From NCBI GenBank assembly GCA_037157565.1, contig JAZHRO010000012.1:5544501-5608500 (forward strand): a DNA stretch of 64,000 bases, read 5' to 3'. Under the pieces are notes generated by a model, which was not told the origin of the DNA, did no database searches, and worked only from the letters and a program-made list of their open reading frames with translations. Source of the DNA: Thalassia testudinum (lineage: Eukaryota; Streptophyta; Magnoliopsida; Alismatales; Hydrocharitaceae). This document shows positions 1 to 64,000 of this stretch, in pieces (positions within the stretch are counted from its first letter, which is position 1; each line of letters starts with the position of its first letter). A program made the translations under genes and the position numbers.

Positions 1-1
1 G

Positions 2-703
2 GACCTTTTACGCACCTGTGTACTGGACTGGAGGGGCTCTTGGGAGGAGCACTTACCCCTGGCAGTGTTTGCATATAATAACAGCTATCACTCGAGTATC
101 GGCATGGCACCCTACGAGGCTCTGTATGGACGGAGGTGTACTGCGCCCTTGAGTTGGGCTAAGGTGGGGACCAAGTGGGAGGTTGGCCCCAAGCTGATCC
201 GGCAAAGTCAGGAGGTGGTAGAGGAGATTCACAAACGACTTCGCACTGTTAGGAGTAAACAGAAGAGTTATGCCGATCGGAAGCACAGAGAGGTGCAGTT
301 CGAGGTTAGGGATCACGTCTTTCTTCGTGTTTCGCCCATGAAGGGCCTGCAGCGTTTTGGGGTGAAAGGGAAGCTTGCACCAAGGTTTGTAGGGCCCTTT
401 GAGGTGCTAGAACGGGTAGGACTCGTTGCTTATCGGCTTACCCTTCCTCCCCAGCTTTTTGGTGTGCACGATGTGTTCCACGTGTCCAACCTCAGGAAGT
501 ACGTCGTCGATCCCAGTCACGTTCTGAGCCACGAGAGTGTCGAGGTGGGTGACGACGTGACCTACCTCGAGAGACCAGCACAAATACTAGATAGAGCCGT
601 CTGGAGTTTGAGACGGAAGCAAGTACCCCTGGTGAAGGTCTTATGGAGGTGCCAGCGATATGAGGAGGCTACCTGGGAGCCTAAGGCAGTGATACGAGAG
701 TAG
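2..703 (+). CDS. Ty3/gypsy chromovirus polyprotein, C-terminal part (integrase tail plus chromodomain), 5' truncated by window edge
   Basis: The frame is open from the window edge to the TAG at 701-703, so the first 21 codons upstream of the ATG at 65 also belong to it. It reads through the end of the integrase core (AVFAYNNSYHSSIGMAPYEA), the GPY/F-type module (KLAPRFVGPFEVLERVG) and a chromodomain-like tail (ILDRAVWSLRRKQVPLVKVL then YEEATWEP). In chromoviruses the chromodomain directs integration to marked heterochromatin. The wording of the tail and the 2.7-kb LTR that follows fit the Tekay/Del clade; clade placement is inference. There is no internal stop, so this is the least decayed pol segment in the window. 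It lies 101 bp upstream of its own 3' LTR. Confidence 0.9.
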   Translation, partial: DLLRTCVLDWRGSWEEHLPLAVFAYNNSYHSSIGMAPYEALYGRRCTAPLSWAKVGTKWEVGPKLIRQSQEVVEEIHKRLRTVRSKQKSYADRKHREVQFEVRDHVFLRVSPMKGLQRFGVKGKLAPRFVGPFEVLERVGLVAYRLTLPPQLFGVHDVFHVSNLRKYVVDPSHVLSHESVEVGDDVTYLERPAQILDRAVWSLRRKQVPLVKVLWRCQRYEEATWEPKAVIRE

Positions 704-804
704 TACCCGGAGCTTTTTGAGGGTACATCTTTTCGGATCGGCTTCGGTCTTATTTAAGTTTGTTATGCATATATAATTCCTTCTTCCGCACCCTAGCTCA
801 AGTT

Positions 805-3471
805 TGTTATGATGTAAAGACCCGTTCTGTTCTGAGCCTTTTAAGACGTCTGGATTATCAGTCAGACGTCTGGACCCCTTTACAGACGTCTGGAAATTTA
901 AAATTTACACGTAGCTTTGCTTCTACATGCTGGTTGCCCGTAAACTGGCTTTTTCCCTTTTCTCTCTCTACCTTCTCCCCAGCAAAACCCTAGCGCACCC
1001 TTATAAAACCCCTCTCCCCCTTCCTCTCCTCCACACTCCACCACAGCCACCTTCCTTCCTTCCTCTCCATTGCAGTGAGAGGGGCAAGCGCGAGAGAGGG
1101 CACGAGAGCGAGCGACGAGGAGGAGAGGCGGCGTAAGGAGAAGAGGAAGAGTTTGAGCTCGCAAGCTCATGGGAGCTCGCAGGAGGATGCACGGCCAGAG
1201 CAGCGTGTGTGGGAGGAGCGCGTCGGGGGAGACGTCCCCAACACCTACTGTAGCCGGAGTTGCAGGCGAGGAGGTGAGGTCGCGGCTGCGTGCAGAGAGG
1301 AGCAGGAGATCGTTCTGATTTTGGGATTTTCCCAGAATCAGACGTTTGGCGTGCCATCCAGACAATGGGGTGGATGTCTGAAAGCAGTGTTCCGCGATGG
1401 TATGTTCCTCTTGGGGTTACGGCCATGCAGGCCGCACCGCAGCTTCGATCTGCATGGATAAAAGTGGATGATTCGCTTGTCGTGTGCAGAGATAGCCTCA
1501 GGAAGGTGTGGGGCACGCCCTGCCACGCGTTTCGGACATCTAGACAACCTACCAGACGACAGGAAGCACTCCCAGATTACTGGAGGAGAGGTCAGACGTC
1601 TGGAGCTAGGTCCAGATGGTCAAGAATGGGTTCTGGACGTTTGAGGTCGACGCAGGAACCTGAGGTGAGACTCTGGTTACTTTTAAGACGTCTGGAACTT
1701 GTGCCAGACGTCTAATTTAGGTCTGTAATCCTATTTTTGACTCATTTATGGTCCGTTTGAGGTCCATTTTTCACAAACGAGATATCTGTGGATTCCTTGT
1801 GAGTTTCTCTACATGTTAGAAATCCTTTTATACTATTCTGAACTTTCCGTTGTGGTATGTCCCTTGGTATAGGACTTCGATCTGTTGTGTGTCCGGGGCC
1901 TACAGAGGCACGTGAGCCTACCGCTCGAGCCCCCAGTACTCCCAGGTTGTCTGGTAGAGTAGTTTCCCTGTTTCAATTATGAATCATAAATGCATATGTG
2001 AAATTGGATAACTAGAAACCTAGGATGTGGCATGAATCCTAAGACGAGAAGTACTTGCACTATTTCAATGCGTGTTGAGATTGCGATCTTAAATGAATGA
2101 ATAGAAATGTGAACAACTGCCTGTTAATAAACAAGAGCTACCCGTGAAATACAAAAGGCCCATGCTAGTTAGACAGATACCTGTGACATTTCTTATTGTA
2201 TATGCAAATTATGGAAATACGAGCTGCATATGTAAAATCTGAGAATGGAATTGTGAATGACGAAACCTGGTATGGAATAACATGGGGAAAACAAGCATCA
2301 ACCCTACGAGGAATTAGGAGTAGAGATCCTGTAGACAAATGGAATAGATCTGGAAATGTGAGTGGGAAGTGTGTTGGCCCTTGAGTATGTGGTACGAAGG
2401 AGAGTGACTGTCCCCTATTTAGTGTAGAGCAGAGCTAGCCACCCTTGGGTTGGGACCCAGGGTTAGGATTGTCCACTCTACATCGACTTCTTTGGCCCTC
2501 ACGTATACTGTACCGGGAGAGCTACTAGTGTAGGGAGAGAGGTAGCCACCCCATGGGACCCGGGGTTCAGCTAGCCACCCTACATCAACTTGTTAGGCCC
2601 ACTGGGAAAACTGGGGTAGTTAGACGAGGGTGCGCGGACTGTGGAGGGGCGAGACCCTTGTTTTGTTCTGAGGGGCTAGACTTCGGTTACTGAGACGGCT
2701 AGGCCTTATACTGTTCCGTGCTGTACCTTATTTGTACCCGCTAGCGGAAACGACTGACCGCGTGCCAGTGCGGGGTAGCTACCCATGTACTTATCGTGCG
2801 TGCCGTAGTCACCGCTACGTCTGTCCGTGACCTCGGGGTGGTTGACTGGGTGTAGGATCACCACAAGGGACTCTCCCAGCCAGGAGATCACCACGTGTGC
2901 CTTCTACTATTCAGAAAAGACTACAATTAAGATTGTTCCCACGAGGAACATGCGAGATTAAGAAAGAGATCTGAAAAGTAAACCAATGGGTAAAAAGGAA
3001 TGACTTGTAAAATAAAATAATTGTAAAAGATAAATTACTTGTTAGCTTTTACTGCTTTAGTTAGCTTGGTTACCACTCTACTCAGCGTTCGCTGACTTCG
3101 TTTTTCTCGTACCCCTTTACAGGTCCAGGAGTTGAGCAGCCTAAGCCACCGGCTGCAGAGGGTGCTGAGCCCAGTCGAGCCCAGCAGTAGTTTCCTATTG
3201 TTTTACTTCCTTTTTGTTAGTGAATTCAGACTCTTGTTACCGTTTACATTTCTGTACTTTATTTCCGTTTTACTGTTGTGGTGGTGATATGTACTGTTCG
3301 TAGCTTTGACTTCCTTTACTGCTATACTCTTTTACTGTTAGTTACTTAGCATAGTGAATGTGGTTTACTTTCCTTCTTTTTGGTTATTTCTTGTTGGACG
3401 ACTGAGTCTTGGGATTAGTCGAGTTGAGCCAGTCTCGTATCCTGTAGGGATTTGGGAACCAGATCGTAACA
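805..3471 (+). repeat. 3' LTR of the chromovirus (family B)
   Basis: It starts TGTTATGATG and ends GATCGTAACA. The last 45 bp are the reverse complement of the left ends of the two solo LTRs at 16046 and 22688, which start TGTAACGACC, so the boundaries are cross-checked. Length 2667 bp against 2702 and 2697 bp for the solo copies. It carries phased AGACGTCT motifs at 844, 864 and 884 and further pairs at 1340/1360, 1534/1554, 1594/1614 and 1686/1706, and a TATA box at 1002. A short duplication of AAGTTTGTTATG near 756 leaves a second possible start about 47 bp upstream. The other half of the element is outside the window, so no target duplication can be tested. Confidence 0.88.
1002..1008 (+). 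promoter_or_regulatory. TATA box of family-B LTR
   Basis: TATAAAA in the context CCTTATAAAACCCC, followed by a pyrimidine-rich leader, 111 bp downstream of a three-unit AGACGTCT array. Transcription would start near 1030-1040 (inferred). Confidence 0.65.
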
Positions 3472-4067
3472 GGAGAAGAATCCAACTACTCTACCTAAAG
3501 TCGTTGGGGGTCACAGTGACTCCATAACATGGGTTGAGGGTCTCTCACCATTGCCCAGGGATCCTCATGTTCTGCATGCACTCTGAGGGTAGAACGCTAG
3601 GCTAACTTAATGAGAAATGGGTTCAAAAAGTGCATTAAAGGGGTTTTCCTAAAGTTAACATGGAAAAAATTATTACAAAAGTCTATGTCTTACCTACATG
3701 TAGTACGCGAAAAAATGATTCCAACGAGTCCTAAAATAAAAAAAGACCCTTAAACCGGCCAGAATATTAAAAGGGGGTCTCTAGACCAGTTTGAAGGCCT
3801 GAACTGGTCCTTTAGATGCTAAATTGATGCCCTAGAATCTTCTTTCCACGCATCAAGACCCGATTTGATGCATTCGCACGTGCCGAATCATCGCTCACCT
3901 CCCCAATGTTGGCTATGTGGTGCCAATCGGCACCTTCTCGCCTCGCCTTGAACCTATTGATTAGGAATTCACCTTGCTCATGCACTTACGAAGATAGTGG
4001 TCAATTCTTGCCTCGCTGCTGCTGTGGGTCAGTGCCCCAAATGGCTTCATGTGTCCCCGTTAGCTAT
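3472..4067. other. Unassigned spacer between the chromovirus LTR and the CACTA left end
   Basis: No coding signal, LTR end or tandem repeat is recognised. The only structure seen is a 7-bp inverted repeat, GCATCAA/TTGATGC, around 3850. This is the flank into which both neighbouring elements inserted, or a remnant of an older repeat. Confidence 0.4.
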
Positions 4068-4094
4068 CACTCCAAAAGAAAAAGCCTTTAGCGA
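4068..4094. repeat. CACTA left terminal inverted repeat
   Basis: CACTCCAAAAG, an A-rich stretch, then CCTTTAGCGA, matching the inverted right end at 35745-35771 in spacing and core. Followed by AGTGGCA/TTGCCACT subterminal repeats to about 4132. Confidence 0.6.
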
Positions 4095-4456
4095 TGAATT
4101 AGATAGTGGCATATAATACATTTGCCACTAATTACTTCAGATCTAGAACCATGTTTGGATCTGGTCAAAACAGGAATGAATCCACACATAATTAGACGTC
4201 CAATAATTTTATCAGACGTCTTATGTGAAAATATTAGACGTCCTTGTTTCGATCCAATGAAACCAGTGCAGCCTGGTTAATAGTATTAGACGACCATCAT
4301 TGTAATCTGATGTCTGACCTTAAAATCAGATGTCTGATATTGCTGTCAGACTCATCACTACCCTGATTTGTGGTGGATTTCGTCCCAATCTCTTGGGATT
4401 TGCCTCCAATGGCTAGGAGATCTCTCCCAAGTGTTCTTGAAGGTTCCAAACTTGCC

Positions 4457-4464
4457 TATAAATA
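4457..4464 (+). promoter_or_regulatory. TATA box of copia 5' LTR
   Basis: TATAAATA in CTTGCCTATAAATAGAC, identical in the 3' LTR at 26802-26809. It sits 109 bp after the start of the last phased AGAC motif. Confidence 0.7.
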
Positions 4465-4985
4465 GACTACAATCCCTCTTAGGCAAGGCACACCTCTTGA
4501 GATTCAATTCCCTTAGAAAAATCACTTGCTTACTACTCTTAACCTCCTCTTGCCCTTGTGCTGTGCCAACACTGATTAAATGGCAAACCCACACTCCCGG
4601 TTCACTTCATTCTGTAAATTCTCAAGGAGTTCTCTTTATGTTTAATAGATAAGGAAGTAATCAAATTATTGGGGTGCTCTATAGGTGCTGTTTAATTCTT
4701 ACTTTTGTACTTTGGGTATTCGGCCTGTCGGGTCCCCATCTCTTCATTGTGAAGGGAGAAACCTTCGTTTAGGGATCAGAGGTGGGATTTGTAATTGAGG
4801 TACACTACCCTCGTTTAAGTAGTGTAGTTAGTGGATTGATCATTTTGTGATTAAAAACCCTAAGTCAAGGGATTGGCTTAGGTGGTAGTTTTCAACCGTC
4901 TTGGGTTTCCACCTAAAAATCTGGTGCCTCTTTTTGTAATTGAATTTTTTGTATTACAATATTTAATAAATTCACTGTTCACCCC

Positions 4986-7614
4986 TGTTAACAAGAGTGA
5001 AATCAAGTTTAAAGTAATGCGTCGTAGTATAGTTGAAATCGCTTTGAAAATAAATAAATTTTTATTACTCGAAGTTTAAGTCCGATGTCGAACACAGGGA
5101 GCAAATGGAGTTCATGCACTAATCTCAATAATCGATGCAATTTGAACACATAAAATTACTCAAAATCTAATTCAAAATGTAAAGCATGAGTTTATGAATA
5201 ATAAAATGTAGCATAAAAGAGAAATTGGACGTCTGATTATAGAATCAGACGTCTTAAAAGTGTTTGACTCTTGTTCTTTTGCTTCTTCTCTTTGGCTTGT
5301 TCTCCTCTTTCTCTTCTTTCTTCATTGTTCTTCCTTCCTTCTCTGTGGCTTCTTCTTTCTTCACTGTTGTTCTTCTCTTCAGCCTTCTTCTTCTCTGCAG
5401 CTTCTTCTGCCTTTAGCTTTTCCTTCCTTAGCTTCTCCTTCAGGGTCCTCTTCCTTCTTCCTTTCCCTGCAAGCAAGTGCAAAACCCACCCCTACCCTCC
5501 CCCGCGAACTCTCTCTCTTTTCTCTCTTAAGCTCGCTCTCCCAGAGCCTTTCTTGGGTAAATGGGTCGGGTTAGCACGCCTGGGACCAAGCGCACCGGCG
5601 TGGGTGGTGCGCGAGGAGTGCACAGTAATCGGGTTAGGCTACCAAGTCCGCGTAGCGTGGGCATAGACAAGGTGTGATGAGGGGCGTGGGACCTCACCCC
5701 GTGTCAAGAGGCGATAAGCCCCTGACACAATTACAATTTATTCTCCACAGCTCGCTCCAAAATGCCCGAGGTGGGACTAAAAGTCCCACCCGCTTCGCGT
5801 GCGCTCACAGGGGATGTCGCGCTCAATTGTTGCGGTTGCAAGGGTCTTCAAAGCCAATCACTGGCTGAATGTGTGCATTTGACAATTTCGCGCCGCCTGG
5901 AACTTGGGGCCTGGAGCGAGGCTGCTTGATTCGAAGTTTACAAGCTTCTTCACATCTGCTCCAATGGCGGTCGAGGTCGGAACCTACTCTCAAGTAAAAC
6001 AGCCCTGCGACCTCATTAAGTCACACAAGGGGCTTCGCCGTGGCACGGTGAAGGTGTCTCGGTAGGTGGCGTGGCGTGGGGTGGCCTAGGTGTGCGTGCC
6101 TAGGTCAGTCTGTGGCTGTGGTGATGGGTTTGCTCAGGGGCAGTGTGTGGAGGCTGTGGCGGACGATGGAGAGGGGGAGAATGATCAGTGGAAGGTGGCG
6201 GAGCTTCTGAGGGGTTTGGCAAGGTGGATGGGTGTGTGGAGTGACGGAGGCACCTCGTTGGTGGTCTGCCAGAGGTGGAGACGATGGTGGTGGTCTATGG
6301 TTGTCAAGGGGTGGAAATAGAAATAGAGAGAGGGAAAATAAAGAGTAGAGGAAGGGGAAAGTATCTAACCTAGTTTAAGGATGAAGGGGGAAGAGATGGC
6401 GGATGGTGCGTACCTGCCGCCACTGGAGATGAAGATCCCAGTTAGAAGGGGGCGGCGACGTCGAAGAGGATGCAGGCGCGTGCGTAGGTATGGCGGGCCG
6501 CGGATGAAGGAGGTGGAGATGACTCTGCCACTGGTATTGTGGTAGAGCGACGAGAAGAGGAGGAATAGGTCATCGGAGCTCGCTGGGTGTTTGGCCGAAG
6601 GAGAAGAGACAAATTTGAGGGGTTGTCTCCGGCCAGACCAAGCTGAGGATGGACGGGAGGACTTAGGGTGTCTTTTATAGTCGCAGGCAAAGGGTCTTGT
6701 GCTTGGAAGGCAAGCTTCCAAGCACGGGCATCCTCGCCGAACATGGAAGGTGAGAGATACCCAAATATCTCATGCATTCGCATGAGAGATTGGGTGACAA
6801 TCAGGACTTGAGATTGTGTTCATATGATCGGGAATTCCTCAGAGAATCTCCCTTTCAAATTTGAGAGGGAGTCTCTAAGGAATCAAGGAGAACTCCCCCT
6901 TAGATCCTCGCCGGAGTAGGATTCCTTCGCTGTAATGGTGGAAGGACCAAATTGCAAAGAATGACAAGGAAGATAGGGGGTATCTACAAGGTTTTTAAAA
7001 GCTAGGGGTCTAAAAGTAATTGGGTTGGACTGTTTTTCAAAGTAGGTCAAAGTGAACCCCCTTAGGTCCAAATTTTGGTATAAACCTAATTTGGACCTAA
7101 GAAATCCAATGGTGAAGTTGGATTTTAGGTTTGACCACATTTGACTAGGCATTTTACACAAAAACCAAATTTAGGGAAAATATTTGACTAAGACCCCTAT
7201 TTAGGTCAAAATAGGTTCTAAAGGTCAAATTGAAGGTTCTAAACCCTAGAGGATATTTTTCCATGAATTTTAGAGGGTTTAGGTGAACTTTATCCTGACC
7301 AGAACCTTGTTGAATTAAGTGGATCTATTTTAGGGTTACAAGAAGTCATTTAATTCCTAGATTGCATATTAACCATTTTCTGATTGAACCAACCAACCTT
7401 TTATCTTGTTAAGACCTTTTGACCTATGTTTAGCCCCTGAGAAATCCCATTGTTGCACTACAATGGTAAAATTACAGTTTTACCCTTTGTTTCTTATTTT
7501 TCTCTCAGACTAATTATTCCTTGAGTTAGGCCCTTCATTTGGTTATATAGGAGTTTTTGTTCTCTTTTCTAAGTCAAAATGAGCTAGTTAGGGCTCATGA
7601 TGGTGTTCCCATCA
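4986..7614 (-). mobile_element. Solo LTR, Athila-like family A, minus orientation
   Basis: It interrupts the copia LTR within its six-C run. The flanks are ACCCC (4981-4985) and TCCCC (7615-7619), a 4/5 match for a target duplication. Read on the minus strand it starts TGATGGGAACACCATCATGA and continues AGCCCTAACTAGCTCA, matching the start of the 45541 LTR family. Its PBS-side end carries CGTCGTAGTATAG at 5020, like tRNA-Asp, and the reversed box TCGAACACAGGGAG near 5090. It also has the GGTGGGACT/AGTCCCACC hairpin (5770-5790), one GACGTC pair at 5227/5247 and a minus-strand TATA-like ACTATAAAAG near 6675. Confidence 0.85.
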
Positions 7615-7638
7615 TCCCCCCTCTAGTGCAATTTCATT

Positions 7639-7652
7639 TGGTATCAGAGCAG
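7639..7652 (+). other. copia primer-binding site (initiator tRNA-Met)
   Basis: TGGTATCAGAGCAG, two bases after the LTR end at 7636. It matches the usual plant copia PBS complementary to the 3' end of initiator tRNA-Met. Confidence 0.9.
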
Positions 7653-7691
7653 GTTTTCCGCTTTCAAGAGTAACATTCGCAGAAAGATCAC

Positions 7692-9107
7692 ATGGAGGGG
7701 AAAGTCATTTCCACTGGCAGATCTGAGGGGCAATCCACCACCCGACCACCACTCTTCGAAGGGACAAACTATACTTACTGGAAGCTAAGAATGAAGATGT
7801 GGCTTCAAGTGAACGATTTCTCCGTTTGGGAGAAATGTGAATCCGCATACGTCATTCCCGAGAAACCAGAAATGGGATACACAGTGGAGCAAATTCATCA
7901 CCTTGGACTGAATGCTAAGGCAATGAACTCACTCTACTACGCGCTCAGCTCAGAGGAATTCAACCTCATTAGCCAATGCAAAACCACCCACGAGATATGG
8001 AGAACCTTAGAGGTAACTCACGAAGGTACGTCTAGAGTTAAATCCTCAAAGATTAACTTGTTATCGCAGGAATTTGAAGCCTTTTCTATGAAGGAAAATG
8101 AAAGACCTGGGGACATGTACACCTGATTCACGTTAATCGCGAATAACCTCAAGTCACTAGGAAAGACATTTATAAAGGGGGAGCTTCAAGGGAAGCTTCT
8201 TCGCTCCCTTGGACCTGAGTGGGAGCAAAAAGTAACGGCAATAGAAGAAGCCAACCAAGTAGAGGATCTAGACGTGGAAAATCTACTTGGGAATCTTATG
8301 GCTTATGAATAAAAAATGGAGCAAAAGAAGAAATCTATCTCATCGGAGCCAAATAAGAAGACTTTAGCCTTCAAAGCTACTTTTGATGATGAGATAAGTA
8401 CCGATGATGAAGAATTCATTTTATTAGCTAAAAGGTTTAAAAAATTTCTCAGAAATAGAAAAGAGATCAAGGGAAAGAAAAGAGAGGAAGAACCTCTAGT
8501 TTACTATAATTGCAAGAAGAGAGGTCACATAAGGAAAGATTATCCTTTACTCAAAAGGGATGATGAGAAGAAATCCAAGAAGCCTTCCGACTACAAGAAG
8601 ATCTCCAAGCCCAAGAGATTCAAGAAAAAGGCGTTCCAAGCAACTTGAGATGACTCCACCTCCGAAGAAGAGGAGGAAACAAATGAAGAAATGGCATGCT
8701 TGGGATTAATGGCAACAAAAGATGCTTCTGAATCTGAATCTGAGGAACCTGAGGTAAACTCCTATTCTCTAAATGAAGTACAAGATGCCTTTGATTCACT
8801 ATATCTAGATCTTAAGAAAACAAAAACCCAAAGCAAAGTTTCAAAAGAAGAAAACTTAGAGAATAAGAAATTAATCAATGATCTTGAAGATAAGAATCTA
8901 ATTCTTACAAAAGAAACCACTGCCTTAAATATGCAAATAAGAAACCTAATGATTGAAAAGGAGTCATTAACAAATGATTTGTATGCGGCAATGAGTGAAC
9001 AAAAATTTCTAGATAGAGAAGAATTACTCGACAAAATCCATGTGCTTGAAAAATCAAACTCCTTTAAAAAGGATGAAAATATCTTACTTAGAGTAGAGAT
9101 TAGGGGA
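7692..9107 (+). pseudogene. copia gag, 5' part, with three stops and a ruined zinc knuckle
   Basis: The start ATG at 7692 lies 40 bp after the PBS. The N-terminus (RPPLFEGTNYTYWKLRMKMW) is the UBN2/DUF4219-type copia capsid region. In-frame stops fall at 8124, 8310 and 8646. The zinc knuckle near 8499-8543 keeps the second Cys and the His (NCKKRGHIRKD), but both outer Cys positions read Tyr. A Glu- and Lys-rich coiled-coil segment follows from 8691. A solo LTR enters at 9108 and the frame resumes exactly at 11479. Gag would coat the RNA in cytoplasmic particles; this copy cannot. Confidence 0.88.
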
Positions 9108-11473
9108 TGTTTGGTCATCGTAAAGTGCATTTTTGCTAGGAAAACGTCGTAGTATAGTGCGCAATATGATCAAACAAAGATATTTAATAAAAGATAATGA
9201 GACTTTGAGTCCTGGTCGTTCGTCTCTGGGAGGCGTTTGTTTTACATTTGAATTCGATCTTTTACCACTATTTTGTTCAAAATCGCACGCTGGTTTCCAG
9301 TCTTTTGATTAAAATTTCACCACTTCTATTATGAACCCTGATTACGTGCGCCTGTGTTAAATAAATCACAAAGGTGAAAGTGTGAGTTTCTGTGCGCACG
9401 ATTCTAGTAAGGTGGTGACTGTTTACAGAAAATGCGTCTATAGTTAGATTTTCTATATTTTCAGGAAACGACATACTTGTTGTGGAATAGATAAACAAGT
9501 GAAAACAGGCAACTTGAATCACGCAAACAAGATGGCAATCAATAAGCTCATGGTGATTTCAAAACATTAGACATATATATATAGAAAATATACTTTTCAT
9601 TCATTCATTTGAAGAGTGTTTGCAACATGAACTTGTAGAGGAAAGCTTATACATGAATGCTTAAAAATATAGATCTAGCTACCAGAAAACGATCGCATGC
9701 AAGAATCTACGGGGGGATTTTGCCTGCATCATTCGAGGAGAATAAGGACTACGCTACTAAGTAGTAAAACTACGAGGAGCATAAACTACTAATCTAGGTC
9801 TAGTAGAACAGAAGGGCATTCGGAGGTGGTCTCTGATGGCCTTGGAGTGGTCGGGAGGAGAATGAGGGGCGGCCAATGGAGCTTAGGTCGGCCCTTGGAG
9901 AGAGAGAGGAGTGATCTAGCATCCCAGCATGGTGTCCTTCATGGTGGTGCTCAGCTCATGGAGATGGAGTGGAGCTGGTGGTGGCTAGCCTAAGTGGAGT
10001 TGGATGGAGCCAAGCAAGTATAGCTAAAAAGTGGATGGGTGCAAATGGCCACCCCTTAGGTCTTTTTATAGACCTAAGGGAAGCTCTCTAGAGAATTATG
10101 GAATTCTCTAGAGAGGCCTATGGTGGGAGCTCGTGGGAGAGTGAGAGAGAGAGGATGGATGGTGGTTTTTAGATCCACCAAATGTGGAACTAAAAATTGA
10201 ATGACTCTTGGTTGCTAATTTTAGCAACCAAGGCAACCACACATGGTAGAGAGTTATAGAGAACTCTAGGCTAGGTATTTTCGTGTGGATGGTGTGTGTG
10301 GGTGTGTGTGGGTCGAAACTTAGGTGGCTAGGTTGATTAGGTTAGGTTCTAGTGGGTTTAGGTCAAGGTGTGTCTCAAGTTAGGGTTGTAAACCCTAATT
10401 CACTAAGGTAAAGTGAAATTAAACTTAATACAAGTTTAATTGGGTGTGTGGAAACCTAATTGAAAGTAAAACAACTCAATTAATTTAGGCTAGGTCAATT
10501 GGACTCTCACTGAGTCCAGTTGGATAGTGTGTGCTGAGATCATGGCTCAATTGAACTCAATGAGTCCAATTGAATAGGCTGATGGAATTGACGAAGATCC
10601 AAGTCAGTTAGGTTTAGTGAGGACCTAATTAGGTCCTTAGGGAGGTCTAGAGGTGATGTACTAGGGTTAGGACACCTTAATTTAGGTTCCTATGGGGTTG
10701 GAATTGGGTTTAGGGACATAAAGATCCAAGATCAAGGCTTGAATCTTAAAACAGGAACTGGAGAGCAGTATTAGACGTCTAATAATAGTGTCAGACATCT
10801 TATACTTAAAAATTAGAAGTCCAGACTTGTTGTCTGGACGTCCTATCAAAGTCAGGAAGGATTCAAGGTTCTATCTTGGGTATTCTGCAGAAATTGGACG
10901 TCTGACCAAGTGTCTGGACGTCCAATAACACTGTAGAAGTGGGTTTAAGCTGTGCGGGAGTTGGCTAAGGGTTCTGAACGTCCTATATTTCATCTGAACG
11001 TCCAGATAAGGGTTGGAACTAGGGTTTTGGGCCTTCCTAAGGTGTTGTGACCTAATCTGAGAGTGGCTAAGGCTTGGGGAAGTCTCTAAACTATCTTAGG
11101 ACTAGGATGGACCTAAGCTCTTCACATTTTACTTCTTTATTCCTACTTAATAGAATAGCAAACCTTAACTCCCTTACATCATTATTCCTACATCTAATCT
11201 AAGTCTTCTGCTCCAACTCTGCTGCAACACCCGTTATTCCTGATCCGGCTTCAGATCCTGCTCCAGATCCAACTCCAGATCTAGCTCCTGATCAGCTTAT
11301 TGCCTGCAATCGACATAATGCACTTAATCAACACATTATAACATTATTTTATGCATAGCTAAAGTAAAGTAGTAAAGATGTAGATAATGCTTATGCATGC
11401 ATGAATTACCCTAACTTATGCTAAGTCCTAGCCTAATTTAGGTCAATTAAGACCTATGATTGCTGTGCAATCA
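9108..11473 (-). mobile_element. Solo LTR, Athila-like, inserted in copia gag
   Basis: TGTTTGGTCA...GCAATCA, flanked by a perfect 5-bp duplication GGGGA (9103-9107 and 11474-11478). Removing LTR plus one duplication restores the gag frame. Minus orientation is shown by the reversed U5 box near 9207-9237, the tRNA-Asp-like CGTCGTAGTATAGTG at 9145-9159 just inside the left end, and a minus-strand TATA (TATAAAAAGA) near 10064-10070. AGACGTCT-type motifs lie at 10773/10793/10815, 10896/10916 and 10976/10996. No internal region or second LTR remains, as expected after LTR-LTR recombination. Confidence 0.88.
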
Positions 11474-11478
11474 GGGGA

Positions 11479-11850
11479 CTAGAAGATTAAGTAGACATAA
11501 TGAAAATAGAGATAAATCACCTTAAAGAAAAATCAAATCAACTTCTTGAGGACCTAGCCAAATTTACAAAGGTGAAATATAACTTGGACAAGCTCCTTGC
11601 CCATCAAAAACCTTCCTCAAGTAAATTTGGACTAGGCTTTTATGAGCCTAGTCAAAGTGAGCCGAAAAAGGAACCTCCTCTAAAGGAGACCACTAACAAA
11701 TACAGATCCACATTGCAATGGATACTGAAAAGACAACTCTCACTTTGTTTTCTAGGGATGAAAGGACATTGTAATGTCAAAAATTGGATATACAAAATGA
11801 AGGACAGACGACTCAAATTAGAAAGACCTATAGAAACACCAAGTCACTAA
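11479..11850 (+). pseudogene. copia gag, 3' part
   Basis: Continues codon-for-codon from 9107 (codon CTA at 11479), then a TAA at 11488 and open sequence to 11850. The segment is Lys/Glu-rich and coiled-coil-like (INHLKEKSNQLLEDLAKF), the usual stretch before the SIRE protease. A frame change separates it from the protease at 11924. Confidence 0.75.
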
Positions 11851-11923
11851 CGAAGATCTTTTGTAGGAGGAAAGAGGTCTACAAGAAAGAAGACAAGGAG
11901 ACCACCACCATCAAGGTGGCAGA

Positions 11924-14887
11924 TGGGTGATGGACTCCGGGTGTTCCAAACATATGACGGGAGACAAGCACCTACTTTTGAACCTCCAACCTACGGATGG
12001 AGGAACGGTTACATTTGACAACAACCACAAGAGACATATTATTGGCCTTGGTAAAATAGGTAACCCTCTCTCTCCCATATCAAATGTTTCTCTAGTTAAA
12101 GGACTAAAACATAATCTTTTAAGTGTCAGTCAAATTTGTGATAAGGGATTTCAGGTAGTATTTACTTAAAAAATGTTTAAAATTATGCATGCATTAACCA
12201 ATGAAACCCTTCTTAAGGGAACTAAGTTTAAAGACATTTATATCATAGAATTTGATAAAGATAGCACTTATAAATGCCTTGTAACAAATAATGAGTTAAG
12301 TATATGGCATAAAAGACTAGGACACGTTCATATGAAGCTAGTTCAAAAACTAGCTAAACATGAACTAGTTCGAGGTCTTCCTAAAGGAAAATTTTTAAAT
12401 GAGCTTATCTGTGATTCATGTAAATTAGGTAAAATTATGAAATCTAGTTTTAAAAGAAAAAAAGTTATATCCACATCAAGACCTTTAGAACTACTTCACC
12501 TAGATCCGTTTGGACCAACAAAATATGAGGGCCTTAGTAGATGCAAATATTGCCTTGTGATTGTAGATGATTTTTCGAGGTTTTCATGGGTCTCCTTCTT
12601 GAGATCCAAAGAAGGAGTATTTTCCGTCTTTTCTATTTTTTATAGGAAGGTTCAAACTGAAAAAGGCTACCAAATCACTCGTATTCGTAGTGATCATGGG
12701 GGAGAGTTTGAAAATTCCTTGTTTGATGATTTTTGTCAAGAGCATGGTATTGCTCATGAGTTTTCTTTTCCCCGGACACCTCAACAAAATGGGGTAGTTG
12801 AGAGAAAGAACCGTACCCTTCAAGAGTGTGCTCGAACATTACTCATAGACTCGAGGTTACCAAAGTACTTTTGGGTCGAGGCGGTTAACACAGCTTGTTA
12901 CGTGTTAAATCGCACCTTAATTCGATCCGGGTTGTGAAAATTTTATTTTGAACTATACTATGGGAAAATACCCAAAATTAATTATTTTAAAGTTTTTGGA
13001 TGTCGGTGCTTTGTTTTGAATACCCGCTCTAATTTAGATAAATTTGATGCCAAAGGTGAAGAAGCCATCTTTATTGGTTATTCCTCACGTAGTAAGGCAT
13101 ATTGGGTCTTTAACAAGACCACATTAATAGTGGAGGAAACCCTCCATGTTTCCTTCGATGAATCTCCTCACTCTTCCTCTATTGACCGAGTCAATATGGA
13201 AGATGAAGATGATTCTACTATTGATATGTCTAACATTCCAAACTCCAATATCCATAATCTTTCAAAAGATTGGATATATCAAAGGGATCATCCCAAAAGT
13301 TAAGTAATTGGAAGTGTTTCCAATGGCGTTAAAACCCAATCTCATTTTAGTTGCTCTTTTGGTCTCTCCACCTTTGTATCTCAAGTTGAACCCAAGAGTG
13401 TCGAGGAAGCATGCTCCGAAGAACCTTGGATGATGGCCATGCAGGAGGAACTCAACCAATTCCAAAGGAATGAAGTCTGGGATCTAGTACCTAAGCCTAA
13501 AGGGCAAACGGTAATAGGTACCAAATGGATATTCTGGAACAAGTTGAATGAATCTAGTATAGTCATTCGGAACAAGGCTCAGTTGGTATCACAAGGGTAC
13601 AACCAAGAAGAAGGAATTGATTTTGATGAGACCTATGCTCCCGTAGCTCAACTCAAATCAATTTACATGCTTCTTACTTATGCCGCTTTTCTTGGCTTTA
13701 AACTCTTTCAAATGGACATTAAGAGCGTGTTTCTTAACGAATTCATTAAGGAGGAAGTTTTCGTAAAACACCCTCCTGGTTTTGAGTCTCATGATAAGCC
13801 TCATTTTTTCTATAAATTAAACAAGGCACTATATGGTCTAAAGCAAGCTCCTAGAGCTTAGTATGAGAGGCTTAAAGACTATTTGTTAAATGCAAAATTT
13901 TCTATAGGAGAAGCTGATTCCACATTATTCATTAAAAGAAGAGGAAAAGATATTTTATTAGTTCAAATATATGTAGATGATATTATATTTGGTGCTACTA
14001 ATGAATATATGTGTAGAAAGTTTTCAGAAATTATGCAGGAAGAATTCGAAATGAGTTTGATGGGTGAACTTAAGTTTTTCTTGGGCTTACAAATCACTCA
14101 ACTCGAATTAGAAACCTTTGTGTGTCAATCAAAATATACAAAGGAGGTGCTAAAAAAATTTGAAACGACGAAAAGTAAAGGGAAGAACACTCCTACGAGT
14201 GTAACAACTTCCCTAGACTTGGACGAATTAAGTACACCCATAGATCAAAAGCTATATCATAGCATGATTGGATCTTTACTGTATTTAACTTCCAGTTGAC
14301 CTAACATTTTATTTAGTACCTACTTATGCGCTAGGTTTCAATCAAACCCTAAGCAATCACACTTAAATGCTGTAAAATAAATATTTAGATATCTAGTTGA
14401 CACATTTGATTATGGCTTATTCTACCCTAGGAGTCCACAATTCAACTTAGTCACATATAGCGATGCGGACTACGCAAGTAGTCACACCAATAGGAAGAGT
14501 ACTAGTGAGACATGTCAATTCTTGGGCGAATTTCTAGTCTCTTGGTTCTCAAAGAAACAATCTAGTGTAACCCTATCAACTACGGAGGCTGAATACATAG
14601 CCTCTGCTCTAGCATGTTCCCAAGTGCTTTAGATGAAAAATACTTCGAATGATTTTAACTTGATATTTAATAAAATAAAAATATTATGTGATAATACTAG
14701 TGCTATCAACCTCTCAAAAAATCCTGCACATCACTCCCATATAAAACATATTGATGTTCGACATCACTTTTTGAGAGATAATGTACTTAAGGGAGAAATC
14801 GAGGTTTAATTTATCTGTACTGAATTGCAATTGGCTGATATTTTCACTAAACCTTTGAATTATGATCGTTTTAATTATATATATAGG
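11924..14887 (+). pseudogene. copia pol: protease, integrase, reverse transcriptase, RNase H
   Basis: One frame with many stops. The protease has MDSGCSKHMTGD (11927). The GAG-pre-integrase zinc region (WHKRLGH then CDSCKLGK) runs from about 12305. The integrase keeps all three acidic residues, in HLDPFGP, RSDHGGEF and VVERKNRT. The RT spans about 13430-14290 with MDIKSVFLNEF and the catalytic YVDDIIFG near 13970. RNase H ends with ADIFTKPLN near 14840. Stops include 12167, 12935, 13301, 13859 and 14297 and several later, some at expected Trp (APRA-stop-YERL) or Arg positions. The element is long dead although the catalytic motifs remain. Confidence 0.92.
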
Positions 14888-14895
14888 AAACTAGG

Positions 14896-17800
14896 TGATG
14901 AGAACCTCATCATGAACCCTAACTTGCACAATTTAATCCAAATAAGTGTGAAAAAGCTCCTACAAAACCTAAAGAGAAGCTTAACTCAGATAATTCTGAG
15001 TTAAAGAACAAAACAAATCATAAGGGGTAAAACTGTAATTTCACCAATGTAATGTGCAAACAGGGTAATTAAGGGTCCAAACACAGGTCAAACAAGATTA
15101 ATAAGGAAGGAAGTGGGATGATTTGATCTGAAAAGGGTTATAGCAACTTCTAGGAATTAAATGACATTCTGTAACCCTAAAACAAACCCACTTGAATTCA
15201 TGAGGTTCGAGGTAGGGTAAAAATCAACTAAACCCTCTTAAATTCATGCAAAAATATTTCCTAGGGTTTAGAACCTTCAATTTGGCCTTTGCAACCTATT
15301 TTGACCTAAAATGAGAACCATGCCCAATTTATTACTTAATTTGAATTTTTGTGCAAATTGACCAGTCAAACATGGTCCAACCTAAAATCAAATTTCACCA
15401 TTAAAATCCTTAGGTTCAAATTAGTCTGGTATAAAAATTTGAGCCTAAGATAAGACCATCTTGACCGACTTTACATATTGGTCCTCTTAATTTACTTTCT
15501 GACCCTTAACTTTTGAAACCCTTGCGTTTAGCCCCCTATCTTCTCATCATTCTTTGCAGAACGGTCCCACCTGCCATTTCTGCACAGCACCATACCTCCG
15601 GCGACCTTGCGCGGAGGATGGCACCGCGCAGGGCAAGGCATCCGTCCTCAGGAACAAGCGGGGGGTTCCCTACGTCGTCCTCTGTCGCAGGAACCCTCCC
15701 CTGACCTCTGCAACCGACCATGCCTTTCGTGCGAACGCATGAAAGGCATGGGTATCCATTTTCGGCCACACTCCGGCGAGCGCGGCACGTCGCCTCCTCA
15801 ATCTCCTCTCCTCGTCAGTGCCTATTTAAGGAGTGGCAAGGTCTACCGTCTCCCTCTAGCTAGTTTTGGCCGAGAGAAACCCTAGATTTCGTCTTCCCCT
15901 CTCTGGTCAGGCAGCCCGAGCTTCCGGTGATCCTCCCTCCTCCTCCTCGTCGGTCTGCTGCCCTACCTACAGCAGAGCCTACTCCGCTCCGTCGTCCCGC
16001 GCCAAGCCGTACCAAGTGGTGCCCTCCGATCTCCTCCTCGTCGCCTGTAACGACCTGATTCCCGAATCCCTACGAGACACGAGAATCGGACCGACTCGAC
16101 TAATCCCAAGACCAAGTCGTCCAACGAGAAAATAACCAAAAGAGCAGTAAAATAAACCACATTCACCATGTATATAACTAGCAGTAACAAAATACAGCAG
16201 TAAAGAAAGGAAATACTACAGCATACACCACCACAACAGTAGAGAAATAAACATGTACATAACATGAAGCTTACATTAAAGAGAGTACGAGGAGCAACAG
16301 AAAACTACTCACTACAGCGGAAAGAAAAGTGCAGTAAGTACTACAGGTAACCCTACTGGACCCTACTAGGCCCAGCGCCCTCTGCAGCCGCTGACTCTGG
16401 CTGCTCAACACCTGGTCTTGAAAAGGCAACAAGGGTGACACGTTAGCGAAACGCTGAGTAAAGTGGCATCTAAAAGCTAAAAGAAGCAGTAGAGTGTACA
16501 GTAGCTGTTATATTTTTACTTTCTTTCCTTATATTTTCCATTTATTCACTGTTGAATATTTCTCAGATCCTTCTCTTGATCTCGAATGTTCCTCGTAGGA
16601 ACGATCTTGATTGCAGTCTTTCCCGAAAGGTAGAAGTAACACGTGGTGATCTCCTGGCCGGGAGAGTCCCCCGTGGTGGTCCTACCCTCAATCAACCACC
16701 CCAAGGTCGCTGACAAACGTAACGGTGACTATGGCACGCGCGATAAACGCACGGGTAGCTACCCCGCACTGGCACGCGGTCAGTCGTTTCCGTTAACGAG
16801 TGCGCCCAAAGCACAGCACGGAACCAGTATAGGGCAGAGCCCTCTCAGTAACAGGGGCCCAACCCCTCCACAGTAACCAAACAGGGGTCTTGCCCCTCCA
16901 CAGTCCGCGCACCCTCCCTGACTACCCTGGTTTGCCTAGTGGGCCTAACAAGTCGGTGTAGGTGAGTTAGCAGAACCCCAGGGCCCGTGGGGTAGCTAAT
17001 ACTCTCCCTACACTAGTAGCTCTCCTCGGTACTATGTATGCGAGGGCCAAAAGTTGGTACAAAGTGGCCAGACCTAACCCCGGGTCCCTGGGGCGGCTAG
17101 CTCCGCTTTGCACTAAACAGGGGGACAATCGCTCTCCTTGGTACTCCGTATTCAAGGGCCAGCTCACTTCCCCAATTCTATTCCATTTCCTTTCCAGGAG
17201 TTCTACTCCTAATTCCCCGTAGGGTTCAAGCTCTTTTAACCCAGCCAATTTAGGTTTCACCGTTCCGACTTTACATTCATACAACCCATGTTTTCAAGCA
17301 TTTTTATTCATTCATAACAGGTAGCTGTTAACCAATTTACAGGCAGTTATCATTTCCTTTCTACTTTTCCAAGACTACAATGTTTGTATATTCAACTAGT
17401 TTTCCAGTCCTAGGATTCATGCCGTACCCTAGGATCTATCATTGAACCTAGTTTTCCAGTCCTAGGATTCATGCAATGCCCTAGGATCTATCATTGAATC
17501 TAATTTCTCAGTCCTAGGGTTCATGCAATGCCCTAGACTCTATTAATTGTTTCCTAATTATACAAATTTTGTTAAATAAATTAAAGGGCGACTCTACCCG
17601 CGAAACCGGGAGTACTAGGGGCATGGTCGGCAATCCCGCGCACCTCCGCAACCCCCAGGCCACAACGGAACGGGGACCTAACACAAGGATCAACACAAGT
17701 AGTTTCTCAGAACAGTGCACAATTACTGTAAACAGGTAGAGAATAAATCTGGAAAGAATGCAACTCGAAACGAGAAAAACGGACCCCGAACGGGCCCTAA

Positions 17801-20045
17801 ACGGGTCAAAAACGACGAATCTGTCCAAAATCAGACGTCTGGAACCTCTTCCAGACGTCTTAAAAGGTTGATCATGTCGTACCTCAGTCTGCGCAGTCCT
17901 TCGGCGTCCAGAAGCCCGCTGGATCGTCTAGCCTTAGTTTCCAGATGTCCGATTATCACCCCGGACGTCTGGAGGTCCTATCCGTCGTCTGGTACTGTGG
18001 CCAGACATCTGATTCGTGTGCAAAGGCGAGCCCTCGCGCCCTCCCGAACAACACCGGCGCACACACGCATCCGCTCTCACCACGAAAAGGCGCAGAAGAA
18101 CGCGGCGTACGGCTGCATGGCCGTACCCGCATAAAAAGGAAGGAAAATATTGTACCTGTCAGACGTCTGGGTCTTCCTCCAGATGTCTTCTGCGTCGTCT
18201 GGATGAAGGTCCAGACGTCCGATTCTAGGAAATTTTCCCGGAATCAGGACCCTATCGCTCTCCGCCCGCGACGCACGGCCTCGCCACGCCCGCCTGCTGC
18301 CCGAGCTGCAGCAGCTCCTCCGTGACACCCTACGCCCGCTACTCCCCCACCGGCTGGCTCTAGCTACCCCGGCAAGCTCACACCTCGCGGTTGAGCTTTC
18401 TTCTTCCTCCCACGACACTCCTCCCTCCCACACGCTCGCTGCAACAGCTGCTGCTGCACCTGCTCGCTCGCTCGCGCTGGCAGAGAGAAGGGGAAGGTGA
18501 AGGCGATGGAGTGAGGGTGAGGGAGAGGGCGGTGCTATATAAAGGCAGCGCGGGGAGAGAGAAAAGAGAAGCGGCGCGTCTGCAGGGAGGGAGAGAGAGA
18601 GCAGAACGAAGGCGGCGAGTTCAGTCTACGCGCGCAGACGCGAACCCGTACGCCGAAAAAATTTAATACCAGACGTCTGGGAAGGGTTCCAGACGTCTGG
18701 GCCACTTCCCAGACATCTTAACTGCGTCAGATGCTGTGTTCGTAACATCGCCGATAACCCCCTCTTGGGCATCTTCGTCTCCAGCTCCGGTAGGCATGAG
18801 CCGGACGCCTCCCTCTCCCCCTTCGTCGACTAAGTAGGTAGGAATCTTCCTCTCTCTCTCTCTCCCTTATATTTTCCCCTTCCTGATTTACATTTTAACC
18901 CACCGACCGCCACTTCCACTCTCATCTGCTCCATCTCCGGTCGCCATCTCCGACGAGGTCACTCCACCTCCACAGACCACCTCACCCCTCGTTGACAAGC
19001 CCAGAAGCTCCCCCTCACTCCACTTAACCATTTCCCCCACTCCATTCACTGCCATTCACCGCTTGACCACCCCCCCGAACAAACCCACTTCCGCACACAC
19101 AGTCTGACCTAGGCACACGGCCACAGGCGCCCCCACGCCTTGCCGACCCTCGCACCGCCTTCGCTGCCCTCTAGTGAAGCTCCCTACGTTATCTGATGTT
19201 GCCGAGAGGCTATCCTTGTGATTTCAGGTCTTCACATCCTCGCCGCCATTGACGAGCTGCTGAAGCTCCTTTGCAAGTAGCTCCAGGACGCCTCCAGCCC
19301 AGGTGTGAGTTCCAGGCAGCGCGGGTTGAGTTCGCTAGCATGCCCAAGTTTGCGACTAGGGTCGCAAACATTTGCTGCTGCCCCAATTAGCAGCTCCTCA
19401 CCTGCAGGCACGCAGATTGGAGGTGGGACTTTAGTCCCACCTCGTAAGTGTGTGGCCTCGCACCCACACTTAAATTGCAAAAGCGAATAGGGTTGTTTGC
19501 GTTCGATACACAGGGGTCAGGTCCCTCACCCGCACGCAGCGCGCCACGCGCTCGCCTGCCCTCGCCCGCGCTTACACCCCGTGGGTCTGGGCCGAATCCG
19601 ACTACCGGACCAAGCACTCCTCTCCCACCACCGCACGCCGGTGGGCCTGGTCCTAGGCGCGCAACCCGAACCCGATTACCCGGCTCTGGGAGAGCATTCC
19701 TAAAGAGAGATTCAGAGAGAAAGAGAGACGCGGGGAAGGGGTAGGGGTAGGTTTTGCACTGATAGTTGTCTGTGCGCGCAGGGAAGAAGGAAAAAGAAAG
19801 AAGAAGAAGAAGAAGAAGAAAAGCGAAGAGGAAGAGAGAAGAAGAAGAAGCCAACAAAACTTTTGCTCTCTCTCTCTTATTATTTGTGTAACATAATTGT
19901 GAACCTCTATGCTTCTAGGATTATAGTTGCTCCCTGAGTTCGACCTCGGGAATCTTGTTCCGAGTAAAAAGAAATTGTATTAAACTGGTAACTATTTTAT
20001 CATATACTGCAATGAATATAAATAAAGACAGAAAACACGCGACCA
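14896..20045 (+). mobile_element. Solo LTR, Athila-like family A, itself split by a family-B solo LTR
   Basis: TGATGAGAACCTCATCATGA...GCGACCA with a perfect target duplication CTAGG (14891-14895 and 20046-20050). The first 100 bp match the 45541/52859/60176 LTRs. It has a TATA-like CTATTTAAGG near 15825, the GAGGTGGGACT/AGTCCCACCTC hairpin at 19420-19443, the U5 box CTCCCTGAGTTCGACCTCGG near 19931, and a degenerate antisense tRNA-Asp match at 20003-20013. Without the nested insertion it is about 2.44 kb. A GAA-repeat tract lies at 19799-19820. Confidence 0.88.
16046..18747 (-). mobile_element. Solo LTR, chromovirus family B, nested in a family-A LTR
   Basis: TGTAACGACC...TTCGTAACA, 2702 bp, flanked by a perfect duplication TCGCC (16041-16045 and 18748-18752). 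It is the reverse complement of the 805-3471 LTR type. Phased motifs lie at 17833/17853; 17943/17963/17983/18003; 18161/18181/18193/18213; and 18671/18691/18711. A minus-strand TATA (TATATAG) lies at 18536-18541, 130 bp from the last group. Confidence 0.92.
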
Positions 20046-20050
20046 CTAGG

Positions 20051-21529
20051 CATATGTAAGTTAAGTGATATTTGAAGAATTTAGTGATTTAATGAAATTT
20101 CTTTTGTCATAAACATAGAATGAGCCTTGACTTTACCAAGTTAAGAGCCTTCATGCACAGTTCAAACATCAAAATGCACATTCTGTGCAATATTAGATGT
20201 CTGATTAACACCTCAAATGTCTTATACTTAAAAATTCGACGTCTGAAGATATGGGACAGATGTCGATTTTATATCTTAAAAGAGCTGATAAAAGAGCTAT
20301 TTCATATGTCTGTCATCATTCACAGACATCTTGACCGTCGTCCAGATGTGTTGACAGACGTCTATCTTTGCATCAGAATATGTATTATGATTCAGACGTC
20401 TGATTATATAGTTAGACGTCGTATAGGTCGTCTAATCATGAAATCAGACGACAACCTGTAGCTTTAGAGTGAAATCTCGGAAGGTCTGTCTGCAGAAATC
20501 AGACATCTAATTTTAGATTTAGACGTCCAGTAGGTTGACTGATACAGAGATCGGACGACAACTTGGAGAATAAACCATTTTCTAGGGAGGTATGTCTGCA
20601 GAAATCAGACGTCTAATTTTAAAATAAGTCGTCTGATGGTTAAAACAAACAACACCACCAAAAGGGTTAAAATCCCAAAGGTCCAATCCTGACATCTGAC
20701 GTCTCCAGACGTCTGATCTGGCAAAAATCTACCGCTTCGCTTATGTTCTCTGAATGGTTTGCAATGCAAAACTCCCCAACCTCAGGGGGAGACTTGCTCA
20801 AAGCCCTTGGGATATAAAATCCTAGTTGCGGGGTCCCACTTCCCCTCTATCAAACCCCTAAGGTCTCTCTCTCCCACCCGACAACCGATGACTGCAGTTG
20901 ACGTTGCTCCTCTTGTCTCCAGACAATCACTTTGCCTCCTCGACGATTGGCGGCGCTGCTACTGCCCTACCCACGTGCTCCCACTCCTCTGCGCATCTGG
21001 AGACCCTCCACCGTGGGTATAACTTCCTAAACCCTTAGGGCATCTCCACGGGCTTTGCTCAAGTTTGACTTTGCTCTAGTCTATTCATAGCACTCATCTT
21101 GTCTTCTTTGATGATCAACTCGATTTACTTTTTATATCATGCCTTTGTTTGCCCTAGGACCTAAAACCCTAGAACAAAACCTATTTTTTCTATGGAGCAT
21201 AAATGTTCATCTCTTTGATTATGGAAAGGGTATTACCTCAAGTGATTCAAGCCGACATCTTAGTAGCTTGAATTCAAAGGTATATTGCCACAACATCATG
21301 GCAGGTTGTATTGCCTCAAGGCATACTGCCACACATTTTTTTCTTGTATCAATGTGGTTTGCATGTATGGCATTATTGGTTGATGTTGTTTGCATGTATG
21401 TTGTTGGATCTTAGTGGCATGTTGGTTGAATCTTAGTGGCATGTTGTTTGCATGTATGTTTTTGCAGGTGTGCTATCCTAAAAACACCAAACCTCTCCTT
21501 CCAAAACCCAACCACCCATACCACCCAAA
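20051..21529 (+). other. copia spacer between pol and ORF3, holding a phased GACGTC array and promoter-like sequence
   Basis: No ORF of note. 20195-20714 holds about 15 AGACGTCT-like motifs in 20- and 12-bp registers. TATAAAAT follows at 20813, then a pyrimidine-rich stretch. Two short direct repeats, CTTAGTGGCATGTTG, lie near 21410 and 21433, and a splice-acceptor-like TTTTTGCAG ends near 21468, just ahead of ORF3. Confidence 0.55.
20813..20820 (+). promoter_or_regulatory. Putative internal promoter upstream of copia ORF3
   Basis: TATAAAAT, 106 bp after the start of the last AGACGTCT (20707), almost the same array-to-TATA spacing as in the copia LTRs (109 bp). This suggests a promoter for the third ORF, or a remnant of another LTR's promoter. 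Only sequence layout supports it. Confidence 0.4.
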
Positions 21530-22584
21530 ATGCCTCCACGTCGGAATCAAGCCAAGGGCTCTTCCACCTCCTCCTCCACCTATTTGGCTGACCAACTGCA
21601 TGGCGACGTCGCTAGACAGCGATTTCGTTGCTTCGCAAATGCCAAAGTCAAGTGGCCTCGCTTCATTGTATGGAATGATTTTTCCCATCTAAACCTTCGG
21701 GAACACTTTGAAACCCTCCATCTCTTCCATTATTTTGACCGACAGTTCCATTCTGGCGTTAGAACTATTGGTGTGTATCCTGACCTTGTCCGACTTTTCT
21801 ACACCAACATCGTTGAAGACTATAGCAACGATGAACTTGAATTACATACCCGCTTATTTGGGCATGAAATCCATATCACCTCCGACTCTATTTCTGCCCT
21901 TCTTGCCATCCCTAATGAGGGTAATGACTTCAATGACATTCTGAGGTAATATGACTCAGAAGTCATAGATCAAGAATTAGTCCTACCTGACAAACAATTT
22001 GAAAATCTTGGCACCTTACCATGCAAAAACCTCAAACCTCTTCCCCGATTACTATCTCACATTTTTGGGTGGGACCTTCTAAACAAATCAGGAGGTTTTG
22101 ATTATATCTCGCGCCAACACAAGGTGCTCTTTTTGCCACCGTACGTCACATTCCCTTCAACTATTGCCGCCTCATTGTTTGTGTTATGAATGAGGACCAT
22201 GGGGCATCTCTACCGTTTGGGACCATTTTATCCAAAATTTTTGCAAGCTATCAGATCTCCATAAATGACCAGGTAGTTGACAAAAAAATTGACCCCTACA
22301 ATCGGGCCACAGCCGCCAAGATGCACATACTTAGGGAGCATCTTGAGCCAGCCGAAGAGCCTGCTGAAGAAGATCCCCTTCCACCCTTTTCGGATTTCCA
22401 TGAAGAACGTCCACTTCAAATAGAAGCTCCTTGCTCAAGCTTTGACGAGGCATGGGATCCCACCACAGATTTCCTCTCCTCCGGCATCTCCCTCTTGCTG
22501 CGACGAACCGATGAGATGTACACTTATATGGGGAGTATGCACCGCGACATCGACGAACTTCGTTCTGACATTCAAAATCTGTAG
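21530..22584 (+). pseudogene. copia third ORF (env position), plant-transposon-protein-like
   Basis: Opens MPPRRNQAKGSSTSSSTYLA and continues with a Trp/Phe-rich globular region (KWPRFIVWNDFSHLNLREHF). This resembles proteins annotated in plants as 'putative plant transposon protein', often found in retrotransposons; the family call is from memory. A TAA at 21947 and a frameshift near 22130 break it, and it resumes at about 22186 (MNEDHGASLPFG) to the TAG at 22582. The C-terminus has heptad-like spacing (MYTYMGSMHRDIDELRSDIQ), a possible coiled coil. No clear signal peptide or membrane segment is seen, so a true envelope function is doubtful. It lies in the slot where SIRE elements carry their extra ORF. 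Confidence 0.65.
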
Positions 22585-22687
22585 ATGGGGCACGGACCTG
22601 CTCGCCGCCGCCGCCATGATCAAGAAGAATAATTTAGTTCTTCTATTTTTCTTTCTATCTTCCATGTAGGTTTGTATTAAGGGGCCT

Positions 22688-25384
22688 TGTAACGACCCGG
22701 TTCCCGAGTCCCTACGAGACACGAGAACCGGACCGACTCGACTAATCCCAAGACCTAGTCGTCCAACGAGGAAGTAACCAAAAGACAGTAAAATAAACCA
22801 CATTCAGCATGAATATAACTAACAGTAAGAAAGTACAGCAGTAAGGAAAGAAACTACTACAGTAGGTACCACCACAACAGTAAAACAACATTTATCATAT
22901 AACAAGAACTGCAGGTAAAGAAGGTACAGCGGAAACAAAAACTACTCACTAGAACAGAAACAAAAGAGGTACAAAAGACTGTGGTAACTCTAGTGGACCC
23001 TACTCGGCCCAGCGTCCTCTGCAGCCGCCGACCCTGGCAGCTCAACACCTGGTCCTGAAAAAGGTAACGAGTGTAACACGTCAGCAAAACGCTGAGTAGA
23101 GTGGCAAACTAACTAAAGGCAACAGTAGAGTGTACAGTAGCTGTTATGTTCTATTACTTCCTTTATTCACATCTTTCAATTTTTCTCACTATTTCATTTA
23201 TTTCTCAGATCCTTTACTTGATCTCGAATGTCCTCGTGGGAACGATCTTGATTGCAGTCTCTTCCAAAAGTAGAAGTAGCACGTGGTGCTCTCCTGGCCG
23301 GGAGAGTCCCCCGTGGTGATCCTACCCTCAGTCAACCACCCCAAGGTCACTGACAGACGTAACGGTGACTACGGCACGCGCGATAAACGCACAAGTAGCT
23401 AGCCCGCACTGGCACGCGGTCAGTCGTTTCCGTTAATGGGTGCGCCCAAAGCACAGCACGGAACCAGGGCAGAGCCCTCTCAGTAACAGGGGTCCAACCC
23501 CTCCACAGTAACCAAACCGGGGCCTTGTCCCTCCACAGTCCGCGCACCCTCGCCTGACTACCCTGGTTTGCCCTAGTGGGCCTAACAAGTCGGTGAAGGA
23601 GGCTAGCAGAACCCCGGGGCCCGTGGGGTAGCTAGTACACTCCTAACACTAGTATCTCTCCTCGGTACTACGTACACGAGGGCCAACAAGTCGGTACAGA
23701 GCGGCCAATCCTAACCCCGGGTCCCTGGGGCGGTTGGCCCCACTCTGCACTAAACAGGTACAGGTACTTCCCTTGGTACTGCGTACCCAAGAGACAGTAC
23801 AAATTACATCTCAGTTCCATTCCTTTTTCTTTCCAGGAGTTCCACTCCTAATTCCCCGTAGGGTTCTAGCTCTTTATCTCAGAACATCATATGTTTCACT
23901 TTCCAGTTTCACGTTCTCACAATCCATGATCTCAATCATGTTTCTTTATTCATAACAGGCAGCTGTTAATTCAATTTACAGGCAGCTTTATATTCCTTTC
24001 CATTTTTCCAGGACTGCAGTATTATACATTCCACTAGTTTTTCCATCCTACGGTTCATGCCACATCCTAGGATCTAGCATACAACTAGTTTTCCAGCCCT
24101 AGGATTCATGCATCACCTAGGAGCTATCATTCCATACATTTCTCATTCCTAGGATTCATGCAATGTCCTAGATTCTAGTTATGGTTCCATACTTTAACAG
24201 ATTTTAATAATAAACTTAAGCCACTCTACCAGGTACAACGGGAGTAATGGGGGCGTGATCGGGAATCCCGCGCGCCTCCGCGACTCCCAAGACTGCAACT
24301 GAACGAGGTCCTATCACAAGGATCAAACACAAGGAGTGTCTCAAAACAGTGTATAGCTACTGTAGACGGGTAGAGGAATTAATTCTGAAAAGAACGCAAC
24401 TCGAATCGCGGAAAACGGAGCCCAAACGGGCCCTAAACGGGTCGAAAAAGACGATACTGTGCAAAATCAGACGTCTGTAACTTCTTCCAGACGTCTTAAA
24501 TAGTGGATCAGAGAATTACCTGTTCAGTGTGGTTTCCTAGACGTCCAGAAGTCTGCGGGGACGTCTGTCCTAGATCCCAGACGTCCGATGGTCACCCCGG
24601 ACGTCTGGAGGTCACTCCCGTCGTCTGGTACAACTTCCAGACGTCTGATTCGCAAAGGATGGCGAATCAGCGATCCTGCGCACAGCCAAATCCCTCCCTT
24701 AGTACGGTCGGTCGACAGGAAGGAAGAAGAAAGCGGAATACACACCTTTCAGACGTCGGTATGAGCTACCAGACGTCGTCCTCGCCGTCTGCCTATCAAC
24801 CCAGACGTCTGATTCTGGAAATTTTTCCAGAATCAGGGCGCGACCCGGACTCTGCTCGCGACGCCGCCCGCGTCGCACCTCACGCTCCTGCTGCTCAGAC
24901 TGCAGCAGGTCCCTCTCCGCGTCGTTCCGCGCCCCCTGCGCCCTCCGCCGGCCGGCCAAGCCGCTCCGGCGAGCTCGCCCTCACAGCAGAGCTCCGCCCT
25001 CGCACGCCGCGCCTCCTCCGCGCTCACTGCGGCCACCGCTGCAACCCTCGCGCTCGCTCGCTCTCGTGCACAGGAAGGAGAAGGAGAAGGAGACGGTGGA
25101 GACGGGAGGGGAGGCGCGGCCCTTTTAAGGCCGCGCAGAGAGGAGAGAGAGAAGGCGCAGCAGGCGTCTGCAGCCGCAGAAGAAAAGAGGGAATAACGAA
25201 TATGTGGTCTACGCGCGCAGGCGCGCAGACGACTCGCGGGTGTGGACGATAACGGTTTTTCAGACGTCTGTAAACCATCCCAGACGTCTGGCAAGACGTC
25301 TGGATGTGATCCCAGACGTCTGTTCAGACGTCTGGGCCACCTCCCAGACGTCTTAAAATACGTCCGGGGCACGCGTTCGTAACA
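22688..25384 (-). mobile_element. Solo LTR, chromovirus family B, in copia 3' region
   Basis: TGTAACGACCCGG...GTTCGTAACA, 2697 bp, with a perfect duplication GGCCT (22683-22687 and 25385-25389). It carries the most regular motif arrays: 24539, 24559, 24579, 24599, 24619, 24639 (exact 20-bp ladder); 24751/24771/24783/24803; and 25262/25282/25294/25314/25326/25346 (alternating 20 and 12). A weak minus-strand TATA (TTAAAAGG) lies at 25121-25130. Confidence 0.93.
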
Positions 25385-25389
25385 GGCCT

Positions 25390-25739
25390 TGACCTCATAC
25401 TTGAATATTTTGGGAACAATAGTTAGTCTATGCTTAGGGCGCCTACATTCCTTTCCTAGTTAATTTACTTTAATGCTTTGTCATTTTCTTATTCAGCATA
25501 CAGTTTTATTAATGCTCTCCACTTTATAAATGTCACACTTGTAGTTTAAGTTTCAACCCCCTTTCAGAACCCTTCATGATGATATTCAAAAAGGGGGAGA
25601 AGAACATAGGTAAGAACTTAGGGAATAACATAAAAATGAAAAAACTTCTCAAAATAGGTATAGACTACTAAGTACAACTTTCAGGGGGAGAAAATAAAAA
25701 CCTACAGGTATATTTTGAAAATCATCAAAAGGGAGAGAT
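25390..25739 (+). other. copia 3' untranslated region with three polypurine-tract-like runs
   Basis: AAAAAGGGGGAGAAG near 25589, TCAGGGGGAGAAAATAAAAA at 25681 and AAAAGGGAGAGA at 25727-25738, the last directly abutting the 3' LTR and thus the plus-strand primer. Repeated PPT-like tracts here are typical of SIRE/Maximus elements. Confidence 0.75.
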
Positions 25740-27349
25740 TGTTAGTTCAACCTCTCATATATAATATTTTGATGATTTTAAAAAACGAAGAAAAAGAAAT
25801 AAAATATAAGTGTAGCATATTTTTCTCTGTAATAACATAATTGCAGGTTTCATGGAGTTTTCCAAGACGGAATATTAAAAGCGTGAAGACTAAGTAGCAT
25901 AAGTATTATCATAGGTCATAGGATTTTTATGTAAACTTTCAAAGGTTGTAATCTTCATTTTAGCTGAGTCTAGAGATGTTGTAAAGAGCCCCCAAACATA
26001 ACTTATAAATAGCTAACTTAGGCTCTCAACACTTAGGATAAATTAGAAACAAAAACTTAACACTAAGACTCAAATCAGACGTCCATAACAACTGTCAGAT
26101 GTCTGATTTTCAACTTTAAGACGTCTGACAAGTGCTTCAGACGTCTAATTACCTATAGCTCTGCCTTTATTTTCTGACTTCATAAACATCAGTCGAAGCA
26201 ATCTTCTATTAGACGTCCATAGCATCATCTAGACGTCTAATACTTTACCTGGACGTCCTCAAAACAACCGTTAGACTCAAGCACCCATCTTCCTTCTATA
26301 TATAACGGGCAAAATACATTTTCAAACATCTAGACATGCCTCCAAACGTCTACCTTTGGACTGTTGCTCATTTATTTCTGTGCGTACCTCATTACGAACC
26401 AAAGATCTTCTATCAGATATCCTAGGCAAGTCCTTTTTAGGTTTCCAGATGTCTAGGGAATCCCACAGACGTCCATACAGATGTCTGTTCCTTCAGATCT
26501 AGAACCCTATTTGGATCTGGTCAAAACAGGAATGAATCCACACATAATTAGACTTATGTGAAAATATCAGACGTCCTTGTTTCGATCCAATAAAACCAGT
26601 ACAGCTTGGCTAATAGTATTAGACGACTATAATTGTAATTAGACATCTTATAAGATGTCTGACTCTAAAATCAGACGTCTGATATTGCTGTCAGACTCAT
26701 CATTACCCTGATTTGTGGTGGATTTCGTCCCAATCTCTTGGGATTTGCCTCCAACGGCTAGGAGATCTCTCCCAAGTGTTCTTGAAGGTTCCAAACTTGC
26801 CTATAAATAGACTATAATCTCTCATAGGTAAGACACACCTCTTGAGATTCAATTCCCTTAGAAAATTCACTTGCTCACTATTTTTAGCCTCCTCTTGCTT
26901 TTGTGCTGTGCCAACACTCTGATTAAAGGGCAAACCCACACTCCCGGTTCACTTCATTATGTAAATTCTCAGGGAGTTCTCTTTATGCCTAATAGATAAG
27001 GAAGTAATCAAATTATTGGGGTGCTCTATAGGTGCTGTCTAATTCTTATTTTTGTACTTTGGATATCCGGCTTGTCGGGTCCCCGTCTCTTCATTGTGAA
27101 GGGAGAAACCTTCATTTAGGGATCGTAGGTGGGATTTGTAATTAAGGTACACTATCCTCGTTTAAGTAGTGTGGTTAGTGGATTGATCACTTTGTAATCG
27201 AAAATCCTAAGTCAAGGGATTGGCTTAGGTGGTGGTTTTCACCCATCTTGGGTTTCCACCTAAAAATCTGGTACCTCTTTTTGTGATCGAATTTTTTGTA
27301 TTACAATATTTAATAAATTCAGTATTCACCCCCCTCTAGTGCAATTTCA
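25740..27349 (+). repeat. copia 3' LTR
   Basis: TGTTAGTTCAACC...GTGCAATTTCA, 1610 bp, complete. Phased motifs: 26077/26097/26119/26139; 26211/26231/26251; 26324/26344; 26447/26467/26479; and 26621/26641/26653/26673/26693. TATAAATA lies at 26802. Relative to the 5' LTR it lacks 23 bp between two AGAC motifs near 26553. Confidence 0.88.
26802..26809 (+). promoter_or_regulatory. TATA box of copia 3' LTR
   Basis: TATAAATA, identical in context to 4457, 109 bp after the start of the last motif of the array (26693). Confidence 0.65.
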
Positions 27350-28634
27350 CTTTATGTCTAATTGGATAATGCATTTCCAGACCAGCAAAAGTGGTGATAT
27401 TACCTTGTGCCAACTTGCTAAGTGAAGATTCGAAGATTCATATGTTAGTGTTTGAATGCATCTTTTTTATTTAGTAGCAGCTTGCACATAGCTACAAAGG
27501 GAAGCAAGGAAAATTGGAGACAGGTGGTAGATGGAAAAGTGATTTGAGAATGCAACTTTTGTTGTAGATTCTAATTTCAGTTGCATATTTCAAGTACAGT
27601 AGTTGGAGAAGACTTTAGGATCATATCATGTGGGTGTTATGCATCTCTATAGAGCTTTCTTTATAAATTCACTTCATTTTAGGCACCATAGACAACATTT
27701 AGGATATCTATAAAGTAGAAGTGTCACCTGTACTCAAAGACACCTTCTTCGTGTATATATATATAGAGAGAGAGGGAAAGAGAAGAATGCATGAACATAA
27801 GATGGTGGTGCCTCCTGTTAAAGGTGCAATCCTTTTTTCCAAGAAAGTTTTATTCATTATTTTCACACGTCTAACATCCAAGCCATCTTTGGAAGAGATG
27901 ACAAACTCATCCCAAACCAACAAGTACTCATCCCTTGTAGAGCCACCTATTCCTCTATAAGAATCCCTTGCTCAAAAAATCAACTAGGAGCCAAACAAAC
28001 TATGTAAAAAATTTGAAATACTGAAATGGTTGAATAAAGAAGCATGAGCTTTCCTTCTTTGGACAAAACCCTGCCTTCCACTTACTAAGATTTTTGTCCA
28101 TCTTGCTAGCGATCAAGGAAAATTATGTCTACCATTGGAATTGAAGAATAGAAATAGGATAAAATACTTTGCTTGAAGAGTAAGAAGTAGAAGAGTAAGA
28201 TGGAATCCTTAGATTTTTTGCTATTGGGAACTCTTGTAAATTTAGTTATGATTGGTTCTTACTTGAATTGCTTTTTGAAATCCCTACTGTTGTTATTGCT
28301 TAATTTTGCAGTTTGACTTTTTGTTCGATTGATTGGCCTCTTTGGATTTTTGAATCGGAAGACCTTACTGAAGAGCTTTAAGTATGCAATGTGTGCATAT
28401 CCAATTTTAATATGCACACAAAAGGGAAGTTCCATGCCTTATATTTCTATTTCAACATTCAATTACTAGAAGATTTAAAATTGAAGTAGTATCTTAGAAT
28501 TGTTGGTGCTGAAATTGATTCAATTTTTAGTCGGCTCTTTTATTGGTTGGGTTGGCTTCTCCATGATGAGGAATTTGATAAATTTCTTGAAGTTTAGGAA
28601 GTGTGCATATCTGTTTTGGACGTGCACAGGAAAG
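27350..28634 (+). other. CACTA interior, no recognised coding sequence
   Basis: AT-rich. There is a short (AT)n(GA)n microsatellite at about 27760 and a perfect 10-bp inverted repeat GTGTGCATAT/ATATGCACAC with a 9-base loop near 28393-28421. Small open frames such as 27721-27960 show no family resemblance. Confidence 0.5.
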
Positions 28635-28639
28635 ATGAG

Positions 28640-29721
28640 TGATAACACCACGCAAGGGGGTAGTAATTAGGTTGAATATGGCCCATCTTTAGAATAAAAG
28701 GCACAACATAAAGTAGAATAGGAGCATTACATGCATCAAGTACCAAGATTGCTTATAAACTGTATTAATGGCCATTTGTGTAAAGCATTTGTCAAAGCAG
28801 GCCTCAGATGAGCAATCGGACCGCACGGATGGATTCAGGACGACGAACGGAGTCTAACAGACTCAAGATCGGCCAAATCCGACATCCGGAGCTCCCACAA
28901 TGGGCCCAAGAAATCCTGACCGTTGATCTGGAGATCAACGGCCTAGAACGTGCGCACGCGCGCCCGAAGCGCGATCCTAGCGCAGGCGCGGGAGGATCTC
29001 AGCCGTCCGATCATCAATCGGACGGCTCTCGTTCGACATCCACGGATCGCGCCTGAAGAGAGAGAGGGGCGGGCGGCTGACCGGCGGCAGAAGGCCTTCA
29101 CCGACGTATCTGGAAGCGGTTTTAGCGACGTTCTGGATGTCGCTAAAGCACATTCTTCTTTTAGGAAGCCCTTAACTCTATTTAAACCCCCTTCTACCAC
29201 CATTCAAGGCATCCTCTCCCACTTGCAACTACTCCACTCCTCTCCTAGCTAGTCTTAGGCACTCTTGTAATCGCCGGAGACGACGAGCCGCCGACGGAGC
29301 CTCCTCCACCGCCGTGGCTGCCTCGTCGCTCTCCACTCTCTCTCTACCTCTCTCTCTCTCTCTTTTAAGCTTTCATTTACTTTTGTTGAAGCATGTATTT
29401 AATATTGTAAACCATGAACTATGAATGCATGTTTAATGAAATTATTTTCCATTTAGTTGCCATTTTAATTTCTATTTAAAGTGCATGATCAAAACCAAGA
29501 GCTTTCTAACCCTAAACTCTCTCTATCTCTCACTTTTCAAAACCGTCTCTTTCGCAAGCAAAACTCCGCCTTTTTCGTGACAACAAGTGGTAAACAAAAT
29601 CCAATTTCCACGCCTCCCTGAGATCGACACTCGGACTCACCTCCGTTTACTTCTTTTAAAACCGACGTATCAAGTGCAACTATAACGACACCTCTTAACA
29701 CACACGCACGAAGGCACGTCA
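28640..29721 (+). mobile_element. Solo LTR of the Athila-like host family, inside the CACTA element
   Basis: TGATAACACC...GGCACGTCA, 1082 bp, with a perfect duplication ATGAG (28635-28639 and 29722-29726). It aligns with the 5' LTR at 37406-38992, for example in CCTCAGATGAGCAATC and ATGGCCAT. It has TATTTAAA near 29177, the TTTAGCGACGT/ATGTCGCTAAA hairpin at 29121-29147, the U5 box CCTCCCTGAGATCGACACTC near 29611, and a partial antisense tRNA-Asp match at 29681-29689. Confidence 0.9.
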
Positions 29722-29726
29722 ATGAG

Positions 29727-31095
29727 TCTTCTCATTATTATGATTGGAAGTTCCTTGTTGATTTGGGATCTCTGGATTTCAATGATTTGGCATGATTTGT
29801 TGTTGATTAGCTCTTGATTTGAAAAGAGTGATTTTATTAATTGAGTTTATTTGGGAATTGGAGAAACAACTTGAAGAAAAGGAAGTGAGCATATCTAATT
29901 TGGATATGCATACTCAAGATTTCAGCTATGGTGGCTGTCCTTTTATTGTTGATGGGATAGATTTCTTATTCTTTCAAGGTTGGAGATTGAGAAGTGATTG
30001 GATCTGGAGCTTATCTGCTCAAACTTAGATGAAGATGGATTGAATAGCTTTAATCTTTCGAAGGGAACATGTTCACAATGGATACGTGTCCAAAAGTTTG
30101 GACAAAATTACTTTTAAGTTTGCTATTGCCCTGAATTATTGTAGCTGTTGAAAGCCACCACAACACCTTTTGGTGGGCAGAAAATGTTTATAAGGGAGCT
30201 TCTTTGCTTGTTACGTGGCTTCCCTTGTTCCATTTCTACTTTTTTTAGTGGTTGGGGCTCTCAAAATCTAGAGTTTTTTTTTTCTTTTTAAAGAATCAAA
30301 GGGTTCTTACTTTCATTTCCTCACATTTTTGTTTTTGTTGTTTTTCTTTTGTCTTTTTATTTGTGATTTGCTCTTTGGTTTGCTGCAACTAATTTGTTTA
30401 GAGTGGGAAAAAATTGAATAGGGAAAATGCTAAACTAAATGGAGGTTTAAACATCTCAAACTCCAATGGATGAGCATTGACGATCAAATCATGAACATCA
30501 AAACTAGTAGGGGTTGATTTTTGTTTGAGATCGTTTACTTATAGTTGCCAAAAGGTGTGATCTTTGCGAATTGGCATGTGTAGCTATTTTGTAGGTGGTG
30601 GTACAATGAATCTAAATGCTACATTTACCACAAATGGTGGAGGTGGTGATGTGGCTTTGCCTCTAGTCAAGGAAAAAAAGGAAGAGTAACCATAATAGAA
30701 GGCTTAGCTTGTTTGATTAGAGGTGGCCTTAGGTGTTGCTCGTATTTGCATTTTGTACTTTGCAGTTTGTCATTTAAGTTCCCTGTTTAATTTTGTAGCT
30801 ACAATTTTCTTTCGGTTACTTGTTGTGATTTGCTAATCATTTTGTGTTTAGAAGATATCTACAAGTTTGCTAGTGGAAGAAGATGTCACTTGATAGTTTG
30901 AAGCCTAAATGTTTATTTTTCTATTAAACTGCATTTTGTCTTTAAGGGTCAAAGAAGCTTGTTTCTGATTATATGCCTCTAGCAATAGTTGGTATTATCT
31001 TTCTATATATAAAAAATGGAATGCATGGTACTTTAAAGGTATTTCTTTTGAACACCTAGATAACATTCCTACTTTAGACCTATGTTATAAAAAAG
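29727..31095 (+). other. CACTA interior, unassigned
   Basis: Intron-like T-rich sequence. A Gly-rich open stretch near 30595-30690 (GGGTMNLNATFTTNGGGGD in one frame) could be another captured fragment, but I do not recognise it. Confidence 0.4.
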
Positions 31096-31222
31096 AGGCA
31101 TCCCTTATTGAAGCCATTCAGTTGTTTAATGATGCTTATACCATTCATGAAGATGATGGACAAGAGCAAATGGCTTTTGATATGTACCGTGATGCAACAA
31201 GTGTCTATGTCAAACTTGAGAA
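31096..31222 (+). pseudogene. Captured exon resembling gamma-SNAP (vesicle fusion adaptor)
   Basis: One exon-like block reads EAIQLFNDAYTIHEDDGQEQ then MAFDMYRDATSVYVKLEK and ends in a good splice donor (AA|GTAAG at 31223). The wording matches my recollection of the TPR-like helices of plant gamma-SNAP, which helps NSF disassemble SNARE complexes. The acceptor side (AG at 31094-31097) is less certain. Only this exon is present, in the same orientation as the other captured fragments. Confidence 0.55.
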
Positions 31223-32628
31223 GTAAGAAGAATTTTCTTGATTATTTTCTGGATAATTTTCGTGTAGTGAAAAGACATCATATTGTTTGATGTTCTAACA
31301 CGTGCTCTGCATTTTTTCGTATGTGGCCAAACTTTCAGTAAGTTATAAGGTTTATGTTATTTTCCCAACATATCTACCATGCAAAAGTTTTGGAGGCTTT
31401 GTGAACTTTATCTCAACAAATCAGGTAATTTTTATAGACATATCAAAATTGCTTGAATGAAAAATTCTTCCATATTGGCAGTTAAATTTACTAACATTTT
31501 ATAGACATTTCAATTGCAATAAAGACATTTTACATATTCAATCATTACATCTTAAACTGCAATGAAAAATTCTTCATCGCCTTAAATTATTGTCTTATTG
31601 GTATGTTGTTTGAACATTGCTATATATTTTAACTGAAATTATATTTAGCCTAAGGAATTTATTGCTATATATTTTAATTGGAATTATATTTAGCCTAAGG
31701 AATTTACATTAGAGTTGCTTAATAAGTTTTGAAATCCTACTCAAGGTACATGCTGGCACGTTGCAATTTAAACTTAAAAGCATTTACTTTTAAGTTTTGA
31801 AATCCTAATTAAGGTACATGCTTTTAAGTTACATTTTGGAGGATGATTCCTTGGTTATCTGGCCAGTGCCTTATATTGTTTATTGGATGGAAAATGACAA
31901 CCCTCAATATCCTCTTGCAAGTTATGTGTCACATTTTGCTCAATTGTAGCATTTAGAGTTATCTCCAATCGATACGTATGCATTAATCTTGGCAGTTAAA
32001 CTCAGAAATGAAGAGGATAAAAGTATTGTATTTTTGGCAACTACAAGTCTTTGATATTAGTTTAAAAGCCAAAAGAACTCTTTTATTATTTTCTTTAATT
32101 CGCAATCATGTTTTCTTGTAATCTGCCTTTTCCTATTATAGATTAATTTTCTATAGTGATATTGTTGTTAGGTTAAGTTTACCTTTATGTTGAAGCATAA
32201 ATGCACCTTTGGATAGTTTTTGCCGAGAATTTTAAGTGCATTTGCATGAGAGAAGAAGGATCCTTGTTTGGATCATAAGAGAACTCTGTTCATAAGTATA
32301 ACTATAATATTTCTCAAGCCCTCTGTGTTCACATGATAAAATTTATGAAGTCACACAAGATTCCTTTTGAAATAAGTGAACTTTTTCCTCGAGCTCTAAA
32401 ATTCTAATCTCTGGTTATTCTAGTCAATCGAGATTCTTCAATTTAAGCTCCTATTAGCTATCAAAAGGAACTTTTAACATATTAGAATGTGGAACCTATG
32501 AAGTCCTTATTTGACATTGAGATGAGTTATTTATTTTTGCCTATTTGGTTGTAAATTCTTTGTGTTGTTTTCTAGCTTCATGTACATTTTTACATCTTTC
32601 CACTTTTAACTTATATCTCTTCTTTTAG
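31223..32628 (+). other. CACTA interior, intron-like
   Basis: A/T-rich, with no clear exon. An open segment at about 31840-31930 (SLVIWPVPYIVYWMENDNPQ) looks protein-like but is not recognised. Two near-identical ~45-bp repeats (TTGCTATATATTTTAA...AGCCTAAGGAATTTA) occur near 31617 and 31662. Confidence 0.4.
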
Positions 32629-33016
32629 GGACAAATGCTAACCTTAGTGGAATATTTTCTCCTCCCAACACCTGTTTGGTACTGGTTTTTCTTGAACAAA
32701 GAATATGGAAGCTTCTTTTCATCACTGACCACTGGCCTGGGCTTCAAGTTGACTTCAATTGTTGAGAAGGTATGCTTCAAGTCCAATTATGATAGCCCAT
32801 CTTTGCCTTGGCAATCCACAGGGAAAGATATGGGTTGCTTGTTTTACCTTATTGGTTGATTCCCTTTGAACAACCACTCATGTCTTATGAAGAGAAGCTA
32901 AATAGTGGCTCATTTATTTATTTGTAATGTCTATCAAGTCATTTGTTGCATCATTAAAGGCATTGTCACGTAAAGAAGTGCATTATGGTTCCTATGCAAC
33001 TTCAGAGCACGTAATC
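32629..33016 (+). pseudogene. Captured RNFT1-like RING/transmembrane E3 ligase fragment, two exons
   Basis: Exon 1 (32629-32769) is bounded by TTTTAG and by AAG|GTATGC. It reads [20 protein letters not shown]...[15 protein letters not shown]...KLTSIVEKV. Exon 2 (about 32939-33016) continues [20 protein letters not shown]. Both match the membrane part of plant RNFT1-type RING ligases as I remember them, with small internal deletions in exon 1; the RING domain itself is absent. The two exons are in order with the intron retained, which means capture at the DNA level. Confidence 0.75.
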
Positions 33017-33434
33017 ATAGAATATTGATGTTATTAATTTAAATTGGATTTCTGTGTAGATTTGTATTTAGTCGAAGAAATAACTCTAACTCTAAGTAGG
33101 AAAATCCAATATTTCAAGAATTTCAAAAGATTGGCTGCTGCTACTATTTGCACTTCTATTCCTTTATTTAGTTGCTGCACCTGTGTGGATTACATGTGTA
33201 GAAGTTAATTTTCTTGATGCTTTAGAACTAAACTTGAAAAAAAATAAGAATGTACCCTTTCAAAAAAGAGAACAAAAGAAAATGTGAAGTCTAGCTTTAG
33301 TTTCTAGAGTTCAGTACTCAGATGGATCTTATTTCAGATAACTACAATATGTATGTCCTTATTGTGCCCTTTCATCACGGTCATTCTTATCATCCATGTG
33401 TTTTAGTGATAGTTCTTTTTTTTTGCTGTTCTAG
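33017..33434 (+). other. CACTA interior, intron-like
   Basis: A/T-rich, with no coding signal; ends in a pyrimidine-rich acceptor tract ahead of the CHD3-like exon. Confidence 0.4.
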
Positions 33435-33534
33435 TTTGCAAGTTTTGAGAAATTTCAGGAGGAGTTCAAGGATATCAACCAAGAGGAAAAGATTGCTAGG
33501 CTTCATAAAATGTTGACCCCACACCTTCTCAGGA
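33435..33534 (+). pseudogene. Captured exon of a CHD3/PICKLE-type chromatin remodeller
   Basis: Acceptor TTCTAG at 33429-33434, donor A|GTATGT at 33535. The exon reads FEKFQEEFKDINQEEKIARL then HKMLTPHLLR, the conserved linker between the two helicase lobes of PICKLE-like SNF2 ATPases. The full protein is well over 1000 residues, so this is a small shard with no ATPase motif. Confidence 0.8.
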
Positions 33535-34560
33535 GTATGTTTTTTTTTCTTTTTCCTTTCTTTTTAGGATAACATCAATTGTTTCTGTCATTTTAGAGAA
33601 GGGTAGAGTAATAGCTCTAAACAAAATTTTCATCAAATATGAGTATATTTATAATATGAAATGGATGACATATGTGAACATGCATGGGTATGAAATAATG
33701 ACCATATTTCTATATGGATATGAAATTTATATGTGCATCCTTCTAGAAATTGATAGAGCAGCAAATTGGGTGTGGATCGGTTGCTCTCTATTATCATTAG
33801 TATCCCAAAAAGAAAGCCTACTATTAGAAATTTGGTAAATTTCCATCATTATGGAATTGTATCACTGCATCTAGAAGCTTGCAACTACCATTGTCCTACA
33901 TAGTACTTTTGTTATCTAGTGTTGCCTTGTAGCTTGTATTAACTTCAGGAAGAAGCAACATTAGCTCATGTGCTGAAATAAATTTCCATATTTATTGTTA
34001 ATTTATAAAGAAGAGCATCATCAAGCAATATATTTTTATTTGATCCTGTGATAAATATTATAAAGAAGCAACATTATCAGACATGTGATAAATAGGAAAG
34101 CATTTTTAGTTTTGGTAGTATCCAGGTGGCATCAAGGATTCATGTATAACCTACTCGTTGGACAATGGTTACATCATTGTTATTGTGGCAACAACTTGTA
34201 ATATTTGGTAGATGTGTTGGAGTCTATTTATCATTATGTTTAAGGCTACCAGATATGGTTAGAAGCCTTTATAGGACCTCGCTAGCCAAGATCCTTAAAG
34301 AACTCAATCCTTTTTCCTCTAACTCCATAAAATAAATTTATTCCACTTTGGGCCCTTTTACCATGTTATATTTTGGCTTTAATTTGTGCAGCTGTCATCT
34401 CAAGTTCGTGTAAAATTCAATTGATTTAGCTAGCAAATTATTCTATTCCCATCTCTCAGATGACTTCAGGCAGTCCTTTTTTGCCTTATTGTTATTCTTT
34501 TGCAATGAGATATTAGACAATCTTAAACAGGTGGTTAACATGTCACCATTCTTACATCAG
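33535..34560 (+). other. CACTA interior, intron-like
   Basis: No coding block recognised; A/T-rich. Confidence 0.4.
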
Positions 34561-34982
34561 GTCTTGTTGGAAGAAATGGGACAAGGAAAACATCTTTTCT
34601 CAACCACATGGCCATTCATGAAATTGATGGTAGTATTCCTATGAACTATCAGATATTGCATGTAGAGCAAGAAGTTGTTCGAGATGATACCACTGCACTA
34701 CACTGTGCACTAAACTTTGACATTGAAAGAAAGCAACTAGAGGCTCATCTTCTTCAACTTCAGGTTTGTAGTTCCGCCATAACATTGGGAAATTGATTTT
34801 TTTCTACTCATCTACAGGGCTAATTCCAAGGCATATTGCATGGTAACTAAACTCTGTTAATGTTTTTCTTATGTTTGAAGAGGGATTTGGAGCTTGAAGA
34901 GGAGGAAGGAAAGAGCAACAAGAAAGTCAGTGAAGCCATTGCAAAGATTCCATCTCCCAAATCCATTGAAGATGTTCATTAG
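34561..34982 (+). pseudogene. Captured ABCF3/GCN20-type ATP-binding cassette fragment, two exons
   Basis: Exon 1 (34561-34763, acceptor CAG, donor CAG|GTTTGT) reads LVGRNGTRKTSFLNHMAIHE then ILHVEQEVVRDDTTALHCAL. This is the first Walker A region of ABCF proteins, with one glycine of GxxGxGK changed to Arg. Exon 2 (34881-34982) reads RDLELEEEEGKSNKKVSEAI and ends at TAG 34980. ABCF/GCN20 proteins act on ribosomes in translational control. Of a ~700-residue protein only about 100 codons are left. Confidence 0.8.
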
Positions 34983-35204
34983 ATAAATATAATTTTGTAG
35001 ATTATTTTAGTTGGGTTGTTGAAGCGATTCGTATTCAGATTTGCTAGAATTGATCTTCATTATATTTTTTATTTTTTTATGTATTTTTCATTTCTTTTCT
35101 CGTGTATTATCCTTAAGAGGGGAATATGTAGTTTGATGATTGGGGAATTAATAAAAAGGACTTTGTGCTCGTGTTCCTATGTTTTGTACTTGTAAAAAAA
35201 ATTA
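34983..35204 (+). other. AT-rich tail after the last captured exon
   Basis: No coding signal; could serve as 3' UTR for a chimeric transcript. Not tested. Confidence 0.35.
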
Positions 35205-35771
35205 TTTCTTAGTAAAGAATAAAATTAAATCGTATAGGAATCATTAAAGTGAATTAACGATGATAATTAAATGGTAAAAGAAAGTGTCATTAAAGTAAAT
35301 AATGAGTGTTGATTTAGTGGCATAAGAAAACCCCATTAAAGTGAACCAATAATGGCAATTTAAAGACAAATAATTACTATTAAATAATATCAATAGAGGC
35401 AATTAGATAAAATAAAGTCACTAAAGTAAATCAATAGTGGCAATTTAGTGACATAAAAAAAGTCATTAAATGAAGTATATAGTGACACTAATAGCATCAA
35501 TTAAATTGTCACTAATATAAATCAATGAAATAGTGGCAAATAAATTGCCACTAAAGAAGATCATTAGCGATATTATTTACGGCAATAAAAGTGATGCTAA
35601 TAACATTGATTTAGCAATGATCTTACAATTGCCACTAACCTTTTAGTGATGCCAATGAAGGTGGCAATTAAGCGATAATTATTTTAAGTGTCGCTAATTA
35701 CATATAGCGACAAATAGAAGGCCTATAATGACAAATATTAAATGTCGCTAAAGGTAATATTTTTTGTAATG
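35205..35771 (+). repeat. CACTA right subterminal repeats and terminal inverted repeat
   Basis: Dense short repeats in both orientations (AGTGGCA, TTGCCACTAA, GTCACTAAAG, TGTCGCTAA) from about 35260. It ends with ATGTCGCTAAAGGTAATATT and TTTTGTAATG. These are binding-site arrays in En/Spm-like elements. The expected terminal CACTAC reads CATTAC here, one transition away. Confidence 0.75.
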
Positions 35772-37405
35772 CCATGTAGCCCCTATGCGATGGAGAAAAG
35801 AGGAAAAGGGAGGTGGGTTCGCTCTCTCTCTCTCTTGTTTATTGAGAATTGTGCCGCTAGAGGAAGTAAATGATGGCCACCAACTCTATATAGGACTTTT
35901 ATAGGTTCAACAATTCGAATTAGATTTAGGAAATACCTAAGTTAGACTCCAAATTTGGTGTATCTATGCCTTTTGCCTCCTTCTTGTATTTTTCGCAAAC
36001 TTGATCTATAGACCTCGAATTTATGCAAAATAAAAATTGTTGAAAAGCTTGTGATGAGAGGAATCCAATTGTACCAAATATAGCATATTCTAAGTAAGTT
36101 TTACCTAAGGGTTGACCAGGTTTGACCAAAACACACATTTTCTCATTTGTCAGGTCACACTGACCTGATTCGTGCTTGACAAATGTCAACAGGTTCATCT
36201 TAACATGCTTAATTTTGAAATGACTCAGGAACCTAGTGATTGTCAAAAAATTAAAGTCATAAAAATACATTCGTTGTATTCGAAATCGCGAAGATACTCT
36301 TAAATTTGTAATACTGAACTTGAAAAGTCATGCAAGTTAAAAATAGTGCTCAGGTCATCGCCGGGAGGCAACTAATGTTTTTTGCTTCCTAAGAGAGATA
36401 ATTTTTTTTGTATTTTTATTTTTCTAATTTTTTTTTGCATAAAGAACAAGATAAAAGCAAACTAAACTAAACTATCAACTAAGTAAGCAAATACTAAGAA
36501 ATTAACTACCAACTAAGGAATTAAAAGCGAGAGACGCAGACATAAATAGAAGAAAACTTTATTGCTACTATAGAAGAGTTCTAATACATCAAAATGAAGC
36601 TACAAGAATACTTGCTACAATGAAAATAACTAAATAAACAAAAGCTAGAACAAAAGTGGAGGTGGTCATGAAGGCATAGCCTAGAGAGATGTGGAGACGA
36701 AGCAAATGTAAAGGCGCACTTGGTTGAGCTTTGACCTTGGAAAGGCCCACAACCAAGCTTGGAGATGATGGAGGGGGGTCGGCTATGATGGTGGAATATG
36801 GTGGAGGTTGAAGATGAAGGTGGTGTGCTAATGGAACTAATGGGAGGACTTAAAAGCTAATGGAACTTAATTGCAAGCAATGGACCTAGAGAGTAACTTC
36901 CTGGCCTATGGTGGACGTCCAAGGGGATTTAAATAGAGGAGGGGAGGTTTCTAGATGGTGGCTTGGAAGGCAAGGAAGTAGGTTCTAGAATTAAGATTAG
37001 GATTTAGGATTTATCTAAATAGGAAAGTAGGACCTAATTTCCTTCAATTTTTGGTCTCTTTATAATTTGAATTTCAAATTGCGCATAAAATGAAAGTTGT
37101 AGCCCTTGAAATCAGCTCTCAAATACAACTTGAATCACTCAATTTGAATTATAAATGAGAAAGTTATGACAAAAATATGAAAAGTGTATCAGGCTGTCTC
37201 AAATTTTTAGATTGGGATCTTGATTAGTGGTTCTTGGGTTTTGCAAATGTGGAATGTGGGATCTAAAATATGTGAATGGGATTTATTGCAGACATGATTG
37301 ATATGGTGGGATTATAGAGGATCTTGATGAGTGTGATTGGGATTTCTTCTAAAAGGGAGTCCAATCACCTTTGATTTGTGTTCACACATGATCTTGATTA
37401 AAGGG
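35772..37405 (-). repeat. Probable Athila-like LTR remnant, boundaries unresolved
   Basis: A reversed U5-like box (CAGGTCATCGCCGGGAGGCA) lies at 36352. A GA-rich purine segment around 36660-36860 resembles the R region of the LTR at 9108. This suggests a minus-strand LTR starting perhaps near 36241 (TGTCAAAAAA). I could not find matching target duplications, and 35772-36240 is unassigned. Confidence 0.35.
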
Positions 37406-38992
37406 TGATAACTCTGGATTCGATGATGATAATTCCATCAACAAGGGATCATCTTGAGGATATATGTGCACTAATAACATACCATAATGGGCATGGGAGC
37501 ACTACATGCATTGCGAATTAAGATTGATTGTAAATCAATATTTAATGGCCATGTGTACAAGTTCATGTTGAAACAAGCCTCAGATGAGCAATCAGACCAC
37601 ACGGATGGGCTCAGAACGACGAACAAAGTCCAATGGACTCAAAATCGCTTAAATCCGACATCTGGAGCTCCCTCAACCAGCCCAAAAATTTCTGGGCGTT
37701 GATCTGATGATCAACGACCCATAAGCGGCCACATGGTGCCATCCGCCGCATCCTCACCAACACGGCAACCACGCTCGTCACGAAGGAGCGCTTTAAGCTA
37801 TCCGATCCAAGGATCGAACAGCTGAGGAGCCACGATCTCGTGCCCAGCACCGCGTCCGCCATCGCACCTTCAAATCTTGACCGTTGGATCTCCATCCAAC
37901 GGTCAACACTGGCCGCCACTTGACTTCACTCCGCAACAACTGCGAAGATGGCGCAGTGGGTAGCGCCTCAGCCTCACAAGCAGCGACGAGTGTTCGAAGC
38001 TCCATGCGTTGCCAAATCACGCTTGATCGAAAGCGTGGTCGATTACAACCATCGATGCGGGCACGAACGGTATAGATGGAGTCCATGCGGCACCTCCAGA
38101 TGAAAGCTCGCCCTGACGCACAAGATCACACGCGCTCACTCCATGCAAAGCGAGATCCGAGCACCTCCTCTCACGTGATCGTGACCGTTGAAGCGCAATC
38201 AAACGGTTGATGTGCGTCCATCACGCGAAGGCTTACACTCTTGTAGGTGCGAGGGGGCAACGTGGCGCACCCTCAGCTATCCGATGGCTATCTACGCCTC
38301 GGATCCGACGGCTGAGAACGCGCAGGTGCGGATTGAAGGAGGAAACACGCATGCCTCTAAGGACCAGTGGCCGAGGGGCTTCATCGACACTTCTAGAATG
38401 GGATTAGCGACGTCTTGGACGTCGCTAAAACCCTTACCTAGTTTGGAAACCCCTTCTCTATATAAACCTCCTCAACCACCCCATTCAAGGACATTCAATT
38501 CTCATTCACCCTCCATTCAATACTAGCCCTCTCCTAGCTCCACCAAACACTCCATATCCGCCCTTGGAGTTGTCGAGCTACCGACGGAGCCCCCTCCACT
38601 GCCGTGGCCGCCTCGCCTCCTCCTCGCACTCTCTTTTATCCTAGTTTTATGTTGCACCATTTTAAGCTTTCATCTATTGTTGTATTTGTAAACGATCTCT
38701 AATTGCATACTATATGTAGATGTTGCTTCTTATATCATAGTTCACATCTCCTTAAGTGATTATCATGTTTTAAACGCAAGCTCTAACCCTACTCTCTCTC
38801 TCTCTCTCTCTCTCATTTTTGCAAGCAAACCATGCTACCATTTTGTGACACCTAAAGCGACTAAAACTAATCTAATTTCACGTCTCCCTGAGATCAACAC
38901 TTGGACTCACAAATCCATATCTTAATTTAAAATCGACAACTCGAGCGCATGCTACAATAATATAATTAAACCAACGTGTTCCGCGTGCGTCA
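37406..38992 (+). repeat. 5' LTR of the Athila-like host element
   Basis: TGATAACTCTGG...GTGCGTCA, 1587 bp, sharing most blocks with the solo LTR at 28640-29721. Start chosen by alignment to that LTR's TGATAACACC. It contains the perfect hairpin TTAGCGACGTC/GACGTCGCTAA (38404-38428), CTATATAAAC near 38458 as TATA box, a long CT repeat at about 38790-38814, the U5 box near 38883, and antisense tRNA-Asp similarity at 38952. Confidence 0.8.
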
Positions 38993-38995
38993 GTT

Positions 38996-39016
38996 GTTAG
39001 CGCTGTTGCCAGGGAG
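38996..39016 (+). other. Degenerate tRNA-Asp primer-binding site
   Basis: TTAGCGCTGTTGCCAGGGAG, four bases after the LTR. Compared with the intact TGGCGCCGTTGCCGGGGA at 48366 it differs at three or four positions. Confidence 0.75.
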
Positions 39017-40109
39017 GCAACGGATTTCTTTTGTCTCTTTCATCTCGCATTAGTATTCACATCTTCTGACTCATTTTTGCTCTCTTTACTTGATTGGTTG
39101 CAGGAACTCGACGCCTTGGTGATGGAGGAGCGCGATCCAAGACAGTAGACAAGGAGTAAAGTGCTATGAAGACTGTTGTGAGTATCACTCCACCCATTGA
39201 TTGTTTGATTGCTTAAAAAAAACACAAAAAAAAATATAAATCTAAAATTGGCATGGTGAATGGCTACTTGACCCACATTCCAAACTCATCACCCAACCAA
39301 AAAAAAATACACTCTAACATTCTTGAAATCTTTCTGGAGTGTTCTTCTTTCTTTTAAGTGGTGTTTGTAAAGCCACCATGATTTGACTTGGGCTGCACCA
39401 CTCACCATAATTAAAATCAACTCACCTGGTAGAACTGCATAAACACTAGGGTTGTTTTTCTAGGGCCACATCATTCTAAAGGAAATCGATTTTCTCCCAT
39501 TGTGTGCAAAACCTTGTGTACCCACTTGAACATTGTTTGAAAACATTAAAGAACTCCAACCCTAAAAAGCATTAAAGCAAGGATAAATCATTAAAAGACA
39601 CCACATCCTAAAATCATTGCTTGAGAACCATGTTTTGTTAAGTGCACACACATGCTCAAATCGGTTAACTAAGTGGCACAACCCCAAACAATGCCTCATC
39701 ACATATCCTGAGCACAAGCACTAATCTAGCCCCTCATTAAAATGGAGTAGACGTGCCCTAGGACTAGTCTAAGTCTTGGAGGTGTGATTAGGTTTGCTAG
39801 GTACTTGGCCTTTATTCCCTTTGTAAAATTCGGTGTCTAGGCTGCGGGGAAGTGTCAAATGATCGCGGTTGTGGGGTCTACGGAATCGGCGGTGCAAGCC
39901 AAAGGAAGAACCTTCCCCTCAATCCCCTTGTAATCAACCTGGCTAGTTTAACATCGGGAAGGGAGGTTAAGTGCTTGCAGTTTTGATCATTCCCTTTGAG
40001 GCTTCTAGGTCACCTAGGGACACTATAAGGACTAGACTTACTTGCTTGTTTGTGCACACACTTCTCGCAACGGTCTCTCTCCACATCCCTCCCCATTCGT
40101 CTCTAATGT
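39017..40109 (+). other. Athila-like leader between PBS and gag
   Basis: Contains a splice-acceptor-like GGTTGCAG near 39104 followed by GAACTCGACG, and an ATG at 39122 opening a very short frame that ends in CAAGACAG. The same mini-exon layout (CAGGAACTC...GACAG) exists in the tandem element at 48455-48506. The rest has no ORF of note. Confidence 0.5.
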
Positions 40110-42190
40110 ATGCACAGAAGACGATCACTTAATCCTGAGCTGTTTGTTTTAGAGAAGGGAATCAGGAGGAGACTTGATTTTTCAGGAGAACTGGCTGACC
40201 CAAGAATTGATGAGATTGAGAACCAACCTCAACCCGATGCTATGGCCATCATTCAGGCTCAAATCTCTGCCAACCACCAACTTCAACAACAAAAGATCCA
40301 AACCATCATACAAGTCATACACCGATTGCAAAACCCTCAAAGGCAACCCCCACCTAACCCACCACAACCTCCCGAGGGCCAACCAAGGCCTCTCCGTGAT
40401 TTTTACGATCCGTCTACTATCTGGATCAAGCCACATCTTAGGGTCCCCAAAGGGGGAGATGATTTTAAGCTAAAACCTAATGTCCTAAACTTAATTCAAA
40501 GCCATTGTCATGGGAGCTCAAATGAAGACCCCTTTCAACACCTAGAGGACCTAGACCGGATCACCCAAACTCTGAAACCAAGGAACATCAGCTTGGATAT
40601 TGTTTTAATTAAAATGTTCCCTTTCTCCCTAAAAGACAAAGCATCTCACTAGCTTAGAACCTTAGGGAGACCCATCTCCACCTAGGAGGAACTGAGGCAT
40701 GCATTCTTGAAGAAATTTTTCCCCATAGGTAAAATCAATGCCCTCAGAAGAGCCATTACCACATTCACACTATAAGGTAGGGAACAATTCCATGAGGCGT
40801 GGGAAATATTTAATGAATTATTAAGGAAATGCCCATACCATGAGGTTCCAAGGTAGCAATTGGCTCAGATCTTCTACCATGGTCTGGACAACAACCTTAG
40901 AAACTTTGTTGACGCCTCATGTGGAGGCAACTTTTTGAACAAAGATAAGGAGAGCGCATTCGAACTCTTTGAGTCCATGAGTGAGAATTCGCTCAACAAT
41001 GCCTCCACGACCTAGTTTAATTGATTCAGTGTGGGATTTATGAGGTGCAAGCCAATTCTGGAATGGTTGACATGGACATTATAGCCAAAAAGTTGGATCG
41101 AGTTGAGTTGGAGGACAAAAAGATTGATGAGCTATTGAACCAAACCCGAAACCCACTACAGACCCTCCCCTAGTAAAGGGAGCTCACAATGTAGATTTGG
41201 TGCAACTAATGAACCAAATACACCTGGAACAACCCCTGACTATGTTCTAGGGAGGGACCTTTGTTCCCTCAAACCCTGATTACTCTCTCCCCTCCCCCTC
41301 GGCGTCTTCTATCTTTGAAGATGTGCAGGACATCCAAGGTTACTCTAAACCTGACCTCTTCTCCAACACCTACAATGCCAGATGGCGTAATCACCCAAAT
41401 TTTGCCTGGACAATTCAAAAATTGAACCAATTCCAGAACCAACCCAGGCCAAACCCTCCCTCCTATCAGCAAGGTCCACCAGTTAGACCACCCTATAATC
41501 AGAATAGGGCGGCCCCTGCCCGATAAAACCAAATGGACACGCTGATAAAAATGATGGCTGATTGGAATCATAAACACCAGAAGGAAATGGCATTAGTGAA
41601 GGGACAATTGAGTCAGTTGTTGGATAGCAAACAACAGGGGTCCCTTCCTTCTCAGCCACAACCGAACCCAAGAAATGTGATCAATAGAGGTCCCAATCCT
41701 TAAGGGTTCCAAGCCAATCCGGGGCATGCCCACATGATCCAAAGAGCCCCACAGACACCCCCTGGGTTTGGTGCTTCTTCTTCTTCTCAAGGATCTACCC
41801 ATGGTCCTAACGCCTTAGCCAACGCGGTTACCTTAAGAAGCGACACTAAAACCTAGGACCCCAAATGGTCGACCCCTCCCGTGACCTCGCTTCCTGAGAT
41901 GCCTAATTTCGAGGATGAGCGGGAGGAACCCAAGGACCAGGAGACTAAACCAATTAAAACCCAAACACCATACCCTGAGGCCTTGGAGAAAATGAAGAAA
42001 AAGAAAAATGTAGTTGAGAATGAGGAGTTGTTAGAGATTTTCAAACAAGTTCAGATTAATATTCCTCTCATCGAAGCAATCAAGCATATCCCGGCTTACG
42101 CTAAGTTCTTGAAGGATGTCTGTACGTCGAAGCGTAAGCCGAGAACCCAAGCACCTAGGAAGGTAGTGCTCTCAGAACAAGCTAGTTCAA
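40110..42190 (+). pseudogene. Athila-type gag and linker, several stops and frameshifts
   Basis: The frame begins with an Arg-rich stretch (RRRSLNPELFVLEKGIRRRL) and a Gln/Pro-rich linker. The retrotransposon gag core (FQHLEDLDRITQTLKPRNIS, then LKKFFPIGKINALRRAI) runs from about 40510. Stops interrupt at 40650, 40683 and further on, two or more where Trp is expected. After a frame change come the Gln/Asn/Pro-rich nucleocapsid-like part (41323-41800) and the conserved Athila block IPLIEAIKHIPAYAKFLKDV (42064-42125). No zinc knuckle is seen, as is usual for Athila. Confidence 0.8.
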
Positions 42191-42194
42191 TGTA

Positions 42195-42752
42195 TTGAGC
42201 AGCCTACCTCCCAAACGAACTGACCTAGGAGCGCCCCTGATATCTTGTAATATCAGGGACATGACATTTGATAGAGCACTCTTGGACTTAGGTGCCTCAA
42301 TCAACCTAATCCCGACTACCCTTTATCACCAGTTTGGATTTGGGGAGTTGAAACCCACACCTGTGACTATCCAATTGGTTGATATATCCGTGAAAACCCC
42401 AAAGGGGGTAGTCGAGGACGTAATTGTTCTGGTCAAGGACTTCTACTTCCCGGTCGACTTTTTGGTCCTCGACATGGAAGTCCCCAAGCAGCTACAAAAC
42501 ACACCTATCATCCTGGGCAGACCCTTCTTAACTACAGCTAAGGCAAACATTGATTGTGACATGAGATGCATGGAAATCGCCTTTGGAGACAAGAAGATGC
42601 AATTGGATATCTTCAGGGCAGCTAAGTCTTTTGATTGTGGCTGGGTTGAGGAGCACAATCCCATGGAACCTCTGATGGAAGAATGCCTCACTCTTAGCTC
42701 TTTAGCAGACCATCTAACTCAACCAGTTGATGACTACCCTGACCCACCCTAG
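42195..42752 (+). pseudogene. Athila-type aspartic protease domain
   Basis: Retropepsin-like core with the active-site motif ALLDLGASINLIP at about 42279 and the second conserved block IILGRPFLTTAKANIDC at about 42510. In this lineage the motif is D-L/S-G. The domain joins RT in the same frame across an amber codon at 42750. A frameshift just before 42195 separates it from gag. The first codon in frame here is TTG, so no separate start is implied; it would be part of a gag-pol polyprotein. Confidence 0.8.
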
Positions 42753-42755
42753 CCT

Positions 42756-44453
42756 GTGGAGGTTGACTTTTATAGAGCTGATTACCTTCAACAACCTCCA
42801 TTTGAGGAGATTGATGTTGATCAACTCCCGCCTTTCCCTTACCCGTCAAATGTTGTCCTACCTACACTCGAACTAAAGCCTTTGCCCGATAATCTCAAGT
42901 ATGTCTTCCTAGGACCTAACCAGACCTTCCCTATGATTATCAATGCCCATTTAACTAAGGATCAAGAACTTAGGTTGACTGCAACCCTTTCTAAACATCG
43001 GGCAGCCATTGGGTGGACAATTTCTAACTTAAGGGGAATTAGCCCTACCTATTACACTCACAAGATCTATTTGGAAGATAGGGCTCGACCTTCTCCCCAG
43101 ATGCAGAGGCGATTGAACCTGAATATGCGAGAGGTTGTTAAAAAATAAATAATCAAGTGGCTTGACGCAAACATCATTTACTCAATTTCTGATAGCCCCT
43201 GGGTGAGCCCCACTCAAGTGGTACCCAAGAAAGCCGGGCTCACCATGGTCACCAATGACCAGGGCGAATCCATCCTCACGCGCACCGCTACTGCATGGCG
43301 GGTGTGCATCGACTATAGGAAGCTTAACAAGGCCACCAAGAAAGATCATTTCCCTCTGCCATTCATTGACTAGTTTCTCAAGCGATTGACAAGGTAGAAA
43401 TATTTTTGCTTCCTGGATGGATACTCAGGATACAACCAAGTTGCTATTACACCAGAGGATCAAGAGAAGATCACATTCACTTGGCCCTATAGCACGTTTG
43501 CATTCCGTCGTATGCCATTTGGGTTATACAACGCACCCGCTACCTTTCAGCGTTGCATGCTATCCATCTTTTCAGAGATGGTGGGTGAATACTTGGAGAT
43601 CTTTATGGATGATTTCTCCATATTTGGGAACTCATTTGCCCATTGTCTTAGCAACTTGGAGAAGATCCTGAAGCGATGTATCGAGGTCAACTTGGTTTTA
43701 AGCTGGGAAAAGAGCCATTTCATGGTTCAAGAATGGATTGTCCTCAGTCACATCGTCTCTCATAGGGGCACCAAAGTTGATCAAGCTAAGGTTGATTTAA
43801 TTTCCAAACTTCCACCCCCTAGCTCGGTCAAGCAAATCCGATCTTTCCTGGGACATGTTGGCTTCTATAGAAGGTTCATTAAGGATTTTTCCAAACTTTC
43901 GAAGCCCTTGACTGACCTTCTATCCAACGACGCACTTTTTCACATGACACCTAATTGCATCAAGGCCTACAACACCTTTAGGGAAATAATCTCCACTGCA
44001 CCTATTTTACAATCCCTAGACTGGTCCCATGACTTTGAGATAATGTGCGATGTATCAGATCTTACTGTCGATGTAGTCCTAAGACAAAGAAGAGAGAAGA
44101 AACCCGTGGTGATGTACTACGCGAGCAAAACATTGGATGAGACTCAACGGAATTACATTGTCACAGAAAAAGAACTGCTCGCCATAGTCTTTGGGTTAGA
44201 AAAGTTCAGATCATACCTTCTAGGATCCCACATGATGGTTTACACCGACCACTCAACTATCCGACATTTGTTGGCCAGAAAGGACGCTAAACCCAGGCTT
44301 ATCAAATGGATCCTGCTCTTGCAGGAATTTGACCTGGAAGCCGGGTCCAAGGACGTTGTAGCCGACCACTTGTCCAAACTTCACCCGGACCACATTGGAC
44401 CCTCATTACCCTTAACCAACACCTTCCCTGATGAACAACTTCTAGCCCTGTAA
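42756..44453 (+). pseudogene. Athila-type reverse transcriptase and RNase H
   Basis: RT blocks in order: [68 protein letters not shown] and the catalytic FMDDFSIFG near 43605. The connection region ([20 protein letters not shown]) and RNase H ([31 protein letters not shown]) follow. RNase H ends with VVADHLSKL. Stops at 43146, 43371 and 43395 break RT while the rest of the frame is open to 44451. Confidence 0.93.
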
Positions 44454-44639
44454 GGAAGGAGGCTACCCTGCTATGCAGACTTCGTCAGCTATCTGGCAAT
44501 AGGTCAAACTCCACACGGTTGGTCCAGATAACAACAGAATAAGTTATTGCTGAAGCCAGGCACTATTTCTGGGATGATCCTATGCTGTTTAGACTCTATG
44601 CTGACCAGATCATTAAGAGGTGTATTCCTGAAGAGGAAG

Positions 44640-45540
44640 TCCAAAGTGTGCTATCCTTCTGTCACGACCAAGCCTGTGGTGGCCACTTCTCTGGAAAGCA
44701 GACGGCTGCAAAAGTTTTGTAGTCTAGATTCTACTGTCTATCCTTATTCAAGGACGCACACAGCTTTGCGAAGACTTGCTCTTAGTGCTAGACATTAGGG
44801 ACTATGACCAGAAAGGATATGATGCCCCTACACCCATCCTAATCGTCGAAATTTTCGATGTCTGGGGCATTGATTTTATGGGTCCCTTCCTACCATCCAA
44901 CGGTTTTGAGTACATATTAGTCTCAGTGGACTATGTCTCGAAATGGATCGAAGCCGTAGCCACCCGAAGATGTGATCATAAGGCTGTCATGGACTTTGTT
45001 AAGCAAAACATCTTCTCTCGGTTTGGGATACCGAAAGCCATGATCAGTGATGGTGGGAGTCACTTTATTCATGTCCAATTTCATGCTTTAGAAAATACGG
45101 GGTTACTCATAGCATTGCTACTCCGTATCACCCGCAAACAAATGGACAAACTAAGGTCTCTATTAGGCAGATCAAGAATATTCTGCAAAAGACTGTGAGA
45201 CCTGACCGAAAGGATTGATCCACACGATTGGATGATGCCTTTTGGCATATAGGACCGCTTTTAAGACCCCAATAGGCATGTTGCCGTATCGATTGGTCTT
45301 TGGCAAGGCTTGACACCTTCTGGTCGAGTTGGAACACCGGGCATACTAGGCTTTTAAGTAGTGCAATATGGATTCACAGTTGGCCGGAACACAAAGGACA
45401 CTCCAACTCTCCGAGCTCGAGGAAATCCGTCGGGATGCTTATGAGAACAGTCAACTTTACAAAGAGAAGATGAAAGTCATCCATGATAGACACATTCATA
45501 GGAAACCTTCGAGCCTAATCAGCAAGTCTGGATTTTTGAT
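44640..45540 (+). pseudogene. Athila-type integrase, N-terminal and core parts, split by tandem insertion
   Basis: An HHCC-type zinc region (FCHDQACGGHFSGKQTAAKV at about 44657) runs into stops. The core follows in another frame from 44776, with the first Asp in [11 protein letters not shown] and the second in MISDGGSHF. After a further frameshift comes [12 protein letters not shown], where the catalytic Glu position reads Lys. The C-terminal module (TPIGMLPYRLVFGKA, LSELEEIRRDAYENSQLYKE) stops at 45540, where the tandem element entered. Confidence 0.85.
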
Positions 45541-48363
45541 TGATGAGAACCACATCATGAGCCATAACTAGCTCATTTTGACCCAATACAAAGGATAAAA
45601 GCTCCTACATAACTCAAGGAAAGGCTTAACTCAGAGAATTCTGAGTTTAAGGAGAAAACAAGTCATAAGGGGTAAAAATGCAATTTTACCAGTATAATCT
45701 GCATACAGGGTAATTCAGGGTCCAAACATAGGTCAAAGCAACTTAATAAGAATAAAAGTGGGATGAGATGATCTAGCAAGGGCTACAGCAATTCCAAGGA
45801 ACTAAATGATAATCTGTAACCCTAAAACAACCCACTTCAATTCACGAGGTTCGAGGCAAAGTAAAAATAGAATAAACCCTCTAAAATTCATAGAAAAATA
45901 ATCTCTAGGGTTTAGAACCTTCAATTTGGCCTTCAGAACCCATGTTGACCTACATTGAGAACCATGCCCAATTAATAACTTAATCTGGGTTTTCGCATAA
46001 ATTGACCGGTCAAACAAGGTTTAATATAGAAATAAAATTTACCATCAGATTCCTTAGGTCCCAATTAATCATGTATAAAAACTTGAGCCTTAGAAGAAAC
46101 CTCCTTGACCGACTTTACACTTTGGTCCTCATATATTTACTTTTTGGCCCTCAACTTTTGAACCGTCGCATTTTAACCCCTAACTCTCCTTCATTCTTTG
46201 CATTCAGGTCCCCCCTGCAAAATCGGCCAGCACCATGCTCCGGCAACCTTGCGCGGAGCATGGCGCCGCGCAGGGTGAGGGGAAAAGCCTGGCAAGTAAA
46301 CCAGGGGTGCCCTGCGTTGTCAGCCGTCGCAGGGACACCCCCCTGGTCGCTGTAGCCCACCATACCGGCCGTGCGAACGCACGGACGGTATGGGCTTTCG
46401 TCTCCGGCCATCCTCCGGCGAGGGAGACACGTCGTCTCCCTCCGCCTCCCTCCCTGTTTTGATCCCTATAAATACCCCCGTCGCTCCACCGTTCTTCCCA
46501 GCTCCGATCTGACGGAGAAAATCCCCAACTTTCCTCTCTTCTCTCTCCGGCAGACGCTCACCAGCTCCGGCGGTTCCTCCCCCTCCTCCTCTTCGCTCTG
46601 CCGCAATACCAGCAGCAGAGACTTCCTCCCCTGCTCTTCCCGCACCACGCCGTACCCAGCTGGCGCCTCTCCGGCTCTCTGCTCGCCGCCGCCCCTTTCC
46701 CTGAGCATCATCTTCTCCGGCGACAGTCGATACGACTGTCGCCCTGTTCCTCCCCCTTCGTCCCTGCAAGTAAGTTAGAACTACTTCCCTTCTTCTCCTC
46801 TTTCTTTCCCCGCTTTCAATTTATTCAATTAAGCCCTCGACCGACCCTGACCATCGTCACCCCCTTCGTCTCCGGCCACACTCCGGCGAGATGCTCCCAT
46901 CTCTCCACAGCCTCACACACTTCGCCGACCTTCACCGAACCTCCGCCTCATCACACTGAGCACCCCCCACCCCTTCACTGCCACTCCACACCTCCGTAAC
47001 GCTTCCCCCAACAAACCCATCCTCCGACCCACAGTCCGACCTAGGGCAGCCCTTGCACGTCGCCCCACGCCTCGCCACCACCCACACGAGCTTTGCCGCA
47101 CCCTGGCGAAGCTCCCGGCACTTTCTGATTAGGCCGAGAGGCCGTTTTCTTGTGAACAGGCCACCCGACCTCCGCCGCCATTGCCGTGCAGAAGGAGCTG
47201 CTTCCGTCTGCAGCTACAGGCGCGCCACGCTCAGCGCCACGCCCAGATTCGACTCCCAGGCCTTGCGAGGCGTTTCGACAAAACACCAGGCGCGCAGCTA
47301 AGGCAGAAGGCTTCGCGTGACGCCACGATCTCCCGCTGCTTTCCCCGCTGCGGGCGCGCAATTGAGGTGGGACATTTAGTCCCACCTCGGAAAAGTCTGA
47401 AGAGGCGCAGCGATATAAGACGCAAAAGTGCTGGAGGCTTACTGCCTCAGCACACGGGGTGAGGTCCCCTTCACCCGCCCGGTTACCCGGTCTCGTCCGC
47501 GCTCACGCCCCGCGGACCTGACCCGACCCGACTTAGACTGACCTGCACTCCTCGCCCACCACGCACGCCGGTGGGCCTGGACCCGGGCGTGACCCGAACC
47601 CGATTACCCGGCAGCTCTGGGAGAGCTTTCCCAAGAGTGGTTTCAGAGAGAGAGAGACGCGGGGGGGAGAGGGTAGAGTAGGTTTTGTTCTCTGACGTAA
47701 GCTCTGAAGTGCGCAGGCACAGGTGAAGAAGAAGAACCGCGGAAGAAGAAGGAAGCTGAGGGAGACACAGTAGCAACAGGCAGTTTAAGTCGTCTGATTT
47801 GGAAATCAGACGACGGCCTGAAGGGAAAAGAAGAAAGAAGGAGGGGCGACGTCCCTGACTGAAGAACATCAGAAGAAGGCGAGGCAGAGGAGAACACAAA
47901 AGAACAAGGGAAGATCTGAAAGAAGAAAAACAAAGAAGAAAGAAGAAGATCTGAAGAAAGACAGAAGAAAAAGGAAGAGCAGGAACAGCTGGAACAAGAA
48001 AGAAGAGCATCACCTCTGCAGAACAAACAAGAAGAAGATCACCTTTGCAGAACAAAGAAGAAAGAAGGAGATCTGAAGAAAGAAAGAAAGAAGAACATCA
48101 CCTCTGCAGACAAAGAAGAAGAAGATCTAAGACGAGGAGAAAACAAAGAGAAAAGAAGACAACAAATTCTTTCCCTCTCTCTTTCTTTTTGTAAAAGAAA
48201 CATGTATATCTCTAGAATACAACTTGCTCCCTGAGTTCGACCTCGGGAACTCTTTTATTTTCCGAGTAAAAAAATTATATTTGAAATGTTGGCAATAACT
48301 GGCTATACTACAACGCTATAACAATAAAACCCGGTTATCTCTCGAAGCCAACGTATCCAATCA
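45541..48363 (+). repeat. LTR 1 of the tandem array
   Basis: TGATGAGAACCACATC...GTATCCAATCA. TATAAATA at 46467; perfect 11-bp hairpin GGCGACAGTCG/CGACTGTCGCC at 46719-46743; splice donor GTAAGT at 46770; hairpin GAGGTGGGAC/GTCCCACCTC at 47364-47388; quasi-palindrome GTCGTCTGATTT/AAATCAGACGAC at 47789-47814; purine-rich AAGAAG tract 47720-48165; U5 box CTCCCTGAGTTCGACCTCGG at 48231; antisense tRNA-Asp CTATACTACAACG at 48303-48315. About 25 differences from LTR2 lie in its first 1.6 kb. Confidence 0.95.
46467..46474 (+). promoter_or_regulatory. TATA box of tandem LTR 1
   Basis: TATAAATA in GATCCCTATAAATACCCC, repeated at 53784 and 61101 in LTRs 2 and 3. Followed by a CT-rich leader, as in plant Pol II promoters. 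Confidence 0.75.
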
Positions 48364-48365
48364 TT

Positions 48366-48383
48366 TGGCGCCGTTGCCGGGGA
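48366..48383 (+). other. tRNA-Asp primer-binding site, internal region 1
   Basis: TGGCGCCGTTGCCGGGGA, two bases after LTR1, complementary to the 18 3'-terminal bases of plant tRNA-Asp(GTC). It is repeated at the start of internal region 2 (about 55683). Confidence 0.92.
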
Positions 48384-49470
48384 GCAACGGCTATTCTAGA
48401 GGTAAACATTCCTGTTTCTTTTTAATTTCTGATAATCTCCTCTCTTTTGTGCAGCTACAGGAACTCAAGAAGACAAGCAACCACACGACAACCACTCCGA
48501 GGACAGGTAAATTTTTCCTCTCGCTATTAACCCCTAAGCTCTAAAGAGGAAGAAAAGAAAAGAACAAGCAATATAGGGTTAACCTGTCTTCCATACTTAG
48601 TAACCATAAAGAGTTGCATGTTTTCAACTCATCACTCCTGCACACTATTAAGGGTATTTAAGGGCTAACACATTCTTGCTTGAGCCCTAATTACCCAACA
48701 AAGAGTTAAATGGACCAAGTAGAGCCAACATAAGGTCAAACATTAGGATTTCAGTAGAGACACACCCCTTAATCAAGAATTGAGGAAATCCAAAAGAGGT
48801 GTGCCCAAGCCATTGATTGAAAATAATTAATAAGAAAAATCCTAAACAATTGGCTCTCTCTAAACACTTGAACCCTAAAACAAGGCCTAACTTCTCAAGG
48901 AAACCACTAGGTGAAGTTGACCCCTGGGGTCAACCAACCTTCAAACTAGGCCACTTTGTTCACAAAAACACCTAAAGTTCAAGTGAAACCTTAAGCACCC
49001 TGATCTTAAAATTGGTAGACTTAAGAGGTCAAGATCCCCATTCTGGTCTACCTGGAACCGCAGTGACAAGAGAGGTCGGGTGGGGGAAACCCTGTAACCC
49101 GTGGGGACGCTCTACCGTGTAGGGGTCTTCGCGGGACTCTCCCTCTCTGGCTGCCCAGGTAATTCTCAGGTGGACGATCTTTCTGATCAAGGGGTCCATC
49201 TGCCCCGAACCTCTATAGTCACCCAACAATTTTTGGGTGTCTTGATTGGGTCCAGCACCTGCTTATCTCATCCAGCCCTTCAGTATTTTTCAGGAGGTCC
49301 TTGAAACCTCCTATAGAAATTCACTCTCCCCAAGGCTAAGCCTCGGCTCCTTTGTTTTTGCAGAAATCATTCACATAGCCCCTTTTTCCTCTGATTCTGA
49401 ACAAAATCCCCTTCTTCCATCTTGATTCAAACTTTGGTTCTATATCTTGATTCCACCACCTGATCCAATT
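48384..49470 (+). other. Leader of internal region 1 with splice signals
   Basis: No ORF of note. A 52-bp mini-exon is bounded by an acceptor (TTTTGTGCAG, ends 48454) and a donor (ACAG|GTAAAT, 48507). A second acceptor (GTTTTTGCAG) ends at 49363, 107 bp before the ORF's ATG. With the LTR donor at 46770 this would give a spliced leader for the ORF (inferred). Confidence 0.55.
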
Positions 49471-51342
49471 ATGCAGCCTAATTACCTAGCAAGACTACCA
49501 TTCAAAAAACCTGAATATCTGAGATCCATGAAAGATAAGATGATTGAGGATGCCCTTGAAATCTATGAAATCAAATATAAACCCTCAACACCAGTAGAAA
49601 ACATTCAGGTTGATGTCCCAACAACCACAGCTTTCATCATAAACTGTGCCCAAATTCTATTGACTGAAATTTCAAAAGGATCAACCCGAGATATGCTCAT
49701 GACAGGATACATTGAGATGGAAAAATTACACCAATCTGAATACCTTCAATGCTTGACAAATCCTGTACTTTGGGAACAACACCAAGATGCCCTTATGAAA
49801 CGGGTAGAAATGATGAAATCAGTAGAACAAATTATCAACCAGAAATACCCGTATATACTAGAAACAGAGGATGAACCATCTTGGAACAATATTAAGGAAC
49901 AATCCAGTTTCCCAGATCTCGGGATTGAGGCACAAAGTGGTTGTAAAATCCCAACCCAGATAGAAGACAATGTTGAATTAGGTTGGGATATTGCAGGAGA
50001 ACACAATGATGAGCCAAACTTAGACCATGAATTGCCAAGCCTAGAATTTCAAAACTCCTGCAATAATGAGATCAGAACTGAACCTTCTGAGGGTATAAAT
50101 TCCGCCCCTTATTTTGATAAGGTGGCCCTCGAAGATTATTCGGACTTAGGTTCTAATAATTCTACCCACATCCTAAGTCTAGAACCTAGATCTGAAACTT
50201 ATTGGGAAGATTATGAGGCCCCTTATGAGAAAGATCAAATTTTTACAAAATATGATTCCGGGCCTTTATTTGATGAATATCCCTCTCCAACATCTTCAGA
50301 AAATCTGATCGATTTTCCAGAGAACATGCCAATTTATGATACAGAGACTGAGGAGTTGGATGAGTTGGATTTTAATTGGGTCTATCCTACCAGCTTGGAG
50401 CTTGAGCCTAGACAGAATACCTTTTCAAGCCCAGAATTGACATATAGGCTAGACCCCAATCAGGCTGCTGATTCCACATTTGATGATTTTTGCTGTGGTG
50501 GAATTCATGATCATGAATCTCATTTTCGCCAACTCTCCGACAATTTCAAATCTGACTATAATTGCGGAGAGATTCCCCTTCCTGAACACGCCAGGCCTAT
50601 CTACGACCCCAGTTCTCATGACTCTAACTCCGACTCTGAGGTCCTGATTCCCGAGATCACTAATAACACAGAATCATTCCTTTTCGATCCTCAGGAACCA
50701 AAAATAGAAAATGCCAAGAGTGATTACAACCAAGAATCCAAATTTTTTCTCGAATCCGATTCCTTTCATCCTACAGACACTCTTCCGGCATTTGATAGTT
50801 ACCCAGAGGACTCTCTACAGAAAACCACCTATCATCTGTTTCTAGAAGAGCCCTCGTACACAATGGCCACCTCGTCCGCACACACAGAACGGATCAAAAC
50901 CTCTCCCAAACCCCGACCCGCAACCGGACTCAATTTCTATTCAGATTCACCTCTCACCGAGCCGATTGCATTTCCACATCGGGTTTCGAACATTGATCAG
51001 ACTACATACCATGCTCTATCATTCTCTGATCACCCCTGTAGGGTTTCCGCGTCATTCATTGATTATTCTACGGGTCCCTACTCTGACCAGGCTGATTCGA
51101 CTCAGCCAAACCCTGCGTTTACACTTCCACATCCATCTGAGCTTCATAGTTTATGGTGGGTTCCACACCTTTTTATCCACATCTATCAACCCACCAGATT
51201 GATTGGGTTTGGGCTGCATCATCAGCCTGTTGATCTGAACAAGCACCTGGTTGGACCAACCAGGCTCTTAATCAAGGTGCTTGTCTTACAAAACTTTGCT
51301 GATTTGACCATCCCCTCTCCATCGCATTTCCCGCTTGGCTGA
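49471..51342 (+). CDS. Unrecognised 623-codon protein of the non-autonomous element, copy 1
   Basis: The first ATG is at 49471; the open frame begins slightly earlier at 49447 with non-ATG codons. The N-terminal ~130 residues look helical (DKMIEDALEIYEIKYKPSTP; TRDMLMTGYIEMEKLHQSEY). The middle 350 residues are acidic, rich in Asp, Glu, Ser, Pro and Tyr, and likely disordered. The C-terminal 80 residues are more hydrophobic (HLFIHIYQPTRLIGFGLHHQ). I see no zinc knuckle, protease, RT, integrase or clear membrane helix, so I assign no function. The translation is identical in copy 2. A role as a gag-like or RNA-binding factor is only a guess. Confidence 0.7.
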   Translation: MQPNYLARLPFKKPEYLRSMKDKMIEDALEIYEIKYKPSTPVENIQVDVPTTTAFIINCAQILLTEISKGSTRDMLMTGYIEMEKLHQSEYLQCLTNPVLWEQHQDALMKRVEMMKSVEQIINQKYPYILETEDEPSWNNIKEQSSFPDLGIEAQSGCKIPTQIEDNVELGWDIAGEHNDEPNLDHELPSLEFQNSCNNEIRTEPSEGINSAPYFDKVALEDYSDLGSNNSTHILSLEPRSETYWEDYEAPYEKDQIFTKYDSGPLFDEYPSPTSSENLIDFPENMPIYDTETEELDELDFNWVYPTSLELEPRQNTFSSPELTYRLDPNQAADSTFDDFCCGGIHDHESHFRQLSDNFKSDYNCGEIPLPEHARPIYDPSSHDSNSDSEVLIPEITNNTESFLFDPQEPKIENAKSDYNQESKFFLESDSFHPTDTLPAFDSYPEDSLQKTTYHLFLEEPSYTMATSSAHTERIKTSPKPRPATGLNFYSDSPLTEPIAFPHRVSNIDQTTYHALSFSDHPCRVSASFIDYSTGPYSDQADSTQPNPAFTLPHPSELHSLWWVPHLFIHIYQPTRLIGFGLHHQPVDLNKHLVGPTRLLIKVLVLQNFADLTIPSPSHFPLG

Positions 51343-52858
51343 AGGCATCAAATTTAGTGCTCAACGGGAGGCAGCCCGTCATTCTCTTTGAAAACCTGAA
51401 ACTTGTTCTGACAGCTTTTTGCACTTGAAGTTCACACTTTAGGACAGCCGACTCCACCTCAGGTGCTTGCATCTGAGATTCATCAAAACATCTATCCTAA
51501 TGTATGAACTTAGTTGAATAAAAACCCCTAGGTTACAATGAGGACATTGCAAATCTTAGGCATGGGGGGTAGGAAAGTACAAAAACTTGTAAGAAAAGGT
51601 TTCAAACAAAAAAATTCACATATGACAAAAACACCATAAAAATTAAAAAAAAAAAAATTTTTTTTTCGAAAAAGAATAAGAGGAAAAGAGGAGAAGGAAA
51701 TTTTGTGAAGGAGAAAAGAAACAAAATGAAAAAGGAGCACAAAAATTATGAGAAAAGGTGATAGTCATTAGTAAGGAACTAAGGAATTAACCTAAGTTCT
51801 AGACCTCATTCAAGAAAATAACTGAAAAGTGCATAATGAGATTAGTAAGAACGCAAACCTTAGGCATTCTTGAATAGACTCTTAGCACCCATTAAGATCT
51901 GGACACTCCTCAAAAGGTTGAGGAAAATGAAAAGCTGAAGTATTAGGTCTAAGGCTTAGGGAGTATTTGGCCTCGTTAACTAATTTTTGGTTTACGGGAC
52001 TCAGTAACCTAAGCACCCTAACCTCACACACAGCCTGGTTCAGTAAGCGTAAAAATCAGAATCACGCAGAAGCGTCGCAAAATTCTGAAAAGAACACCTA
52101 GAATAGGAGCGGCCGATCAACACAAGTTGATTTGGACGAGTTCTCAGCGCGGAGAGGCGGGAAATCCCCTCGAAGATGCGTAACAAAATATCATCTCCTC
52201 GGTGCTTGTTTCTTAGGATATTTACATATCCTACTGGGGGCATGTAAGCACTCTGCTGGTTCAGATTCCATGGATGGCATTATCTCGAAGTGTCAATTGC
52301 CAGGGTCTGAATTCGGCCACGGAACACCATGGATGGGATTATCTCGAAATCTCAATAGCCAGGGTTCCGGGGGTTACCATGGGCGGTGCTATCTCGAAGC
52401 ATCGATCGCCAGGAACCCTTGAGGATTGATGATGGGAGCAAGGAATCTGATACAGACCGTGTTGAAAAGCCAATCCTAGGCTAGAACTAAAAAGAAAAAG
52501 AGAGAGAAAACTCTCCAAACAGAAAAAACTTTCTATCTCTCTCTTACAAACGCACTGCGAACTGAGCCAGGGCTAAAATCATTTCAAGCACGGGTGCTTT
52601 AACCACAAAGTCCAATAAACCTTAGGTTAGTTCTTGTGGACCTTAAAAACCTTTGCTAGAGACTGAGGCTAAGGCTAGACAGATTTGGATCTTGATTGGT
52701 ACTAGAGTACCTTTTAGGCCTATGGTCAGCATTCTAACCTAATCTAAGCTCAAATAAAAAAGCACTTATCTAAAGCTATTAAGAACTTCATGGTCTAGAA
52801 CAAGGGTTGAAACCTTAAGTTTTTGCTAAGGGACTAGCAAAAGCTAGGCATGGGGGTA
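51343..52858 (+). other. 3' non-coding part of internal region 1
   Basis: In order: hairpin ACGGG-AGGCAG-CCCGT at 51364-51379; the Athila/Tat-type box CAATGAGGACATTG then TTAGGCATGGGGGG (51536-51569); an A13T9-type run near 51645; three diverged repeats of about 37 bp starting at 52268, 52327 and 52377; and the PPT GGCATGGGGGTA at 52848-52858 abutting LTR2. No ORF is credible. Confidence 0.7.
52268..52413 (+). repeat. Three imperfect direct repeats (CCATGGATGG...TCTCGAA...GCCAGG)
   Basis: Units start at 52268, 52327 and 52377 (spacing 59 and 50). Each has CCATGG, TATCTCGAA and GCCAGG in the same order. Repeated in internal region 2 at 59585, 59644 and 59694. Confidence 0.8.
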
Positions 52859-55680
52859 TGATGAGAACCTCATCATGAGCCATAACTAGCTCATTTTGAC
52901 CCAATACAAAGGATAAAAGCTCCTACATAACTCAAGGAAAGGCTTCACTCAGAGAATTCTGAGTTTAAGGAGAAAACAAGTCATAAGGGGTAAAAATGCA
53001 ATTTTACCAGTATAATCTGCATACAGGGTAATTCAGGGTCCAAACAAAGGTCAAAGCAACTTAATAAGAATAAAAGTGGGATGAGATGATCTAGCAAGGG
53101 CTACAGCAATTCCAAGGAACTAAATGATAATCTGTAACCCTAAAACAACCTACTTCAATTCACGAGGTTAGAGGCAAAGTAAAAATAGAATAAACCCTCT
53201 AAAATTCATAGAAAAATAATCTCTAGGGTTTAGAACCTTCAATTTGGCCTTCAGAACCCATGTTGACCTACATTGAGAACCATGCCCAATTAATAACTTA
53301 ATCTGGGTTTTCGCATAAATTGACCGGTCAAACAAGGTTTAATATAGAAATAAAATTCACCATCAGATTCCTTAGGTCCCAATTAATCATGTATAAAAAC
53401 TTGAGCCTAAGAAGAAACCTCCTTGACCGACTTTACACTTTGGTCCTCATATATTTACTTTTTGGCTCTCAACTTTTGAACCGTCGCATTTTAGCCCCTA
53501 ACTCTCCTTCGTTCTTTGCATTCAGGTCCCCCCTGCAAAACCGGCCAGCACCATGCTCCGGCGACCTTGCGCGGAGCATGGCGCCGCGCAGGGTGAGGGG
53601 GAAAGCCTGGCAAGTAAACCAGGGGTGCCCTGCGTTGTCAGCCGTCGCAGGGACACCCCCTGGTCGCTGTAGCCCACCATACCGGCCGTGCGAACGCACG
53701 GACGGTATGGGCTTTCGTCTCCGGCCATCCTCCGGCAAGGGAGACACGTCGTCTCCCTCCGCCTCCCTCCCTGTTTTGATCCCTATAAATACCCCCGTCG
53801 CTCCACCGTTCTTCCCAGCTCGGATCTGACGGAGAAAATCCCCAACTTTCCTCTCTTCTCTCTCCGGCAGACGCTCACCAGCTCCGGCGGTTCCTCCCCC
53901 TCCTCCTCTTCGCTCTGCCGCAATACCAGCAGCAGAGACTTCCTCCCCTACTCTTCCCGCGCCACGCCGTACCCAGCTGGCGCCTCTCCGGCTCTCTGCT
54001 CGCTGCCGCCCCTTTCCCTGAGCATCGTCTTCTCCGGCGACAGTCGATACGACTGTCGCCCTGTTCCTCCCCCTTCGTCCCTGCAAGTAAGTTAGAACTA
54101 CTTCCCTTCTTCTCCTCTTTCTTTCCCCGCTTTCAATTTATTCAATTAAGCCCTCGACCGACCCTGACCATCGTCACCCCCTTCGTCTCCGGCCACCCTC
54201 CGGCGAGATGCTCCCATCGCTCCACAGCCTCACACACCTCGCCGACCTTCACCGAACCTCCGCCTCATCACACTGAGCACCCCCCACCCCTTCACTGCCA
54301 CTCCACACCTCCGTAACGCTTCCCCCAACAAACCCATCCTCCGACCCACAGTCCGACCTAGGGCAGCCCTTGCACGCCGCCCCACGCCTCGCCACCACCC
54401 ACACGAGCTTCGCCGCACCCTGGCGAAGCTCCCGGCACTTTCTGATTAGGCCGAGAGGTCGTTTTCTTGTGAACAGGCCACCCGACCTCCGCCGCCATTG
54501 CCGTGCAGAAGGAGCTGCTTCCGTCTGCAGCTACAGGCGCGCCACGCTCAGCGCCACGCCCAGATTCGACTCCCAGGCCTTGCGAGGCGTTTCGACAAAA
54601 CACCAGGCGCGCAGCTAAGGCAGAAGGCTTCGCGTGACGCCACGATCTCCCGCTGCTTTCCCCGCTGCGGGCGCGCAATTGAGGTGGGACATTTAGTCCC
54701 ACCTCGGAAAAGTCTGAAGAGGCGCAGCGATATAAGACGCAAAAGTGCTGGAGGCTTACTGCCTCAGCACACGGGGTGAGGTCCCCTTCACCCGCCCGGT
54801 TACCCGGTCTCGTCCGCGCTCACGCCCCGCGGACCTGACCCGACCCGACTTAGACTGACCTGCACTCCTCGCCCACCACGCACGCCGGTGGGCCTGGACC
54901 CGGGCGTGACCCGAACCCGATTACCCGGCAGCTCTGGGAGAGCTTTCCCAAGAGTGGTTTCAGAGAGAGAGAGACGCGGGGGGGAGAGGGTAGAGTAGGT
55001 TTTGTTCTCTGACGTAAGCTCTGAAGTGCGCAGGCACAGGTGAAGAAGAAGAACCGCGGAAGAAGAAGGAAGCTGAGGGAGACACAGTAGCAACAGGCAG
55101 TTTAAGTCGTCTGATTTGGAAATCAGACGACGGCCTGAAGGGAAAAGAAGAAAGAAGGAGGGGCGACGTCCCTGACTGAAGAACATCAGAAGAAGGCGAG
55201 GCAGAGGAGAACACAAAAGAACAAGGGAAGATCTGAAAGAAGAAAAACAAAGAAGAAAGAAGAAGATCTGAAGAAAGACAGAAGAAAAAGGAAGAGCAGG
55301 AACAGCTGGAACAAGAAAGAAGAGCATCACCTCTGCAGAACAAACAAGAAGAAGATCACCTTTGCAGAACAAAGAAGAAAGAAGGAGATCTGAAGAAAGA
55401 AAGAAAGAAGAACATCACCTCTGCAGACAAAGAAGAAGAAGATCTAAGACGAGGAGAAAACAAAGAGAAAAGAAGACAACAAATTCTTTCCCTCTCTCTT
55501 TCTTTTTGTAAAAGAAACATGTATATCTCTAGAATACAACTTGCTCCCTGAGTTCGACCTCGGGAACTCTTTTATTTTCCGAGTAAAAAAATTATATTTG
55601 AAATGTTGGCAATAACTGGCTATACTACAACGCTATAACAATAAAACCCGGTTATCTCTCGAAGCCAACGTATCCAATCA
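52859..55680 (+). repeat. LTR 2 (middle, recombinant) of the tandem array
   Basis: At about 25 diagnostic sites up to 54459 it matches LTR3 and not LTR1. From about 55195 on it matches LTR1 at all four or five remaining sites. It is therefore a 3'-LTR/5'-LTR hybrid with the switch between about 54460 and 55195. It carries the same motifs as LTR1: TATA at 53784, hairpins at 54036-54060 and 54681-54705, GTCGTCT pair near 55105. Confidence 0.93.
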
Positions 55681-58600
55681 TTTGGCGCCGTTGCCGGGGA
55701 GCAACGGCTATTCTAGAGGTAAACATTCCTGTTTCTTTTTAATTTCTGATAATCTCCTCTCTTTTGTGCAGCTACAGGAACTCAAGAAGACAAGCAACCA
55801 CACGACAACCACTCCGAGGACAGGTAAATTTTTCCTCTCGCTATTAACCCCTAAGCTCTAAAGAGGAAGAAAAGAAAAGAACAAGCAATATAGGGCTAAC
55901 CTGTCTTCCATACTTAGTAACCATAAAGAGTTGCATGTTTTCAACTCATCACTCCTGCACACTATTAAGGGTATTTAAGGGCTAACACATTCTTGCTTGA
56001 GCCCTAATTACCCAACAAAGAGTTAAATGGACCAAGTAGAGCCAACATAAGGTCAAACATTAGGATTTCAGTAGAGACACACCCCTTAATCAAGAATTGA
56101 GGAAATCCAAAAGAGGTGTGCCCAAGCCATTGATTGAAAATAATTAATAAGAAAAATCCTAAACAATTGGCTCTCTCTAAACACTTGAACCCTAAAACAA
56201 GGCCTAACTTCTCAAGGAAACCACTAGGTGAAGTTGACCCCTGGGGTCAACCAACCTTCAAACTAGGCCACTTTGTTCACAAAAACACCTAAAGTTCAAG
56301 TGAAACCTTAAGCACCCTGATCTTAAAATTGGTAGACTTAAGAGGTCAAGATCCCCATTCTGGTCTACCTGGAACCGCAGTGACAAGAGAGGTCGGGTGG
56401 GGGAAACCCTGTAACCCGTGGGGACGCTCTACCGTGTAGGGGTCTTCGCGGGACTCTCCCTCTCTGGCTGCCCAGGTAATTCTCAGGTGGACGATCTTTC
56501 TGATCAAGGGGTCCATCTGCCCCGAACCTCTATAGTCACCCAACAATTTTTGGGTGTCTTGATTGGGTCCAGCACCTGCTTATCTCATCCAGCCCTTCAG
56601 TATTTTTCAGGAGGTCCTTGAAACCTCCTATAGAAATTCACTCTCCCCAAGGCTAAGCCTCGGCTCCTTTGTTTTTGCAGAAATCATTCACATAGCCCCT
56701 TTTTCCTCTGATTCTGAACAAAATCCCCTTCTTCCATCTTGATTCAAACTTTGGTTCTATATCTTGATTCCACCACCTGATCCAATTATGCAGCCTAATT
56801 ACCTAGCAAGACTACCATTCAAAAAACCTGAATATCTGAGATCCATGAAAGATAAGATGATTGAGGATGCCCTTGAAATCTATGAAATCAAATATAAACC
56901 CTCAACACCAGTAGAAAACATTCAGGTTGATGTCCCAACAACCACAGCTTTCATCATAAACTGTGCCCAAATTCTATTGACTGAAATTTCAAAAGGATCA
57001 ACCCGAGATATGCTCATGACAGGATACATTGAGATGGAAAAATTACACCAATCTGAATACCTTCAATGCTTGACAAATCCTGTACTTTGGGAACAACACC
57101 AAGATGCCCTTATGAAACGGGTAGAAATGATGAAATCAGTAGAACAAATTATCAACCAGAAATACCCGTATATACTAGAAACAGAGGATGAACCATCTTG
57201 GAACAATATTAAGGAACAATCCAGTTTCCCAGATCTCGGGATTGAGGCACAAAGTGGTTGTAAAATCCCAACCCAGATAGAAGACAATGTTGAATTAGGT
57301 TGGGATATTGCAGGAGAACACAATGATGAGCCAAACTTAGACCATGAATTGCCAAGCCTAGAATTTCAAAACTCCTGCAATAATGAGATCAGAACTGAAC
57401 CTTCTGAGGGTATAAATTCCGCCCCTTATTTTGATAAGGTGGCCCTCGAAGATTATTCGGACTTAGGTTCTAATAATTCTACCCACATCCTAAGTCTAGA
57501 ACCTAGATCTGAAACTTATTGGGAAGATTATGAGGCCCCTTATGAGAAAGATCAAATTTTTACAAAATATGATTCCGGGCCTTTATTTGATGAATATCCC
57601 TCTCCAACATCTTCAGAAAATCTGATCGATTTTCCAGAGAACATGCCAATTTATGATACAGAGACTGAGGAGTTGGATGAGTTGGATTTTAATTGGGTCT
57701 ATCCTACCAGCTTGGAGCTTGAGCCTAGACAGAATACCTTTTCAAGCCCAGAATTGACATATAGGCTAGACCCCAATCAGGCTGCTGATTCCACATTTGA
57801 TGATTTTTGCTGTGGTGGAATTCATGATCATGAATCTCATTTTCGCCAACTCTCCGACAATTTCAAATCTGACTATAATTGCGGAGAGATTCCCCTTCCT
57901 GAACACGCCAGGCCTATCTACGACCCCAGTTCTCATGACTCTAACTCCGACTCTGAGGTCCTGATTCCCGAGATCACTAATAACACAGAATCATTCCTTT
58001 TCGATCCTCAGGAACCAAAAATAGAAAATGCCAAGAGTGATTACAACCAAGAATCCAAATTTTTTCTCGAATCCGATTCCTTTCATCCTACAGACACTCT
58101 TCCGGCATTTGATAGTTACCCAGAGGACTCTCTACAGAAAACCACCTATCATCTGTTTCTAGAAGAGCCCTCGTACACAATGGCCACCTCGTCCGCACAC
58201 ACAGAACGGATCAAAACCTCTCCCAAACCCCGACCCGCAACCGGACTCAATTTCTATTCAGATTCACCTCTCACCGAGCCGATTGCATTTCCACATCGGG
58301 TTTCGAACATTGATCAGACTACATACCATGCTCTATCATTCTCTGATCACCCCTGTAGGGTTTCCGCGTCATTCATTGATTATTCTACGGGTCCCTACTC
58401 TGACCAGGCTGATTCGACTCAGCCAAACCCTGCGTTTACACTTCCACATCCATCTGAGCTTCATAGTTTATGGTGGGTTCCACACCTTTTTATCCACATC
58501 TATCAACCCACCAGATTGATTGGGTTTGGGCTGCATCATCAGCCTGTTGATCTGAACAAGCACCTGGTTGGACCAACCAGGCTCTTAATCAAGGTGCTTG

Positions 58601-60175
58601 TCTTACAAAACTTTGCTGATTTGACCATCCCCTCTCCATCGCATTTCCCGCTTGGCTGAAGGCATCAAATTTAGTGCTCAACGGGAGGCAGCCCGTCATT
58701 CTCTTTGAAAACCTGAAACTTGTTCTGACAGCTTTTTGCACTTGAAGTTCACACTTTAGGACAGCCGACTCCACCTCAGGTGCTTGCATCTGAGATTCAT
58801 CAAAACATCTATCCTAATGTATGAACTTAGTTGAATAAAAACCCCTAGGTTACAATGAGGACATTGCAAATCTTAGGCATGGGGGGTAGGAAAGTACAAA
58901 AACTTGTAAGAAAAGGTTTCAAACAAAAAAATTCACATATGACAAAAACACCATAAAAATTAAAAAAAAAAAAATTTTTTTTTCGAAAAAGAATAAGAGG
59001 AAAAGAGGAGAAGGAAATTTTGTGAAGGAGAAAAGAAACAAAATGAAAAAGGAGCACAAAAATTATGAGAAAAGGTGATAGTCATTAGTAAGGAACTAAG
59101 GAATTAACCTAAGTTCTAGACCTCATTCAAGAAAATAACTGAAAAGTGCATAATGAGATTAGTAAGAACGCAAACCTTAGGCATTCTTGAATAGACTCTT
59201 AGCACCCATTAAGATCTGGACACTCCTCAAAAGGTTGAGGAAAATGAAAAGCTGAAGTATTAGGTCTAAGGCTTAGGGAGTATTTGGCCTCGTTAACTAA
59301 TTTTTGGTTTACGGGACTCAGTAACCTAAGCACCCTAACCTCACACACAGCCTGGTTCAGTAAGCGTAAAAATCAGAATCACGCAGAAGCGTCGCAAAAT
59401 TCTGAAAAGAACACCTAGAATAGGAGCGGCCGATCAACACAAGTTGATTTGGACGAGTTCTCAGCGCGGAGAGGCGGGAAATCCCCTCGAAGATGCGTAA
59501 CAAAATATCATCTCCTCGGTGCTTGTTTCTTAGGATATTTACATATCCTACTGGGGGCATGTAAGCACTCTGCTGGTTCAGATTCCATGGATGGCATTAT
59601 CTCGAAGTGTCAATTGCCAGGGTCTGAATTCGGCCACGGAACACCATGGATGGGATTATCTCGAAATCTCAATAGCCAGGGTTCCGGGGGTTACCATGGG
59701 CGGTGCTATCTCGAAGCATCGATCGCCAGGAACCCTTGAGGATTGATGATGGGAGCAAGGAATCTGATACAGACCGTGTTGAAAAGCCAATCCTAGGCTA
59801 GAACTAAAAAGAAAAAGAGAGAGAAAACTCTCCAAACAGAAAAAACTTTCTATCTCTCTCTTACAAACGCACTGCGAACTGAGCCAGGGCTAAAATCATT
59901 TCAAGCACGGGTGCTTTAACCACAAAGTCCAATAAACCTTAGGTTAGTTCTTGTGGACCTTAAAAACCTTTGCTAGAGACTGAGGCTAAGGCTAGACAGA
60001 TTTGGATCTTGATTGGTACTAGAGTACCTTTTAGGCCTATGGTCAGCATTCTAACCTAATCTAAGCTCAAATAAAAAAGCACTTATCTAAAGCTATTAAG
60101 AACTTCATGGTCTAGAACAAGGGTTGAAACCTTAAGTTTTTGCTAAGGGACTAGCAAAAGCTAGGCATGGGGGTA
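55681..60175 (+). other. Internal region 2 of the tandem array
   Basis: Same length and layout as internal region 1. By eye I found one clear difference (T to C near 55894, in ATATAGGG-C-TAACC). It holds the PBS, leader splice signals, ORF, 3' boxes and PPT. Confidence 0.9.
56788..58659 (+). CDS. Unrecognised 623-codon protein of the non-autonomous element, copy 2
   Basis: Identical translation to the copy at 49471-51342, with its first ATG at 56788. Because the duplication is recent, identity between the copies is not evidence of selection. A comparison with independent insertions elsewhere in the genome would be needed to show the frame is maintained. Confidence 0.7.
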   Translation: MQPNYLARLPFKKPEYLRSMKDKMIEDALEIYEIKYKPSTPVENIQVDVPTTTAFIINCAQILLTEISKGSTRDMLMTGYIEMEKLHQSEYLQCLTNPVLWEQHQDALMKRVEMMKSVEQIINQKYPYILETEDEPSWNNIKEQSSFPDLGIEAQSGCKIPTQIEDNVELGWDIAGEHNDEPNLDHELPSLEFQNSCNNEIRTEPSEGINSAPYFDKVALEDYSDLGSNNSTHILSLEPRSETYWEDYEAPYEKDQIFTKYDSGPLFDEYPSPTSSENLIDFPENMPIYDTETEELDELDFNWVYPTSLELEPRQNTFSSPELTYRLDPNQAADSTFDDFCCGGIHDHESHFRQLSDNFKSDYNCGEIPLPEHARPIYDPSSHDSNSDSEVLIPEITNNTESFLFDPQEPKIENAKSDYNQESKFFLESDSFHPTDTLPAFDSYPEDSLQKTTYHLFLEEPSYTMATSSAHTERIKTSPKPRPATGLNFYSDSPLTEPIAFPHRVSNIDQTTYHALSFSDHPCRVSASFIDYSTGPYSDQADSTQPNPAFTLPHPSELHSLWWVPHLFIHIYQPTRLIGFGLHHQPVDLNKHLVGPTRLLIKVLVLQNFADLTIPSPSHFPLG

Positions 60176-62997
60176 TGATGAGAACCTCATCATGAGCCAT
60201 AACTAGCTCATTTTGACCCAATACAAAGGATAAAAGCTCCTACATAACTCAAGGAAAGGCTTCACTCAGAGAATTCTGAGTTTAAGGAGAAAACAAGTCA
60301 TAAGGGGTAAAAATGCAATTTTACCAGTATAATCTGCATACAGGGTAATTCAGGGTCCAAACAAAGGTCAAAGCAACTTAATAAGAATAAAAGTGGGATG
60401 AGATGATCTAGCAAGGGCTACAGCAATTCCAAGGAACTAAATGATAATCTGTAACCCTAAAACAACCTACTTCAATTCACGAGGTTAGAGGCAAAGTAAA
60501 AATAGAATAAACCCTCTAAAATTCATAGAAAAATAATCTCTAGGGTTTAGAACCTTCAATTTGGCCTTCAGAACCCATGTTGACCTACATTGAGAACCAT
60601 GCCCAATTAATAACTTAATCTGGGTTTTCGCATAAATTGACCGGTCAAACAAGGTTTAATATAGAAATAAAATTCACCATCAGATTCCTTAGGTCCCAAT
60701 TAATCATGTATAAAAACTTGAGCCTAAGAAGAAACCTCCTTGACCGACTTTACACTTTGGTCCTCATATATTTACTTTTTGGCTCTCAACTTTTGAACCG
60801 TCGCATTTTAGCCCCTAACTCTCCTTCGTTCTTTGCATTCAGGTCCCCCCTGCAAAACCGGCCAGCACCATGCTCCGGCGACCTTGCGCGGAGCATGGCG
60901 CCGCGCAGGGTGAGGGGGAAAGCCTGGCAAGTAAACCAGGGGTGCCCTGCGTTGTCAGCCGTCGCAGGGACACCCCCTGGTCGCTGTAGCCCACCATACC
61001 GGCCGTGCGAACGCACGGACGGTATGGGCTTTCGTCTCCGGCCATCCTCCGGCAAGGGAGACACGTCGTCTCCCTCCGCCTCCCTCCCTGTTTTGATCCC
61101 TATAAATACCCCCGTCGCTCCACCGTTCTTCCCAGCTCGGATCTGACGGAGAAAATCCCCAACTTTCCTCTCTTCTCTCTCCGGCAGACGCTCACCAGCT
61201 CCGGCGGTTCCTCCCCCTCCTCCTCTTCGCTCTGCCGCAATACCAGCAGCAGAGACTTCCTCCCCTACTCTTCCCGCGCCACGCCGTACCCAGCTGGCGC
61301 CTCTCCGGCTCTCTGCTCGCTGCCGCCCCTTTCCCTGAGCATCGTCTTCTCCGGCGACAGTCGATACGACTGTCGCCCTGTTCCTCCCCCTTCGTCCCTG
61401 CAAGTAAGTTAGAACTACTTCCCTTCTTCTCCTCTTTCTTTCCCCGCTTTCAATTTATTCAATTAAGCCCTCGACCGACCCTGACCATCGTCACCCCCTT
61501 CGTCTCCGGCCACCCTCCGGCGAGATGCTCCCATCGCTCCACAGCCTCACACACCTCGCCGACCTTCACCGAACCTCCGCCTCATCACACTGAGCACCCC
61601 CCACCCCTTCACTGCCACTCCACACCTCCGTAACGCTTCCCCCAACAAACCCATCCTCCGACCCACAGTCCGACCTAGGGCAGCCCTTGCACGCCGCCCC
61701 ACGCCTCGCCACCACCCACACGAGCTTCGCCGCACCCTGGCGAAGCTCCCGGCACTTTCTGATTAGGCCGAGAGGTCGTTTTCTTGTGAACAGGCCACCC
61801 GACCTCCGCCGCCATTGCCGTGCAGAAGGAGCTGCTTCCGTCTGCAGCTACAGGCGCGCCACGCTCAGCGCCACGCCCAGATTCGACTCCCAGGCCTTGC
61901 GAGGCGTTTCGACAAAACACCAGGCGCGCAGCTAAGGCAGAAGGCTTCGCGTGACGCCACGATCTCCCGCTGCTTTCCCCGCTGCGGGCGCGCAATTGAG
62001 GTGGGACATTTAGTCCCACCTCGGAAAAGTCTGAAGAGGCGCAGCGATATAAGACGCAAAAGTGCTGGAGGCTTACTGCCTCAGCACACGGGGTGAGGTC
62101 CCCTTCACCCGCCCGGTTACCCGGTCTCGTCCGCGCTCACGCCCCGCGGACCTGACCCGACCCGACTTAGACTGACCTGCACTCCTCGCCCACCACGCAC
62201 GCCGGTGGGCCTGGACCCGGGCGTGACCCGAACCCGATTACCCGGCAGCTCTGGGAGAGCTTTCCCAAGAGTGGTTTCAGAGAGAGAGAGACGCGGGGGG
62301 GAGAGGGTAGAGTAGGTTTTGTTCTCTGACGTAAGCTCTGAAGTGCGCAGGCACAGGTGAAGAAGAAGAACCGCGGAAGAAGAAGGAAGCTGAGGGAGAC
62401 ACAGTAGCAACAGGCAGTTTAAGTCGTCTGATTTGGAAATCAGACGACGGCCTGAAGGGAAAAGAAGAAAGAAGGAGGGGCGACGTCCCTGACTGAAGAA
62501 CATCAGAAGAAGGCAAGGCAGAGGAGAACACAAAAGAACAAGGGAAGATCTGAAAGAAGAAAAACAAAGAAGAAAGAAGAAGATCTGAAGAAAGACAGGA
62601 GAAAAAGGAAGAGCAGGAACAGCTGGAACAAGAAAGAAGAGCATCACCTCTGCAGAACAAACAAGAAGAAGATCACCTCTGCAGAACAAAGAAGAAAGAA
62701 GGAGATCTGAAGAAAGAAAGAAAGAAGAACATCACCTCTGCAGACAAAGAAGAAGAAGATCTGTGACGAGGAGAAAACAAAGAGAAAAGAAGACAACAAA
62801 TTCTTTCCCTCTCTCTTTCTTTTTGTAAAAGAAACATGTATATCTCTAGAATACAACTTGCTCCCTGAGTTCGACCTCGGGAACTCTTTTATTTTCCGAG
62901 TAAAAAAATTATATTTGAAATGTTGGCAATAACTGGCTATACTACAACGCTATAACAATAAAACCCGGTTATCTCTCGAAGCCAACGTATCCAATCA
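60176..62997 (+). repeat. LTR 3 of the tandem array
   Basis: Ends CCAATCA at 62997, followed by the TTGAT duplication. Differs from LTR2 only in the last ~500 bp (for example GGCAAGGCAG for GGCGAGGCAG near 62512, CTGTGACG for CTAAGACG near 62761). TATA at 61101; hairpins at 61353-61377 and 61998-62022. Confidence 0.93.
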
Positions 62998-63002
62998 TTG
63001 AT

Positions 63003-63200
63003 GCACGACTTTAACTTTTCCTTGGGAGGTTGAGATCAAAGTGGACAGGACCATATCAGGTGGTCAAACCTTATCCCAACGGGGCAGTTGAAATTGCAAA
63101 TCCTAACACTGGGCAAACCTTCACAGTAAACGGCTAGAGATTAAAACATTTTCTTGCCCAGGTTCCCCCAAAGGAAGTAGTCACCCTCATTAAGGGTTGA
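63003..63200 (+). pseudogene. Athila-type integrase C-terminal tail, right of the tandem insertion
   Basis: With one TTGAT removed, the sequence joins that at 45540. It reads in shifting frames through [20 protein letters not shown] and [13 protein letters not shown], the integrase GPY-type module, then runs into stops near 63135. Confidence 0.8.
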
Positions 63201-64000
63201 CACGAAGCTTCGCCCAGCTGGAGACAATAAACTTAGCACTTCTTGGGAAGCAAGCCAAAAGATTCAGACTGATAAGGTACATGGCAGCACTCAGGTGATT
63301 TCTGTATCCCCTTGCATACATTTATTTGCCAATGAGGACATTGTCCAACTTAAGCATGGGGGGGTAGTAATTCGCATTCTCTGAGTTTATATTATCAGCC
63401 TGAATTATATATATAAAAAGAGAACGAGAGAGAGAAAATTAGGAAGGAGAACTTAGGCATGAAGAGCTTGTCAACTGTAGGAAATAATACGAGAACAACC
63501 TGAACACTTAGACTTTTCAGGCATTCAGGCTTAATCAGCCCAGGTGTCCACTAAAATGCGGATTTAGCCTTGAATCTTCGCAACCTTAATTTACATTAAT
63601 CAGATCAATAAAGTAGGGTGATAAGTATACGACTTATCAACCCACCCTTCGACTCAGAGGGACTTTTAGTCTAAGCATTTGCATACATTTTTGCACTGAC
63701 TCGCTCCTCGGACATTCTAACAGAAATTGGGTAACTAATGAACCTTTTAGGGTGGTATGGCTGGCAAGTTCTCGTGGGTAACAGTCCATTGGCCAGTTGT
63801 CTAGAGCCCAGCCATAGGACCATTCTCTTTTATTATTACCTCTAGGTAAATCTTAGATCAGGGAAGTCACCTACTAAAAAACAAAAGAAAAAGAAAAGAA
63901 AAAAAGAGAACTAGAAAAATAGAAAAAGAAGAAAATGAGAAAAAAAAAACCACACTTCACCGCACGAGTATGGCTGGCAAGTGGTCGGTGGTTATAGCTC
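63201..64000 (+). other. Athila-like 3' non-coding region, truncated by window end
   Basis: Contains a decayed form of the hairpin box (CTTCTTGGGAAGCAAGCC, 63239), the AATGAGGACATTG/AAGCATGGGGGGG box (63331-63366), a purine-rich AAAAAGAAAAG tract (63875-63950), and GTATGGCTGGCAAGT twice (63755 and 63968). No ORF. Confidence 0.6.

Follow-up and report, generated by a model that had tools for sequence, protein, structure and literature searches.

The window, which is the whole stretch of 64,000 nucleotides that was analyzed, looks like plant DNA and is filled by nested LTR retrotransposons. The tandem element of family A (45541..62997, + strand) has the arrangement LTR-internal-LTR-internal-LTR, with a TTGAT duplication at both ends and LTRs at 45541-48363, 52859-55680 and 60176-62997 (+). 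It is inserted within the pol gene of element F, which is of the Ty3/gypsy type. In a Pfam domain scan, frames of element F matched RVT_1, RT_RNaseH, rve and Asp_protease_2, the last just above the cut-off. The PBS of this element (38998..39015, +), which lies 5 nt past the LTR, fits tRNA-Asp at 15 of 18 positions. Element F thus has both of the features by which we recognized Athila-type Ty3/gypsy elements, namely gypsy pol domains and a tRNA-Asp PBS. An earlier note on this DNA had called the LTRs Athila-like, a description that protein domains support for F and for none of the others. A Pfam scan of the family A frames of at least 150 amino acids found no gypsy pol domains. The sole internal frame of that size, of 638 amino acids (49426-51342 and 56743-58659), has no Pfam match and, at an E-value of 0.001, no relative among 5238 candidates. 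Family A therefore looks non-autonomous.

Four further LTRs have no PBS behind them and look like solo LTRs. These are B (about 4987-7615, with a flanking duplication of four of five letters, judged by eye), C (9108-11473, GGGGA at both ends), D (14896-20045, CTAGG at both ends) and E (28640-29721, ATGAG at both ends). Given that the search ranges were wide and that about one such flank match is expected by chance for each, the limits of C and E are likely rather than proven. A, B and D are related to one another, as are E and F, and the seven LTR ends compared below (these six families and one peanut element) are consequently not independent. LTR C has two 33-nt matches only, one to B and one to F. 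LTR B lies 23 nt before a copia tRNA-iMet PBS (7639), i.e., inside the copia LTR end (window positions 7616-7650). LTR D spans 5,150 bp, of which about 2 kb (16046-18016) recurs at 22688-24652 with 82% identity.

The 18-nt PBS of family A (48366..48383, +) is complementary to tRNA-Asp at all 18 positions, and a second perfect copy occurs at 55683. When the whole window was searched for 18-nt tRNA-Asp PBSs with up to three mismatches, only these two and that of element F (38998) were found. The earlier note had placed such a PBS beside all six LTR families; two of the six, A and F, show one in the window. Athila, Calypso and Diaspora elements carry an 18-nt tRNA-Asp PBS 5 bp past the LTR (PMC1142308). 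Element F shares this spacing, and the available text of that paper gives no contact beyond the PBS. According to a survey, tRNA-Asp primes 6% of plant LTR elements (PMC6317226). Directly after the PBS of family A is GCAACGGC (48384..48391, +), a copy of the 3′ acceptor strand of tRNA-Asp, which could close the PBS or pair with tRNA nt 1-8. The GCAACGG of this strand follows the PBS in both A (48384-48391) and F (39016-39022), and is absent in the peanut element Athena.

A complement of the tRNA-Asp 5′ strand at LTR ends

The end of the family A LTR contains CTATACTACAACG (48303-48315, +), the exact complement of nt 3-15 of plant tRNA-Asp. The earlier note had claimed such a 13-base match, and the 5′ sequence of the tRNA, GTCGTTGTAGTATAGTGG, is found in print, both as the primer tRNA-Asp_1F (PMC6521008) and under the name “miR6300” (PMC5335773). 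The matched bases comprise the 5′ side of the D-arm, as had been proposed, and also the 5′ acceptor strand (nt 3-7). Identical copies of the site occur at 55620-55632 and 62937-62949. The distances of 32-48 nt that had been given as upstream of the PBS in fact refer to the LTR end, and the 48303 site is 50 nt ahead of the perfect PBS. We also considered and rejected the possibility that the site belongs to a tRNA gene or to a known RNA family.

Counting forms with one mismatch, the window has five matches to this site, where 0.83 are expected, and none of 100 shuffles reached five. In both one-mismatch forms (5020-5032 and 9145-9157, each on the - strand), the mismatch corresponds to a G.U pair in the RNA. 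We also scanned every position on both strands, allowing G.U pairs. All 13 bases are paired at five sites of the window, every one of them an LTR end, and the six sites with the highest weighted scores are LTR ends as well. Outside LTR ends, too, there are sites in which 12 of the 13 bases pair, many of them as G.U.

The sites of families B (5020..5032, -) and C (9145..9157, -) both read CTATACTACGACG and form 13 of 13 pairs, one of them G.U; in C, the pairing extends to 15 pairs and reaches tRNA nt 17. Family D (20002..20014, +) forms 12 of 13 pairs, family E (29679..29689, +) 11 of 11 with tRNA nt 1-11, and family F (38949..38958, +) 10 of 10 with tRNA nt 4-13. The earlier note had listed these last three as weaker forms at 20003, 29681 and 38952. 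Pairing sites are indeed present there, but the scores of E and F are not significant on their own.

A further case comes from peanut. The non-autonomous element Athena (PMC5904367) was located by searching full texts for the PBS letters, and the letters of the site were not used in that search. The available text gives CTATACTTGCAACG 51 nt ahead of TGGCGCCGTTGCCGGGGA (PMC5904367), so that all 13 tRNA bases are paired, with one G.U pair and one bulged T. Full-text searches with shorter or variant PBS letters, judged by title, and with variant letters of the site found no plant-element paper besides that on Athena. The PBS letters occur in four stretches of viral contigs, none with LTR-like surroundings by eye. 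The reverse transcriptase of element F has no relative among the viral contigs or genome contigs searched, and the PBS followed by GCAACGG occurs zero times in the genome contigs.

The site keeps its place in all seven LTR ends. We searched the final 120 nt of every LTR for the highest-scoring gapless complement to nt 1-58 of tRNA-Asp, the bases left free by the PBS. In each of the six families and in Athena, the pairing begins within tRNA nt 1-4 and the distance to the LTR end is 26-48 nt; both conditions hold together in 4.5-6.8% of shuffles of each LTR end. In F, the highest-scoring segment covers tRNA 4-27 with a score of 22 and overlaps the site in another register; the score of the site proper is 20, at a distance of 34 nt. 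The claim that diverged LTRs keep the match at a similar place is thereby upheld for place, with F in a different register.

Regarding strength, the number of shuffles (out of 300) that reach the observed score is 0 for A, 0 for B, 1 for C, 5 for D, 18 for E, 60 for F and 122 for Athena. The shuffle check that the earlier note had suggested therefore favors the place of the match in all seven ends but not its score in E, F and Athena. Since the scores of these three are not significant against shuffles, they count by place and not by strength.

The matches might also have been picked out of several LTR ends by chance. The scores of E, F and Athena, taken singly, would agree with this, as would the LTR end of the iMet-primed copia element, our only control with another primer. 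That end scores 18 against tRNA-iMet and 21 against tRNA-Asp (at 49 nt from the end), close to the shuffle means of the other ends (18.5-19.8). However, chance selection would have to account for an exact 13-mer in A, for 13 pairs in both B and C and for a coherent place in seven of seven ends. It would also have to explain specificity. Over the seven LTR ends, the summed score for plant tRNA-Asp nt 1-19 is 190, about 8 standard deviations above that of 21 other tRNAs (mean 105.5, sd 10.0, next highest 128), these being 20 tRNAs of E. coli and a plant tRNA-iMet. We regard chance as a very improbable explanation.

At the level of single LTR ends, tRNA-Asp ranks first in five of seven, while one other tRNA surpasses it for D and one for Athena. 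Along tRNA-Asp itself, nt 3-15 is the best of 46 windows. The tRNA matched by the site is that of the PBS in the families in which a PBS is visible: a second complement to the PBS's own tRNA is present in family A and in peanut Athena, and is weaker in F. Overall, the LTR ends carry a complement of 10-15 nt to the first 17 bases of tRNA-Asp. A test by duplex energy over 30 nt was too loose and was discarded. In it, the number of shuffles (out of 1000) reaching the observed value was 0 for A, 2 for C, 3 for D, 11 for B, 17 for Athena, 191 for F and 210 for E. In the same order, 0, 0, 1, 1, 3, 11 and 4 of 20 E. coli tRNAs did at least as well.

Relative to A, all seven changes in the core (tRNA 4-13) of B, C, D, F and Athena lead to G.U or U.G pairs, in a comparison that omits E (because of its register) and the extra base of Athena, and in which B and C share one change. 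The four breaks in pairing in these sites are at tRNA positions 3, 14 and 15. This pattern may favor kept pairing, but it is suggestive only, given that transition bias alone would, by our estimate, leave about half of such changes harmless.

The earlier note had also suggested that the site could be targeted by 5′ fragments of tRNA-Asp. Through the same pairing, these fragments, which carry the annotation miR6300, might cut the element or silence it. A target of AGO proteins is expected to pair from nt 2 of the fragment through nt 13. The seven sites do not follow this rule: pairing begins at nt 3 in A, B and C and at nt 4 in F, covers nt 1-11 in E, and spans nt 2-14 in D, with G.U pairs, and nt 2-16 in Athena, with a bulge. 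Such fragments do appear in plant small-RNA papers (e.g., PMC5335773), and a 5′ fragment of tRNA-iMet was reported to target Athila6A, according to a review (PMC8215267). Nevertheless, the first two nt of the fragment have no partner in A, where the match is exact, nor in B and C, which weakens the proposal. Moreover, an element gains nothing from being a silencing target of its host, and conservation through G.U changes would be unexpected. We consider a role as a fragment target improbable.

Predicted hairpin around the site

In most families, the site is predicted to be the opening part of a stem-loop whose loop has about 28 nt. For family A, folding predicts an apical loop of 28 nt (48303..48330, +) with the site at its opening, a 5′ arm at 48278..48302 (+) and a 3′ arm, with unpaired stretches, at 48331..48362 (+). 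The predicted energy of this stem is -18.4, compared with a mean of -7.9 (sd 2.2) in shuffles. When the left and right flanks of each site were paired with each other, the stem closed at most 1 nt from the site in six of the seven ends (A, B, C, E, F and Athena). The predicted loops have 28 nt in each of A, B, C and E, 27 nt in F and 34 nt in Athena, while the stem sequences vary among families. Family D has no hairpin by this test.

With 35-nt flanks, and under topology limits that were fixed after the stems had been seen, 1.6-7.8% of shuffles have the hairpin topology, and for these six ends no more than 0.5% match both topology and energy. When the limits of the site were instead set automatically by the best segment, three of seven ends passed (A, C and E); B failed narrowly by its energy, Athena by its bulge, F by its other register and D outright. 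The p-values of stem energy with 35-nt flanks are 0.001 for A, 0.007 for Athena, 0.033 for E, 0.09 for C, 0.13 for F, 0.17 for B and 0.90 for D, and are significant alone in A, E and Athena only. Combined over LTRs that are not independent, they give 7.7e-5, or 0.001 with 45-nt and 0.0087 with 55-nt flanks. The hairpin of B is weak and is lost at a 45-nt flank. We rejected strand asymmetry of the stem as proof, because the stem of the opposite strand is equal or stronger in B and C.

Across the window, 17 sites score at least 25. Six of these have the hairpin, and all six are LTR ends (the three copies of A, as well as B, C and E). Among the 130 sites that score at least 19, the hairpin occurs in 13, seven of which are weaker matches away from LTR ends.

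Part of the site might have a partner within the element itself. Its CAACG could pair with CGTTG of the PBS and keep the PBS closed until the primer comes, and two complements of the acceptor strands are, by construction, complementary to each other. This pairing accounts for only 5 of the 13 bases, however, and nothing in the PBS would pair with the conserved CTATACTA part. In the fold predicted for A, too, CAACG and the PBS are not paired with each other. Such closure of the PBS strikes us as highly unlikely to be what the site is for. When family A was cofolded with the tRNA, tRNA nt 1-8 paired with GCAACGGC and the second contact was absent. Cofolding cannot model loop contacts, and it was rejected as proof of the second contact.

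The strongest competitor to pairing with the primer is a conserved motif in a U5 loop with some other role, such as packaging, protein binding or RNA processing, whose likeness to the tRNA would be accidental or due to descent. Both the motif and the loop show conservation in their own right, A, B and D are related, as are E and F, and the control with another primer consists of one copia end. All of this fits such a motif. It is less easily reconciled with the fact that the match fits the very tRNA of the PBS, with a summed score above those of the 21 other tRNAs, that every change in the core is of the G.U type and that Athena comes from a different plant. We judge this explanation possible but unlikely.

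Another conserved block, CTCCCTGAG(T/A)TCGAC..CGG, is situated about 66-76 nt ahead of the site and has seven matches where 0.17 are expected (48227-48246, 19930-19949, 5082-5101 on the - strand, 29614-29638 and 38884-38908, with copies at 55544 and 62861). Judged by eye, this block can fold into a hairpin and looks similar to the T arm of tRNA-Asp. A mimic of the tRNA-Asp T arm is described in brome mosaic virus RNA (PMC13191261).

A candidate second contact for the primer tRNA

The observation of the earlier note is confirmed, and its interpretation is partly supported. With moderate confidence, we propose that the primer tRNA-Asp makes a second, conserved contact at this site, comparable to a bipartite PBS or a primer activation signal. 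The 18 nt at the 3′ end of tRNA-Asp would anneal to the PBS, which would open both the acceptor stem and the T stem. Nt 3-7 of the 5′ acceptor strand, now free, would then anneal in the loop together with the adjoining nt 8-15, which include a strand of the D stem. The element RNA would hold both acceptor strands in this arrangement, so that the acceptor stem could not re-form. Given that the order on the RNA is second site, 39-51 nt, PBS, the 3′ end of the tRNA would face the template that is copied first. In this way, tRNA-Asp would be selected and would stay in position for the initial step of reverse transcription, and the enzyme would displace the second contact once some 40-50 nt had been copied.

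Related arrangements are known in other systems. In the yeast element Ty3, two sites bind the primer tRNA-iMet, the second of which is in U3 and contacts the D arm (PMC5371799), and the two halves of this bipartite PBS are at opposite ends of the RNA (PMC11381356). Ty3 resembles the plant case in being Ty3/gypsy and in gripping its primer tRNA twice, including the D arm, but the plant site lies within the LTR end at 39-51 nt ahead of the PBS and matches tRNA-Asp. The yeast element Ty1 has short complements to arms of its primer tRNA-iMet, including the DHU arm (PMC4974528). As in plants, these are near the PBS, but they lie 3′ of it, whereas the plant site lies 5′. The primer activation signal of HIV-1, like the plant site, is upstream of the PBS, but its partner is the T arm of tRNA-Lys3 (PMC13191261) rather than the 5′ strand of the tRNA. 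Two-site priming itself is already known, and the plant case would unite the upstream place with a partner in the 5′ strand of the tRNA. Among the matches listed by our searches, which were mostly outside the subscription literature, titles and the starts of abstracts revealed no earlier report of such a contact in plants.

More tentatively, Asp-primed plant LTR elements in general might share a docking hairpin in U5. The 5′ half of its loop of about 28 nt would read tRNA nt 3-15 and the other half would bridge the helix, and together with the PBS the hairpin would strip the tRNA of both acceptor strands. Each lineage would have rewritten the stem while keeping the loop size and the match to the tRNA, and non-autonomous elements would retain the hairpin for access to the primer.

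The choice of primer in plant elements is currently read from the PBS that adjoins the LTR. A second conserved contact would go some way toward explaining the selection and retention of tRNA-Asp. If the proposal is true, plant elements join the two-site priming of yeast and HIV, and the site becomes a mark that ties non-autonomous elements to their Asp-primed partners. It also predicts that lineages that switched their primer switched the second site too, which can be tested in existing genomes.
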